A stretch of DNA of 59,425 nucleotides, from positions 1 to 59,425 of the IMG/VR virus record IMGVR_UViG_3300009129_001581; one strand, given 5' to 3'. Both the position numbers and the translations under genes were made by a program. Positions 1-59,425 of this stretch are shown one piece after another. Positions within the stretch are counted from its first letter, which is position 1, and each line of letters starts with the position of its first letter. This stretch comes from a virus. A model generated the notes under the pieces. The model ran no database searches and was not told the origin of the DNA. It worked only from the letters and a program-made list of their open reading frames with translations.

Positions 1-267
<267 letters not shown>

Positions 268-271
268 ATAT

Positions 272-300
272 TTGACAACATGAGACCACTTTGATATACT
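272..300 (+). promoter_or_regulatory. sigma70-type promoter for the HesB-like gene
   Basis: TTGACA at 272-277, a 17-nt spacer, and TATACT at 295-300. The ATG at 307 is only 6 nt after the -10 box, so transcription should start at or within a base or two of the start codon. No Shine-Dalgarno sequence can fit, which predicts a leaderless mRNA. It begins 5 nt after the tmRNA 3' end. Confidence 0.75.
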
Positions 301-306
301 TAGTAT

Positions 307-627
307 ATGATTACATTAACCAAAATAGCCGCTAAGAAAGTTAGCGCACTACTTGATGATAGGCCCGACAAATTAGGGTTACGCGTTGGCGTACGCGGCG
401 GTGGATGCTCCGGTTTCACATATTTTCTGGAGTTTGCTGAAGAAGTTACCGGACAGGATCGAGAGCTAGAAAGTCATGGAGTTAAGCTTGTTGTGGACTC
501 AAAAAGTTATTTATATCTTATGGGCACCGAGGTGGACTTTAGAGATGACTTAACGGGGGCAGGTTTTAAATTTAATAACCCTAGTGCACGCAGAACTTGT
601 GGTTGTGGAGAGAGCTTTAGTGTTTAA
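307..627 (+). CDS. HesB/IscA/ErpA-type iron-sulfur cluster protein
   Basis: A-type Fe-S carrier/insertion protein of 106 residues, the normal length for the family. The N-terminus MITLTKIAAKKV matches the family start. The three metal-binding cysteines are present: C34 in a GGGCSGF context, and C98 and C100 in CGCGESF near the C-terminus. A-type carriers deliver 2Fe-2S or 4Fe-4S clusters to target proteins in the cytoplasm. Related genes are known as auxiliary genes in marine phages. A plausible client here is the Cys-cluster nuclease at 6387-7163, but this is inference. The start is fixed by homology and by the promoter 6 nt upstream. There is no Shine-Dalgarno, so translation is probably leaderless. 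Confidence 0.93.
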   Translation: MITLTKIAAKKVSALLDDRPDKLGLRVGVRGGGCSGFTYFLEFAEEVTGQDRELESHGVKLVVDSKSYLYLMGTEVDFRDDLTGAGFKFNNPSARRTCGCGESFSV

Positions 628-632
628 TTCTC

Positions 633-938
633 ATGGTTTATAGGGCCACTTTAAAAAAACCTTGGACATCACCGCGAGGTAGATTCTACCCACCAGGAAC
701 AATTTTTACATTTCGTAGAAGATTAAAAGATATAAGCTCAACCATATATTATTTCATAATACCAGGTCAAAATTTTGGTTTTGTTGTTTTATCCGATAAC
801 ATATTTAAACAGCTCACAAAAGAAGAAAAGCATATTAGAGTTCTAAGAGAAAAACAAAGAGAAGAGCATATAAAGAAAACGGTGCCCTTAGCTCGTGTCA
901 CCTCCACCAATTTTTCTGTTATTAAAGACTACTTATAA
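633..938 (+). CDS. Small basic protein of unknown function
   Basis: 101 residues, five bases after the HesB-like gene and presumably co-transcribed with it. The N-terminal half has several aromatic and beta-prone stretches (PPGTIFTFRR, YYFIIPG, FGFVVL), suggesting a small beta-rich fold. The second half is a charged helix (EEKHIRVLREKQREEHIKK). No signal peptide or membrane segment is visible. I do not recognise the family. Its 3' end contains a 13-bp exact copy of the tmRNA 3' end (899-911). The start ATG at 633 lacks a clear Shine-Dalgarno, so the start is only moderately sure. Confidence 0.7.
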   Translation: MVYRATLKKPWTSPRGRFYPPGTIFTFRRRLKDISSTIYYFIIPGQNFGFVVLSDNIFKQLTKEEKHIRVLREKQREEHIKKTVPLARVTSTNFSVIKDYL

Positions 939-953
939 TAAGAGGTATTTATA

Positions 954-1595
954 ATGAAACTTATAATGGAAAACTGGAAGAGGTTCATAAAAGAACATGA
1001 AGAACATGAAGAACATGAAGAATACAAAAGTAACGATTTTTGCACCGAATTCCCAAAAGCATGCTCAGAGGTGTTTGGTACATCGAGGAAAGAGATGCCC
1101 CAGATTAAACACAATGATGATTTCGAATCAGAGTTAGAATCTCCGCCGAATCAAGGCTTAGAGACGAATGAACCGGAAAAAATCCCTGATTTTGGCAAAG
1201 CCACGCCAGCATATTTAGATTCGTCTGATGATGAAGGACCCTGGCCAGAAGGTGATCAAGTTAACGTTAGAGAAATTTCGATTGATCCTAGTGAATTAAA
1301 GCCAACTCAGAAAGATATTTATATCTCCAACTCAATGAAAAAAGTAAAAAATGTTGAAAAAGGGGTGTATCCAGATTTTGGAAAGATATTGGTTTCACAA
1401 GATAATTATTTATTAGATGGCCATCACCGCTGGGCCGCCACAATTATTTATAATTCACGACACCCAGAGAAGCCTAAGAAGATAACTATTCAACAAATCG
1501 CGATGCCAATTAAACAGCTATTGAAAGTTGCCAATGCCTATAACGATGCTCATGGTTACGAGCGCCATTCAGGCGGCGAGACTACAGCGGAATAG
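954..1595 (+). CDS. ParB-like nuclease-domain protein
   Basis: 213 residues. The C-terminal half looks like a ParB/sulfiredoxin-type domain: an ISIDPSELKPTQ strand, then LLDGHHRWAA, which carries the DGHHR motif of the nucleotide-binding pocket. The first 110 residues are acidic and probably disordered, and include a repetitive EHEEHEEHEE stretch encoded by a perfect 9-bp tandem repeat. The start at 954 has AAGAGG upstream at good spacing; a second ATG four codons later is possible. ParB-like domains in phages occur in DNA-binding, CTP-binding or nicking proteins; which applies here cannot be said from sequence. It is followed closely by the small Cys-rich gene at 1598. Confidence 0.75.
   Translation: MKLIMENWKRFIKEHEEHEEHEEYKSNDFCTEFPKACSEVFGTSRKEMPQIKHNDDFESELESPPNQGLETNEPEKIPDFGKATPAYLDSSDDEGPWPEGDQVNVREISIDPSELKPTQKDIYISNSMKKVKNVEKGVYPDFGKILVSQDNYLLDGHHRWAATIIYNSRHPEKPKKITIQQIAMPIKQLLKVANAYNDAHGYERHSGGETTAE
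993..1019 (+). repeat. Three perfect tandem copies of a 9-bp unit
   Basis: The unit GAACATGAA occurs three times back to back (993-1001, 1002-1010, 1011-1019) with a partial fourth. It encodes the Glu-His-Glu run in the ParB-like protein. Copy-number change would stay in frame. Confidence 0.9.
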
Positions 1596-1597
1596 GT

Positions 1598-1762
1598 ATG
1601 AAGTATTGTTTGCATTGCCCAGCTCCAGCAGAATTTGTTATACAATGGGGTCCAAAATCAGATCAAAAAGAGTATGTTTGTTGCGATCATCTAGCAGATG
1701 TAGTAAGGAAAATAAAAGCCATAGAGTTTTTTGTGGTTAAAATAAATAAAATTAATCCTTGA
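1598..1762 (+). CDS. 54-residue cysteine-rich, zinc-ribbon-like small protein
   Basis: Starts ATG at 1598, three bases after the preceding stop, and ends TGA at 1760-1762. The N-terminus MKYCLHCPAPAEF has a CxxC knuckle (C4, C7). A second cluster, VCCDHL, has C28, C29 and H31. Together they look like a small zinc-binding fold. The reading frame, close coupling and Cys pairs argue it is real despite its size. A larger frame in another register (1528-1740) overlaps it but has no such features. No exact family is recognised. The Shine-Dalgarno is weak (AATAGG), so it may rely on coupling to the upstream gene. Confidence 0.65.
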   Translation: MKYCLHCPAPAEFVIQWGPKSDQKEYVCCDHLADVVRKIKAIEFFVVKINKINP

Positions 1763-1797
1763 TTTATACTGGGCACTATAAAGTTTGGTATAGGTAA

Positions 1798-1826
1798 TTG
1801 ACAAACAAGAAAAAAAACAGTACAAT
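1798..1826 (+). promoter_or_regulatory. sigma70-type promoter for tilS
   Basis: TTGACA at 1798-1803, a 17-nt spacer, and TACAAT at 1821-1826. The tilS ATG is at 1839, so the predicted leader is only about 6 nt and has no Shine-Dalgarno. Confidence 0.7.
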
Positions 1827-1838
1827 AAAAGATGAAAA

Positions 1839-2450
1839 ATGATTCGAATTATAAGAAAAATTCCAAGAAATGTTACAATTGCTTTCTCTGGCGGAATAGA
1901 TTCAGTTGTATTCACCGAATTTCTTTTAAAGGGTAAGAGAAAAATTAATTTAGCTTTTTTCAATCATGACACAAATACTTCACGAATTGCACAAGATTTT
2001 GTTGAGAAATATGCTGAAATGAATAATTTAAACTTAAAAGTTGGCCACCCAACTGGTCACCGTGGTAAAAGGTCTTTAGAGGAGTTCTGGCGAGATGAGA
2101 GATACAATTTTTTACAATCTCTTAATGAAAAATTTATTATTACTGGCCACCACCTGAATGATGTGGTTGAGACTTGGGTTATGTCTGCTCTTCATGGAAA
2201 GCCAAAACTAATTCCGTATAGGAGAGAGGGGACGAATATATACCGCCCTTTCTTGATGACAGAAAAATCAGTAATTTTAAATTTTGCAAAAAAGAATAAT
2301 TTAATGTGGTCAGAAGATCCTTCAAACGCAAATACTAATTTTATTAGAAACCATATTCGACACAATATGATGCCATTAGTGTTAAAAGTAAATCCCGGCA
2401 TTAAAACTACAATTCGTAAAAAATTACTTGAAAAATATAAAGAAACTTGA
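1839..2450 (+). CDS. tilS: tRNA(Ile)-lysidine synthetase, minimal catalytic-domain form
   Basis: TilS uses ATP and lysine to convert C34 of tRNA-Ile(CAU) to lysidine, switching decoding from AUG to AUA and charging from Met to Ile. Signature motifs are all visible: the PP-loop SGGIDS (residues 17-22), then RSLEEFWRDERYNFL, GHHLNDVVETW, YRPFL and EDPSNANTNFIRNHIR. At 203 residues it is only the N-terminal catalytic domain; most bacterial enzymes are 300-450 residues with extra C-terminal domains. It has its own promoter and is followed 14 bp later by a CAU-anticodon tRNA, its likely substrate. The start at 1839 gives the normal short lead into the PP loop; an ATG at 1832 is in the wrong frame. 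Confidence 0.93.
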   Translation: MIRIIRKIPRNVTIAFSGGIDSVVFTEFLLKGKRKINLAFFNHDTNTSRIAQDFVEKYAEMNNLNLKVGHPTGHRGKRSLEEFWRDERYNFLQSLNEKFIITGHHLNDVVETWVMSALHGKPKLIPYRREGTNIYRPFLMTEKSVILNFAKKNNLMWSEDPSNANTNFIRNHIRHNMMPLVLKVNPGIKTTIRKKLLEKYKET

Positions 2451-2456
2451 TATAAA
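2428..2456 (+). promoter_or_regulatory. Promoter for the tRNA gene
   Basis: TTGAAA at 2428-2433, a 17-nt spacer, and TATAAA at 2451-2456, placing the start near 2463, two bases before the mature tRNA 5' end. The -10 region is also a perfect T4-late-type octamer TATAAATA (2451-2458), so early and late transcription are both possible. It lies over the last codons of tilS. Confidence 0.55.
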
Positions 2457-2464
2457 TAGATTAA

Positions 2465-2538
2465 GGGCCTCTAGCTCAATAGGTTAGAGCATCCGGCTCA
2501 TAACCGGCAGGTTCGCGGTTCAAGTCCGCGGAGGCCCA
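2465..2538 (+). tRNA. tRNA with anticodon CAU, probably tRNA-Ile2 (AUA decoder)
   Basis: Full cloverleaf: acceptor GGGCCTC/GAGGCCC, D stem GCTC/GAGC, anticodon stem TCCGG/CCGGC with a T-C mismatch at its top pair, loop CTCATAA with anticodon CAT at 2499-2501, 5-nt variable loop, T stem CGCGG/CCGCG with loop TTCAAGT, discriminator A at 2538. CCA is not encoded. CAU could be Met or Ile2. The Ile2 reading is favoured by the adjacent tilS gene, by C4-G69 and C5-G68 in the acceptor stem (known to favour TilS recognition in E. coli), by A37/A38, and by resemblance of the acceptor and D arm to known Ile2 tRNAs. It lacks initiator features. AUA codons are frequent in this window. Confidence 0.93.
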
Positions 2539-2553
2539 CTGGATTAAAAAGAT

Positions 2554-2823
2554 ATGAAAGAAAAAGAATCACTAGAAATATTGCAAGACGTTATAGGGCC
2601 CAATGATGAGGTCTTGGGAATAAACTGGGATAATCATAAGAAATATTCAAAAATTAAAAATTGTTTTAGGATAACTTCTGATTTAATGTCTATAAAATTA
2701 TTAGTAGATCTTATGGACGAGCCAGAAATAAAAGAAGTTTTTTATCATCCTTCTGTATCCCCACCCGGCGCCGGCGTAGACCCTATTTCTCTTAGGTATA
2801 AAATTTATATTGTTTATAACTGA
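2554..2823 (+). CDS. Small protein of unknown function
   Basis: 89 residues, 15 bp after the tRNA and likely on the same transcript. Soluble, mixed charge, with no signal or membrane segment. The tail has a proline/glycine stretch (VSPPGAGVDP) followed by a beta-prone end (RYKIYIVYN). It ends at a strong hairpin terminator. ATG 2554 has an A-rich upstream region without a strong Shine-Dalgarno. No family recognised. Confidence 0.65.
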   Translation: MKEKESLEILQDVIGPNDEVLGINWDNHKKYSKIKNCFRITSDLMSIKLLVDLMDEPEIKEVFYHPSVSPPGAGVDPISLRYKIYIVYN

Positions 2824-2862
2824 TTTCTTTTAAAGCTTGAGGTGCTTTAAAAGAAAATTTTT
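2824..2862 (+). terminator. Intrinsic terminator overlapping the 3' end of the opposite gene
   Basis: A perfect 13-bp inverted repeat (arms 2824-2836 and 2844-2856, 7-nt loop) is followed by A and five Ts at 2857-2862 on the + strand. It ends the tilS/tRNA/2554-2823 transcript. The hairpin lies inside the last codons of the protease gene on the other strand; on that strand no T run follows, so it acts in one direction. Confidence 0.8.
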
Positions 2863-3552
2863 GGTTGACTCGTGACTTGAGGAAATAGAAACATGTTTGA
2901 AATTAGGATGCGTGGCAAACAAAACCCCTATTAATTCCATTTTATAATTTAAAACAGGAGCTCCAGAGCTGCCCCCCGCCGCCGGTATTGTAGATAAAAA
3001 ATTAATATTATCCGGCATCAGACCGCTGTATATTCCATCGAAGATGGGAACTGTTGGTGGGTGGTAGATGCCAATCGGCGCCGCCATACAAAACAGTCTC
3101 GCTCCAATTACGGGCTCTTTGATGCTAAGCTTCAGGGGTGTTATATCTAGGGGTGCCACTGTAAGTAGGCACAAATCAGCTCCTGAGCTTAAATCATTGC
3201 TATGAAGTATTTTCGCTTCGTGGATTTTTTTATTATGAATCACGATATAAACTGATATTTCAAATTCTTTAATTTCATTTAGGGCTTCCTTAACTATATC
3301 GGTGTTGCAAACATGCGCAGCTGTTAAAATATAGCTAAATTTTTTATCTTTAAAAACAACAGAGCCAGAACCAGTCGAAGCGAAGGCTCCTGGTTTGCAA
3401 ATTTTGGATTTTTTATGGCATTTTTTTATTTCTACATTCTTTAATATTTTTACAAAAGATTTTTGTGGTATTGGATTTACTATGGTTGTAATATGGGAAC
3501 TACATCCTAAAGGTGCGAATGTTGCAATTAATAAAGAGATTAACAGTCTCAT
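2830..3552 (-). CDS. Secreted trypsin-like serine protease, possibly a lipoprotein
   Basis: 240 residues. The S1-fold catalytic triad is readable: H80 in LTAAHVC, D126 in GADLCLL and S196 in GGSSGAPVL. The N-terminus MRLLISLLIATFAPLGC is a signal peptide with Cys17 where a lipobox Cys would be, although Pro at -3 departs from the usual lipobox. Extra Cys residues (C45, C52, C82, C128, C155) could form disulfides outside the cytoplasm. It is the only complete gene on the minus strand. A TATAAT box (3559-3564, minus) ends 6 nt before its ATG. Its role is unknown; possibilities include processing a host envelope protein or excluding other phages. Confidence 0.85.
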   Translation of the reverse strand: MRLLISLLIATFAPLGCSSHITTIVNPIPQKSFVKILKNVEIKKCHKKSKICKPGAFASTGSGSVVFKDKKFSYILTAAHVCNTDIVKEALNEIKEFEISVYIVIHNKKIHEAKILHSNDLSSGADLCLLTVAPLDITPLKLSIKEPVIGARLFCMAAPIGIYHPPTVPIFDGIYSGLMPDNINFLSTIPAAGGSSGAPVLNYKMELIGVLFATHPNFKHVSISSSHESTKNFLLKHLKL

Positions 3553-3568
3553 ATAGTAATTATATGAT
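3540..3568 (+). promoter_or_regulatory. Probable promoter for the 3597-3803 gene and phoH
   Basis: TTAACA at 3540-3545, 17-nt spacer, TATGAT at 3563-3568. It gives a leader of about 22 nt that includes the AAGGAG before ATG 3597. It overlaps the divergent protease promoter, so the two may compete. Confidence 0.5.
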
Positions 3569-3587
3569 AATAGCGTTTTTATTTAAG
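3559..3587 (-). promoter_or_regulatory. Probable promoter of the protease gene
   Basis: On the minus strand a perfect TATAAT (3559-3564) ends 6 nt before the ATG, repeating the leaderless spacing seen at 300/307 and 6380/6387. The -35 (CTTAAA, 3582-3587, 17-nt spacer) is weak. It overlaps a + strand promoter. Confidence 0.5.
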
Positions 3588-3596
3588 GAGACAAGT

Positions 3597-3803
3597 ATGC
3601 TACACATATTTGGTTTGATTTTTTTTACTTTTTCGCCCTTTTTGGACGACAATCATATAGCTCAAGTATTTGAGAAGAAAGGGGTTTACAGTGCTGTTCC
3701 TCTAACTCTAAAAAATCAAGAAAGAAAAATAAAAAAAGGTAATTACATACACTGTCCTACTGATTGGGTTAAAATTACGAAAGAAACTAATTATAATAGA
3801 TAA
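3597..3803 (+). CDS. Small secreted or membrane-anchored protein, unknown function
   Basis: 68 residues from ATG 3597, chosen because AAGGAG lies 7 nt upstream; an upstream in-frame ATG at 3513 would run through the promoter and the protease start region. The N-terminus MLHIFGLIFFTFSPF is a hydrophobic signal-like segment. The remainder is a short basic domain with one cysteine (HCPTDWVKI). It is divergent from the secreted protease, so both products may act in the envelope, which is inference. No family recognised. Confidence 0.65.
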   Translation: MLHIFGLIFFTFSPFLDDNHIAQVFEKKGVYSAVPLTLKNQERKIKKGNYIHCPTDWVKITKETNYNR

Positions 3804-3818
3804 GAAAAGGTTTCGACT

Positions 3819-5117
3819 TTGCCAAAAAAAGCTTTTATACTAGATACAAACGTATATTTAACCAATTATAAATCAATCTTACAATTTGGAAGAAACGATA
3901 TAATCATCCCCCTAAAGGTTTTGGATGAAATTGACAAACACAAAAAGAGACAAGATCTTGTCGGTCATCATTGCAGGATGACTATACGATTTCTGGATAA
4001 ACTTAGAAGTAAAGGCAATTTATGTACCGGTGTTCGTCTTGCTCCATATAAAGGAAAGCTTTTTGTTCGCGGATTCGACCCGTTTATTTTACCTGATGAT
4101 TTAGATTTAGAGGATTCAGATAATCAAATTCTTGCAACTACTCTTACGGTTATAAAAAATGAGGATTATTCAAATGTAATAATGGTTTCTCGCGATATAA
4201 ATGTTCGGGTTAAGTGCGATTCACTAAACATAAAATGTCAAGATTATTTAGAGGAAAAGGTAATTGAAGATATAACAAGTGTCTACAGGGGCATAGCGGA
4301 AGATGATGTTGACGACTGTTTAATCGACAGTATATACGATGGCAAATTAGATGAGATAGATATTCCAAACAAAACCCGCCCTAATGAGTTTAAGTTTTTG
4401 AGATCCTCCATTAACCCAAAAAAGGGAGTATTTATTAGGAGTGACCGCCATGGCACACTCAAAAGAGTGACCAACAAACAAGTTTGGTCTCTTAAGCCAA
4501 GAAACAAAGAACAGATGTTGGCAATTGACTTGTTGACTGACTCAGAGATACCTCTTGTAAGCCTAGTTGGTAAAGCTGGGACCGGCAAAACTTTGTTGGC
4601 CTTGGCAGCTGGCTTAGAACAAGTGATAAATCAAAAAAAATATAATAGGATTATAGTTACGAAACCTGTTCAACCAGTTGGGAAAGATATAGGTTTCTTG
4701 CCGGGCACATTACAAGAAAAAATGGCTCCATGGATTTCCCCAATTAAAGATAATTTAAACTATCTTTTTAAAAATGATAAAATGACAATGAATATGTATT
4801 TTGACGAGGGCATCATTGAGGTTGAGGCTATGACTTTCATAAGGGGCAGGTCAATAGCTGATTCGTTTATTATAATAGACGAAGTGCAAAATATGACACA
4901 ACATGAAATCAAAACAGTACTAACTAGAGTTGGAGAAAATACAAAAATTGTTTTAACTGGAGATATACAGCAAATAGACAATGTGTATATAAACTCGACA
5001 ACAAATGGCTTGACTTACGTTGTTGAAAAATTTAAAAACCAGCCAGTGAGCGGACACATCATGCTAGTAAATGGTGAACGTTCTGAGGTAGCAACGATAT
5101 CAGCAGATATATTATGA
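3819..5117 (+). CDS. phoH: PhoH-family ATPase with N-terminal PIN domain
   Basis: 432 residues. Residues 1-130 form a PIN-type nuclease domain: the acidic positions in FILDTNVYL, LDEIDKHK, LEDSDNQIL and VSRDINVRVK are the expected metal ligands. Residues 215-432 form the PhoH P-loop domain: Walker A GKAGTGKT (251-258) and Walker B FIIIDE (350-355), followed by the family stretch QNMTQHEIKTVLTRVG. This PIN+PhoH layout is the YlaK/PhoH2-like type, linked to RNA unwinding and cleavage. PhoH genes are widespread in marine phages, though their role there is unsettled. The start is TTG at 3819 with AAAAGG upstream; MPKKAFILDTN is the natural beginning. Confidence 0.95.
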   Translation: MPKKAFILDTNVYLTNYKSILQFGRNDIIIPLKVLDEIDKHKKRQDLVGHHCRMTIRFLDKLRSKGNLCTGVRLAPYKGKLFVRGFDPFILPDDLDLEDSDNQILATTLTVIKNEDYSNVIMVSRDINVRVKCDSLNIKCQDYLEEKVIEDITSVYRGIAEDDVDDCLIDSIYDGKLDEIDIPNKTRPNEFKFLRSSINPKKGVFIRSDRHGTLKRVTNKQVWSLKPRNKEQMLAIDLLTDSEIPLVSLVGKAGTGKTLLALAAGLEQVINQKKYNRIIVTKPVQPVGKDIGFLPGTLQEKMAPWISPIKDNLNYLFKNDKMTMNMYFDEGIIEVEAMTFIRGRSIADSFIIIDEVQNMTQHEIKTVLTRVGENTKIVLTGDIQQIDNVYINSTTNGLTYVVEKFKNQPVSGHIMLVNGERSEVATISADIL

Positions 5118-5136
5118 ATCAAAAAAGGAGAAACAG

Positions 5137-5403
5137 ATGACCGACGAAGCGCCTGAAATTAAAAAAGTAGTAAACAAAGAGACTGAATTAAAAACCTTCT
5201 TAGTAAACTATGTTGGCAATAAGAATCCAAATGTTGAAGGAGAGGAAGTTACTGTGGAAAACATAGTAGAAACTATGGCAGAGGATTTTCCGGAGTTTTT
5301 ATTAGCTGTTGCTGAAGAAAATTGGATAAGAGGATATCATCAGGCATTAACTGATGTGGAAACAGGAGAAAAAATTGCACTTCAAAGCGCCAAAGACGGG
5401 TGA
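5137..5403 (+). CDS. Small acidic protein, unknown function
   Basis: 88 residues with a strong AAGGAG Shine-Dalgarno upstream of ATG 5137. Strongly acidic, mostly helical, with the compact stretch FPEFLLAVAEENWIRGYHQAL near the end, split here as FPEFLLAVAEENW and IRGYHQAL. I have the impression that similar short proteins occur in marine T4-like phages, but I cannot name a function. Its last 29 bases overlap the next gene. Confidence 0.75.
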   Translation: MTDEAPEIKKVVNKETELKTFLVNYVGNKNPNVEGEEVTVENIVETMAEDFPEFLLAVAEENWIRGYHQALTDVETGEKIALQSAKDG

Positions 5404-6037
5404 ATTTAATTATGATGGATTTAAAGTAATAATAAGTCATCCTCTTCCGAATCAATTTAATATAGGAGAGGCCTTCCGAGGCCTTCTGAAAAAGGTTCCA
5501 CCGAATTATTTCCAAAATTTAGATTGTATATATATCGGAGAGTTTGATTTTTTAGAATCTAGAGAATTGACCGCTATTTATAAAGAACGAGTGTTTTACG
5601 TGTCCAACAAGCAAGACAATGTTGACGACTTGATTGACGACTTAGTGCATGAAACAGCCCACCTGGCAGAAGAAGATCACACTAACTTGATATATAGTGA
5701 TGGAAAGTTAGAAAAAGAATTTCTTCAAAAAAGGAAGCAACTATATGACTTGATAGATTATCAGGGTGGAGATTATGGTACAAATTATTCTGATTTTTTA
5801 AATCCTGAATATGACATTGCTTTTGATAACTATCTGTATAACACAATAGGTTATGGCCAGCTTGTTTTACACACGGTTAATTTATTTTATTCGCCATACG
5901 CTGTTACTTCATTGAGAGAGTATTTTGCAAATGGATTTGAAGCATTTTATTTTTATAGAGATATAAAAAAACTAAAAAATTTAAGCCCGATATTGTATAA
6001 TAAATTAACGTTACTGGAGGAAAAAATTGCAAATTAA
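5375..6037 (+). CDS. HExxH zinc metallopeptidase-like protein (gluzincin type)
   Basis: 220 residues. H92-E93-x-x-H96 in LVHETAHLAEEDH gives two zinc ligands and the catalytic Glu. A second motif, LREYFANGFEAFY (E182, E189), fits the downstream third-ligand helix of gluzincins such as the anthrax lethal factor-like (ATLF/M34) group. No signal peptide, so it acts in the infected cell or is packaged. The start is TTG at 5375, with AGGAG 6 nt upstream; an in-frame ATG at 5354 has no Shine-Dalgarno and would deepen the overlap with the previous gene. The target protein cannot be deduced. Confidence 0.75.
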   Translation: MHFKAPKTGEFNYDGFKVIISHPLPNQFNIGEAFRGLLKKVPPNYFQNLDCIYIGEFDFLESRELTAIYKERVFYVSNKQDNVDDLIDDLVHETAHLAEEDHTNLIYSDGKLEKEFLQKRKQLYDLIDYQGGDYGTNYSDFLNPEYDIAFDNYLYNTIGYGQLVLHTVNLFYSPYAVTSLREYFANGFEAFYFYRDIKKLKNLSPILYNKLTLLEEKIAN

Positions 6038-6368
6038 AGTAATATTATCGAAAGACAAAAAAAGACTAACAGCCCTAGGAAGACTTACAAAAAGAAAGTT
6101 TCATAGGGAGCCAGTTGTTGTTTTAACAAGAAAAGAAGTGGAGGAATTTGTGCTAAAACAATATCCGGAATTTGAAATAGTATCGGGCCCGCGCAAACTT
6201 TCTAATAGAGAAAATAAAAACTTAGAAGATCAATGGGAGTTTTCTTTAAAAAATAGCCGGGATTCTACTGCTGGTGATTTTTCGAAGAGAGTTTCTGCGG
6301 TAGTTTCAAAGCCACAATCGACGCGTCGCACAAGAAGAACAAAAAAAGTTATTGACAAAAAGGAATAA
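6027..6368 (+). CDS. Small basic protein, unknown function
   Basis: 113 residues from TTG 6027, preceded by GGAGG at ideal spacing inside the end of the peptidase gene (11-nt overlap). Highly basic, with a Ser/Arg/Lys-rich C-terminal tail (STRRTRRTKKVIDKKE) that suggests nucleic-acid binding or disorder. Its end contains the -35 box of the next promoter. No recognised family. Confidence 0.7.
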   Translation: MQIKVILSKDKKRLTALGRLTKRKFHREPVVVLTRKEVEEFVLKQYPEFEIVSGPRKLSNRENKNLEDQWEFSLKNSRDSTAGDFSKRVSAVVSKPQSTRRTRRTKKVIDKKE

Positions 6369-6380
6369 GTTTGTTATCAT
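6352..6380 (+). promoter_or_regulatory. sigma70-type promoter for the nuclease gene
   Basis: TTGACA at 6352-6357, 17-nt spacer, TATCAT at 6375-6380, then exactly 6 nt to ATG 6387. This is the same spacing as at the HesB-like gene. A leaderless transcript is predicted. The promoter starts inside the preceding gene and could also drive the glycan operon. Confidence 0.72.
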
Positions 6381-6386
6381 TTAATT

Positions 6387-7163
6387 ATGAATGATAAAAA
6401 TAAAAGAATTAGCTTTTCTGAACTTAAAATATGGAACGAGTGTAGCTACAAGCACAAACTTATCTATGTAGACGGCCTCAAAAAATTTAATGGAAACGAA
6501 TATACTGCTTTCGGGACAGCTATACATTTTCTTTGTGAAAATAAAGTTTTAGATCACTCTTGTGATTCTTCAAAGATCTTTTTAGATAAATTTGATGAGG
6601 AAATCGCAGTTGTTGATATTGTGGATGAAAAAAATGTGCCTCAAATGAGAGAACAATATGCCAAGATTGATGAAGATTTATTGCCTTGTCTTGAGAAATA
6701 CTTCGGAAAATATACTGTTTATTCTGTAGAAGAAAAATTATTTGAACCACTGAATATAGGATACCAAGGCACCGTTGAAAAATTTAAAGGATTCGTGGAT
6801 TTGGTAGTGAAAACTAGTGATGACAAATACCATCTTATTGATTGGAAGTCCTGCTCATGGGGCTGGGATTATAAAAAGAAAAACGATAAAATTTTAGCAT
6901 ATCAACTCTTGCTATATAAGAAATATTTTTCCAGCAAACATAATATACCCACCTCTGATATAGAGACTCACTTCGGTTTATTAAAAAGAACGGCTCAAAA
7001 AAATAATGTAGAAATATTTAGAATTTCCAGTGGAGAAAAAAGATTGGAAAATTCTTTAAAATTGCTCTCAAAAGCTGTTATCAATATAGATAACAAAAGA
7101 TTTATAAAAAACAGATTGTCTTGTAAATATTGTGAATTTTACAAGACAGAATTTTGCACTTAA
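6387..7163 (+). CDS. PD-(D/E)XK nuclease, RecB/Cas4-like with Fe-S cysteine cluster
   Basis: 258 residues. Motifs in order: ISFSELKIWNECSYKHKL near the N-terminus (first Cys), GTAIHFLCE (the RecB-family His), D138 in GFVDLVV, D152-x-K154 in LIDWKS, QLLLYKKYF (motif with Q and Y), and a C-terminal CKYCEFYKTEFC. One early Cys plus three late Cys is the pattern that binds a 4Fe-4S cluster in AddB/Cas4-type exonucleases. In phages such enzymes serve replication, recombination or host DNA breakdown. It ends 10 nt before the glycan operon. No cas1, cas2 or CRISPR repeats are present, so a CRISPR role is not supported. Confidence 0.88.
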   Translation: MNDKNKRISFSELKIWNECSYKHKLIYVDGLKKFNGNEYTAFGTAIHFLCENKVLDHSCDSSKIFLDKFDEEIAVVDIVDEKNVPQMREQYAKIDEDLLPCLEKYFGKYTVYSVEEKLFEPLNIGYQGTVEKFKGFVDLVVKTSDDKYHLIDWKSCSWGWDYKKKNDKILAYQLLLYKKYFSSKHNIPTSDIETHFGLLKRTAQKNNVEIFRISSGEKRLENSLKLLSKAVINIDNKRFIKNRLSCKYCEFYKTEFCT

Positions 7164-7173
7164 AAGGATATTT

Positions 7174-8430
7174 ATGAATAAAAAAATTAAAATATTAACA
7201 TTGTCGGATAACCCCATGGCACCATCTGGGGTGGCGATTCAGACTAATCAAATGATTCGTGGCTTATTAGAAACGGGAAAATATCAAGTTTTTTCTTTTG
7301 CCGGCGCTATGAAGCATAATAACTATGAACCAGTTACGCTGGATGATTTTGGTGATGATTGGATTATTCAGCCTGTTGACAATTTTGGCAACGATGAACA
7401 AATTAGATCAATTATAAGAACTTGGAAACCGGATCTTCTTTGGTTTATGACTGATCCTAGGTTTTACGAATGGTTGTGGGCCCTTGAAAATGAAATCCGG
7501 CCTAATGTACCTATGGTATATTACCATGTGTGGGATAATTATCCTTATCCTACTTTTAATAAGAGATATTATGATTCTAATGATCATGTAGTGGCCATCA
7601 GCAAGGTTACGGAGGATATTGTTAGAAATGTATCACCAACTGTACCATGTACACGCATCGCCCACGCAGTGGATACAGAGATTTTCAAAAAAAATGAAAA
7701 CTCTAGTATAAAGCAAATTTCTTCTAATTTGCCTAAAGACAAGTTTGTGTTTTTTTGGAACAACCGGAACGCCCGCCGCAAACAATCAGGATCAGTAATA
7801 TGGTGGTTTTCTGAGTTCATTAAGAAAACAAAGAACAAGGATAGTATATTGTTGATGCACACAGAGCCTTTTGATCCAAACGGCCAAGATTTAGTCCAAA
7901 TAATAGAAAATTTAGATCTAAAAAAGCGTGTTTATTTGTCTACTGAGAAGCTCTCCCCTGAAGATATGGCGGTTTTATACAACTATGCTGATTGCACAGT
8001 AAACATTGCTGATGCAGAGGGTTTCGGCCTCTCCACCTTAGAATCACTCTCTTGTGAAACTCCGATTATAGCAACGATGACCGGGGGCTTACAAGAACAA
8101 GTCACGAATGGAGAAGACTGGTTTGGTATGGGAATACAACCAAGTTCTAAATCTATCATAGGGTCACAACAGGTGCCATGGATTTATGAAGATCGAATTA
8201 ATGGGGATGACTTTATTGAATGCCTAGAAGATATGTATAATTTATCACCTGAGGAGCGCGCTAAGATGGGCTCAAAGGGCCGCAACCATGTTTTAGAAAA
8301 TTTTGAGTTAAAAAATTATCAAAAACAATGGGATGAGTTATTAACATCGATTCACAATGAGTTGGGATCTTGGTCTGGCAGGAAAAGATATAAAAATTGG
8401 AGATTTTCGGAGATAAAAAATGCAGTATAA
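7174..8430 (+). CDS. Family 4-like (GT-B) glycosyltransferase
   Basis: 418 residues from ATG 7174, chosen because AAAGGA lies just upstream; an earlier in-frame ATG at 7132 would overlap the nuclease gene. GT-B fold: the N-terminal Rossmann half starts KIKILTLSDNPMAPSG, and the C-terminal half has the EGFGLSTLESLSCETPIIATMTGG donor-site motif with its E-x7-E pattern. It transfers a sugar from a nucleotide-sugar donor; acceptor and donor unknown. It opens the glycan gene run and overlaps the next gene by 11 nt. Confidence 0.92.
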   Translation: MNKKIKILTLSDNPMAPSGVAIQTNQMIRGLLETGKYQVFSFAGAMKHNNYEPVTLDDFGDDWIIQPVDNFGNDEQIRSIIRTWKPDLLWFMTDPRFYEWLWALENEIRPNVPMVYYHVWDNYPYPTFNKRYYDSNDHVVAISKVTEDIVRNVSPTVPCTRIAHAVDTEIFKKNENSSIKQISSNLPKDKFVFFWNNRNARRKQSGSVIWWFSEFIKKTKNKDSILLMHTEPFDPNGQDLVQIIENLDLKKRVYLSTEKLSPEDMAVLYNYADCTVNIADAEGFGLSTLESLSCETPIIATMTGGLQEQVTNGEDWFGMGIQPSSKSIIGSQQVPWIYEDRINGDDFIECLEDMYNLSPEERAKMGSKGRNHVLENFELKNYQKQWDELLTSIHNELGSWSGRKRYKNWRFSEIKNAV

Positions 8431-9670
8431 TATTTTAGTTGAGGGCCCCTATCTGACTCAATCTGGCTATGGCGAGCATGCTCGACTTGTCCTGGGCGCC
8501 CTACGAGACCAAGAAAATATAAATGTTTATGGTGTGCCTTTACAGTGGGGAAAAACTTCTTGGTTATCCTTGGATTCTGAAGATAGAAAATGGTTTGATG
8601 AAATTAGTCAAAAGCTTCAGGTATCACCACCGGAAAAATTTGATTTGCATGTTTTTATTGGCATACCTTCTGAGTTTGAGAAAAAGGCCGAGAAAGGAAT
8701 ATGCGTCACCGCGGGCATTGAGGTAGACAGGGTAAGTCCAAATTGGCTTATAAAAACTTATGAAATGGACAAAATGATAGTTCCGTCTACTTTTTCCAAA
8801 GAGGTCTTTAGGAATACTAGCTATAGGGCCCCGCCGAATAAAGAGGATGGAGAGGAAGAAGAACAGGTTTTGGAGTGCAAAACAGCAGTGGACGTTGTAC
8901 CGTATAGTAGCCGCTCTTATGATTCGGATAAGAATTTCGAAATAGATTTGAAGGATAATTTTAATTTCCTTTGCGTTGCTCAATGGGGCCCCAGAAAAAA
9001 CTTGGAAAAAACAATAGCATGGTTTTTAGAGGAATTCCACGATGATTCTGTTGGTTTAGTGTTGAAAACAAACTTTGCACGAAACTGTAATATAGATTTT
9101 GAACTAAGTAAACTTACATTACAAAGAATTTTAAAGCAAATTGATCCCGAGAATAATAGAAAATGTTCTTTATATTTGCTTCATGGAGATTTGACAGAGG
9201 AACAAATGGGGTCCTTGTATACTAATAAAAAGGTTAAAGCTATCGTTTCAGCAACTCACGGAGAGGGTTTTGGCCTTCCCTTATTTGAAGCCGTGTGCCA
9301 TGGCCTTCCAGTTGTCGCTCCAAATGCCACTGGTCATGTGGACTTTCTTTATGCTAAGAATAAGAAAAATAAGATTGTTGCCCATTTTGCAAAGGTAGAT
9401 TTTTCTATGGTTCCTGTTCCTGAGAACTTTTTGTGGGAAAATATAATAGAAAAAGGATCAAGGTGGCTTGAGCCTGATGAAAGATCGTTTAAACAATCTA
9501 TGCGTGATGTTTTTAGGGATAACCGAAAGTACAAATCTTTCGCCAAGATTTTACAAAAAAAGGCTTTAAAGGAATACGATAGATTGGAAATTTTTGAGAG
9601 ACTTAGAGAATCAATAATGTCAGTTTTAGAAAAAGACTTAGAAGACCTAAATTTAAAGGTGTTCTCATAA
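8420..9670 (+). CDS. Glycosyltransferase, GT-B fold
   Basis: 416 residues. The start ATG at 8420 lies inside the end of the previous gene, so translation is coupled. The N-terminus ILVEGPYLTQSGYGEHAR is the acceptor-side glycine-rich loop; the C-terminal half has THGEGFGLPLFEAVCHGLPVV, the retaining GT4-type nucleotide-sugar motif. Between them, FLCVAQWGPRKNLEK is the typical strand starting the second Rossmann domain. A Glu-rich insertion (EDGEEEEQ) near residue 147 looks like a loop. Cytoplasmic. Confidence 0.9.
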   Translation: MQYNILVEGPYLTQSGYGEHARLVLGALRDQENINVYGVPLQWGKTSWLSLDSEDRKWFDEISQKLQVSPPEKFDLHVFIGIPSEFEKKAEKGICVTAGIEVDRVSPNWLIKTYEMDKMIVPSTFSKEVFRNTSYRAPPNKEDGEEEEQVLECKTAVDVVPYSSRSYDSDKNFEIDLKDNFNFLCVAQWGPRKNLEKTIAWFLEEFHDDSVGLVLKTNFARNCNIDFELSKLTLQRILKQIDPENNRKCSLYLLHGDLTEEQMGSLYTNKKVKAIVSATHGEGFGLPLFEAVCHGLPVVAPNATGHVDFLYAKNKKNKIVAHFAKVDFSMVPVPENFLWENIIEKGSRWLEPDERSFKQSMRDVFRDNRKYKSFAKILQKKALKEYDRLEIFERLRESIMSVLEKDLEDLNLKVFS

Positions 9671-9671
9671 C

Positions 9672-11300
9672 GTGAAAATCTTATGGATTAGTGATTTTTT
9701 TCTAGAGGATGGTGTTTATGGTGGGGCAGAATTAGTAGACAACATTATCATAAGTGAGTTAAAGAAAAACCACACAGTTGACACTGTTAATTCAGCCAAC
9801 ATTACATATAAAGAGTTAGGCTCTTATGAAAAATTAATTTTTTCTAATTTTGTTTTAGTATCAAATGATCTTCTGAAAAAAATATCTTCTTCAAATATAG
9901 AATATCTAATAATGGAGCATGATCACAAATACCTTTCGAACAGGGACCCTTCTCCGTTTCGCTCCCAGCAAGCCCCTCCAAAATATATTAAAAATTATAA
10001 TTTTTATAAATCAGCAAAAGCAGTTTTATGCCAATCCTCTGGCCATGCTCAGTGTTTGATTAAGAATTTATATATTGAGAATATAGTCAATTTAGGGTCT
10101 TCCATTTGGTCTACTGATCAGTATGAGCACTTGAGGCAACTCGGGCCCGTATCAAAAAATGATAAATATGCTATAGTAGATTCACCAAATTCAGTTAAAA
10201 ATACTTCACTTGCGGTTAAATATTGTAACAAAAATTCTATACAATATGACTTAATTTCTGATAAGAATTGGAATTCGTTTGTTAAAAAAATGTCAACCTA
10301 CAAGGGCCTGGTCTTCTTTCCTAAAGTTTATGAGTCTTTTTGTCGATTAATTGTTGAGGCTCGGATGATGAACTTGGAAGTAATAACAAACGACAAAATT
10401 GGCGCCATCACTGAATCTTGGTTTCATGAAATAAAAGGTGAAGAATTAATTAATTTTTTGCAAGAGAATAAAAAAAGAATCTTTAACACTTTAGAAGAAT
10501 GTATTGAGGGAAAAGTTAATAGCATAAATATTAATAAGCCCAAGGTCTCCATTATAACTTCTATGTTTAAGGGTGCCAAACACTTAAAGCCATTTTTATT
10601 GAATATGATAAATCAAACATATTTTAAAAATTGTGAATTAATTATTATTAATGCAAATTCGCCAGAGAACGAGGATGAAATTATTGAACCATATTTACAA
10701 AAATATGATAATATTTTTTATGAAAGATTAGATCACGACCCCGGTATTTATGGGACATGGAATTACGCACTAAAGAAAACAACCGGCAAGTATATAACAA
10801 ATGCAAATTTGGACGATAGAAGATCTTTAAAACAAATTGAAGAATTGGTAAAAACCTTAGAATACAATCCAGATGCGTCACTTTCTTATACTGAGTGTTA
10901 TGTAACTCATACCGATGATGAGGATTTTTACAATAATAGCTCTGAAGGCCAGACCTATCCGGCTTCTGGATTCTCAAAAGAGAACATGATAAAATGTTTG
11001 CCGGGCTGCATGCCATTGTGGAAAAGAGAAATTCATGAAACTTGTGGCTCTTTTAACGAAAGTTATAAAATGGCTGGTGATTGGGAAATGTGGCTTAGAG
11101 CGGTTAAAAATGGATATTCATTTGTAAAAGTCGAGACTCCCTTGGGGCTTTATTATTTTAACCCGGAAGGGCTATCTACTTCTAAAGACAAAGATAGGGC
11201 AACCGAAAGGTATAACGAAGAAAAAGATATATTTTGGAAATATACAGATGTATTTGGCCAGCGTATCACTGAGAGATATAGAGAGTACTTTTCACAATGA
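9672..11300 (+). CDS. Two-domain glycosyltransferase (GT-B-like half fused to GT2 domain)
   Basis: 542 residues from GTG 9672, one base after the preceding stop. Residues 1-280 resemble a GT-B protein (KILWISDFFLEDGVYGGAEL at the N-terminus; FPKVYESFCRLIVEARMMN as donor-site helix). Residues 290-542 are a family 2 GT-A domain: PKVSIITSMFKGAKHLKPFL, then a nucleotide-binding DD motif in NANLDDRRS and a late GDWEMWLRA acceptor motif. The two halves may add two sugars in succession. The GT-B half lacks the classical EGFG signature and may be degenerate. Its stop overlaps a 17-codon ORF by ATGA. Confidence 0.87.
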   Translation: MKILWISDFFLEDGVYGGAELVDNIIISELKKNHTVDTVNSANITYKELGSYEKLIFSNFVLVSNDLLKKISSSNIEYLIMEHDHKYLSNRDPSPFRSQQAPPKYIKNYNFYKSAKAVLCQSSGHAQCLIKNLYIENIVNLGSSIWSTDQYEHLRQLGPVSKNDKYAIVDSPNSVKNTSLAVKYCNKNSIQYDLISDKNWNSFVKKMSTYKGLVFFPKVYESFCRLIVEARMMNLEVITNDKIGAITESWFHEIKGEELINFLQENKKRIFNTLEECIEGKVNSININKPKVSIITSMFKGAKHLKPFLLNMINQTYFKNCELIIINANSPENEDEIIEPYLQKYDNIFYERLDHDPGIYGTWNYALKKTTGKYITNANLDDRRSLKQIEELVKTLEYNPDASLSYTECYVTHTDDEDFYNNSSEGQTYPASGFSKENMIKCLPGCMPLWKREIHETCGSFNESYKMAGDWEMWLRAVKNGYSFVKVETPLGLYYFNPEGLSTSKDKDRATERYNEEKDIFWKYTDVFGQRITERYREYFSQ

Positions 11301-11350
11301 AAATTTTTCAAGTATTCAGTGGTTGGTCAGATAAGGCAACAAAGAAATGA
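11297..11350 (+). CDS. Tiny translationally coupled ORF (17 codons)
   Basis: ATG 11297 overlaps the TGA of the preceding gene, and its own TGA at 11348-11350 overlaps the ATG (11347) of the next gene. The product would be MKIFQVFSGWSDKATKK. It fills the only gap in an otherwise continuous operon, so it may relay ribosomes or be the remnant of a deleted gene. No independent evidence that it makes a stable peptide. Confidence 0.35.
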   Translation: MKIFQVFSGWSDKATKK

Positions 11351-11991
11351 AAAAATTAATTTGTTTTAGTCTTTGGGGAAAAGAGAAGAAATATACTGTC
11401 GGCGCCGTCAAAAATGCGGATCTTGCATTAACTATATATCCTGATTGGATCTGCCGATATTATGTGGGTGGATCAACACCAAAGAACACTATAGACAAAT
11501 TAAGTAAAAGAAAAAACACAGAAGTTTTTTTAATGAATGAGAGAGGCGACTGGACATCCATGTTTTGGAGATTCTATCCTGCATCAGACGAAGATGTTTC
11601 TTGCATGATTTCCAGGGATGTTGACAGCCGACTAAATCACCGAGAACGTGTCGCTGTTGATCACTGGCTTTCTAGTGATAAAGGGTTTCACATTATGAGA
11701 GATCACCCCTATCATGCTACTGAAATATTGGGCGGCATGTGGGGCGCCAAAAGGGGAACAGTTCCGCAAATGAGGGCCTTAATAGAAAAATATATTAAAG
11801 GAAATTTTTGGCAGGTTGATCAAAACTTCCTTAAAGAGATTTATCCTCTAATAAAAGATAACGCCCTTGTTCATGATCCTTATTTTGAAAACACCGGATT
11901 TCCAACAAAAAGACAGCCTGGGTATTTTGTGGGTCAAGCGTTTAATGCTGATGATACGATGTGCGAGCCAGAGCATAGCAAAATGTTGTGA
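11347..11991 (+). CDS. Putative GT-A-like glycosyltransferase
   Basis: 214 residues. The central DVSCMISRDVDSRL contains a DxD-like motif (DVD) at the end of a hydrophobic strand, which in GT-A enzymes binds the metal and nucleotide sugar. The following GGMWGAKRG and WQVDQNFLKE resemble the acceptor-side elements of stem-less GT-A proteins. The N-terminus KKLICFSLWGKEKKYTVGA is the usual first strand. It sits among glycosyltransferases. The exact family is not clear; a non-catalytic sugar-binding relative is possible. Confidence 0.7.
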   Translation: MKKLICFSLWGKEKKYTVGAVKNADLALTIYPDWICRYYVGGSTPKNTIDKLSKRKNTEVFLMNERGDWTSMFWRFYPASDEDVSCMISRDVDSRLNHRERVAVDHWLSSDKGFHIMRDHPYHATEILGGMWGAKRGTVPQMRALIEKYIKGNFWQVDQNFLKEIYPLIKDNALVHDPYFENTGFPTKRQPGYFVGQAFNADDTMCEPEHSKML

Positions 11992-12635
11992 GTAAAATAA
12001 AAATAAATAAAGAATTTTTAAAAATTTCGTTATTTGAATTTAAAACAAAGGTTTTGCAAGAAAATAAGAAAATTTTAGACTTGTATGATAAAAGTTTTGA
12101 AAAAGCCACAGCAGCTCACGAACTATATCGAACGAATTGGCGTGTAAATTTTTTAGATAATCATCGTTATATGAACTGGATTATCTATACTTTTTTAAAA
12201 AATGCCGTAGATGGATCCGGACCAATATTGTTTAATTCTCCTGTTTTTAAAAAAGATTTTACGGTAATGGACATAGGGTGTTACGATTCCTGTTTAGTTA
12301 GAATTTTAAATGATAACGGTATTAAGGCTTGCGGATATGATGATAATTACTGGGATGAAATGTTTGATTTGCTGAATACAAAGAGTAAGATTAATAATTA
12401 TACTTGTTTGCCCGAAGTAGCGATAATGTTGAACTATGCACACAACTTTCATCCCGACAAATTATTACAATATGTGAAAGAAAAATGTGGTAATCTTCCA
12501 TCAATTTTATTTTTTGATTTTGATGCAAATGTAAAACACTTGTATCAACATTTATATTATGACCAGAGAGAAGAATTTGAAATATTGCGATTTCCAGATT
12601 ATGAAGAGAGGGAATTATTTGTATGGGTAGGATGA
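11988..12635 (+). CDS. SAM-dependent methyltransferase-like protein
   Basis: 215 residues from GTG 11988, which overlaps the previous TGA. The stretch TVMDIGCYDSCLVRILNDNG followed by ACGYDDN matches motif I and the acidic end of strand 2 of class I methyltransferases, although the glycine-rich loop is reduced (DIGCYDS). A later hydrophobic strand LPSILFFDFDANV could be motif IV. The first 90 residues are a charged helical region. In a glycan operon it might methylate a sugar. Loss of loop glycines means activity is uncertain. Confidence 0.6.
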   Translation: MSKIKINKEFLKISLFEFKTKVLQENKKILDLYDKSFEKATAAHELYRTNWRVNFLDNHRYMNWIIYTFLKNAVDGSGPILFNSPVFKKDFTVMDIGCYDSCLVRILNDNGIKACGYDDNYWDEMFDLLNTKSKINNYTCLPEVAIMLNYAHNFHPDKLLQYVKEKCGNLPSILFFDFDANVKHLYQHLYYDQREEFEILRFPDYEERELFVWVG

Positions 12636-13303
12636 TAAGAATTGATGACTTTCCACATGGTGACAGAAGATTATTTATTGCCAACCACAGTCGCAATCAT
12701 TTATATAGGAAAATAGTCGCTGAGGCTTTAAATGTTTTTGAATTAAATAAAGTTGATTATATATTGGGCGCCTCTCCTCTTCTGTTTCAAGATGGTGACG
12801 TCGAATTTTTAAATGAGACTGTTCATCATGGTAAGGTTGTCTTGCATGGATTTACCCATGGTTGGGAGAGGGATCCTTGGTCGAGTATAACATCTTGCTG
12901 GCCTACTGGTGGGGAATTTTCTGGCCTATCGTGTGAAGAGATAAGAGAAAGATATGAAAGATCTTTAGAAACAATAAGTAAAGTAAACTGTTTTTCAAGT
13001 GATCATTTTATAGCTCCTTTTAATTGTTATAATCAAGAACTCTTGGATGTTTTAAGCGAAACTCCCGTTAAATTTATACACACTTCTGATGAATTTTGGG
13101 ATGAATATGATTTAGCAGATTTAAATTATTATGATATTGAGCCTGTAATTTCAAAATTTAAGGTAACTTATGATGATGCCAATAAAGTTATAAATAATCT
13201 TCATGACGAATCACAGATAACTCTTCATTGGTGTTATGATGTTGCTCGCTATAACTGGCTAGATGATTACCAAAAGCTTTGTAACGAGGTTAAGAAAGGG
13301 TAA
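12623..13303 (+). CDS. Polysaccharide deacetylase-like (NodB/DUF2334-type) protein
   Basis: 226 residues. The N-terminal RIDDFP carries the Asp-Asp pair of carbohydrate esterase 4-like enzymes, and VVLHGFTHGWERDPW carries the HxxxH zinc pair. A later TLHWCYDVAR could supply another active-site His. These enzymes remove N-acetyl groups from amino sugars. The start may be 12623 or the in-frame ATG at 12632 (MIRIDDFP). The gene overlaps the methyltransferase-like gene by 13 nt. Confidence 0.75.
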   Translation: MGRMIRIDDFPHGDRRLFIANHSRNHLYRKIVAEALNVFELNKVDYILGASPLLFQDGDVEFLNETVHHGKVVLHGFTHGWERDPWSSITSCWPTGGEFSGLSCEEIRERYERSLETISKVNCFSSDHFIAPFNCYNQELLDVLSETPVKFIHTSDEFWDEYDLADLNYYDIEPVISKFKVTYDDANKVINNLHDESQITLHWCYDVARYNWLDDYQKLCNEVKKG

Positions 13304-13304
13304 A

Positions 13305-14150
13305 ATGAAAATTGCAATAATTCAGGAGAATGGTAGGCATGAAAAAAATAGAGATTTTAGAGAATGTTTTTCAATGCAAAGATCTTTGCAAAAACTTAAT
13401 TTCGTTGTTGACGTTTGGGGCCTGGGGCATGATAATTATGAAAAAGAATTGGAATGGGATTCCTATGATACAATATTGAATTTAGAAAATTATGATTCAA
13501 CCGGTTGGCTTCCAGATTTATCTCAAACGTCAAAACCTAAGAAACTCTTATGGTCCATCGATGCTCACTGTAGGGGCTTAAATGCTTATAGGAAAATTTT
13601 TGAAAAAGGAAATTATAATTTAATATTACAAGCTACAAAGGATTTTGTTGATAACAACAGTTGTTGGTTCCCAAATTGTTATGATTCGACATTGATTGAA
13701 AGAAATAATACAATAGAGAGGAAAAGCTTTTTAGGGTTTTGTGGTTCTTTACTCAATAGAGGGGAAATTTTATCTTTTCTAGAAAACAAATACGATTTGA
13801 GGAAAGACATATGGGTTTTGGGAAGAGATATGGTTAAAGCTGTTAACTCATATCAAATACATTTTAATATTAATTTATCGAATGATATAAATTATCGAAG
13901 CTTTGAAACTTTGGGTTGTGGCACCGCTTTGTTGACAAATAAAAACTATCAGTATGATGAACTAGGCTTCATCGATGGCGCAAATTGTATAACATATTCT
14001 TCCGTAGAAGAAATGGTCAAAAAGCTGGATTACTATAAAAATAATCCAAAAGAGGTGAGTCAAATACAAAAGAAATCTGCTGAGCTAGCTAAGTCACACA
14101 CCTATGACGTGCGCGCTTCCACTTTGGGAGATATAATTTGTGAAATATGA
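13305..14150 (+). CDS. CgeB-like GT1 glycosyltransferase
   Basis: 281 residues from ATG 13305, one base after the preceding stop, with AAAGGG upstream; an in-frame ATG at 13263 lies inside the previous gene and is rejected. The C-terminal region NYRSFETLGCGTALLTN matches the donor-site helix of CgeB/DUF3880-type glycosyltransferases, followed by the typical EEMVKKLDYYKNNP and a final helix. The N-terminal half (KIAIIQENGRHEKNRDFREC) is the acceptor Rossmann domain. It is shorter than most relatives. Donor and acceptor unknown. Confidence 0.78.
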   Translation: MKIAIIQENGRHEKNRDFRECFSMQRSLQKLNFVVDVWGLGHDNYEKELEWDSYDTILNLENYDSTGWLPDLSQTSKPKKLLWSIDAHCRGLNAYRKIFEKGNYNLILQATKDFVDNNSCWFPNCYDSTLIERNNTIERKSFLGFCGSLLNRGEILSFLENKYDLRKDIWVLGRDMVKAVNSYQIHFNINLSNDINYRSFETLGCGTALLTNKNYQYDELGFIDGANCITYSSVEEMVKKLDYYKNNPKEVSQIQKKSAELAKSHTYDVRASTLGDIICEI

Positions 14151-14997
14151 CAAAATATTAGTCACCGGAGGAGCGGGGTTTATAGGAACCGCTCTTCTTA
14201 AGAGACTTAGCTCTCAGTTTCCGGATTCAACATTATACTCGTTAGATAATTATAGTACGGGTACCGCCAAGAATCATATATCCGGCGTGACATATATAGG
14301 AGATTTGACAGAAAATATTAATAATTACTCGTGGATAGTGCCAGACATAGTATTCCACTTTGGAGAATATTCTAGAGTTTCAACTAGCTTTTCGGATCAC
14401 AAGAGAGTATTTGATTCTAATATAATTGGTACCAAAATGGTTTTGGATTTTTGCAGTGAAAATCAAATTAGAATGATATATTCGGCTTCAAGCACAAAAT
14501 TTGGAGATCAAGGTAAGAATGTGAACAAATCTCCGTATGCATATTACAAAAGTGTGAACACAGAAACTATAAATAATTATAGAAGTTGGTTTGATTTTGA
14601 CTGTTCATTAACTTATTTCTATAATGTTTATGGCCCTGGTCAAATTGAAGAGGGAAAATATAGCACTGTGATTGGAGTATTTGAAAACCAAAGAAGAAAC
14701 AATAAGCCCATCACAGTGTGTTCTCCTGGCACTCAGGTTAGGGATTTCACACATATTGATGATATAATTGATGGCCTTATCGTGATTATGGAAAAGGGTA
14801 AATCGAGAGAATATTTTTTGGGGACTGGAGAAAAATATTCAATAATTGAGATAGCTAAAATGTTTTCAAAAAGTATTGAAATAATTGATCCTCGACCCGG
14901 CGAAAGATTTGATAGTTCAATAAATTTAAAAAGTATGTTAGAATTAGGTTGGAAGGCTAAAATAAATATAAAAGATTATATAAGGGGTCTGTTATGA
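14140..14997 (+). CDS. NAD-dependent nucleotide-sugar epimerase/dehydratase (GalE-like SDR)
   Basis: 285 residues from GTG 14140. Extended SDR enzyme: VTGGAGFIGTALL binds NAD; YSASSTKFG gives the catalytic Ser/Thr; YAYYKSVNTE gives the YxxxK pair; YNVYGPGQ and VRDFTHIDDIIDGL are the substrate-domain motifs of UDP-glucose/GlcNAc-type epimerases. It probably interconverts a nucleotide sugar used by the neighbouring transferases. The start overlaps the previous stop, and the end overlaps the next start (ATGA). Confidence 0.92.
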   Translation: MKYDKILVTGGAGFIGTALLKRLSSQFPDSTLYSLDNYSTGTAKNHISGVTYIGDLTENINNYSWIVPDIVFHFGEYSRVSTSFSDHKRVFDSNIIGTKMVLDFCSENQIRMIYSASSTKFGDQGKNVNKSPYAYYKSVNTETINNYRSWFDFDCSLTYFYNVYGPGQIEEGKYSTVIGVFENQRRNNKPITVCSPGTQVRDFTHIDDIIDGLIVIMEKGKSREYFLGTGEKYSIIEIAKMFSKSIEIIDPRPGERFDSSINLKSMLELGWKAKINIKDYIRGLL

Positions 14998-16040
14998 AAA
15001 AAGCATTAGTTCTGGGCGCTGGCGGCTTCATCGGCGGCGCGATGTGCAAGAGATTAAAAAAAGAAGGCTTTTGGGTTAGGGGAGTCGACCTGAAGAAACA
15101 TGAATTCTTTGACATAGAAGAGGTTGTTGATGAGTTTGTGATAGGGGATCTGAGAAGTAAATCTTTGGTGAGCCTTGTAATGTTTGCTCCGGATCAAGGA
15201 AGTTGCGAAAACTCAACCAAATCATTTGATGAGGTATATCAGTTCGCCGCCGATATGGGCGGGGCCGGCTTTGTTTTCACGGGTGAAAATGATGCAGATA
15301 TTATGCACAACTCTGCAATGATTAATCTACATGTGGCAGAACAAGCAGTTGAGAAGTCGGTAAAGAGGGTCCTCTATTCTTCTTCAGCATGTATGTATCC
15401 GGAATATAATCAGAAAGACCCAAAGAACCCCTTGTGTGCAGAGGACTCAGCATACCCAGCTTCTCCAGATTCGGAATATGGGTGGGAGAAGCTTTTTAGT
15501 GAAAGAATGTTTCTGTCTTTCGCCAAGAATTATGACTTAGACCTAAGGATAGCACGCTACCATAATATTTTTGGCCCAGAAGGTACTTGGGCAGGTGGAC
15601 GTGAAAAAGCCCCTGCAGCACTATGTAGAAAAGCCGCTTTGGCAAACTCTAATGATAATATAGAGGTCTGGGGAACAGGAATGCAAACAAGGTCATTTTT
15701 ATATATAGATGAGTGTTTGGAAGCTACTTGCAGGCTTATGAGAAGCGAAGACTTCCGTGGCCCAGTTAATATAGGGTCGGAGGAGATGGTATCAATAAAT
15801 GAGTTAGCACAAATAGCTATTGCAATTTCAGCCAAAGAATTAGGCATATATAACATACAGGGCTCTGAATTTTATGAAAAATATGGTTTCGAATGTCCTG
15901 TGGGGGTCATGGGCCGGAACTCAGATAATAATCTTATAAGAAAAGAGTTAAATTGGGATTATTCTATGCCTTTAAAAGAGGGTATGCTTAAAACTTATTT
16001 ATGGATTGATAATCAAATTAAAAAAGGAGAAACTAAATGA
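14994..16040 (+). CDS. GDP-mannose 3,5-epimerase-like SDR enzyme
   Basis: 348 residues, close to the roughly 370 of plant GDP-mannose 3,5-epimerase. GAGGFIGGAM binds NAD. AADMGGAGFVFTGENDADIMHNSAMIN is very like the GME signature (AADMGGMG...), here described in pieces: AADMGGAGF, then IMHNSAMINLH. YSSSACMYPE and YGWEKL give the catalytic Ser, Cys and Tyr-Lys; RYHNIFGPEGTW and GTGMQTRSFLYIDECL follow. GME converts GDP-D-mannose to GDP-L-galactose or GDP-L-gulose. A phage copy would allow an L-sugar on virion or host glycans. Last enzyme of the glycan operon. Confidence 0.9.
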   Translation: MKKALVLGAGGFIGGAMCKRLKKEGFWVRGVDLKKHEFFDIEEVVDEFVIGDLRSKSLVSLVMFAPDQGSCENSTKSFDEVYQFAADMGGAGFVFTGENDADIMHNSAMINLHVAEQAVEKSVKRVLYSSSACMYPEYNQKDPKNPLCAEDSAYPASPDSEYGWEKLFSERMFLSFAKNYDLDLRIARYHNIFGPEGTWAGGREKAPAALCRKAALANSNDNIEVWGTGMQTRSFLYIDECLEATCRLMRSEDFRGPVNIGSEEMVSINELAQIAIAISAKELGIYNIQGSEFYEKYGFECPVGVMGRNSDNNLIRKELNWDYSMPLKEGMLKTYLWIDNQIKKGETK

Positions 16041-16249
16041 GACTTTCAAATCAAGCGATAGGCACAATTATGATGTGCCTTCAAAAAGCGATCATAAGCC
16101 AGACGGATGTTACAGACCATCTTAGAAATTTAAAATTTGAGGTTAATAACAATGAAGCCTTGGAGGTAATAAATCCTCCCACGTTTGAGATTCCAAATGA
16201 ATATTTGGCTCAAGACGATGAAACAAAAACAACAGTTGGGAGTGACTAG
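16037..16249 (+). CDS. Small protein of unknown function
   Basis: 70 residues; ATG 16037 overlaps the previous TGA and is preceded by AAAGGAG. The N-terminus MRLSNQAIGTIMMCLQKAI is a compact amphipathic helix, followed by an acidic tail rich in Asn, Glu and Pro. I think similar small proteins lie near late-sigma genes in marine T4-like phages, but cannot name a role. Confidence 0.75.
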   Translation: MRLSNQAIGTIMMCLQKAIISQTDVTDHLRNLKFEVNNNEALEVINPPTFEIPNEYLAQDDETKTTVGSD

Positions 16250-16250
16250 C

Positions 16251-16493
16251 TTGCCAATATATAATTATACTTGTCAAGATTGTCAATTAACCTATTTTAT
16301 AAAACACAGCATTGATGATTCTCCGCCTGTGTGTCCGCAGTGTGATTCGCACGAAGTCAAAAAGAACTTAAAGACACTAAAGGGGCCCTCAAACAAAAAA
16401 GATCCCGTAGGGTCTGTTGTTGAAAAGTTTATTAAGGATTCAGCCATTGATCTTCAGCTGCAAAGGGAATCTTTTCGAGATAGAGACGAATAA
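16251..16493 (+). CDS. FmdB-like zinc-ribbon protein
   Basis: 80 residues from TTG 16251, with GGGAG 8 nt upstream. The start gives MPIYNYTCQDCQL, the classical FmdB-family opening (MPxYxYxC). The CxxC pair (C8, C11) and VCPQCDS with a second CxxC form a zinc ribbon. FmdB-like regulators are thought to bind DNA or RNA polymerase; their role in phages is unproven. It sits two genes before the late sigma factor. An in-frame ATG at 16185 lies in the previous gene and would spoil the family N-terminus. Confidence 0.85.
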   Translation: MPIYNYTCQDCQLTYFIKHSIDDSPPVCPQCDSHEVKKNLKTLKGPSNKKDPVGSVVEKFIKDSAIDLQLQRESFRDRDE

Positions 16494-16792
16494 TGTTAGA
16501 AATAATAGCAATAGCTCTCTCCTTGTCTATGAACCTTTTTTTGATATTTTATTGTAGGTTTCTTTTGTCTAATTTAACTGATTTGACTGAATCAGTCAAA
16601 GACATGTCAATCATATTTAGTGGCTTTAAAAAACATGTCGAGGGCCTTCATGAAACGGAAATGTTTTATGGAGACTCTTCTTTGCAGAACTTAATTGAGC
16701 ATTCAAAATTTGTTCTTGATAAAATTAGTGAAAATTCAGAAATAATAGATTTAATAGATCAGGAGGATGTAGATGAAACGGAGGAAGCCTAA
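16493..16792 (+). CDS. Small single-pass membrane protein
   Basis: 99 residues. One N-terminal membrane helix (IIAIALSLSMNLFLIFYCRFLL), given in parts: IIAIALSLSMN then LFLIFYCRFLL. It is followed by a helical, acidic cytoplasmic part with HETEMFYGDSSLQNLIEHSK. The gene starts in the last base of the previous stop and its end overlaps the sigma-factor gene by 20 nt. I believe similar proteins occur beside gp55 in marine T4-like phages; function unknown. Confidence 0.8.
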   Translation: MLEIIAIALSLSMNLFLIFYCRFLLSNLTDLTESVKDMSIIFSGFKKHVEGLHETEMFYGDSSLQNLIEHSKFVLDKISENSEIIDLIDQEDVDETEEA

Positions 16793-17468
16793 AAAAAATG
16801 CTTATTTTAGAAAAGTTCATGAAAATGCCATTATTGAGTATGCTTTAACTGACTGTATAAATCGAAGGACGGAACTCTATATTGAATTGATAGGTCCGGT
16901 CTTTGATGAGATGGTAGACAAAATAGTGTATACTTATAGGTTCACAAATTTACCAAATATAGATGTTTTGAAAGAAGATTGCAAGATATGGTTAACAACT
17001 ATATTGGATAAATATGATCCCAACAAAGGATCAAAAGCTTTTTCATACTTTTCTGTTGTTACGAAAAATTGGTTTATTCACAAGATTAAAACTACATCCA
17101 AGAAGAACCGGATAGAGATGAGTTATGAGGATATGGTGGCTTCCGGAGCTTCCGATTTAAAGAACGCTTCTACCGATGGGCAAGATTATTATAATTTGAG
17201 GACCGATGCAGAATTCTGGCTATTGTTGAAAGATCAATTAAATAATTGGGATTCTCCTAAATTAAAAGAAAACGAAAAGAAAGTTCTAGAGGCCACTCGC
17301 ATACTTATTGATAATGTTGATAACTTAGAAATTTTTAATAAAAAAGCAGTTTATCTTTATTTGAGAGAGATAACTGGCCTTAATACTAAGCAAGTAGTCA
17401 CTAATTTAAAGAAGATAAGGGAGAAATATAGAATTTTTAAGATGAAATATGATCGCGATGACCTTTAA
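16773..17468 (+). CDS. 55: gp55-like late-transcription sigma factor
   Basis: 231 residues. The middle section ILDKYDPNKGSKAFSYFSVV followed by TKNWFIHKIK resembles sigma region 2 (core binding and -10 recognition) as found in T4 gp55 and relatives, where YDPxKGxxxFxYFxxxxKNW is characteristic. Like gp55 it is short and has no region 4. In T4, gp55 with the sliding clamp and gp33 directs RNA polymerase to late promoters with a TATAAATA -10 box. A candidate late box lies at 58390. GGAGG upstream supports the ATG at 16773. Clamp and gp33 genes are not in this window. Confidence 0.8.
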   Translation: MKRRKPKKNAYFRKVHENAIIEYALTDCINRRTELYIELIGPVFDEMVDKIVYTYRFTNLPNIDVLKEDCKIWLTTILDKYDPNKGSKAFSYFSVVTKNWFIHKIKTTSKKNRIEMSYEDMVASGASDLKNASTDGQDYYNLRTDAEFWLLLKDQLNNWDSPKLKENEKKVLEATRILIDNVDNLEIFNKKAVYLYLREITGLNTKQVVTNLKKIREKYRIFKMKYDRDDL

Positions 17469-17491
17469 GAACAAAAATATTTTAAATAAAA

Positions 17492-17497
17492 TATAAT
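17492..17497 (+). promoter_or_regulatory. Possible extended -10-only promoter before 17505
   Basis: TATAAT ends 7 nt before ATG 17505 in a very AT-rich stretch. No -35 match is present 17 nt upstream (GAACAA), and no Shine-Dalgarno precedes the ATG. It may be a late promoter read by the gp55-like factor, or another leaderless start. Confidence 0.35.
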
Positions 17498-17504
17498 TAT
17501 TAAT

Positions 17505-17792
17505 ATGAAAACATTAGAACAATATATAGAAAAGGCAGTTTCGAACATTACTGAAGATCGTGCTACGACGAAGGCTTTGTTAATGGAGCTGATGAAATGG
17601 ATGCAGAACGCAGAAGAGAGACATAAAGAAGTGGGAATGATTGCCGCGAAATATTTAGAAACACTGCAGCGGTCAAATGAACAGCTAGTAAAAATTTCTG
17701 GTCTCGTGCAAAAAGAAACAAATACGGTAAGTCCGATGACTGATAAAGACAAGCAGGAGCTTTTTGATATGATTCAAGAAGAAGAGAAATAA
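17505..17792 (+). CDS. Small helical protein, unknown function
   Basis: 95 residues, predicted almost entirely helical. The core AERHKEVGMIAAKYLETLQRSNEQLVK, read in parts, has a heptad pattern that suggests a coiled coil. It overlaps the next gene by one base (ATGG after the stop TAATG). The position between the sigma factor and virion genes suggests a late or assembly role. No family name is supported. The start has no Shine-Dalgarno. Confidence 0.72.
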   Translation: MKTLEQYIEKAVSNITEDRATTKALLMELMKWMQNAEERHKEVGMIAAKYLETLQRSNEQLVKISGLVQKETNTVSPMTDKDKQELFDMIQEEEK

Positions 17793-18607
17793 TGGCCAAC
17801 GATGTCACCATCGACGACGTTGCAGATGCAGATCTGGTCGCCGGCAACGCCATAGCTCATATACTGGATGAAGTAAAAACAGTTGATGATCTTTACAAAG
17901 CGGCTAAAATGGATCCAGATAAATTACGCCAAGCCGCAATGAATCTCATCAAAGACAAAATGAAGGATCCGTCGGATCTTATGTCTTCGAAGGAAGATGC
18001 AGCTGCAAGAGCAGCAGATCATCTCCGCGCGTGGGAGGCTTATCAGGATCTTGTAACAAAAAGGAACACTTTAAACGTTGAGAAGAAGAGGAACGCCCCC
18101 GGGACTCCTGGTGCCGGAGATCCCCGAAAGGTTATTGATCACTTGAAAAAGCGACTAAGAATTTTAGAGATTAATGCGAATGATGGTAATCCCGATGGTG
18201 AACTAGTGGCGGTTGCTGAAGAGATCCAAGTTTTATCCCTCAATGAGTTGCAAGAGCAGCACAATATGAGTATAGATATTTCTAAAATTTTAGAAACATC
18301 GAATAGAATAGGGGGAGGGTCTACGAGGATTATTAGAATAAGGGGGTATGTCCCTCATAAACATTTTATTGTCCCACCGGATAGTTCAACTGAGGAAGTG
18401 ACCGCAACTGACTTGGACCACAAGAGGACAAGAACCTTGTCTAACTTTTATGGCATTGTTGAGTGTGGTTCTCTCCCTAACGTAAAGGACCTTATTCGCG
18501 TCCGGTTTCCTGATGCAAAAGATTTTAGTGCTGGTGTTTTTTTAGGTGTAAAACTATCGATGACTTACGTTAAACCACCGCCGAGCGCTAAGAAAGCTTT
18601 TGACTAG
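17792..18607 (+). CDS. Probable virion/baseplate-associated protein
   Basis: 271 residues. The first 150 are charged and helical; the last 110 (RIIRIRGYVPHKHFIVPP, then NFYGIVECGSLPNVKDLIRVRFPD) are beta-rich and could be an OB-like fold of the kind found in baseplate hub or spike adaptors. It is the first gene of the structural run, with an AGAAGAG Shine-Dalgarno. In T4-like phages this position often holds hub/wedge proteins such as gp53 or gp5; identity cannot be fixed by eye. Confidence 0.6.
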   Translation: MANDVTIDDVADADLVAGNAIAHILDEVKTVDDLYKAAKMDPDKLRQAAMNLIKDKMKDPSDLMSSKEDAAARAADHLRAWEAYQDLVTKRNTLNVEKKRNAPGTPGAGDPRKVIDHLKKRLRILEINANDGNPDGELVAVAEEIQVLSLNELQEQHNMSIDISKILETSNRIGGGSTRIIRIRGYVPHKHFIVPPDSSTEEVTATDLDHKRTRTLSNFYGIVECGSLPNVKDLIRVRFPDAKDFSAGVFLGVKLSMTYVKPPPSAKKAFD

Positions 18608-18632
18608 TATAATATATGAGAGAAAATAAAGT

Positions 18633-19685
18633 ATGACAGAAACGAGAGCAATATACAGCGAGCCCTCGCGCAATCCGAGAAAAAGAGGCATGGGCCCCGA
18701 TGCTCTTGATGAGGGTGTTCCACTTTTCGCCCAAAGAAAGACTGATGAGGTGATATGTGGAGACAACAACACCTGGATTGTTCTTGGCCGCGACAGAACC
18801 CCCGCAACAAACGAAAAACACTCTGCGGCATCTGTTGGTGATGGGTACGGCGGACGCGGTTGGCAAGCCGCAGGAGCTATTGATATTGTCGTCGGCCGCG
18901 GGGCCCCATTCCCGGTAGGAAAAATGACTCAGTCTGGAGCTTCGAAGGAGGATCCTGGTGTCTTTTTGGACCCAATTTTTGGCGTGGAGCTTGATCCAAC
19001 GTTGGCAGGAACGAAAATGTTTGGTGATTACGAGCATACTGGGCTAATAATGGATGCTGCTCGCATTTATATTAGCCAAAGAACAGATATTGATGCTGCA
19101 TTCGAATTATCAGAAGGGTGGACAAATCCATCTCCGGACGCACAAACCTCTCCTCGATCAGCCATCGCGATGAAGGCTGATGAATTAAGATTTATAAGCA
19201 GACAAGGGATAAAATTAGTTACGGGCCCGTTGGGAGGGAACAAGGGCGAAGATAAAGTTAACTCTCAAGGCGGTGATGTTTCCGCCACCTTTGGAATTGA
19301 TCTTATAGCCGCGAATGGAAATTTGCCAACTGGCCAAGATCAAGAGCCGCTAGTAAAGGGGATTATGTTAGTAAAGGCCCTGGAAGAAGTACAAGACATG
19401 ATATCTGCTTTGACTGGAATAGTTACATCACTGTGGATAAACCAATTTATGTTTAACGTTTTTACGGCAACACATTTTCATCCTGAGATTATTCTTTTGG
19501 GTTTTCCTGGCGTCCCGCCACCAACTTTATTTGGGCATGCTCTTCCATTTTATATTGCAGAGTCTATGAACAAAATTTTGCCGTCTTTAATAAGTCATAA
19601 ATTAAATTTAGGATTTTTTGCTATGAATTATTTGAGTCCAGCTTTTGATGGATATATTTGTAGTAGATATAATTCTACGAATTAA
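18633..19685 (+). CDS. Probable baseplate/spike-type virion protein
   Basis: 350 residues, GAGAG upstream. The centre reads like a spike or membrane-puncturing protein needle: AIAMKADELRFISRQGIKLVTG is a run of short strands with D/R turns, as in T4 gp5-type beta-helices. Residues 95-110 hold proline/glycine turns. The C-terminal third (ALEEVQDMISALTGIVTSLW) is helical. It directly precedes the giant gene. I regard hub/spike as likely but unproven. Confidence 0.55.
   Translation: MTETRAIYSEPSRNPRKRGMGPDALDEGVPLFAQRKTDEVICGDNNTWIVLGRDRTPATNEKHSAASVGDGYGGRGWQAAGAIDIVVGRGAPFPVGKMTQSGASKEDPGVFLDPIFGVELDPTLAGTKMFGDYEHTGLIMDAARIYISQRTDIDAAFELSEGWTNPSPDAQTSPRSAIAMKADELRFISRQGIKLVTGPLGGNKGEDKVNSQGGDVSATFGIDLIAANGNLPTGQDQEPLVKGIMLVKALEEVQDMISALTGIVTSLWINQFMFNVFTATHFHPEIILLGFPGVPPPTLFGHALPFYIAESMNKILPSLISHKLNLGFFAMNYLSPAFDGYICSRYNSTN
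19645..19673 (+). promoter_or_regulatory. Possible promoter for the 4695-codon gene
   Basis: TTGATG at 19645-19650, 17-nt spacer, TATAAT at 19668-19673; predicted start near 19680, leaving a short leader with AAGG before ATG 19694. It lies in the last codons of the previous gene. Confidence 0.4.
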
Positions 19686-19693
19686 GGTTTAAT

Positions 19694-22600
19694 ATGTTAA
19701 GAAAAATAACTTTAAAAATAAACATTTCTGACACTCGCGCGCGCGAAACAAATGCCGAAGTTGCAGCAAACGATGACTTAGATATACTTCCTGCTCCGTA
19801 TGTTTTCGATTCCACTCTCAGTTTGCAATCTACCGGTGTGCAGGTTCTTATTTTAAAGCATATATTATCGCAGCTGGTTGAGTTTGAAGCATATGAAAAT
19901 GAAGGAGCTTGTGAGGTACCCATATCATGGCAAGACGGCCCATACTTTGATAAAAAGACCAAGTATGTTTTATATAAATATCAAACTTTAAATAGAGAGC
20001 ATATAATCTCTTTCATAAAAAGCAACAAAAGAGCGACGACTGATGAGATAACAAACCAAGAGTCAGAAACTAAATTTGTAGGAGACTTGGGTATCATGTC
20101 ATTGGCTACGATTGCTTGTATGCATGGATATAGAAAACCTTCTAGTCAGCCTGGTGAAACCCCTAGTTCTTACCGGTTTACTAATCACTCTTTCACTGTA
20201 GATTCTGATTCGGATGACTCTGATATAGAAAAATCACAACTTTTTAAAAGCACAGAACACATCTTAAATTTAATAAATGATTTTACTTTGGGTATATACC
20301 CTGATGAGCTAGGAAGAAACGAATCTCCTACCGAAGCAGCTAGTCGCTATGATGCAACATCGCGCAGCAAAGCCGGCGATTGGTTTTCTAAACCAGATCC
20401 GAATATTATAGGACGCGCAGACATCGCAGCCGGCCTAGAGGATGAGCCCTTCGATATCGGTCTAGATAAAATTGGATTATATTTACCAACGGAGTATGAC
20501 TTAAGAAACCCTCCGGTTCTTACTGAATCAAACTGGAAGGAGTATGTAAGAGAGGTAGCGGAAGAAGCCACCGAAAAGATTTTGTTATTTAATGGTATTG
20601 ATATAACGAAGCAATCTATTCTGCGATTATTTTTCAATGATGAAACTTTCTTTGGTTTGTATCCTAACTTTAATAACTACAAGAAAATTCCGAATAATGT
20701 AGAATATTATATTTATCCGAAAGATGAAGATTATGAAGAACACTTTGTTATTGATATGTCAAATATTGATGCTAATTCTGATTTATTCGTTGACCCCACC
20801 AATAGGTCTCACTTTTTTTTACAGGGAATACAATTTTTAGAAGAATCGACGAGTGGCGAAGAATATTTGCCTTTGGTCGAATATACGGGATTCACTACTC
20901 CTTCATTTAGGCCCGGGGCTATATATAAAAACGAGTTTATATTTAGTAGAAAAAAAATAGAAATGATTAAGAATGCCTGGCAAGATTTAACACCGGCCCC
21001 TTCACCGCCGCAGCAGTCTAGATCAGAATCTATGGAACAAAACATAGAAAATAGAAAACAAGAAGAGCTGGATAGAGTTGAAGGCTCGCCATATCCAGAT
21101 CTAGAGAGATCTTTGTCCGATGATTGCATCGAAGGTAAGGTAAATGATTATTTTAATGAAGTTGGGGCAATAAACGCTGTTGTCTCAATGACTCGTGGAG
21201 AACTAAATGAAAATGTAAATAGAGTTATAAGTGACGCTAAAGATAGTATACTCAGGCACGATGCCGTCGACAGCGAGAAAGAGAGAAAAGATTCTAGTTT
21301 AGAAGATCAGATTCGAAATCGTCAAGCTCAAGGCGCCGATGAGGGGAGTATGGGGTCTTTTGGTATGAATGATTCTGCTGCTATGTTGAATCCATCAATG
21401 CCCATGTATGAACCCAAGAAGCCAAAAGATTATAAGCCTGGCCTTATTAATGGGACTTTGTCCGATATTCGTAGTAGAATTAAAAAAGTTTCAAAACTTC
21501 TTAAAGACGCTTCCAAAGAATTGGAAGAGTTGGAAAGCAGCTTGCCTGATAAAACACTAGTGCCGGACATGGATTTGAAAAAAGAGGCCAAATACATGGA
21601 TGAGGCTTTGGTTTATTTTGAAGATTTAGCCAATGCGGCCACTGACCAGGCGGCAATCGATGAGGCTATGCAAATAATAGACACCGGCTACACCGAAGAA
21701 GAAAGAAGATCTATTGTCGAAACATTATCTTCAGATCCCGATGAAATTTATTTTGAATTTGAAACAGAGATGAGCAATAAAAAACAAGGGTACTTGAAAG
21801 TTGTAGACATGGGCGATCAACCTACGATGTATTACAACAAGGACAAACAATTGCTGGTGGACTCAACGGTTTTGCACGCCTGGAATTACAACCGGTTAAA
21901 CAAGATTATGGATTTTTTCTATAGGCCGTCTTACACAATTGGGTATCTGGCAGATATGTTCGGCATGATTTGGGAAAGCAGGTCGGCCGCCTTAAAACTG
22001 GGTGGCTGTTTTACTTTCATGAAATCCGCGGCCTCCGTAGCTTTAATTATAAAGTATACTATCCCCCGCCCAGCAATAGAGCCAAAAATAGGGGAAACGG
22101 ATTGGCCTCCCTTCTCGGGGCCCTTTAAAACCGCAACTAACCAAGCTGCGGATCAATCATTAGCATATGTATTGTCTTTTGAAAAGGCTGTTTTAGATTG
22201 GAAAAAATCCGCCCTCCGCAGCCTGGATGCCCGTCCTCCCTTGCCTGATTTTTCAAAAGAGTTTAACGCGGTTTGTAATTTAGAGAAATTATATCAAAAA
22301 TTCTTGGACAAATTAAACATAGGAAACTTGATTTGTCAAGTTCTGAAATGCATGGGCTTATGGCCAATCGGGATCGATTTTAATTTAAGTTTCATATTGC
22401 CGAAGATGCCGAAGATGCCTACGTTTGATATACTTAAATATCTTCATGTAATAATATATAAAGCGATCATACAAACTCTCGCAAAGGTATTGTGCAACGT
22501 CGCGCAAACTATATTAGATTTGTTAAAGTTAGATTGTAGAGGGCCCGACATAAGCTTAGGTGATAGAGCAGATTATCCTGTATCAAGGGTCCAACATCCT

Positions 22601-25600
22601 TCTCCGGGACCGGTCCCGGGCCTCGGCCAAGCTATTCAAGAGTTAGCCATCGCCGCGGCACGAGTGGGTCTTCCTGAGACTCTTTATGACTCTCCCAATC
22701 ATCCGGCCGGATCACCGCTGCATGGAACCGGAGGTGCAAAGCAATTTGTAGAGGACTTATCTCATTTATTATCTCCATCTGAACAATGTGCACTCTATAG
22801 GGGAGATGGGTCCTTGACGGCCTTAGGTCTTGCTATGAACTTAATTAAAAGAAGTTATTCTAATTCTGATAGCCCTTCTCTTTCGGACTATTTTGATACC
22901 GATGAAGAGATAATGACCTTTTTTGCAAAACTTGGAATAGCCGGCGCATCAGAAGCGTGCAATCTCATCGATGATGTACTAGATCAGGCCGGCCCCGAGG
23001 GCATACCAGAGCTCGACAAGCCGGATGATTGTTTGTGCATTGATGGAGAGTCGTTGAGAGACAAATTTTTGAGATCTCAATTTGCAAATTACTATGCCTC
23101 TGATCCAGATCCTGCCGGATCTGATGGATCGCCACGTTCCAGGGGGCGCCCCTCACAAGATGAGGCAAATGAATTTATGGGAGATGTTACCGCCGCCATG
23201 GCTCGCGAGGCCTTGGATCGAGCAAACAAAAAGAGAGCAGATGTTAAAAAAGCTTTCGAAGAATTGGCAAGTGGAGAATTGATAAGCAAGGTACCCGAAG
23301 AATTAGCTGATTTTTCAAATCCATCTAGCCCACTTTTCGATATTCCTGGGTCCTTTAAATCTCTTCTTAAAACAGCAATCGACGGCACCTTAGAACCAAT
23401 TAAGTCTGAATATTATGAGGATATAAGAAAATATGTCCCCTTTATGCACCAAGAGATAACAACGGTTCACGCAGATAGCCAGTTGGCTACTGGTGCGAAC
23501 CAAGCATTAGAGAGAAAAAAAATAGCAACAATAGAAACGTTGAGAAATTATAATTTTTGGTTATCGATTGTGCGCCCGACCGATTTTGACTTATCGGAAA
23601 TAGACCCAAAGAATATTGATTTGTTGTATTCCTTTTATTGTCTTTTGTACCCGATATACAAAGAGAGGTATTTGGCTCGCTATTCTAATGATCGCACACA
23701 CTATATGCGTCATGATCTTTTTGGCAAAGAAAAATTAGAAGATGCTTTTGAGTCCTTAAGGGTGGGTGTGGACGTTTCTGGAAACCCCCTAGAGGCAGTG
23801 GAGAAAGTTGAGCGCGTCTTGGAGCTTTATCCTTCTCCTTACCCTAGAAAGACTGGATACCGCCCACCACAAGCTTATGATAGAGTCGAAAAGGAATACG
23901 AGGCAAGTACATGGAAAAATTTTATAATCAACACTGATGCTGCGCAAACCTACAACAGGGCGATTAGTTCTAAAACGGTTCGCCCAATGAGGAAAGCCCT
24001 TGAGAAAGTTTCCGGACGCTTAAGGGGGAAACCCTCTGCGCAACTTTCATTCCCTCCTGTCATCCGCGGAGCAACCCCCGGTCGCGCCTCTGATTATAGT
24101 GGCTGGATGTTGACAGACAGTGTGCGAACTGTTCAAATGTTTGCTTTCCAGGATCCTCGATCGGAAATAATAAGATTCGAGGGCCTTCCGGCCAACCAAA
24201 CTACTTTTAGAGCGCCTATAATTACTGGATTTTCCCCACCGGATCTCACGGCAATGCATGCTGGGGACAAACACAAAGGCAAAAAACTTCCAGCAGGGTT
24301 TACTAAAACTTTCAGTTTGGAGACTTTTATTGAAGGAGATCTAGATGAATCGGATCTTTTAAAAAGCGAAATTCTTAAGAAAATAGCAGACCGCTTACAG
24401 GAATTAATAGATGAAATAACAAATGTTTTTAGTTTACAACAGGCGGGTGGATCCGCTGGGTCTGCCACACAGCAGGTGACTGAGTTTTTGCCAAAAGTGA
24501 AGCCACTTTTTCAAAAAGAGTTAGAAATTTCAAGAGAATCTGATGATCAATCTAGGGAAATAATTTATACAAGTAGTTCTCCGGATTCAAAGGCTCGTAT
24601 TGAGCTGAGATCTCCCCCGACGCTGTCTGATATAGGCGAACAATTGATTTCTAGGTTGCAGTCAGATGATGAAGATATCGTAAATCTCCGAGAAAAAATC
24701 AGTAAACAATTAGAAGGGAAAATGCGATTTGAATCATATTATTCGCAAGATTATCGAAATATAAATACTAGCTTTCATGTTATCAAAGACCCTCACTATC
24801 TTAGGAATGTTGATGTCAATAATGTTGATTCGGATAATCATGAAAAAACAATATTTGCAGAAAATTGCAAACTTATACCCGTAAGTTTGATTTCTGATAA
24901 TGAATTGGATTCAATCTATTTTAATGAAAACATTGACTTTGATGGAAGAGAATACCCTAATGCGGTTGGTCTTTACACTGGGATGATCGTCAACGGCGCC
25001 TGGGATTTGTTTAGAAAGCATGATATAGATATAAGAGAGAGAACAGAACCCGGAACTGGAAAAGATCCATATAGTTGGATTTCTGACACATATGACGAAG
25101 CCGTGGAATTTTATTTTGAAGACGTGTTTGATCAGGTGTTTGATTCACCTTTTATTTCTGATGAAAATTATATAGAAATAATAAAAAAGAAGTTAACAGG
25201 AGTTCCGTATACAAAAGAAGAAGAAGATGATAGCGGCTGTAATTTAGAAAGAACAGGGTATGAGCCAGTTAAAATTCTAATTGACTTTGAAAGAGAGATT
25301 GAGGCAGCACTATCTAGGGTGATAAGCAGATTAAGAACTCCAAATTCGCTTAGAAATCATGACTTTAGAAAACCAAGTCCGTTCGAAGAGGGGATAATTG
25401 ACACAGTAGTTTTGTTATTTGTTAAAGTCCTTATGTACGAATTCGCTCTACGCGCAGGCCCAGCAATGTCTGCCTTTAAAGCTAAAGACTTGTTAAACCA
25501 CCAGTTTATTGTAAATTTTGTTGTAGAGTGGATATTAAAACATGAAATAGAAAATTTAAGAGTTTTTAGGTCAAACCCAGAATTAAAAACTCGTTTCTTG

Positions 25601-28600
25601 GAGGCTGTAACAAAAACAACTGGCCAAGAAACAGTTGAGGAAGGTTTGAGGCTCATAATAAGAGAAGAGATGCCGGATGTCGGGACCAGGGTGGACAAAT
25701 TGTTTGATTCATTTATTGAGAATAGCTCAAGTGCCTTCATGGCGCGCCTCCCCTATGGAAGTGTTTTTAATTTGTCTAGTATAAAAAGAGCCCGAGTGGA
25801 TTCTAGTTCAGCTGGCCTTCAAGAAGAGTTTGAATCAGAAATATCTTCAGGTGTAAAATATTTTGATTTATCAATAAATCAACCGGAGAATTCATCAGAA
25901 CAATATACCTCTATGTCCGAAGACCTAGTAGCGGAGGAGGATCAACCCGGTAGGGCTGCTCAAACTAACTTTGTTGAGGATCTTAAAAATAAAGGGGGAT
26001 ATATACTAGAATCCTATGTTAAGCTAAATGGCGAGATCGCAAGACAGTTTAAAGAAATTGCGCTTACGTTTGAGGGACTGCAGGAAGAGTTAAACAAAAT
26101 TGAAGATGCAGAGTTAGCTAGGGATGATCAAGCCGACGTTAATGTGGTACAAAATCAACAGAGGCTGGCAAAACATATAACAGATACAGAAAACGAAGTG
26201 ATTGTCAGTATTCAAGAATTTAGAGACTTTATGCAAGGGACTGTAATCGACCCTATAATGGAAAACTTAGGTTTAGACCTAGACCAATTAGGGTTTTCGG
26301 AAAATTGTAATGGGCGCCCAAAATTTGTTAACAAATACCCCCATACTTTGGTTTCTTTGGATAGAAAGCACACTGTTTTGGACTCTAGGCACATTAATTG
26401 GATGAATTCTCTTGATAACCATGTTCAGCAAAATTATTTGATAGATCCAGAAAGTTTTGAACTAGAGGATGCGCGCCTACAATCTCGCGTTACTAAATTA
26501 TCTAGCCTTGTTGGTTCAGTTCATCCGATGGACGAAGCGACTCAAGGTGCTAGTGGATTTAAGCCGAGAAGATATCTCATGTATCCGGTTGATATGTGCC
26601 CATACATATCTACGTCCAATAGAGAAGAAGACGTGGTTTCGGCAATAATGACATCGGCTAACGCCAATGCAACGGATGCAGAAGTTCATGGAAATGATGA
26701 AGACAATTCTTATTATCAGCTAGAGAGAAGTGTTCATCCCGATACTAGAAATTATAATTATAAGTTTAATTTTTTTGCAAATCCAATCAATACACGTACA
26801 AATTCTAAAAGCAAAGAAGGGTACGCCTTTACTGCACCAAAAGAAATAAATACTAGAAATTTAATTCCTATTTCGGAAGATGAAATGATCTGGAACCCGG
26901 GAACTTCTGGTGATATTATTGCAAAGAATGGTGTAATGTCGGATGAGAAAATAGTTGAGAACATGCCGTTTCAGCTAGAGGAGGAAGACTTAGGAGATTT
27001 TAAGAAAGTAATTCAAAGAGTCCGCGTAAATCGCCCCAACATGTTACAATTAAATTCCAAAATTGGAGCTTCTGACGAAGAGTATCTTGAAGACCTGGAG
27101 GATCTCGGTTATAGCTTAAATAACGCCGGCTCACCCTTTGAAAATGCTTTAGCTGGGAATTATGAAATCTCAGCAGCAAAATTTAATGAAATAAAGAGTG
27201 AAAATAGCAACACGTATCAACAGTGGACACAATACGTCGTGGATGTTATTGGGTTTGCGGCACCAATGTTAGACGTCGGCGAAACATTTCATGCATCAAG
27301 CGACCTTCCCTCCATCGAACAACACGAGAAAGAAGTAATCAAGACAGCCGACGGATTTCAATTTTGGAAGAGATATTTGTCGACACCAAGTACAGAAATC
27401 CAACAAGCCCAAACATTTAAAGGCGTTCAGGAAACCGGAAATATCTATACTTTGAGTTCTTTTTTGGTGGAAAACCAAAAAAAATACACACATTTTCCCG
27501 ATCGGCATGGCCTGGCCCGGCTTCACCCAGATGGTGTCCTCGCCCGCGGCATGCATCCGGTTGAGTATACTCGCTGGTTACTGCAAGGTAGCGCTGGGGA
27601 TAACCAAGAAAGGATGTTCTCTGGTTTGTTTGGTCCGTCACTCGCTCAGCAAACTCTTGCCATGCAGCGTCCGTTTTTCGGTAGCGGCCACCCTAGTTGG
27701 GATATCCACACAGAAACAAATCGCAGCAACAATCCGGTTATCAAGGTTGACGAGCTAGCTACCAAGATGTTTATGTTTCATCACAATTCTTTAGAGAATG
27801 TCTCAACCGGATACCTTCGCTCGTTTTATGGTTTAAGTGAAATAGAAGAGAACATAATGCCGGAAGATATTTTTGTGTATTATGGCGAAATGGACAATAC
27901 TCTATCAAATACGTTAGCTGACCCTGCTGCAGCCTTTTTTATGGCAACTTTTGATTATAAACTGAAGCAGAGCGAAGATGACACCGGTGCCCCCACTGGG
28001 CAACCCCCTGTCAGAGAAATAAAGATGTCACGCCCCCTTGGTGTTACTCCGGTATTTTTCTCTTCGGGGGAAGAAAATTGGGCCCAACCAACGGCAGATC
28101 AATCTTGGTTTGAGTTGCGTGCATACACTCCTGATTTACATTTTGATTTTCCGTGGACATATATTAATATGTCTTCATCCGGCCACAAAAGTTATAGTGA
28201 TGATCATCTTTTTAATTCTTGCTTGAAGGTAGTCTACACAGACGAAGAAAAGTCTATTATCAATAGGCATAAAAGATACTATGTTCCTTCTTCAAGAAGT
28301 ATGCGAAAAAACGGCGGCGACTACGGAACATCGATTAACGACCCGATTCATGATAAATTTTTAAAATGGAGGCAGTATTTTAATAGGGTAGACCCCATGT
28401 CTTACAAAGATTATGCTGATGATGCATCAGCTCGCGACCTCCCTCTTCCTCTGAGGACCCCAGGGAGTTATTATTGGCCGGATACTGCTTTATCTCATCG
28501 CCCGGGAGTGCAAGGATCTAAACAGCGCCTTGACTTAACAAGTCTTTTTGGTACGTGGAGGAACAACTTGTATGATCACAGTACAGCCTATGGTCAATTA

Positions 28601-31600
28601 TATTCCGACGCGGGAAGAAAAATAAAAAATCATGTTAGAGATGCTGAGGGGAGTTTTTATAATTATTCCTTGTCTCGACTTGATAAATGGAGCAATGGGA
28701 AGTCCAATACATCAAGAAATTGGAAATCCAAGATAAGGGAGGAGTATCGTCAATTCAGTGTGAGTGACCAAGTCGATGATCGGACCCCCGGAGCCGACGG
28801 TGGCCCAGCTGTAGGTATTAATATGACCATAGCTTGGAATTTAAAAGATGCTAGACAAATATTACAAAGGTATGACTGGTCGCTACATAATATTTTTAAT
28901 TTTGATCCTGTTGGTGTTCATTCTCTTAGCATGAATGCTCCGACCTCTTGTGCCAATCGAACAGGGGGTGAAGGGTATTCTGCTTACGCTGAGATGGCAT
29001 CCCGGGATTTGAGATGGCATTCTGGGAGAATAACCAACGGGGATCTTGGGCATTATATGTACATACCCTATACAAATGATTATTCTCTCTCTCGCGGTGC
29101 ATATAATGCTGTCAGGGCTTCGATCCTCGCCACAGAAAAAAAGCCTGCAGGCTTGCACTTATCTCATTACCGCTCAGGTGAAAGACAATCTTTTGGATTA
29201 ATGAACCTTTCCTATAACCAGATTTTATATCCAATACCTTTATCTGGGTCAATCTTAGGAAATTTGACTTATGTTGATGGATATTCTCTTCGCGAAGATG
29301 GTAATCATAACAGAAGACAAAAACCAGGCCGGTATTTTAAAATTCCATATAGGAGAATCCAGCCTGCGCAGTTTATTTCTCCCATAAGAAGAAAAATTTC
29401 TACCTCTGATTTATATTATGATTCTGAAACTTTTCAGATTATGCATCGCTATACTAACTGGATGAATACTAAATTAGATGAATATTCTCGAAGTGAAGGC
29501 TGGAACAATCAGAGTGAAGTGCTTGCAGACATTTTATATAAAAAAGAACGAGCCCAGAAACATTCTGCTAAGCATAAATTGCCACCGCTGCACTTTTTTC
29601 AGAAAAATTTAGTAAAAAACCATTATCATTCTCCGAATCAAGTTCGGTGCCCTCTTCGGTTGTTTTTTACGAGGGTTGATTATTTTATTGGAAACAGGAA
29701 GGAAGCTTCGAAGGTATTTTTTGCCTATGACATTCCTCATACTTTAAAGGGCGCCAAAACTGAATACAACGAAGCACTAGTTAGGCTAGAGCCTGTTCAC
29801 TCCCCCTACAGAAAGAAAATGTTACAAGCTGGCTTAAGAAAAGCCGCATATGAATATTTAGATTATTCAAAGTTAGAGCGTTTTGCAATGAGGATGCCAA
29901 ATAATGGATCAAATATTTATAAATTATTAGATAAAGAAACCTCAAATGCTTTGTCTATGACATGGTATTTGCCTCACCCCGGGTTGATGAATGAGAATCC
30001 GAATAAGTGGGCTTTTAGGAATTTTTCACAACCAACCCTGGCCGGGACAGTCGGGATCCTCGGCCGCTGGAAGATGAGAAAAACACACCCGCATGGCAGG
30101 AAGCCGTCCCCGGGTTTTTATGATTCTGTAACGAATTACGCTTCTTCCGTAAATGCGACACAAACTATATCAACTCATCCTCCGGTTATGAATCCTTCGC
30201 TAGTTAATTATAATATATCGGCCGCAACTACTCCTATCGGAGGAGCAAATAGTCTTGTTTTTCCTGAAAATGTTACAAAGGTTAAAAAAACCTCTAAGCC
30301 AGACACTGGCCTTTATTTTTTGGATAGGGTCTCAAAGGCTCTTCATGGCGAATTGTTAAGTTGGAATCATAACCCAGCTTTACCAGAGGGCTACGGAGAA
30401 CCCGACCTCGCGGGCAAACTATCTCGCCGATCACAAGATAGGAACTCAGCAGGCACATACCAACACTCTAATCAACTAAATCAGCACTTGGATGCTATTT
30501 TTTATTCTAATTGTGGAATTCCACATGGGGGCCCTTATATTATTTCTACAGAGGGAATTAATCAAGAGGGAGGTTTTAATCAAGAGGGGCGTTTAAATTT
30601 TGCACATGACGCTTTGAAAACAGATTATAAGAAGCATGTTTTATATGCATTCGCCGATTCACTAAAGAATGATAGAAACGGCGGAGACAGGAAGATGTTT
30701 CGCTATTCTCCCGGAAACATCGCGAGCCCGGGACCTTCATATCAACATTATAAATTAGAAGACGAGCAAACTAAACATAGGCTTTGTATAGATATGTACG
30801 TTCCAATTCCCAGTCGTTCGCTGAGAGATGATATGAATTACACTTGGAGCGCTTTTTTTAAAGCTCCGAATAAAAATCACGGGAACAGAATTAAAAAGGA
30901 TTACACTTATGCTCCTGTTGCCGGCTCTTATTTTTATAATCCTGCTATTCGAACTTCGGGCTCAGCAGCTAGAACTGGTCATAGCCTCGTAACTTCAGCG
31001 AACCATTCAAATCATTTTAATCAACAGACTTCCAAATTTATGGTAGACCCTTTTATGAGCTTTTGTGGCCATGGGAACTTAATGTCTTACAGGCACATCC
31101 TCCCTCAAATAAATAGAGATTTCTTCACAGGGAAGGATGAACTTGTTCATCTTGATGAGGAGTCTTGGAAAACCCGAGTGGCCTCGCAGCTTGCTGTCAG
31201 CAAAGGCTTTGTTACAGTTGCTAAGGTGTATAGTTTGGCAGCACACGAAGAGGTAGCTCAATCTTATTTAGATCACGAGGATAGGCACAAACCCGCCGCG
31301 GAAAGCTTTGAAGTTAATGCTTTTTTGCATGAGGACAAATACATAGATAGGCAGTTTGCGAGATTGATGTCTATTGAATTAAAATCGATACATAAAAATG
31401 AGAATTCTGTTAGTAGAGTTGATCTCCGCGATGCTGATCAAAAAATTCCATATTTAACGGATTTTGGGGCGCTTTTATATAAGTCAGCTGGGCGCGCCCC
31501 GATTAACTTGTCAAATCACAGCAAAGCACATATAAGCCATACCACTGCGATCCACCCACAAGCAGCAACTGTTTTTCATCACCCGGCGAAGAAACACATC

Positions 31601-33781
31601 AAAGATAACTTCCCAACAAGGCTTAATGGCTTGGCGAAAGGTTATCGATCTAGTGCTCCGGCCGGCTGGCAAGAGATTCGCCTAGGCGCCGAAACAAGAA
31701 ATATAGCCTCAATTATTCAAACAAAAGCAAATATGAGCTCCATGTCTAATCACTACCAGTCGGCCGAAGTTACAAGGGGTATCTGGTTTAGGCATGCAAT
31801 AGACTTTGTTATTAGAAATCATGTCGCAGCCAAAGATGAATTTGGCGCCTGGGCTCGAATGTCATGCCCAGCGTGGCTTTCTGGTGAGATTCCTCATGCT
31901 GAATATTTAAAAAATTCTTTATTTTTTGCAAACCAGTCAGATTTACCTTATTCTCCACTCCAGGCCTTACCAAACCAGATACCTACTTCCAATACGGAGA
32001 GAATATACAGGTGGAGAGATATTTTAACAACTCCTTTAGCCACTGATTCCGTTCCTGCTTCTAGTCAGGATGAAGATCCCATTCCGCGCGCGCAGCACGA
32101 TGTACGATTAGGAGATTATAACAGGCACGCATTTGCAAACACAGCCACGGCCGGATATAAGTCAGCCAACATTATAGATACAAGTTTGGTAAACAATGAG
32201 AGATCTACTCTGAAAACGATAAGAAAGCTAACAATAGACTCTGCTCAAAGGGCTCTAATAGATGACTCTACCCAGCTGCCCCCTTCTGTGAGGGAGAATT
32301 TAAGAAACTTGAGAGAATCAAACTTAACGGCAGATTTGGAGCAACTAGTTTATGGTGCAGCTGGTATGCCAGCTTCTGAAATTAGTATTGGCCTTAGATT
32401 GGTAAAGATAATGCAGCGAAATAGTTCACTGAAATGGCTGGGTTCTAGAATTGCGAATATCGAAAATGCGGAGAAAGCACATGTTTTGGAAAGATCTTTA
32501 TATATAAATGCTCAAGATAAAACATTAACAAACTTTTTTCCGGAAAATTCATTAACAAAAAATATCTTAATGCATATTCCGATTGTATCAAGCGAGACTC
32601 CTTTCTGTTTTTCACCGACCCCTGATGCAAATGGATTCACCGGTGACGCGGAATTTAGAAGATTTATCACAGACTCGTTGAATATGAATTCATCTATGAT
32701 GCGCGCAGCACTCTCTTCAAATTATGAAAATATAATTAGTTCACCGAGATTTAAGCTTTTATCAGATTATATCTTCCCGTCCATGGATGCTCAAGCGGCC
32801 GCCGCCATTTATTCATCTATGGTATTGACATCACAAGGAAGGATGACCAATTTGTTGAATCCCACCAAAAATGCATTTTTGAATTTGTTAAATAGCTTGA
32901 CTAATAAACAACAAGACCCAGTGAGCGGAATTTGGACTGCTCCACCAACTCTTTCCAATTCAGAAATTGCAAATATGCTTAAAAATACTGGCACTGGGGG
33001 CAACAAGGTACCTTGCGGTGGCATGCCTGGGTTTGATCTTTTGGGTTTTTTGGAAGCGATATGGGAATTGATATTACACATTCCGGCCTCTATTTTGACA
33101 ACTTTAGCCCTGCTCCTGGATCCAGGCTATAGACAAATGGTACAAAAGTTTCAGTCTTGTAGTCCGAAAGACGAGCATATTGGGTCTTTGGACTTTGGCT
33201 CTGTCGCAGGCCCAACAGAATATGGCTGGGGAATTCCTCGCGGCGAACTTGTAAAGGGAACTCTAGATGGTAGCGCTAAGGGTGGTGATTTTGCGAATAT
33301 GCTGTATTCTTTCCCTTCGGATTTATTTATGGGACTAACATTTCTTCCGCTACCACCGTTTGTGTTCTTTAATCCAAGCTTTGGGATGGCTTTTGTTAAA
33401 TTGGCCAATTATTTGTTAGGATCTGTTGGTTTGGGTTCTGGATTAGGAGGGGGATTAAGCACACCCTGTTTTAGTGAAGATATGGCTGGCGACGCCAAGG
33501 CAGATTTACTGGATGGGAAGAACGGTTACGGCCACCCCTTATTGATATTTGGGCCATTGGCTTTGTTGGTTAATAGCGTTCCTTTTTTGAGGTTGCCCGC
33601 AGATGACCCAAGAGAACAAGAAAAAATGTGCAAGGAGCTTAAGCCACCACCAGAACCAGGCGGCCCGCCACCAGATTTGAACAGCACTATTAATTCAGAT
33701 TGCGGCCCAACTCCCACGGCTGCACGGGGGGGCACCCCAGGGGGCCTTCCGGCTGGGATTCCTGGGGCCGGCAGCGAATAA
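19694..33781 (+). CDS. Giant virion protein, 4695 residues
   Basis: A single uninterrupted frame of 14.1 kb, placed between hub-like genes and the gp25-like gene, so almost certainly a tail/baseplate structural protein. Residues 440-720 contain acidic helical segments (for example KKVSKLLKDASKELEELESS). Hydrophobic stretches occur near 778 (ASVALIIKYTIP), 912-942 (YLHVIIYKAIIQTLAKVL) and 1900-1920 (DTVVLLFVKVLMYEFAL). The middle (about 2200-4250) is rich in Asn, His, Ser and Tyr, as in fibrous beta proteins. The last 250 residues have several hydrophobic segments (LEAIWELILHIPASILTTLA, LIFGPLALLVNSVPFL), then a Pro/Gly-rich end (PPPEPGGPPPDL). No named domain recognised. Functions could include tape-measure-like, membrane-contact or fibre roles. 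Confidence 0.85.
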   Translation: MLRKITLKINISDTRARETNAEVAANDDLDILPAPYVFDSTLSLQSTGVQVLILKHILSQLVEFEAYENEGACEVPISWQDGPYFDKKTKYVLYKYQTLNREHIISFIKSNKRATTDEITNQESETKFVGDLGIMSLATIACMHGYRKPSSQPGETPSSYRFTNHSFTVDSDSDDSDIEKSQLFKSTEHILNLINDFTLGIYPDELGRNESPTEAASRYDATSRSKAGDWFSKPDPNIIGRADIAAGLEDEPFDIGLDKIGLYLPTEYDLRNPPVLTESNWKEYVREVAEEATEKILLFNGIDITKQSILRLFFNDETFFGLYPNFNNYKKIPNNVEYYIYPKDEDYEEHFVIDMSNIDANSDLFVDPTNRSHFFLQGIQFLEESTSGEEYLPLVEYTGFTTPSFRPGAIYKNEFIFSRKKIEMIKNAWQDLTPAPSPPQQSRSESMEQNIENRKQEELDRVEGSPYPDLERSLSDDCIEGKVNDYFNEVGAINAVVSMTRGELNENVNRVISDAKDSILRHDAVDSEKERKDSSLEDQIRNRQAQGADEGSMGSFGMNDSAAMLNPSMPMYEPKKPKDYKPGLINGTLSDIRSRIKKVSKLLKDASKELEELESSLPDKTLVPDMDLKKEAKYMDEALVYFEDLANAATDQAAIDEAMQIIDTGYTEEERRSIVETLSSDPDEIYFEFETEMSNKKQGYLKVVDMGDQPTMYYNKDKQLLVDSTVLHAWNYNRLNKIMDFFYRPSYTIGYLADMFGMIWESRSAALKLGGCFTFMKSAASVALIIKYTIPRPAIEPKIGETDWPPFSGPFKTATNQAADQSLAYVLSFEKAVLDWKKSALRSLDARPPLPDFSKEFNAVCNLEKLYQKFLDKLNIGNLICQVLKCMGLWPIGIDFNLSFILPKMPKMPTFDILKYLHVIIYKAIIQTLAKVLCNVAQTILDLLKLDCRGPDISLGDRADYPVSRVQHPSPGPVPGLGQAIQELAIAAARVGLPETLYDSPNHPAGSPLHGTGGAKQFVEDLSHLLSPSEQCALYRGDGSLTALGLAMNLIKRSYSNSDSPSLSDYFDTDEEIMTFFAKLGIAGASEACNLIDDVLDQAGPEGIPELDKPDDCLCIDGESLRDKFLRSQFANYYASDPDPAGSDGSPRSRGRPSQDEANEFMGDVTAAMAREALDRANKKRADVKKAFEELASGELISKVPEELADFSNPSSPLFDIPGSFKSLLKTAIDGTLEPIKSEYYEDIRKYVPFMHQEITTVHADSQLATGANQALERKKIATIETLRNYNFWLSIVRPTDFDLSEIDPKNIDLLYSFYCLLYPIYKERYLARYSNDRTHYMRHDLFGKEKLEDAFESLRVGVDVSGNPLEAVEKVERVLELYPSPYPRKTGYRPPQAYDRVEKEYEASTWKNFIINTDAAQTYNRAISSKTVRPMRKALEKVSGRLRGKPSAQLSFPPVIRGATPGRASDYSGWMLTDSVRTVQMFAFQDPRSEIIRFEGLPANQTTFRAPIITGFSPPDLTAMHAGDKHKGKKLPAGFTKTFSLETFIEGDLDESDLLKSEILKKIADRLQELIDEITNVFSLQQAGGSAGSATQQVTEFLPKVKPLFQKELEISRESDDQSREIIYTSSSPDSKARIELRSPPTLSDIGEQLISRLQSDDEDIVNLREKISKQLEGKMRFESYYSQDYRNINTSFHVIKDPHYLRNVDVNNVDSDNHEKTIFAENCKLIPVSLISDNELDSIYFNENIDFDGREYPNAVGLYTGMIVNGAWDLFRKHDIDIRERTEPGTGKDPYSWISDTYDEAVEFYFEDVFDQVFDSPFISDENYIEIIKKKLTGVPYTKEEEDDSGCNLERTGYEPVKILIDFEREIEAALSRVISRLRTPNSLRNHDFRKPSPFEEGIIDTVVLLFVKVLMYEFALRAGPAMSAFKAKDLLNHQFIVNFVVEWILKHEIENLRVFRSNPELKTRFLEAVTKTTGQETVEEGLRLIIREEMPDVGTRVDKLFDSFIENSSSAFMARLPYGSVFNLSSIKRARVDSSSAGLQEEFESEISSGVKYFDLSINQPENSSEQYTSMSEDLVAEEDQPGRAAQTNFVEDLKNKGGYILESYVKLNGEIARQFKEIALTFEGLQEELNKIEDAELARDDQADVNVVQNQQRLAKHITDTENEVIVSIQEFRDFMQGTVIDPIMENLGLDLDQLGFSENCNGRPKFVNKYPHTLVSLDRKHTVLDSRHINWMNSLDNHVQQNYLIDPESFELEDARLQSRVTKLSSLVGSVHPMDEATQGASGFKPRRYLMYPVDMCPYISTSNREEDVVSAIMTSANANATDAEVHGNDEDNSYYQLERSVHPDTRNYNYKFNFFANPINTRTNSKSKEGYAFTAPKEINTRNLIPISEDEMIWNPGTSGDIIAKNGVMSDEKIVENMPFQLEEEDLGDFKKVIQRVRVNRPNMLQLNSKIGASDEEYLEDLEDLGYSLNNAGSPFENALAGNYEISAAKFNEIKSENSNTYQQWTQYVVDVIGFAAPMLDVGETFHASSDLPSIEQHEKEVIKTADGFQFWKRYLSTPSTEIQQAQTFKGVQETGNIYTLSSFLVENQKKYTHFPDRHGLARLHPDGVLARGMHPVEYTRWLLQGSAGDNQERMFSGLFGPSLAQQTLAMQRPFFGSGHPSWDIHTETNRSNNPVIKVDELATKMFMFHHNSLENVSTGYLRSFYGLSEIEENIMPEDIFVYYGEMDNTLSNTLADPAAAFFMATFDYKLKQSEDDTGAPTGQPPVREIKMSRPLGVTPVFFSSGEENWAQPTADQSWFELRAYTPDLHFDFPWTYINMSSSGHKSYSDDHLFNSCLKVVYTDEEKSIINRHKRYYVPSSRSMRKNGGDYGTSINDPIHDKFLKWRQYFNRVDPMSYKDYADDASARDLPLPLRTPGSYYWPDTALSHRPGVQGSKQRLDLTSLFGTWRNNLYDHSTAYGQLYSDAGRKIKNHVRDAEGSFYNYSLSRLDKWSNGKSNTSRNWKSKIREEYRQFSVSDQVDDRTPGADGGPAVGINMTIAWNLKDARQILQRYDWSLHNIFNFDPVGVHSLSMNAPTSCANRTGGEGYSAYAEMASRDLRWHSGRITNGDLGHYMYIPYTNDYSLSRGAYNAVRASILATEKKPAGLHLSHYRSGERQSFGLMNLSYNQILYPIPLSGSILGNLTYVDGYSLREDGNHNRRQKPGRYFKIPYRRIQPAQFISPIRRKISTSDLYYDSETFQIMHRYTNWMNTKLDEYSRSEGWNNQSEVLADILYKKERAQKHSAKHKLPPLHFFQKNLVKNHYHSPNQVRCPLRLFFTRVDYFIGNRKEASKVFFAYDIPHTLKGAKTEYNEALVRLEPVHSPYRKKMLQAGLRKAAYEYLDYSKLERFAMRMPNNGSNIYKLLDKETSNALSMTWYLPHPGLMNENPNKWAFRNFSQPTLAGTVGILGRWKMRKTHPHGRKPSPGFYDSVTNYASSVNATQTISTHPPVMNPSLVNYNISAATTPIGGANSLVFPENVTKVKKTSKPDTGLYFLDRVSKALHGELLSWNHNPALPEGYGEPDLAGKLSRRSQDRNSAGTYQHSNQLNQHLDAIFYSNCGIPHGGPYIISTEGINQEGGFNQEGRLNFAHDALKTDYKKHVLYAFADSLKNDRNGGDRKMFRYSPGNIASPGPSYQHYKLEDEQTKHRLCIDMYVPIPSRSLRDDMNYTWSAFFKAPNKNHGNRIKKDYTYAPVAGSYFYNPAIRTSGSAARTGHSLVTSANHSNHFNQQTSKFMVDPFMSFCGHGNLMSYRHILPQINRDFFTGKDELVHLDEESWKTRVASQLAVSKGFVTVAKVYSLAAHEEVAQSYLDHEDRHKPAAESFEVNAFLHEDKYIDRQFARLMSIELKSIHKNENSVSRVDLRDADQKIPYLTDFGALLYKSAGRAPINLSNHSKAHISHTTAIHPQAATVFHHPAKKHIKDNFPTRLNGLAKGYRSSAPAGWQEIRLGAETRNIASIIQTKANMSSMSNHYQSAEVTRGIWFRHAIDFVIRNHVAAKDEFGAWARMSCPAWLSGEIPHAEYLKNSLFFANQSDLPYSPLQALPNQIPTSNTERIYRWRDILTTPLATDSVPASSQDEDPIPRAQHDVRLGDYNRHAFANTATAGYKSANIIDTSLVNNERSTLKTIRKLTIDSAQRALIDDSTQLPPSVRENLRNLRESNLTADLEQLVYGAAGMPASEISIGLRLVKIMQRNSSLKWLGSRIANIENAEKAHVLERSLYINAQDKTLTNFFPENSLTKNILMHIPIVSSETPFCFSPTPDANGFTGDAEFRRFITDSLNMNSSMMRAALSSNYENIISSPRFKLLSDYIFPSMDAQAAAAIYSSMVLTSQGRMTNLLNPTKNAFLNLLNSLTNKQQDPVSGIWTAPPTLSNSEIANMLKNTGTGGNKVPCGGMPGFDLLGFLEAIWELILHIPASILTTLALLLDPGYRQMVQKFQSCSPKDEHIGSLDFGSVAGPTEYGWGIPRGELVKGTLDGSAKGGDFANMLYSFPSDLFMGLTFLPLPPFVFFNPSFGMAFVKLANYLLGSVGLGSGLGGGLSTPCFSEDMAGDAKADLLDGKNGYGHPLLIFGPLALLVNSVPFLRLPADDPREQEKMCKELKPPPEPGGPPPDLNSTINSDCGPTPTAARGGTPGGLPAGIPGAGSE

Positions 33782-33834
33782 ATATGATAACTATTAATTT
33801 TTTACTTAGTCTATTTATATAAGAGGTAAAAGAG

Positions 33835-34248
33835 ATGTCAGGAATTTCTGTAAAATTGCCGCTTGGTGTTTCAAGTGCTGATGGAGCTTATACTTTACAT
33901 AAGGATTTGTTAGGCGTTATTAAACAGAATTTTAAAATGTTAATTCTTACTATTCCTGGTGAGAGAATTATGAATCCTGACTTTGGGGTCGGGATACAAA
34001 AGTATTTGTTTGAAAACGATACTATGGAACTTAGGTCTCGTATAAGCACGAGAATAAAAGATCAAGTTGCTAGATATATGCCGTTTTTAAAAGTAAAAGA
34101 TGTTATATTGCCACAAATAACCGATCAGCGCCTAGAGGGCAATAACTTTTTGAATATACAAATCAAATATCTTGTTGAATCTATTTCAACTCGTGATGTG
34201 TTGAACATTTCTTTGCCAAATTATGATCCCGGTGAAAATGTTTATTAG
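33835..34248 (+). CDS. 25: Baseplate wedge protein, gp25/GPW family
   Basis: 137 residues, the normal size. VIKQNFKMLILTIPGERIMN followed by PDFGVGIQKYLFE is the GPW/gp25 hallmark; the PGER motif and FGVG stretch are conserved. gp25 is the inner wedge core component and sheath initiator contact in contractile tails. AAGAGG lies upstream of ATG 33835. Directly followed by the gp6-like gene, the same order as in many T4-like and P2-like phages. Confidence 0.93.
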   Translation: MSGISVKLPLGVSSADGAYTLHKDLLGVIKQNFKMLILTIPGERIMNPDFGVGIQKYLFENDTMELRSRISTRIKDQVARYMPFLKVKDVILPQITDQRLEGNNFLNIQIKYLVESISTRDVLNISLPNYDPGENVY

Positions 34249-34279
34249 GTAAACTATTTAATTAAAATGGTATTTTAAA

Positions 34280-36085
34280 ATGTCGAAGAAAAGAAGACCT
34301 TTAATAAATTATACAAGTAGAGACTACTCTTCAATTAGAAGAGACTTATTGAATCATGTAAAAAAGTACTATTCTAGTACTTACAAAGATTTCAATGAGG
34401 CTTCTTTTGGGTCTCTTATGTTGGACACAGTGTCTTATGTGGGAGATATGTTATCCTTCTATTTAGACTATCAAGCAAACGAGTCTTTTATGGATACGTC
34501 GATAGAGTATGAGAATGTGATTCGTCATGCTAAAACATTAGGATATAAATTTAAAAATAATCCGAGTTCTCATGGGATGTGTACTTTTTTTATCCTAGTA
34601 CCATCCCAAATGAACAGCAATCGTCCTGACTTGAGGTATGCCCCGACATTAGAGAGGGGTTCTCTTGTATCAAGCTCCGGCGGAACGACGTATACACTAG
34701 TTGAAAATGTTAATTTTGCAGACCCCGATCATGAAAGGGTTGTGGCTATTGTCGATGATGCGGCAGACTCTTCTGCGCCAACTTTTTTTGCGATAAAGGC
34801 TGTTGGTCGAATTGTCTCTGGGGAATTAGCCGAATCTTATGAGACTTTGGGGGACTTTAGAAGGTTTAGAAAAGTATCTCTTCCGGGAGAAAATATATCA
34901 GAAATAGTCTCTGTTGTGGATGACGACGGAAACGAGTACCATGAAGTAGATTATTTATCTCAAGACGTAGTTTTTAAAGAAATTGTGAATAAAGATTTTA
35001 CTTTAGACTCAGTTCCTTCAATATTGAAACCAGTCGCCGTACCGAGAAGGTTTGTTGTTGAGCAAACTAATGAAAGAACTTTTTTACAGTTTGGTTATGG
35101 AAATGAGGATGAGATACTGGGTAATCCGATTATAGACCCTTCTCTAATCTCTTTGAATCTTCATGGGAAAAATTATGTAGAAACCCCCACATTTGACCCC
35201 TTGAGTTTAACAAAAACTGATAAATTTGGCATCTCTCCTTCTAACACCGTCTTAAGAGTCATATATAGGATCAATACAGAGAAAAATGTAAATGCGGCCG
35301 CCCGCGCGATAAATACCATAAATACACCGCTATTATACTTCAAGGATCGTCACGAATTAAGAGAAGACTTTTTAGAAGTCGTTCTCAATAGTATAGAGGT
35401 TGAAAACGAGGCTCCGGTTATAGGGGACATAACCTTACCAAAAACAGATGAAATAAAGAGGAGAGCAATAGACTCTTATGCAACACAACATAGGGCAGTA
35501 ACCAAGCAGGATTATAAAAGCATGACTTACTCCATGCCGTCTCAGTTTGGTGCAATAAAGAGATGTGCAGTATATCGAGACACAAATGATTTACAACGAG
35601 CCTTAAATATATATGTAATTTCAGAAGATTACAGGGGTGGTTTGGTTCAAACTAACAATACAATAAAGAAGAATTTAAAAACTTGGCTAAATTCAGTTAG
35701 GATGATATCTGATTCTGTGGAAATTTTGGATGCGAAAGTCATTAACTTGGGCATAAAGTATGAAGCTATAACAGAAAACTTTTCAAATAAAGAGAAAATC
35801 TTGAAGAAAGCAAACAATGCTTTGATAAAAGCATTGACAACAACACTCCCGGAAATAGGAGAAAATTTTTATATTTCGTCTGTTTTTAAGGTCCTGAAAG
35901 ATGTTGAAGGTATATTGGATGTTACAAGTGTGAAATTGCAACACAAAACGGGAACCAATTATCATGATTCAAGAATAGAGTTATCGGAAAGGATTTCCCG
36001 CGATAACCGCGTATTCATGACTCCAGGGCAATATCTCTGGGAAATCAAATATCCAAAATTAGATATTATAGGTATTTTGAAGTAA
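34280..36085 (+). CDS. 6: Baseplate wedge protein, gp6/baseplate J family
   Basis: 601 residues (T4 gp6 is 660). N-terminal INYTSRDYSSIRRDLL, then DFNEASFGSLMLDTVSYVGD and MLSFYLDYQANESFMDTS is the signature of baseplate J/gp6 proteins. The centre has HRAVTKQDYKSMTYSMPSQF, another family block. gp6 dimers form the ring of the baseplate that changes shape on contraction. The start lacks a clear Shine-Dalgarno. The stop overlaps the next start (TAATG). Confidence 0.93.
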   Translation: MSKKRRPLINYTSRDYSSIRRDLLNHVKKYYSSTYKDFNEASFGSLMLDTVSYVGDMLSFYLDYQANESFMDTSIEYENVIRHAKTLGYKFKNNPSSHGMCTFFILVPSQMNSNRPDLRYAPTLERGSLVSSSGGTTYTLVENVNFADPDHERVVAIVDDAADSSAPTFFAIKAVGRIVSGELAESYETLGDFRRFRKVSLPGENISEIVSVVDDDGNEYHEVDYLSQDVVFKEIVNKDFTLDSVPSILKPVAVPRRFVVEQTNERTFLQFGYGNEDEILGNPIIDPSLISLNLHGKNYVETPTFDPLSLTKTDKFGISPSNTVLRVIYRINTEKNVNAAARAINTINTPLLYFKDRHELREDFLEVVLNSIEVENEAPVIGDITLPKTDEIKRRAIDSYATQHRAVTKQDYKSMTYSMPSQFGAIKRCAVYRDTNDLQRALNIYVISEDYRGGLVQTNNTIKKNLKTWLNSVRMISDSVEILDAKVINLGIKYEAITENFSNKEKILKKANNALIKALTTTLPEIGENFYISSVFKVLKDVEGILDVTSVKLQHKTGTNYHDSRIELSERISRDNRVFMTPGQYLWEIKYPKLDIIGILK

Positions 36086-37932
36086 TGAGCATAAAAAAGA
36101 TTTTTAGTTCTAAAGACAACACAATAACAAACGCATACAAATCCAATTTATCTGACACGGGAGAGCTCTCTAACATGGGGAAATCAGATATAATGGAGGT
36201 TTTTTCTATTTTTGGTCAAATGTCTTCGGATTCTGTAGAGAAAACTAGAATTTTAATAGATTTCCCAATAGAAGATATAAAGACACTTAGGGATAATGGG
36301 GATATTCCTGATTCTGGGAGTGTTTATTTTTATTTGAATTTATACAATGCACGCCATGGTCAAACAACACCGGAAGATTTTGTTATGAAAATCTCACCGA
36401 TATTATCGGAGTGGGAGGAGGGCTACGGCCTAGACATGGAAGGCTATGTTGATACCGGCGCCAGCAATTGGATATCTGGTTCCACAGCCGTCAAATGGGG
36501 ATCCCCCGGCGCAGATTTTATGAACCCTGATTTGATTGTTGGGCAGAATTTTGTAAAGACTTTTGATTTTAAAGCGCCCACCGATGACATGAACGCTGAC
36601 ATTACTGACGTTGTTGAAGAATGGTTAAGTGATATCGCCGCCGCCGGCGCACCCGCTACAACAGATATAGTGTTTCCCACTGATGAGCAGGGAAACACTA
36701 TTTTAAATACAGAACACATCACGCTATATGACTATACGCATGCAGGTATAAAATATGAATTCACCAACACTTTGGTGGATACGTTTAGAACAGGCTCTGA
36801 TGGAATTAGTTGTGCTATTCAAATTGCAGAAGACATCTCCGATACAGTAGGGTATTTTAAAGAAGCGATAGAACTGTGTCATTCAGGGCGCCTCACGGTT
36901 ACAAGGGAGGGGGGAACCAACACACTGGGGCTGACTCAGGCTCAGTCCGGAATAAGTGGGAATACAAAAGTCGTGTCAACGTTGACTGGTGTTACGTCTT
37001 CCGATTTTTCTTCTGGAACTAAATTAAAGAGTCTTGGATTAGCAGTTTCGTTATCTGGGTCTTATGAAGATGGCTCTTACAAGAGATCTTTTTACACTAA
37101 AAAATTCTTTACGCGAGGGTCGGAGTACTTTTTTAAGAGACCCTCCATTAATATAGTTTGGGATTCTTCTATCAAAGATGATAGAGATAGGGTTAATTTA
37201 AGCTCAGCTCTTCTGCCTTCTGCTAAAAACTTATATAGTTTGGTTTTTTACAACCACCCTAGGGGAAAGTTCGAGGACGTCCCAGGTTTGTTGCCGACCA
37301 TGAGGGTTTCATTTCATGATACTCCTGGGACTGATGCTATAGCTTTAGCAGCCGGCGGTTCAGTTGCGCAAGAAGGGGATACGTACGCGACCGCGACTAG
37401 AAAAGCGAGAGGAATATATTCAGTTGACGTTGAATTTAAAGATGCTTCTAAAACTTCGCTTTATGATGTGTGGCATACGGGGGTTGGCAACACTAGGGTT
37501 GACTTTAACACTGGATCTTTCGTAATTAATACTGTCTCTAATCAGGGGTTTATAAATGAGCCGGAATATACTGTAAAAATCAAAAATTTAAGATCAGAAT
37601 ACTCTCGCGATGAAACAGTGAGATTTCGCTTGTATTCAAGAAATAGGAGCCAAGATAGTAATATCTATACTGTCGCGACCGCGTCTCCCCCAATTAACAT
37701 AATAGAAGAAGCTTATTATAGTATTAACAGGGTGGCGGATAATTTAGAAATATTTCCATTTAGCACTGGTTCTGTAAAATATACAAAGCTATCCTATGAT
37801 GTGAGTGGGAGCTATTTTGATGTGGACATGTCTTTATTGCAAGAAGACCATGCTTACGAAATGAACTTTTTGTATAAAGATAATTTTATTTATAGAAGAT
37901 TAAGTGAAAATTTTAAATTTAGGGTCTTGTAA
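36085..37932 (+). CDS. Baseplate/tail structural protein, beta-rich
   Basis: 615 residues. The N-terminal 300 residues resemble a DNRLRE/CBM-like beta-sandwich: EKTRILIDFPIEDIKTL, SVYFYLNLYNARHG, then ISPILSEWEEGYG with the conserved W-x-E-G. The rest contains Ig-like beta runs (YTVKIKNLRSEYSRDETVRF). Position between gp6-like and the giant gene corresponds to wedge proteins gp7/gp8/gp10 in T4, but no direct similarity is claimed. Stop and next start overlap (TAATG). Confidence 0.7.
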   Translation: MSIKKIFSSKDNTITNAYKSNLSDTGELSNMGKSDIMEVFSIFGQMSSDSVEKTRILIDFPIEDIKTLRDNGDIPDSGSVYFYLNLYNARHGQTTPEDFVMKISPILSEWEEGYGLDMEGYVDTGASNWISGSTAVKWGSPGADFMNPDLIVGQNFVKTFDFKAPTDDMNADITDVVEEWLSDIAAAGAPATTDIVFPTDEQGNTILNTEHITLYDYTHAGIKYEFTNTLVDTFRTGSDGISCAIQIAEDISDTVGYFKEAIELCHSGRLTVTREGGTNTLGLTQAQSGISGNTKVVSTLTGVTSSDFSSGTKLKSLGLAVSLSGSYEDGSYKRSFYTKKFFTRGSEYFFKRPSINIVWDSSIKDDRDRVNLSSALLPSAKNLYSLVFYNHPRGKFEDVPGLLPTMRVSFHDTPGTDAIALAAGGSVAQEGDTYATATRKARGIYSVDVEFKDASKTSLYDVWHTGVGNTRVDFNTGSFVINTVSNQGFINEPEYTVKIKNLRSEYSRDETVRFRLYSRNRSQDSNIYTVATASPPINIIEEAYYSINRVADNLEIFPFSTGSVKYTKLSYDVSGSYFDVDMSLLQEDHAYEMNFLYKDNFIYRRLSENFKFRVL

Positions 37933-40900
37933 TGTCAAGTGATTGGAGAAATATTTTAAATAGATCGATCAAATCTCACTTTAAGAATTCCGAGAGATGG
38001 AAGCCGAACAGCCCTAAAGATTCGTCTAGACCACTTGAGGCTTCGTTAGAGGACTTGACAATATCTAGTTCTGGTTCTCGCGGCCCAATTGAGTCAGATG
38101 ATTTGATAGACTTGGTATTGGAAGAGAAAGAAAGATTTCTTCCAATAATGGATTTTAAAGAGCCGGCTTCCTTTGTTAAATTTGGGTCAGCTAAAAAATA
38201 TTATCAAGATTCGATTGAACGCATATACAGCTCGTTTCCATATGACGGTTCTTTAACAGAAAGAAAACAGTGGCTTGTGGAATCTTCTCTGCTTGACTTA
38301 TATATGTTTAACGTGGAATACCCGAAATCAACTGGGTATATCAATATTAAGCCGACCACGTGGGGAACTAAAAAGGCGGGCTCAACTTACGGCCTTAGTG
38401 ACACTCCAGAATATATTTTTATTACGGGAGGCCCACACGCGGATCCTACCGGGGATTATAAGACTGGAATTCCAAACAAGTTTGATATTGACTTGAAGAG
38501 AGAATCAAACTTGTTTTTGAGTTCTGCCGGTAACGCTGTTGAATTTTGGCTTCAAAAGGAGGAGATGACAGAGAGTGATAGAACCTGGAGAGAGGTGATT
38601 TTTGATTGTCATACATCCGAGCACACATCTTCACATACTCCCGCCGCTGGATCCCCCCATGCGCGCTTCAGAATAGAACTTTTACAAATACCTGACAGCC
38701 CGCCAGAGTGGGGCATAACCTATAAGAGTGGTTCTATTGGTATGACCACTAAAACGTTGAAAGCAGGCGCCGACATTCTTGGTACAACGTGGAATCACCA
38801 TGCTTTCAGCATACACAATAATGGTTCTAACTTAACTGTAAAATATTACAATAATGGGCAATTTTTTGATTCTGTAGTCGTTTCCACTAGCGAATCTTTC
38901 GGTGATGTTACTACTAATCTTGTTGCAACGATTGGAGCATTGGCAGCACCTATCGACCGAGAGCATGACGACTATGGAGAGACCGGCCTAGGATATGGTC
39001 AATTTTCTGGTTCTCTGGATGATTTTAGGTTTTGGAAAGCTCCGCGAGACGAGAAACAAATAGGGTATAATTTTAAGTCCCATATTTATGGTGGCACAAA
39101 CACGGTGGCATACAATACAGATTTGGGGATATATTACAAATTTAATGAAGGGATATCTTCCATAGATACCTTAGACGAACAGGTGCTGGATTACTCTGGA
39201 AGAATAAGTAATGGGAAGCTTATAGGTTATAACAGCAATAGTCGAAACACAGGATCGGCAATTACTGATTACACTTCTATACAAGAGGAGGGGGATCCGG
39301 TCCTGTATCCTGACCACCCGGATGTTTCTTCATTATATCAATCTAAAACAGAAGTAGGAGAATATTTCGACTATACTAACAATTCCTCTCTTTTAAACAC
39401 TATACCAAGTTGGCTTCTTGACGAATCTTTGAGTGAGTCTTCTGTTGGTAGAGCTACCTTATTGGAATTGCTGCAAACAGTTGCTTTTTATTTTGATACA
39501 ATCTTCTTTCAAATTAAAAATCTTCCACAGATAAAGGCCACGGAGTATTATGAATTTAACAATATTGATGATGAAGAATCTCTTAAGCCATATCCTTTTA
39601 TGGATCGCATTCTTTCTAGTTTTTCATTTGATCCTGCTGACATATTTGCAAATCTGTCAGACCAGGAAACGATTCTAAATCGACAAGACGACGTTTTCTT
39701 CGAAAGGGATATTTCAGAAGTCAAGAATTTTATTTATAAAAATATCTATAATAATTTAATTTATATTTATAAAACAAAGGGGACTGAAAAGTCTTTTAGA
39801 AACTTAATTAGATGTTTTGGTGTAGACAGGGAAGTAATAGATTTAATAGCATATTCAGATAATTACAAATATAAATTAGAAGATGATTTTTCTTTCGTAA
39901 CGGCAAGAACTAATGCCATAAATTTTGCCGCACCCAACTCAGCAGGGGCCTCTGTATATCAAAACATAGGGTCGTTTTCAGACTGTTACGATTATACTCC
40001 CGGGATAAATACTTCTACCCGCGGCCATACAATTTCATATAGTGTTAATATTAATTTTCCGGCACCTCTTGAATTCAAAGCTTATGAATCAACCTCAACA
40101 ATGGCCCTGTCTAGCTCCATATTCGGTGTGAACACTCCAGAATTTTTAAATACCGGTGTCACTACTACTTTGAGCCCAAACCATGATTTGAGATTATACG
40201 CTGCGAAGAGCTTTGATACTTCGCTAGATTCGAAATTGGTTGTAGAGAGCACATCAATGGACTTCTCTTTGGAGGGCCCGGTGATCCCGAGAGCATATCA
40301 AGACCGGGATTTTAATGTTTTAGTTTCGGTATCACCAGGATCAGATTTTGGATCTTTGGTGTCTGGGAGTTCAGATAAATATACTATAACATTGCGTGGC
40401 TATTCTTACATATCCGACCAAGTAGAGGACTTTTTTGAAGTCTCAACAGAAGTCGACGGCAGCGCCGCAGAAAACTTTTTATCTTCGAATAAGAGGCACT
40501 ATGTTGGAGCAGAAAAGTTAAATTTAACCGGCTCAGTTATCAATTCATCGGATTTAAAGATAGTTTCTTTTAGGAAATATTTGTCGAATATATCACCTGA
40601 AGAACAAAAATATCATGCTTTGGATTTAGAAGTATTTGGGCTAGATAACCCAATGAAGGATGCGAACCTTATGGTTAAGGATTCTCAAAATTATGAATTA
40701 AATAACTATAATTCTTTGGTTTTGAACTGGCAATTTGAGAAGGTTACAAAATCAGATGCTGAGGGGTCGTTTGGTGTTTATGACCTTTCGTCTAAGCAAC
40801 CCGGTTACGGAGAAGTGGAGGATATAAAAGGAAATGAATATCCCGGTCTAGGCCATAATTTTGATGCAAACGACTCTAGATTTATTTTACTGCACACACG

Positions 40901-43900
40901 CCCTGCGGCGAAGCAGGCCCTTCCAGAAACTTTATTTAGTTCAGATATGGTGAATATAAACACGTCGGAAGAAGGTAGTGAAAAATTTGTAAAGGGCTCA
41001 AGACCCGTTAACAGGATTTATTCTTTTGAAAAAAATATGTATAAAACAATTTCAGAAGAGATGATGAAGTTTGTTGGTTCAGTCGCTTCTTTGGGGGATC
41101 TTATAGGTGATCCTGTTAACAAATATAGGGAGTCCTATAAGGATTTGGACAAAGTAAGACAGCACTTTTTTAACTTTGTCGAAGGCGATCTAGACTTGGA
41201 GAAGTATCTTATTTATTATAGGTGGGTAGACAGTGCCTTATCTCACATGATTGACCAACTTAAACCACTAACAGTTGACTTTTCTGAAGATATAAGAAAT
41301 ATGGTTGAGAGCCACGTTTTTGAGAGGAGTAAGTACCAACACAAATTTCCAACAATTGAGGTTCATGGTGTGATTCCAGAGGCACCTTTGTATGGTATTA
41401 ACGAATTATTATATGATTGGGAGCATGGTCACGCACCCGTGTCAAATACCAGAGCCTATGCGACAAATATATTAAAATTCGGAGGACCTACCGCGGCAGA
41501 TGGTGATAAATTTACAATTAGTACTCCATATCCACATCTTGGGATTAACCCATCTGTAGTGAGAATTACATTGGTACCAAACTTAAGTGCACCCTACGAT
41601 AGTGTGCCAGAGTCGCACATCTATATTGTCAGGCCTTCCGCGCCTACTACAATTAGAAATAGGGTAAGGGATGTTATAAATGGTACGTTGTCGGATCCGT
41701 CAAAAGCAAGCTATGGGTCGGATTTGTCTTTGGCTTCCGGCGTCCCCAGTATTACTGCGATAGATAACGGAAGCTATTCTCTCGACCTCCGCGCTAATGA
41801 TTATGGTGAAGCTGGTAATGATATAACTCTCGCTAACATAGTTGGGTCTAGTGTGCAGTCAAGCTTGTTTGTTGGCGGCACGGGTGGCGAGTCCAACAAG
41901 GATAACTGCCTTTGGTGGAAAGACCGCGCGGAAAGGAACGAAACATCTTCAAATAATATATCTAATCTTATTGCATCTGGGGATACTGCTTTAGACAACA
42001 ACAGAGAACAGTTGAGACAGTTTATGAACTCTGATGTAACGGGATCAACTTATGCTTTGAGAAGATTCGCGAGACCCTATAGATTGTCTGTAGAAAGAGA
42101 TTTCACTTATCGTGCCGGCCACAACTTTATTAAGGCGAATAAAATCACAAATCTTTTTGAGGATGTTCAAGAGTTCGAGCTCTCTGTGAAAGCCAGTGAT
42201 TTGACGGAGAAGACAACTTGTTCGGATATAGTGCTTGACCCAAATGAAAAGAAAAGGCTTACAGGAGTTTTTGAATCTTCCGTCGACGAAGAGTACTTGA
42301 ATACAGATTCTGACTTTTTACTTCCCTTTTCCATACACAGTTCTTCGGTGGATTCTGGCTATGTTGTTGGTTCGGGGCTCTATGCTATTCACAAATATGC
42401 CGATATAACAAATTTGCATGTTGACCACACATCAAAAACAGGAGAAAGCCCACTCCAGGGTGTATTCACTGAAACTCATGTTGGCGGAAATACGCACCGC
42501 CATGTTTATCCGTGTACTGAAGAATTCTCCGGCTGGACTCTCGCAGATCGACCTGAAGAATTTGCAATACTTATTGATTCAACTGAAATATTATTTAAGG
42601 ACCCAACAGCAGCTCCTTGGATCTCTAGAAGAAGCATAGCTAGGGAGGGGCTAACAAAGCGACCAGTTAATATCAGGAATATAAAAAACAAACTTACAAC
42701 TTCTTCTCTGGGTAATTATGACCATGATTACGAAGTGGTGTTATCTAGCGGGAGAAACACTCGCACCCTGTCTGATTATGAGGCTAGTTTTCATATTACG
42801 GGATCTAAAAATACTGATGATCACCCGCATCCAGACAATGTAGTGGATATTTCCAACCCAGAAAGACAACCCACAAAACATATTATTGTTAGCAAATTTT
42901 CCAGAATCGGCGGCCCCGGCCCAAGAAGTAACTATTTATCAGATCCTATATTCGGAGATGTGTCTCCGTACAATAGTATGGCATATGCCAACCTTAGAGC
43001 AAGGAATGCCTATAACGCGCTTCTTAATGAACATTCTTCTCAATTTGGGTTAAGATCTGGCTCTATGCCGATTCCAGCTATTGACTACGATATTACTTCT
43101 TCTTTTCCGGATGATGATATAAACCTTAGGCCATGGCTGGTGCCATCCGTCGCATCTTCAATTCATGCGACAAATAGGAACACCGAGTATGTTGCAGCAG
43201 AAGGAGAGACTCGTACCATTGAAGCAAGATACGATACCAGCAACGTGACATACCATATTCCGAGATCGGATTTGCAATATTCCTGGATTTCCAAATCATC
43301 TAACATGACCACCTCCAGCTTCTTTGGGCATGAATCTGAATATACAATTCCCAATGGATCTAATGGAAGTACCTACAACAGGCTCACTTTTCATGACTCT
43401 TCAATTCTGGGAGTCACTAACTTGGAAATCGATACTTCTTTTGTTGAGTTTGGGGTTCGAAAATCCCAAGAATATCAAGAGGTTAGTGATTATTTGTTAT
43501 CATCAAATAAATCAAAAATAGAATCCGATCGCAGAGGTCTGACAATAGTAAACTCGAATAAGGAAAGCCTTGCCTTGGGTTTTTCAAACTATGAGATTAA
43601 GAACGGGGATACCAATCATCAGAATGTTTTTAAATATTATTTAAAAAAAGGTGGATCAGATATATACAATTCTAATTTTAATTCTGAATCGGATGATTCA
43701 CTCCCGACAAATTGGTCGACGTATCAGCTTAACGGCGCCAACTGGGATGCTCCCACCGGTGGTGGTTCGTCGGGAAATGTGCTCCCCTCTATCCAAACAA
43801 TGACATCGGGAGATGTTCTTTATTATGATGATTTTTCAATTTATCCAACAGGGACATTATCTCACAATTGGAAAACACAAGCATGCGTCGGCATTGGCGA

Positions 43901-46900
43901 CGCCGGCGAATGCAACATAAATAATCAGTTAGCAGGCTGCAGAACTGTAACCCCACCCCACGGTAATTCTAGTTTTGCCTTGGTGATGGATGGTCCGGCT
44001 ACGGCAAACCCCCCCGGGAGTTTTACCGGGCAATCTGGCCTCTATCGCTGGGCCACTTTGCTACAACCTTTTATTCCATCTTCGGGCTCAAGAGGCCTAG
44101 GGATGGGTGATGGCGATATTACCATTTCATTTAAATTTCAAACGCTGGGTGCGGCATACGATCTTGACATTCCAGCTATTGGAGGCGACGCCGCGATTAA
44201 TGTAACAAACGACTCTCCCGCCACCGGCGAAAGGTTAATAGTTCAGTATGGTACTTGTGACAATCTTAAAACTTCAGCTGTGCCCTCGGCCTGGACGACG
44301 ATTGCTACTTATGACAATACCAGTGCCCAATATGATAATACCTGGACATCAGTTTCTCATAATATATCAGAACCATTGACAGAAGGGCAGATTCGCAATT
44401 ATCAAGTTATAAAGTTTAGATTCCTGCAGGAAGCCCCTAATGCTGATGCGCATGACAGCCACTGGTTTATACAAGATTTGGTAATTAAACATCCCTTATC
44501 TGGAGAAAAAGCTCTAGTATTACAGGGGGGTTTTGAAAAATCTCCGTCTGTTATATCCGATGTGAACCCGCAGATTCAATTCGGTGCACTGTCCACCGCC
44601 GGCGGCAGTCTCCTTGGCGCAACGTCTCCGTATTATGGCGGCGGCGACAGGAAAGTGGAGCTGGGAGCATTAAATATTACAGGCGCCTGCACAATGGAAT
44701 TTGATGTTTTTTGCGGCTCAAATAGATCAATTACTGATTTTAGTCCGGGCCACGACACCAACGCGGTCACTACCGGCAAAGGTGAGTCCGATTACTTGCA
44801 AAATAGGGTCTATAATCGCGCCGCCCTCGTATATGAAAACAAGTTTCAGTACGAGTGGGTGCCAAAGAGATCTGGATACTCGGAAAGGCGATACGGGCCT
44901 GAGAATAATCCCAATACATTTATGGCTTATAGCGGTTCTTTGGCTGCTCCCATAGCTAAGGTTGCGGTGGGTTACGGTTTTTCTACCAACGCTGTTTGGC
45001 CAGTAAGGGACGATTCATTAAAATATTCTAGTGATTTTGCCTCGCTTGATGACAATGTTAATTCTGTTTCAGGGTGGACTCTTAGCCCGGCTCATAATGA
45101 GGGCGTTTCACAGGGCATAACTATTGATTCATATAACAATAGTACTCACGGATCAGATTCAGTTCTTGTTTTGAAGGGTACTCCTCTTGCTGCAGCTAGT
45201 TTGAATCCTGCTCTCGACCGGGGCCCCGCAGACTATAACACCGGTACAAAATACTGGAGATCTGCGACACTGCCGTATACTCAAATTGCTGGCTCGGGCT
45301 CAATAATTGTTTATTTCGACTACTATAAAGGAACAGCACAGGACAGCAACGCTGGGCCCGCAGGCGCAAGTTATCTTAATTTAAATGCTCCAGAAACCGG
45401 AGATACTCTTTATCTTCAATGGAAGACAAAGAACGACACTTGGGCAAAAGCTAACACTGCTTGGTCCACGGATGAACCAACTTCAGATGATGTCTATCCA
45501 GCCCCCGGATATGCTAGGAGAGTTAAGGTTCTTATTGATAGGTATTTAGCCGGCTTTTTGGCTCCCACCGATCGCATTGACTTGAGGTGGCTCTCTGTTT
45601 CCAACACCAATGCAACTGATTCGGATCACTGGGGCATTAGTAATATAAAAGTATATAAATCAGCATGTTTTCACCCGGATTATGATCCCGCTGACGAGCT
45701 CCAGTATCAGGCCTTTTTACCTCCAGATCAGGAGACTGGTGAAGACATTTCCCTTATGGGTGTCACGACCGCAGGCCCACATATTCGTGTTCCCACTTCA
45801 GGCGCCGACCCCGTTCATGATTACAGTGGTAAAAAAATATTTGCCTTGGCGGGCATGCCGGTTCCATATAATGGGAGATTATTTGGTGTTGGTGACAGTG
45901 GGCACCCTGCTAGTGATGAGGGGGATTTACCTTCGGGGTATTCAACTGATACCGGTTACGGAATGGACCCCCAGGTTTTTAACAGTTCAGAGGCACATAC
46001 CACAAAACAACCCATTTGGCTAACCGGCCCTGCGCGGCACCAGAACTTCATCGAGGATCCTCCATCCGGCCCAGCTGGGATTGGCGATGCTGACCATTAT
46101 TATAGGTATGTTGAAATTGACCAGGTATTTAGAAATCAAGTAGAATTGGAGATGTATTATGCCGCTGCAGGTGGAGATATAGGTGAAGACTTTTTTGGTA
46201 CCGGTACCACCAGTGGTGTTGCGAACAACAACTCTCCAGAAACTGCATCTGGTCAAGCCAACGAAGAATTTCTTTGGGTTCAGTACTCATTTGTGAGCTC
46301 TTCACCAGTAAAATGGTACACTGCTTGGGTTTCGCCCAATGTTGTTGCGCATGATAGCTGGCCAGCAGCAGCCACTATAGAAATACCAACGGACGCCGGC
46401 CTATCTGGGGCAGAGGACCACACTTCTTACGCGTTTACTGAATTTCAACACCATCAAGCTATTACGCAAGAAGAGCTGGAAAGAGGGTTTAAAATAAGGT
46501 TTATTTCCATGACGCATAGCGATCCGGACGATACAGGGGTCCTTCCGAGCCTGGACGCTTGGGGTTTCTGGGTCGATTATATTAAACCTGCTTCAACACC
46601 GCGCGTGCCATCGATTGGTGAAACACCGATTCGAACATCGCCAGCTATCAACCATTGGCCAGCCGTAGTTGATGGCTCCAGCACCGAGAAAACCCCAGAG
46701 TATTGGAGGTGGATAGAGCTTAGCTCGTCTGCGGTTAATTGGGCCACACAGGAGAATCGCCGCGGCATTGCTATTGAATATGAGGTTTATGCCGGTTCTG
46801 ATACCGACTATAGCGACGCTGGCGAATCGTCGTCAGACGCTTATGGCTTGGACAAGCCCGAAGAGTATGAAAACCTTTATTTCCAGTATAAAAAGGGATC

Positions 46901-49900
46901 GGATGGCTGGGTCACTCTGAATACTTATTCTGCCACCGACGGCACTTTGAATGGTGTTTTTACCCCGCAAACTGCATCGATTAATAACTGGGGTTTGGAT
47001 GATTTTAGATTTAGGTGGATATCCAGAACGGGCTTCAGCGGCCTTGGCGCCCATGAATCTTTAGCTGATAATAGAACTTTTGATCATTGGGCGATCGCCA
47101 ATGTAAAAATGTATAGTTATGATAATATTTCCTTTTCGAAGGACCCGCTAGATATGGACGCCCCAGAATATAGCGTTTCTGAAAATTCATATCCTGAAAA
47201 TATGTGGTTTTCAATATATCAAGATGGAGAATGGCATACAGTTGAAGAATATGAAAACATTGATGATGTTTTAACCGGATCAGTAACAAGGCACAGGTAT
47301 ATAATTGATACTGGTCAGTCTCCGTCTAGCCCTATAACAAAAATAAAATGGAATACGTGGACTAACGGCCACTGGTTAGCCGAGAACGGTGACAAGTACC
47401 GCCGCGATAGCTGGGCTATTAGTAATATAAAGATTGGGGGACTATTGTTAAGTGGTTCTAACCAAGAGTACAAACACACTCCTGTTGATTCGGTTGGTAT
47501 CAATTCAGCGATTGTTTGGGATATAGATGAAGCAAGTCAAGTCTTAAGCCCTAGTGTTAATTCTGGCAGCATTTCTAGTTCTGGTTACAGTAAAATAATA
47601 AAAGTAACAGCTAGCGTGAACAGAATTTATAAAGAAACTGGCCGACCATCTGAAGAAAATTCAGAATTGATTAAGAGAATTCCGAAATATTCAAACTACA
47701 ATTACACTTCTAGTGTTAACTACCATAAATTCAATAATATAGTCACCACTGACAACAACGGATCTGGTGTTGATTATTCTAATTTGGCTGAGCATACTGC
47801 CACCCCGGGCCAAATAGGGAACTTATTGAATATATATATACATAACAAGGTGGGAAGATATGGGTGGAATCCCTGGAATCAAGTAAGAAAAGATTATAAT
47901 AAGTTTTCTTTTAATGACAGAAGGAGCAATATATTATCTTTTCAAGTATCACCCTCCTGTCCGACCTGTCCGGAGCCTGACGCGTCTCGCTTTACGGAAC
48001 CTGCGGTCACGCAGGGTAAATCATCGATTACTGTTGCGGAGATACCAAGAGACGTTGATCGTTGGCAAGAATTTTTGGCCAATGCGCCCGTAGGCCGCGG
48101 CGAAGAATGGTCGAACAGATTTCAACATCAGGCTTTGAATTCTTCTAGGACAAGAATTACCACTAAATCTCCATATGGTTCACCTCTTGGTAACCCGGCA
48201 TATATTGCAAACGCCCTCGAAGAGAGAAGATTTGTAAGAGATAACTGGATAGACTACGACCCCATCACCGGCCGCTCATCAACTGCTGAGGATTTTTGGG
48301 CTCAGGATTTTAGCAGCAACAGGACTTTACGTTCTATTTACTACTCGAACCGAGTTGACCCTGAGGCTGAATCATACCGCACTATTTTTGGAAACAGAGA
48401 GCGATACCCATCGGCCTCGTATTGTATAAATCAACCCCATTATGCCAATGAGTTGATACCTTCTTTCCTTGCTTCATCAATTGGTGGTTTTATAGGCGAA
48501 GATTTCAGAGTGTCGCACGAATCAGCGCGCGATTCTTATGCTGAAAAAATTCTAGAATTCTTAGGTGAACAAGGTGCATTTGAATCTTCTTTAGTTAAAA
48601 TTCAGATGTCAATATTTCCGTCAGTAGACGTCAGTAGTCTAAAGACATCTAGGGTTAGAGAAAAGTACTTAAGAGCAGGGATCGACTCCTCTGGGTATAG
48701 AGAACACCAAGGGTATGAATACTTGGGCCCAATGACAGAGTACACCCACTCTGTGCTTGCCGACGCCGATGACAACAATTTATTTTCGGATCATATACAA
48801 TCAACTGTAGATCTTTTGTTGCCATTTGAATTTAGAAATAATTCTCAAATTGTTCATACTCCAGAACCATCAGATATCCTTATTAATGACTGGGGCGCCC
48901 CTTCCACTGTTGGGCAAGAATATGGGCCCACAGTGCGAGTTTTCGCGGGTGTTGGCTCAAATATGTTAGTTTTCGCAGGCGCCGCAAATGAGCCCATTAG
49001 GTCATTGTATAGTCATTTTGCCTATCATACCTCTTCTTATGCTGGAAGCAAAGACATACTACAACTTCCGATCAATAAAGACCCTAACGGAAACTCTGCT
49101 TCTGAGTATCACGCGGGCCATATCAACGCGGCTTATAATAGTGATCAGAGTCGAGATTGGATAACAAACGCCTATAGGTGGAATCAAATTGGTTGGACCA
49201 ACTCCCAGGCCACCGGCGCCGGCCTCGAAAAAAACACACAGCCAGTGGATGCTTGCTGGGTTGGCACTTATAATAGTATGACGGCGCCAGGCCAACCCCA
49301 CTGTGATAATGAGTGGTCATCTGATGCTAAATATAAAACCAGGGGAGCTTATCGTGTTGTAGAAACAAAAGAAGAGGTTTATGGCTCGCAGCTTTCTGTA
49401 GAATTTACAGTTTATGCCGGCAACGGCTCAGATCACACAGAAGCCGCTGCACCCGACATCTATGGGATGCACACGCCTTCTCCTTCTAATAGTGAATCTT
49501 TATGGATTCAATATTCGGGCTCATCTGATGGCTGGGTTACTTTGGATGAACTGGTTAATGAAAAAGACAAGTATACTGGCAAATTTATTAAAAAATCTTA
49601 TATTGTTCCTATCTCTTATAACTCTGTTGATAACCCAGGAGTCAGGTTTAGATGGGTAACCTATCATCAGTTTAGTTCTGGTTCTCACACAGCTGCCCAA
49701 ACTAATCATTTTAAGTGGGCCTACTATTCCGGAGAGGCAACAGAAGAAGGGTACGCCCTGTCCCTTAACGACGCCGCCGCTCAACAAATAAGCCGAGCAC
49801 TGTGGGCGATTAAAGATATAACAGTGCAAGAGGTTACCAATGAGGTCTGGGCAAATTATTCTGGATTTTACAGTAAGGGAGGCGAAGTCTTTGATGTCGC

Positions 49901-52900
49901 TGATGCAGTCGATACTGAAATAACTATCAAGACAGACCTAGAGGATGGGGAGGAATTAAAGGGGATTGCGGATTCTACTCAGATTATTACTGGCTTGTCT
50001 AAAATTAGAACCAGAACTTCCCCCTGGCCTCTTCAAGGCAGGAGAACTTTTACAGAAATGTCTTCAGGGGGTTATTTAACACCCGTTCCACTTAAGAGTC
50101 CGGATAAGTATGTTTGGTCCCTGAAGGAGATAGAGAATCCATTTTATACTGATTATTTGGCAGAGGTCAATTCTGCTAACCTTGATGCTGTTAAAACCCC
50201 TGGCTATTCTTACAGGCCTGGAGATCCAAATGGAGCCCCCTTTGACAAAATGGCTTTGAACTATCTGGGGCTCCCCATGATATCTTACTCATCTTTGTTT
50301 CCATATCCGTTTTTAAAAGAAGCCCCGGATAAAGAAAAGAGGTTTTTCTTTAAGAATCAAAATATATTTTATTCAGGGTCAGAGAGCCTTCTTGGGGGTT
50401 CAACCGCGCGCTTCGAGCTTGTTGACCAGAACACTCCGCAAACTGGTAGTATTTTAAACTTGATTGGAAACTGGCAATCTAATTCATCTTCTTTAGATAC
50501 TCGCGGTCTTCGAGGCGAGGGAGTGTTGCAAAATGATTACTCAACATATCACATGGGCATTAGCTCTTTATACGTCACACCTCCCGCTGACCCGCTATAT
50601 TCGCGACGGGTTCCACAAACAATAATCCCAAGAAACAAAGGTCCAGTTCAATTTTTGGAACTCGTTTCACTCGATTGGGATAATCTTAATTTTGTAGAAT
50701 TGTTCGGCACAGGCCTCCCGGCCACTTGGACCGATGTCGCATCCGGCCTGTATACAAACACGTCTCAGCTCGGGAATTTTATACGTCGCACCGGTGTAGC
50801 ATGGGCAGCCCCTGATGGATCCCGAGAAGCTCTCGACGCGAACGGCGATGACATGTTTGTGGCTAACAATGAACCAGTTAAATTAAAAACTTTATCGGGC
50901 AACGGCACGGGTCTTAAACTTAATTATTATCTTATAGACCTTAATGTATTTGGTTGGTTACCTGAAGGAATATCTGGATATTGGCCATTTCCCCTCTCTA
51001 TATTCAATCAATCCTCGCCCGGACATGTCTCCGATGAAGCCGGCTTCTTCGGCCAACCCGGCGATGAGGGTAAGTTTACCGAAGAGTCACCCGGCAAAAA
51101 TTATAAAGTCGGTGATTTGGTTGCTTTAGAAGACCCTCATGCCGGAAATTATACTGGCCCACCCAACAGGATGGTATTTAGGGTCACTAGTGTACAACCG
51201 GAATTCAAAGAAACGGGTGATATAACTGGCCTGAGAGGCTTTCAAGTTTTAGCAGGCGACGCTCCATGGGAAGCAGGCTCACAATCTAATCTAGAGCCTT
51301 ATCCGACTTCATATGAAGATTTTAGAGAAAATTTTAGAGGTTTGGAACAAAATAAATCTCTTGTTCCTGAATTTATAATTTCTTCTGGTTCATTTTTAAA
51401 GGATTATCTTAGTACAAGGGGTGTCAATCGGAACGGTTTCCATGTTCATCACCGGAGTTACTTGGACTTTTTGGACAATTATCGTAGTTCGGCTGGGTAT
51501 CCATCAATTTCTGACGACCCCGAGGGCGCCGACCTGGGTCGACGAAGATTTATAGATTATAGGAATGATGACAAACTCTCTTTACATGGGAGCTCAATAG
51601 ATCTTTACTCTGATCCTGATACCGGATTATCTAACGACACGCCACATTTAGAATCCTTTTATTCTACTTCTGAACTAAGCTCTTCTTTTGGTTTGGCTTT
51701 ATCCATATTACAAGATCCCGAAAACGCCCGCGATAATTCGAGTGCTTCAAGACTTTCTTTAAAGGCTACAGCCGTTAAAAAATTATTACCATATGAGGGA
51801 TTTTATCCTGCAGAACGCACGGTACAGCTTGCGGCATTGTTTAAAGAAGACTATGTGTCTCCTGGGTTTTGGCCACAAGTTATGATTGGGGATCTTGACA
51901 AAAACGAGATAATAAAATTAAAATTAAGCGCCTCACTGAACCCCGTTATGAAGCCACTTTTCTCCCCAGGAATATTATTTAATTCTATTAAAACCGGTTT
52001 AGCAGTAGATTATCCAATGTATGAAAACAAAGGCACTGGTTCAATGTCGTTGGCTTCGGTCATGCCAGCAACTGGTACTGATAGTTTAGGTAATGATATA
52101 GAATCTTATGTGAGATTAAAAAATACAGGATCGTTTATAAATCCCTATGGTTTGCACCCGATAGACAATCCTTTGTATCAAAAATATATGAATACTGTCC
52201 CAGTCCCCGCGGATGATCCCGGCGGAACTGTTTTTACTCCTGCTGCCGGCCATGAACGAAGCGGGTCTTCTGGGGTTTATCCGTGGGCTGCTTTGCCATC
52301 AGGTGGTAGCCCTTACGGTCTATCGATAACTGGTTCTTGGTTTAATGGTACAGAGGATTTTTCAATTCCTAGATTAAAGTCCTCTGTTAGCCCTACTCGT
52401 ATTCCGTTTGAGGCTATTTATAATCCTATGTTGATTGATGAATTTCAGATTTATGATAATGAGCCGCACCCAAGTGCAAGTCTTTGCTTGGGTGGCTATA
52501 ACTACTGGAAAATAATGGATTCTCCATATATATTTAATTCTCTGAATAAGGACCAGTTTATGGAAAAATGGGGTTGGAACCCGGAGATGAACTTAAGAAA
52601 AGTCAGATCTGACTTTACAAGTTATTCTTTGGCGATGAATAACTTTTTGGCCGAATCAGTGGATATCTTTAATAAGGATGGTAACATAACAACAATTAGG
52701 TCCAACAACAATTCAAACTGGGATCTGGCAAAAGATAAATATGCCATGAGGGTTTATTTGAGAAATGATAAAACTCTAATGTATGATAGGCATTCGAGTT
52801 TTGGTCCTCCTGTTGATGTTCAATTTGCTGGAGGAAAAGGAGAAACCCATGTCCACCGCACTTCGCCAATTGCATTTGAAAACTCTCCGTCTAGAAACGA

Positions 52901-55900
52901 TTTTCTTGTTCTTTCTAGCTCTGTGACGAATTTAGCTACTTCTCAGCTTCATTTTACATTCCCTGGTAAAATAAGTCTTTATGCTGGGCCTGGCCCAGTT
53001 GATGAGTATGGCGACCCAACCGGTGGTACTGTGGGGACCCCTTACAATAATATATATCCCGGCGGCGCCCTCGACAGTGAGGGTATTTTGGCCAGTGATT
53101 ATCCAGACTTTTTAAAGCATTGTTTTATTTTGAGGATGGGTAAAGAGGTTTTTACGATAAAGTTTATGGATACAGACGGCATCGACCCACGCATCCCAGG
53201 CGCCGGCCCCGGATCTGTTTGGAGACCTTTAACAACAACTCAGTGGATAACTGCTTCTAGTGGTCATTTGTTAGAACCTGGTAAAGAAGAAGGTATATCT
53301 TGGGAGAGGTATAATGGAGAGCCCATAAACTTGAAAGCAGCCCTACGGCCCCATCAGGACAGCGCAGGCCTGAAGGTTAACGCCGGCGAAAAAATAATTA
53401 CAATTTTTGAAGATAACAACTCCTGGGGCCAATCACTGAAGACCTCATACCAAGATAGCTGGGGAGATCCTAGGGCAATTCTGGAAACCCCAACTATTCT
53501 TGACTTTTCTAAACCGTTTTATGATAGCGCAAAGATAGGCCTTTTTGGAACTGGGTCTTATTACGATTTAACTTCGCATTCTCCGGACGATTCACCATTC
53601 CCAGATCCGCTCACTGCATGGAGAAAAAATGAAGGTTCTTATTTTTATGATAGATATGTTGGGTTTGAACCAGGCAAGACCTCTATGGCAGATTTATTGC
53701 TTCAATTGATGTATAAAATCAGTCAAATAGTCGGTTACTTTTACTTTTTTAGAATTAAATCTCAATCGGGCCTTCGGGGCCTCGATATAGAGGGTATAAA
53801 TAATTTTCACAAAAATTTTCTGTCACCAACGATTTCTAGTACTGTGCTCGATACGGTTGCGTCCTTCCCGAATACAAATATTATATCTATCGGCATTCCG
53901 CAACATTTTGACGCTCCTGAACTTTTATCTAAGGATTTTTCAGAACACACTTTGCATTTTGATATGGCGCATATACCAGGCGACATTGAGGCTCCAAATG
54001 TTTATAACGCTGCGCTTCATTTTCATGGCCCGCCGCCATCACAGAATTGGTTAGACATTTATTCTGATTTTGGTGCACTACATTATTCGCTACAACCCCA
54101 GTCCAACGCGATAGGTATTCCAGATCATCCTTCCACTGGTGTGATTGAAGGGTACCGACGCCCACTCTTATTATCTGACGCTACAATCTATGGCTCACGC
54201 GCCTCGCTCAATTCCAGCGAGACTAGTCAGAGCGGTGTGTATGTGACTAGGCATTGGATCGGAAACACTTCTACAATGTATGGCGGTTTCGCCCCGTCTA
54301 TGACTAGGAATGTTTATTATGGTTCGATCCCAGATGCTACTAGATTTAGCATAGATTTGAGTCATGTTAGTGGTGCTTATGAATCAGAGAACGGCCCCCT
54401 AAGTACAGAGAGCTTTAATGGCGTGCCTACTTATGTGAATGTTTGGCATCGCCCTCACCTTGCTAGGAGAGAAGACGACATCATTGCTGACAGTACTATA
54501 TTTAAGGGTGTGGGCTGGGGTCGTTCGTACGATGATAACTACCAGCGGCGATTTGAGTGGTCAAAATATTTGCCATACTGGGTTGGCATAGAGGAGCAGC
54601 CTACAACTGGTCATTCTGAATTCAATGTGATGTTCCCCCTAGAAGAAACAAAAATAGATAATTCAGTGAGGCTTGCTGATTCTTATGATCTTCGAGGATA
54701 TAAGCATAAATCTGATAATTTAGAATTCTTATCCAGTAAAAGATTCTTTGATAATATTGCGGGTATGGCGAATAGCACGGTTCTTCATTTTTCTGGTAGT
54801 GAGGCCTATTGGGAGGATGGCTCCGGCAATGACGCTAAGTTGCATGTTTTTGATTATCGAGCATTGGGCCTTCAAGACAATTTGATGGCCAATGGTGCTT
54901 CCCGCGTGTACTCTGAGTCGGCTCAGCAAAATCAGAAATCAGGCCAGACGATAACAATAAGCGACGGGGAAAATTCTATAGTGTATGAATTTTGTGCCTG
55001 TGACCATTCGGATGATCGCAGCCGCGAAAACATGATACCCTATTCGTGCGAATCAGAAACCGAAATTTCGTATTCCGCAAGAAAGACTTCGTCTACCGGC
55101 TTGGTGGATGATAACGGAACCCCGAAAGTCGCACTTGCGGATGATCCATATTCAAATAGTGTGTCCACTCGCCGCGACGCCCCCGGTTATATAATTTTAG
55201 AACTTGCAACCAAGATAAATAGAAGTAAATTAAAAATCATGGCAGCACCTATAACTGCGGAGTATTATGACAGAGCTAACAACTCCTATCCTGGAACTTT
55301 GGAGCCATCACCATCGGCCACATCTGGATATTTGGGCACTCATGATCTTCTTGGGATGGAGCAATACATTGGAGATTATTTAAATTGGAAATCTTTAATG
55401 TTAATGCCTGAAACGTCGGATGTAAAAATCTCAATCACAGAAGCCGGCACCACCGCTACGAATCAATTCGGAGCCGCGGCAAATACTCTGGAAATAATAG
55501 AGGACTTGTTTAAGATAAAAGCGAAGTCGATTTCTGATTGCACAAGCATGTTGGAAACTAAGTGTGATGCTTCTCTTTTATTAGAAGCCTCTAGAAGATA
55601 TTCTAATTCGCCCATAGTGGTTTCAACATATCAGCCATGGACTACTGAACCACAGAGTGTTATTGGCAGTAATAGCCATTTTTTGTCAGTTAGTAGTTCT
55701 GCTACTCCATCTACTGTTCAGTACGGGCCCTTGGTATCAACGAATTATGATCCGTATATTCTTCTTACTACACCTGACTACCGTTTCAACCCAGCGCATT
55801 GGGGAACTCGGCAAACAAATTATATACTCACTGGCTCAACTCGTTCTCGTGTTGATGAGGTGGTTGACTCAGATACACAAAGGGGATCAGAGGTGAAGCG

Positions 55901-57578
55901 CCATTCCTTTGAATCGCTTGCAAACACTGACTCTCCCGGCCGATTTGGGTTTGACCCTTATGTACCCCCATATTTAGATCGCAGAGAGGATCTTGCGTCT
56001 TCTCCATATGTTGATATAATTTTAGATTATTCTGGTGTTGGTGACGATTTTGATTTAGAGAGCTTAAAGAAGCCTGCAGTATTAGAATCTCATTTGAGCT
56101 TTGAAACTTCAAATGGAAGCTATGACTATAAATCCCTCGCTGGCACAGCTTACGAGTCTGCAATGTCATTGACTGCAAGTTTGGATATATTTAACATTGT
56201 ACCGAATTTTTCAGATCCGCAAGATGAAGGAAATTTCAGTAGTGTTGTTTGGACCATAGCTCCGAAATGGGAGACGCCAGTGTTGGATTTTTCGGATTCC
56301 GAGCAAACAGTTCAAAAAATCATTCGTCTAGCACCATCCGGTAAAGAAACAGAGATGGATGGTCAATATCAAATTGTTAGTGAAAAAACTACAACTATTC
56401 CGTATGATGGATCAAACCCAAGTAAGCTTTATCTCACTTCATCCAAGGGCATGTGGCACCAGTATTCAAACATTAACTCGGGATATGATTTAATAATAGG
56501 TGCACACCCTGATGGTGGACAGTATAAAAGTCTTGCAAAGGCTGTTGGTTTCACTCCGAATGCTGAAGAACCTTTTATCGCACCGCTTGGCAAGGTTAGG
56601 GGGTCAGAAGACTCATCAAGGAAGGTCATTTCAGAGGCTCTCGTAGTCATACCATTTCAAAAATATTATGATGATAATGGAGAAGAGCAGTACAGGACTA
56701 TACCTTTTCACTTTGTCCGTCCTGATAGTCCCTTTCCAGTTGCTATGACCTCTCATCATTTTTATAATTATGTGGCAGGTCTTGTGAAGAGAGATCCTGA
56801 TACAAATGCTTTAACCCCCAATGAGGAGTTGATTAATGATATCCGTCTAGACCCAGGGATACAAATGCAGGTAGAACTAATGCACGATTTCGTCATCCCG
56901 CCTCAGTACGACTTTTTGAAGTCGGGCCCCGGCCCACGCACTAATTCGATGAACCAGGAGACAGCGGTTATGTTCATCTTGCCTTTTTACCACGAGCTCA
57001 CAGAAGAGGATGTTGTGAATTGGTGGCAAAATCTCCCACCAGGTATAGCGAATAATCCGCAAATTTCTGAATCTCACGCATCACATTCTTTGTATTCTAG
57101 TGATGCCATTAACGGCACTAACGACGTGGTTCACCCGTATGGGATTCTGGACCCTGGAGATAAAATCGTTGGCTTGACTTCTGAAATACTTTTGGAAGAT
57201 TTAAAATGGAAGGTGTTTAAGGTGAAAAAGAGAGCTAAGCAATCTTATTATGGTAAGTTGCTCGATTCTTATCTTGGAGAAGAGTTTGATGCGTCTAAAA
57301 TAAAGGAAATTTTGTCAAATCAGAGAGTGCCGCAAACTCTCGCCACTGGTCACCCTCTTACACAAGAATTGAAGAGAAGACGAGATACATCTTGGAATTG
57401 GCCATACGATTACTTTTCACTAATAGAACTAGTTAATGTTGATACAAAACTTAATGTAGAGCTTGATCAAGGCCCCGCCGCCGTCGGGTCTGAATTTGGT
57501 GTTAAACATCAATATGGGATTAGCAAAAAGTTTTTTAATATCGCGAAGAGGCTAAGGGACTACGGAGAAAGAGAATGA
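37932..57578 (+). CDS. Giant tail protein, 6548 residues, with LamG-like and reelin-like domains
   Basis: One open frame of 19.6 kb. Residues 1-150: helical attachment region. Residues about 175-385: LamG/concanavalin-like beta-sandwich (VEFWLQKEEM, TTWNHHAFSIHNNGSNLTVKYY in parts, SGSLDDFRFWKAPRDEKQI). Residues about 500-680: helical wedge-like block ending KTKGTEKSFRNLIRCFG. Residues about 1965-3960: six divergent reelin-like repeats. Residues 4000-6548: long beta-rich region with GSG/SSG turns and a C-terminal block (MQVELMHDFVIPPQYDFL). No signal peptide. The position after gp6-like and the sugar-binding fold types suggest a very long fibre or a baseplate-attached adhesin. It ends overlapping the next gene (GAATGAGC). 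Confidence 0.87.
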   Translation: MSSDWRNILNRSIKSHFKNSERWKPNSPKDSSRPLEASLEDLTISSSGSRGPIESDDLIDLVLEEKERFLPIMDFKEPASFVKFGSAKKYYQDSIERIYSSFPYDGSLTERKQWLVESSLLDLYMFNVEYPKSTGYINIKPTTWGTKKAGSTYGLSDTPEYIFITGGPHADPTGDYKTGIPNKFDIDLKRESNLFLSSAGNAVEFWLQKEEMTESDRTWREVIFDCHTSEHTSSHTPAAGSPHARFRIELLQIPDSPPEWGITYKSGSIGMTTKTLKAGADILGTTWNHHAFSIHNNGSNLTVKYYNNGQFFDSVVVSTSESFGDVTTNLVATIGALAAPIDREHDDYGETGLGYGQFSGSLDDFRFWKAPRDEKQIGYNFKSHIYGGTNTVAYNTDLGIYYKFNEGISSIDTLDEQVLDYSGRISNGKLIGYNSNSRNTGSAITDYTSIQEEGDPVLYPDHPDVSSLYQSKTEVGEYFDYTNNSSLLNTIPSWLLDESLSESSVGRATLLELLQTVAFYFDTIFFQIKNLPQIKATEYYEFNNIDDEESLKPYPFMDRILSSFSFDPADIFANLSDQETILNRQDDVFFERDISEVKNFIYKNIYNNLIYIYKTKGTEKSFRNLIRCFGVDREVIDLIAYSDNYKYKLEDDFSFVTARTNAINFAAPNSAGASVYQNIGSFSDCYDYTPGINTSTRGHTISYSVNINFPAPLEFKAYESTSTMALSSSIFGVNTPEFLNTGVTTTLSPNHDLRLYAAKSFDTSLDSKLVVESTSMDFSLEGPVIPRAYQDRDFNVLVSVSPGSDFGSLVSGSSDKYTITLRGYSYISDQVEDFFEVSTEVDGSAAENFLSSNKRHYVGAEKLNLTGSVINSSDLKIVSFRKYLSNISPEEQKYHALDLEVFGLDNPMKDANLMVKDSQNYELNNYNSLVLNWQFEKVTKSDAEGSFGVYDLSSKQPGYGEVEDIKGNEYPGLGHNFDANDSRFILLHTRPAAKQALPETLFSSDMVNINTSEEGSEKFVKGSRPVNRIYSFEKNMYKTISEEMMKFVGSVASLGDLIGDPVNKYRESYKDLDKVRQHFFNFVEGDLDLEKYLIYYRWVDSALSHMIDQLKPLTVDFSEDIRNMVESHVFERSKYQHKFPTIEVHGVIPEAPLYGINELLYDWEHGHAPVSNTRAYATNILKFGGPTAADGDKFTISTPYPHLGINPSVVRITLVPNLSAPYDSVPESHIYIVRPSAPTTIRNRVRDVINGTLSDPSKASYGSDLSLASGVPSITAIDNGSYSLDLRANDYGEAGNDITLANIVGSSVQSSLFVGGTGGESNKDNCLWWKDRAERNETSSNNISNLIASGDTALDNNREQLRQFMNSDVTGSTYALRRFARPYRLSVERDFTYRAGHNFIKANKITNLFEDVQEFELSVKASDLTEKTTCSDIVLDPNEKKRLTGVFESSVDEEYLNTDSDFLLPFSIHSSSVDSGYVVGSGLYAIHKYADITNLHVDHTSKTGESPLQGVFTETHVGGNTHRHVYPCTEEFSGWTLADRPEEFAILIDSTEILFKDPTAAPWISRRSIAREGLTKRPVNIRNIKNKLTTSSLGNYDHDYEVVLSSGRNTRTLSDYEASFHITGSKNTDDHPHPDNVVDISNPERQPTKHIIVSKFSRIGGPGPRSNYLSDPIFGDVSPYNSMAYANLRARNAYNALLNEHSSQFGLRSGSMPIPAIDYDITSSFPDDDINLRPWLVPSVASSIHATNRNTEYVAAEGETRTIEARYDTSNVTYHIPRSDLQYSWISKSSNMTTSSFFGHESEYTIPNGSNGSTYNRLTFHDSSILGVTNLEIDTSFVEFGVRKSQEYQEVSDYLLSSNKSKIESDRRGLTIVNSNKESLALGFSNYEIKNGDTNHQNVFKYYLKKGGSDIYNSNFNSESDDSLPTNWSTYQLNGANWDAPTGGGSSGNVLPSIQTMTSGDVLYYDDFSIYPTGTLSHNWKTQACVGIGDAGECNINNQLAGCRTVTPPHGNSSFALVMDGPATANPPGSFTGQSGLYRWATLLQPFIPSSGSRGLGMGDGDITISFKFQTLGAAYDLDIPAIGGDAAINVTNDSPATGERLIVQYGTCDNLKTSAVPSAWTTIATYDNTSAQYDNTWTSVSHNISEPLTEGQIRNYQVIKFRFLQEAPNADAHDSHWFIQDLVIKHPLSGEKALVLQGGFEKSPSVISDVNPQIQFGALSTAGGSLLGATSPYYGGGDRKVELGALNITGACTMEFDVFCGSNRSITDFSPGHDTNAVTTGKGESDYLQNRVYNRAALVYENKFQYEWVPKRSGYSERRYGPENNPNTFMAYSGSLAAPIAKVAVGYGFSTNAVWPVRDDSLKYSSDFASLDDNVNSVSGWTLSPAHNEGVSQGITIDSYNNSTHGSDSVLVLKGTPLAAASLNPALDRGPADYNTGTKYWRSATLPYTQIAGSGSIIVYFDYYKGTAQDSNAGPAGASYLNLNAPETGDTLYLQWKTKNDTWAKANTAWSTDEPTSDDVYPAPGYARRVKVLIDRYLAGFLAPTDRIDLRWLSVSNTNATDSDHWGISNIKVYKSACFHPDYDPADELQYQAFLPPDQETGEDISLMGVTTAGPHIRVPTSGADPVHDYSGKKIFALAGMPVPYNGRLFGVGDSGHPASDEGDLPSGYSTDTGYGMDPQVFNSSEAHTTKQPIWLTGPARHQNFIEDPPSGPAGIGDADHYYRYVEIDQVFRNQVELEMYYAAAGGDIGEDFFGTGTTSGVANNNSPETASGQANEEFLWVQYSFVSSSPVKWYTAWVSPNVVAHDSWPAAATIEIPTDAGLSGAEDHTSYAFTEFQHHQAITQEELERGFKIRFISMTHSDPDDTGVLPSLDAWGFWVDYIKPASTPRVPSIGETPIRTSPAINHWPAVVDGSSTEKTPEYWRWIELSSSAVNWATQENRRGIAIEYEVYAGSDTDYSDAGESSSDAYGLDKPEEYENLYFQYKKGSDGWVTLNTYSATDGTLNGVFTPQTASINNWGLDDFRFRWISRTGFSGLGAHESLADNRTFDHWAIANVKMYSYDNISFSKDPLDMDAPEYSVSENSYPENMWFSIYQDGEWHTVEEYENIDDVLTGSVTRHRYIIDTGQSPSSPITKIKWNTWTNGHWLAENGDKYRRDSWAISNIKIGGLLLSGSNQEYKHTPVDSVGINSAIVWDIDEASQVLSPSVNSGSISSSGYSKIIKVTASVNRIYKETGRPSEENSELIKRIPKYSNYNYTSSVNYHKFNNIVTTDNNGSGVDYSNLAEHTATPGQIGNLLNIYIHNKVGRYGWNPWNQVRKDYNKFSFNDRRSNILSFQVSPSCPTCPEPDASRFTEPAVTQGKSSITVAEIPRDVDRWQEFLANAPVGRGEEWSNRFQHQALNSSRTRITTKSPYGSPLGNPAYIANALEERRFVRDNWIDYDPITGRSSTAEDFWAQDFSSNRTLRSIYYSNRVDPEAESYRTIFGNRERYPSASYCINQPHYANELIPSFLASSIGGFIGEDFRVSHESARDSYAEKILEFLGEQGAFESSLVKIQMSIFPSVDVSSLKTSRVREKYLRAGIDSSGYREHQGYEYLGPMTEYTHSVLADADDNNLFSDHIQSTVDLLLPFEFRNNSQIVHTPEPSDILINDWGAPSTVGQEYGPTVRVFAGVGSNMLVFAGAANEPIRSLYSHFAYHTSSYAGSKDILQLPINKDPNGNSASEYHAGHINAAYNSDQSRDWITNAYRWNQIGWTNSQATGAGLEKNTQPVDACWVGTYNSMTAPGQPHCDNEWSSDAKYKTRGAYRVVETKEEVYGSQLSVEFTVYAGNGSDHTEAAAPDIYGMHTPSPSNSESLWIQYSGSSDGWVTLDELVNEKDKYTGKFIKKSYIVPISYNSVDNPGVRFRWVTYHQFSSGSHTAAQTNHFKWAYYSGEATEEGYALSLNDAAAQQISRALWAIKDITVQEVTNEVWANYSGFYSKGGEVFDVADAVDTEITIKTDLEDGEELKGIADSTQIITGLSKIRTRTSPWPLQGRRTFTEMSSGGYLTPVPLKSPDKYVWSLKEIENPFYTDYLAEVNSANLDAVKTPGYSYRPGDPNGAPFDKMALNYLGLPMISYSSLFPYPFLKEAPDKEKRFFFKNQNIFYSGSESLLGGSTARFELVDQNTPQTGSILNLIGNWQSNSSSLDTRGLRGEGVLQNDYSTYHMGISSLYVTPPADPLYSRRVPQTIIPRNKGPVQFLELVSLDWDNLNFVELFGTGLPATWTDVASGLYTNTSQLGNFIRRTGVAWAAPDGSREALDANGDDMFVANNEPVKLKTLSGNGTGLKLNYYLIDLNVFGWLPEGISGYWPFPLSIFNQSSPGHVSDEAGFFGQPGDEGKFTEESPGKNYKVGDLVALEDPHAGNYTGPPNRMVFRVTSVQPEFKETGDITGLRGFQVLAGDAPWEAGSQSNLEPYPTSYEDFRENFRGLEQNKSLVPEFIISSGSFLKDYLSTRGVNRNGFHVHHRSYLDFLDNYRSSAGYPSISDDPEGADLGRRRFIDYRNDDKLSLHGSSIDLYSDPDTGLSNDTPHLESFYSTSELSSSFGLALSILQDPENARDNSSASRLSLKATAVKKLLPYEGFYPAERTVQLAALFKEDYVSPGFWPQVMIGDLDKNEIIKLKLSASLNPVMKPLFSPGILFNSIKTGLAVDYPMYENKGTGSMSLASVMPATGTDSLGNDIESYVRLKNTGSFINPYGLHPIDNPLYQKYMNTVPVPADDPGGTVFTPAAGHERSGSSGVYPWAALPSGGSPYGLSITGSWFNGTEDFSIPRLKSSVSPTRIPFEAIYNPMLIDEFQIYDNEPHPSASLCLGGYNYWKIMDSPYIFNSLNKDQFMEKWGWNPEMNLRKVRSDFTSYSLAMNNFLAESVDIFNKDGNITTIRSNNNSNWDLAKDKYAMRVYLRNDKTLMYDRHSSFGPPVDVQFAGGKGETHVHRTSPIAFENSPSRNDFLVLSSSVTNLATSQLHFTFPGKISLYAGPGPVDEYGDPTGGTVGTPYNNIYPGGALDSEGILASDYPDFLKHCFILRMGKEVFTIKFMDTDGIDPRIPGAGPGSVWRPLTTTQWITASSGHLLEPGKEEGISWERYNGEPINLKAALRPHQDSAGLKVNAGEKIITIFEDNNSWGQSLKTSYQDSWGDPRAILETPTILDFSKPFYDSAKIGLFGTGSYYDLTSHSPDDSPFPDPLTAWRKNEGSYFYDRYVGFEPGKTSMADLLLQLMYKISQIVGYFYFFRIKSQSGLRGLDIEGINNFHKNFLSPTISSTVLDTVASFPNTNIISIGIPQHFDAPELLSKDFSEHTLHFDMAHIPGDIEAPNVYNAALHFHGPPPSQNWLDIYSDFGALHYSLQPQSNAIGIPDHPSTGVIEGYRRPLLLSDATIYGSRASLNSSETSQSGVYVTRHWIGNTSTMYGGFAPSMTRNVYYGSIPDATRFSIDLSHVSGAYESENGPLSTESFNGVPTYVNVWHRPHLARREDDIIADSTIFKGVGWGRSYDDNYQRRFEWSKYLPYWVGIEEQPTTGHSEFNVMFPLEETKIDNSVRLADSYDLRGYKHKSDNLEFLSSKRFFDNIAGMANSTVLHFSGSEAYWEDGSGNDAKLHVFDYRALGLQDNLMANGASRVYSESAQQNQKSGQTITISDGENSIVYEFCACDHSDDRSRENMIPYSCESETEISYSARKTSSTGLVDDNGTPKVALADDPYSNSVSTRRDAPGYIILELATKINRSKLKIMAAPITAEYYDRANNSYPGTLEPSPSATSGYLGTHDLLGMEQYIGDYLNWKSLMLMPETSDVKISITEAGTTATNQFGAAANTLEIIEDLFKIKAKSISDCTSMLETKCDASLLLEASRRYSNSPIVVSTYQPWTTEPQSVIGSNSHFLSVSSSATPSTVQYGPLVSTNYDPYILLTTPDYRFNPAHWGTRQTNYILTGSTRSRVDEVVDSDTQRGSEVKRHSFESLANTDSPGRFGFDPYVPPYLDRREDLASSPYVDIILDYSGVGDDFDLESLKKPAVLESHLSFETSNGSYDYKSLAGTAYESAMSLTASLDIFNIVPNFSDPQDEGNFSSVVWTIAPKWETPVLDFSDSEQTVQKIIRLAPSGKETEMDGQYQIVSEKTTTIPYDGSNPSKLYLTSSKGMWHQYSNINSGYDLIIGAHPDGGQYKSLAKAVGFTPNAEEPFIAPLGKVRGSEDSSRKVISEALVVIPFQKYYDDNGEEQYRTIPFHFVRPDSPFPVAMTSHHFYNYVAGLVKRDPDTNALTPNEELINDIRLDPGIQMQVELMHDFVIPPQYDFLKSGPGPRTNSMNQETAVMFILPFYHELTEEDVVNWWQNLPPGIANNPQISESHASHSLYSSDAINGTNDVVHPYGILDPGDKIVGLTSEILLEDLKWKVFKVKKRAKQSYYGKLLDSYLGEEFDASKIKEILSNQRVPQTLATGHPLTQELKRRRDTSWNWPYDYFSLIELVNVDTKLNVELDQGPAAVGSEFGVKHQYGISKKFFNIAKRLRDYGERE
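38450..39090 (+). other. LamG/concanavalin-type domain segment of the giant protein
   Basis: Encodes a laminin-G-like jelly roll: VEFWLQ strand, WREVIFDC, the central TWNHHAFSIHNNGSNLTVKY and the closing FSGSLDDFRFWKAPRDEKQI. The H/S-x-N-G and LDDFRFW patterns are the family hallmarks. Such domains bind carbohydrates or proteins on cell surfaces. Confidence 0.75.
43828..49841 (+). repeat. Six divergent reelin-like beta-sandwich repeats in the giant protein
   Basis: Each unit has a first motif E-x-L-x-x-Q-Y then W, and a second motif R-W followed by D-x-W-x-I-x-x-I. Starts of motif 1 (residue): 2099 GERLIVQY, 2490 GDTLYLQW, 2779 EFLWVQYS, 2980 ENLYFQYK, 3089 ENMWFSIY, 3855 ESLWIQYS. Motif 2: 2175 DSHWFIQDL, 2565 DHWGISNIKV, 2875 DAWGFWVDYI, 3051 DHWAIANVKM, 3159 DSWAISNIKI, 3957 LWAIKDITV. 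Units 4-5 are adjacent; unit 6 is separated by about 700 residues. Confidence 0.75.
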
Positions 57579-58423
57579 GCTTTTTTGACAAAAAAGAAGA
57601 AGTTATAGATATTCAGCTAACACAATACGGTAAGGCCCTGCTCGCATCTGGAAAATTTAGACCGTACTCTTACGAGTTTTATGATGATGATGTAATTTAC
57701 AATATTGAACATATAGGAAAAATTGAGGCTCAAAATGATATACAGGATCGTATCTTATCCTCAGCTAAAAAAAAGCCAGCTATTTCTATTTATGGATCTG
57801 AAACCAAGGTGCAAGAAACCAACTACCTGGGTGCCCAAAAGGATGGTAAACAGCAATTGTCTCCCAATTCTGTAGATAACGACCTTCTTCTTCGAGACAA
57901 GATAACGACTTATGCTACTGCTAGGCAGGAGCTCCCCTTTATGTCTGTGTCCATCGCTGGAGGTGCAAGCATAATTTCAGAAATAGTTACAAAAACAACT
58001 AGTAGTTATGCTAATACGGCTAACGATAATATAAAGGTAAAAATAGGAATTACACGAAATGATAATGGCACTTATCATGAGCCTTCTGCTTTGGTTGTTT
58101 TAATGGAAGAGCATTTAGAATTTTGCAAAGATGAGGAATTCGAAGTTAAATTTTATGAGATAGAAAAAGAAACTGACAAGCGCGGAAATCTTGTAGAGAA
58201 ATTAACTGAATTATATTTGAATTCCCCAAATCCACAAAACGCGATGCTGTCTAACAGGTTTGTCTTACTTGTCGATGATCAGCTGGATACAGAATCAATT
58301 TCAATTGAGCCTCGTGAAGGGTGTGTCGGCAATACTGGGCTGGAAGTAGAAAGAGAAGAAGAGGCTCAAGAGACAGATTTTTATCAAGATATAAATATAG
58401 ATCCGCCGGACTGCGAGGATTAA
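57575..58423 (+). CDS. Conserved T4-like structural/baseplate-region protein
   Basis: 282 residues; ATG 57575 overlaps the giant gene's stop. The N-terminus FFDKKEEVIDIQLTQYGKAL followed by ASGKFRPYSYEFYDDDVIYN is a strongly conserved-looking block; I recall similar openings in tail-region proteins of marine T4-like phages. The C-terminal 40 residues are very acidic (EREEEAQETDFYQD). Function unknown, likely virion assembly. Confidence 0.75.
   Translation: MSFFDKKEEVIDIQLTQYGKALLASGKFRPYSYEFYDDDVIYNIEHIGKIEAQNDIQDRILSSAKKKPAISIYGSETKVQETNYLGAQKDGKQQLSPNSVDNDLLLRDKITTYATARQELPFMSVSIAGGASIISEIVTKTTSSYANTANDNIKVKIGITRNDNGTYHEPSALVVLMEEHLEFCKDEEFEVKFYEIEKETDKRGNLVEKLTELYLNSPNPQNAMLSNRFVLLVDDQLDTESISIEPREGCVGNTGLEVEREEEAQETDFYQDINIDPPDCED
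58390..58397 (+). promoter_or_regulatory. Candidate T4-type late promoter
   Basis: A perfect TATAAATA octamer, 30 nt before the TTG start at 58428. Start of transcription would fall near 58404, giving a leader that includes the GAGGA Shine-Dalgarno. Two other copies (24760, 53795) fall deep inside genes, so chance is possible. Confidence 0.35.
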
Positions 58424-58427
58424 AACA

Positions 58428-59425
58428 TTGACTCTCATTAACGAATTAAACCCCATGATCAAAAGCGTTGTCATCACTCCAACGTCTGCGGCCCAAGATG
58501 AAAATACAGTTAAAATGTCTTATAAAACAATAATGAATTGTGTTATAAAAGACAAGAGCCTGACCGGAACTAATAAATTTAGTTGGATCGGTAGTGATTT
58601 TTCTAAGTATTTGAAGGTATACGGTGTTCAGCTGTTTGGCGCGCAAGGAGAATTAGGTAGCAGGTTTATCGACCTCACTGAGACAGGCCTATCAACAGCC
58701 CATCGTCGAAGTTTGCATGGCCGGGCCGCCTTTGGCGACGCGCCGCCCGATGATTACAATCCGCAAAGAATTAGAAATGCTCTGCTGGAATACACAATTC
58801 CGCAGGCGATTCGCGACTTTGGTTTTAATCAAAATTTAATAAATATATTTGATTCAGATAGAGTGGAAACCCCAGATGACAAAATAATTCTTTGGAGTTC
58901 GACCGCTCCCCGACACAAAGTGGGTGTAGCGCAAATAGAGAGACATTCATTAAGTGAAATTAAAAGCAACAGAGGCTTCGCCGGGCCCAACACTTATAAC
59001 GATGAAACGACCTCCGATATAAACTTTAGATTTGAGTTCGATTTATCTAACATAGATACTAGAAATGGCATCGCCCTGCATACAGTTCGTCACCTTGTAT
59101 TCATAGAGTTTGACTATCTTCAAGCTTTTGCTGATGCTGGTGTTTCTCAGCCACTGCAGTTTGATGTTGATTATGAGAGACGTATGTTTCTTGGTTTTTC
59201 TGAACATCTTTCAACAGATGCAAGAATTTTGAGATCTATTGTAGAGGGGAGAAAACTTCCTACATTAGATTATTTTGTGATACCAGGTACTGGTGAAATA
59301 TTTTCTGGCTCTCCTTTTCAGGATGATACTACTGGTCTTTGGTGGGATATAAGGAATGAAGGGGGAAATCGAAGGCTCCATAGGAGATCCATTAGAAATG
59401 ATAAGGTTCATTATTTGGACCCGCG
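58428..59425 (+). CDS. Virion structural protein, 3' end beyond the window
   Basis: Open for 332 codons to the right edge with no stop. The start is TTG 58428, supported by GAGGA 8 nt upstream; the in-frame ATG at 58455 has none. The product starts LTLINELNPMIKSVVITP (first residue Met in practice), has KFSWIGSDFSKYLKVYGVQL and a beta/charged remainder (HTVRHLVFIEFDYLQAF). It is the next member of the tail module. No family recognised; the missing C-terminus prevents classification. Confidence 0.8.
   Translation, partial: MTLINELNPMIKSVVITPTSAAQDENTVKMSYKTIMNCVIKDKSLTGTNKFSWIGSDFSKYLKVYGVQLFGAQGELGSRFIDLTETGLSTAHRRSLHGRAAFGDAPPDDYNPQRIRNALLEYTIPQAIRDFGFNQNLINIFDSDRVETPDDKIILWSSTAPRHKVGVAQIERHSLSEIKSNRGFAGPNTYNDETTSDINFRFEFDLSNIDTRNGIALHTVRHLVFIEFDYLQAFADAGVSQPLQFDVDYERRMFLGFSEHLSTDARILRSIVEGRKLPTLDYFVIPGTGEIFSGSPFQDDTTGLWWDIRNEGGNRRLHRRSIRNDKVHYLDP

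Follow-up and report, generated by a model that had tools for sequence, protein, structure and literature searches.

A small phage TilS gene beside a tRNA-Ile2 gene: a probable two-gene cassette for AUA decoding

A gene for a short TilS and a gene for a tRNA-Ile2 with a CAU anticodon were found next to each other in a phage genome, and we consider it quite probable that they form a two-gene cassette for AUA decoding, in which TilS is made before AUA becomes readable. The DNA comes from IMG/VR virus record IMGVR_UViG_3300009129_001581, and the whole stretch analyzed, positions 1-59,425 of that record (59,425 nucleotides), is referred to as the window. The original prediction of a minimal TilS and a CAU tRNA lying 14 bp apart was confirmed, with the ORF at 1839-2450, the tRNA at 2465-2538 and a gap of 14 bp on the same strand between the tilS stop and the tRNA start. 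The features of the locus are as follows.

1798..1826, + strand: candidate sigma-70-like promoter of tilS, TTGACA-17-TACAAT (by consensus match only)
1839..2450, + strand: tilS, catalytic (N-terminal) domain only, 203 aa (by ORF, domain models and fold)
2451..2458, + strand: TATAAATA, candidate late-type or -10 promoter element of the tRNA (by consensus match only)
2465..2538, + strand: tRNA-Ile2 gene with CAU anticodon, probable TilS substrate, CCA not encoded (by ARAGORN, Rfam and classifier)
2499..2501, + strand: CAU anticodon, at position 35 of the tRNA gene; C34 would be the base converted to lysidine

The 203-aa ORF scores 119.8 bits against Pfam ATP_bind_3 and 122.8 bits against the NCBIfam model lysidine_TilS_N (TIGR02432), above the curated cut-off of 93.6, while other models stay below their cut-offs. 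Sequence searches against solved structures returned TilS proteins only, matching by the catalytic domain only. The AlphaFold model of the protein has a pLDDT of 94, and the solved folds nearest to it are 1wy5, 2e21 and 2e89, with TM-scores to Aquifex aeolicus TilS of 0.83-0.85 when normalized by query length. Residues aligned with Aquifex D36, R113, H133, D137, E140 and R205 are all conserved. The protein possesses the PP-loop motif SGGxDS, and Aquifex D36, H133, D137, E140 and R205, which we take to be the TilS catalytic residues, correspond to D21, H104, D108, E111 and R174, which are invariant across 37 phage proteins. It ends approximately where the catalytic domain ends (query residue 195 equals Aquifex residue 226 of 317), with a terminal helix followed by the stop. 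Both C-terminal tRNA-binding domain 1, found in types I and II, and domain 2, found in type I, are absent. By sequence and predicted fold, we place the protein among TilS catalytic-domain proteins but in neither type I nor type II, and the model score, fold and catalytic residues uphold the earlier view of it as a minimal TilS.

Five collection scans yielded 341 viral tilS loci, of which 151 were left after removal of those above 85% identity. The small size of a stand-alone, 203-residue catalytic-domain TilS had also been pointed out before, and it turns out to be the rule in phages, where the viral proteins have a median of 203 aa (5-95%: 197-224) versus 437 aa for matches in bacterial genomes. 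A tree of 69 sampled proteins, built by a quick method and midpoint rooted, places phage TilS in one clade apart from cellular TilS (SH-aLRT 99.9). The scan of bacterial genomes gave cellular TilS from many phyla together with three short proteins of the phage type, whose contigs had been binned as Halobacteriovorax (L105), Opitutia (L107) and Flavobacteriales (L108). These are probably phage contigs within bacterial bins, and a CAU tRNA lies near the short tilS in L105 (526 bp) and L108 (17 bp). The bins hint at the host range of the wider group; the bin names were rejected as a host assignment for the phage of the window.

The tRNA at 2465-2538 was detected both by ARAGORN and by Rfam RF00005 (67.9 bits), and its predicted RNA fold has a z-score of -4.6. 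For its identity, we clustered the CAU tRNAs of bacterial genomes together with the annotated E. coli ileX, metT and metU without using labels, and the two resulting groups hold the Ile2 and the Met tRNAs of E. coli, respectively. A position-wise Ile2/Met classifier trained on them was correct in 35 of 35 leave-one-out cases, with labels taken from the same clustering. It favors Ile2 over elongator Met by 38.5 bits for the tRNA of the window, whose nearest neighbors are all Ile2, and the positions C4-G69, C5-G68, A73, C32 and A37-A38 are all present. The tRNA also has a G1-C72 pair, and is thus not an initiator; initiator tRNAs are without the 1-72 pair. These Ile2-type positions and the classifier margin bear out the prediction that the tRNA is probably Ile2. 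The ARAGORN label of tRNA-Met was set aside, since it reflects the anticodon alone.

The two genes are repeatedly linked in other phages. Of the 151 non-redundant loci, 53 have a CAU tRNA no more than 300 bp from tilS; about two-thirds are without one at this distance. Among tRNAs within 300 bp of tilS, 55 of 100 have the CAU anticodon, versus 35 of 365 farther away (odds ratio 11.5, p=7e-21), and all 55 share the strand of tilS. When proteins are clustered at 60% identity, adjacency is found in at least one member of 21 of the 54 clusters. We define the window's clade as the 22 representatives with TilS at least 54% identical; in 21 of them a CAU tRNA follows tilS at a distance of up to 300 bp, in most cases 9-25 bp, and in the remaining one at 634 bp. 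A second group (L023, L056-L061, L226 and L367) has the CAU tRNA 15-31 bp upstream of tilS. Of the 55 CAU tRNAs close to tilS, 53 were classified as Ile2. The combination of C4-G69 with C5-G68 is present in 20 of 21 linked tRNAs of the window's clade versus 12 of 33 outside it; such acceptor-stem freedom would be expected if the mini-enzyme did not read the acceptor stem, which it does not prove. Comparative sequence evidence thus presents the pair as a real, widespread and conserved feature. Its reading as an enzyme with its substrate is supported by the Ile2 type of the tRNA, the conserved linkage on either side of tilS, the short enzyme form and the over-use of AUA described below.

AUA accounts for 44% of the isoleucine codons in the window (28 per 1000 codons), versus 32% predicted by the composition of four-fold degenerate sites (z = 8.6). 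With base composition as the benchmark, the earlier statement that AUA is frequent here is correct. The ratio of observed AUA to the composition expectation is 1.36 in the window, 1.22 in an overlapping 140 kb contig and 1.28 in Pseudomonas jumbo phage PA5oct. The corresponding value is 0.60 in T4 (49 kb), which has its own tRNA-Ile and no reported phage tilS.

The tilS genes themselves are poor in AUA in most lineages. Outside the window's clade (127 phage tilS genes), AUA makes up 143 of 1650 isoleucine codons, that is 8.7% versus 28.7% in neighboring ORFs (p=6e-86); neighboring ORFs were called mechanically and the representatives are related, so that all p-values on AUA are indicative only. 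The log2 odds for AUA in these tilS genes is -2.1, whereas the next most depleted codon reaches -0.44 and other A-ending codons are close to 0. Inflation by spurious neighboring ORFs was rejected as an explanation because the difference persists with conserved neighbors only, at 9.5% versus 25.4%; in AUA-rich phages it becomes 9.7% versus 38.6%, with tilS lower in 36 of 37. Counted by 60%-identity cluster, AUA in tilS falls below expectation in 47 of 51, with a median ratio of 0.23. The effect is weak in the window's clade (37.1% versus 46.6% in neighbors, p=3e-4), and the tilS of the window uses AUA for 3 of 17 isoleucine codons (codons 5, 20 and 134), the seventh lowest among 87 genes of the overlapping contig. 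Since tilS of this clade hardly avoids AUA, the order-of-expression step is weakly supported for the phage of the window. In PA5oct, tilS has 2 AUA among 15 isoleucine codons versus 55% in the phage.

Cellular tilS genes of AUA-rich bacteria have no significant avoidance of AUA (21.2% versus 23.3%, p=0.23), and the idea that cellular tilS behaves in the same way was rejected. We also rejected the idea that avoidance is unique to phage tilS, as tail tube, DNA polymerase, DNA ligase, IMP dehydrogenase, ClpP and capsid genes likewise avoid AUA. The claim that stands for tilS concerns the strength and the codon specificity of the avoidance, as judged from codon counts. In the capsid genes of eight relatives (L500-L507), AUA is used for 8 of 245 isoleucine codons despite AUA-heavy genomes with the tRNA-Ile2/TilS cassette. 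Their avoidance belongs to a shift that affects codons in general (SD 1.5 for the other codons), whereas the shift of tilS is in AUA alone (SD 0.19) and correlates with the capsid pattern at r = -0.25. As the two do not track each other, the bias of tilS is not general optimization. High expression, or recent transfer out of an AUA-poor host, is argued against by the undepleted A-ending codons and by this unlikeness to capsid genes. Among 26 gene families on phage contigs, the shift of tilS is the most AUA-specific, and in subsamples of 15 loci from outside the window's clade its specificity ratio is -6.2 (5-95%: -9.3 to -3.9) versus -5.0 for tail tube, a lead over the next family that appears modest. 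The capsid counts show that AUA is still ill suited to the product made in the largest amount. Since capsid genes keep away from AUA even where the cassette is present, its benefit probably goes to the bulk of AUA-rich phage genes and not to the main late protein.

The genome around the pair was characterized as well. IMGVR_UViG_3300013114_000583, the 140 kb contig, derives from another sample, overlaps positions 1-3762 of the window at 100% identity and continues leftward. It encodes a gp23-family major capsid protein (PF07068, E=2.6e-64), none being present in the window itself, and on this sequence evidence we assign the phage of the window to the T4-like phages. A trypsin-like protease gene (2830-3552, - strand) and a PhoH2-like ORF with PIN plus PhoH (3819-5117) adjoin the pair, the protease on the opposite strand. 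A phage tmRNA at positions 1-267 is truncated by the left end of the window and complete in the overlapping contig (L006, 3124-3429; Rfam, 127 bits). Its tag is ANDDVEIFEDFALAA, and a tmRNA is present in the relatives L011 and L014 too. The tmRNA 3' end at about 258-270 has a 13-bp copy, CACCTCCACCAAT, roughly 640 bp downstream at about 899-911, and the two flank an ErpA/IscA-like gene (307-627) and an ORF (633-938); the repeat might have been left by an insertion at ssrA, or be due to chance. Two giant ORFs of 4695 aa and 6548 aa (19694-33781 and 37932-57578) lie beside a baseplate-wedge-like gene (34280-36085), and the 4695-aa protein gave no match to PHROG families.

Each gene of the pair had been proposed to have its own promoter, which is plausible by consensus match only. 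Before tilS, TTGACA-17-TACAAT at 1798-1826 matches the consensus at 11 of 12 positions. The motif TATAAATA at 2451-2458 directly follows the tilS stop and lies 6 nt upstream of the tRNA; as it occurs 18 times in the window versus 6.8 expected, one occurrence counts for little as evidence. In 21 of 36 relatives the tRNA has a TATAA-type motif ahead of it, a raw count without a chance expectation, and exact TATAAATA is found in only a few of them. A T4-late promoter ahead of the tRNA is a candidate by motif.

We propose that the phage would transcribe its own tRNA-Ile2 bearing the CAU anticodon, and that the mini-TilS would turn C34 into lysidine with ATP and lysine. The modified tRNA would be charged with isoleucine by host IleRS and read AUA, not AUG. 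The cassette would thereby add AUA-reading capacity at times in infection when the host's own tRNA-Ile2 or TilS activity is insufficient, and in most lineages outside the window's clade the nearly AUA-free tilS could be translated before AUA can again be read. Without its modification, tRNA-Ile2 can accept methionine, to an extent that differs among MetRS enzymes (PMC12514573), so a phage that adds a tRNA-Ile2 gains from adding the modifying enzyme as well. A counterpoint to the cassette is that cellular TilS picks tRNA-Ile2 over tRNA-Met through its C-terminal domains (PMC12514573), which the phage protein does not have. One answer would be a third, phage-confined class of TilS that consists of the catalytic domain only, selects its tRNA by the anticodon arm and acts as an AUA switch, with AUA-poor tilS made first and AUA-rich phage genes translatable only afterwards. 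The acceptor-stem pairs lost outside the window's clade and the rank of tilS among the 26 families are hints of it, and we hold it as a tentative extension that is possible and on the doubtful side.

Other explanations were weighed against the cassette. The phage TilS could mainly act on the tRNA-Ile2 of the host, or on every CAU-Ile2 tRNA, to restore or boost its modification, the adjoining tRNA being one translation gene among many and no special partner. The many tilS loci with no CAU tRNA nearby and the position of PA5oct tilS some 7 kb from the tRNA cluster would conform to it, as would T4, which according to the available part of PMC1524935 has tRNA-Ile2 without a phage tilS, so that host TilS can suffice there. 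The 11.5-fold enrichment of CAU tRNAs beside tilS, always on the same strand, and the adjacency retained in 21 of the 22 members of the window's clade make this explanation unlikely. A short TilS-like protein acting on another tRNA, such as tRNA-Met, or as a different PP-loop tRNA enzyme is scarcely credible. The PP-loop relatives TtcA and TtuA have the same fold, and the domains by which cellular TilS rejects tRNA-Met are missing, but the TilS-specific model alone exceeds its cut-off, the best solved folds are TilS, the catalytic residues are invariant, the linked tRNAs are Ile2-type, and the avoidance seen in most phage tilS genes concerns AUA alone.

A role in counter-defense, with the pair replacing tRNA-Ile2 destroyed by a host anticodon nuclease or by the phage's own degradation of host RNA, appears very unlikely. 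Phage tRNAs can oppose tRNA-cleaving defenses, as the general literature indicates in the part available (e.g. PMC12409363). The avoidance of AUA in tilS would also fit a period of unreadable AUA. Against this, we know of no nuclease that targets tRNA-Ile2, and a replacement tRNA alone would be enough if host TilS persists. The analysis gave no evidence for the earlier suggestion that the pair might protect the phage from cleavage of host tRNA.

The AUA-decoding cassette has several implications. Avoidance of AUA in most phage tilS genes would be a sign, visible in the sequences, that the capacity to read AUA is limiting at the time of tilS expression, which is relevant to the debated reason for which phages encode tRNAs. 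The same mini-enzyme is encoded on hundreds of further phage contigs. With a large phage family devoid of C-terminal domains, a 200-residue protein and a 74-nt tRNA from one locus allow a direct test of the need for these domains in Ile2/Met discrimination. We also suggest that many phage tRNAs annotated as tRNA-Met may be tRNA-Ile2. The tRNA cluster of PA5oct (L185, 267000-272500) has three annotated tRNA-Met (CAU), and at least one of them is likely a tRNA-Ile2 because the phage has tilS and 55% AUA use.

Earlier reports exist of TilS in phages, of tRNA-Ile2 in phages and of a viral TilS that serves AUA use. The literature searched, mostly outside subscription journals, described neither a TilS family limited to the catalytic domain, nor its association with tRNA-Ile2, nor a tilS gene that avoids AUA; by this search, the domain-minimal class, the linkage and the codon self-avoidance are new. 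The first phage TilS on record is that of jumbo phage MIJ3, described without a tRNA partner, and upkeep of host viability was proposed (PMC6892783). The Pseudomonas jumbo phages MIJ3 and PA5oct (Arenbergviridae) have the same short TilS family (203 aa, 43% identical), and PA5oct, like the phage of the window, over-uses AUA and has a tilS that avoids it; unlike in the window, tilS of MIJ3 and PA5oct is not beside a CAU tRNA. TilS of Ralstonia jumbo phage RsoM2USA has 349 aa and is longer than the 203-aa family (PMC8504454). Chloroviruses, which infect eukaryotic algae, are described in the available part of a report as having TilS, viral tRNA-Ile genes, an AUA-rich genome and very early transcription of tilS (PMC7589089). 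They share with the window a viral TilS and the same codon-usage hypothesis, and that part mentions neither tilS-tRNA adjacency nor AUA avoidance in tilS. T4-type phages carry tRNA-Ile2 (CAU) (PMC1524935), and the tRNA(CAU) of a T4-like vibriophage carries lysidine in infected cells (review PMC13191261); they resemble the window in this tRNA, but the parts of both sources at hand report no phage TilS, and modification is presumably by host TilS. Cellular TilS is of two types, both with appended tRNA-contacting domains (PMC12514573). Type I (E. coli, Geobacillus) and type II (Aquifex aeolicus) have the PP-loop catalytic domain, the catalytic residues and the fold in common with the protein of the window, whereas type II adds C-terminal domain 1, type I adds domains 1 and 2, and the protein of the window, with neither, falls into a phage-only clade.
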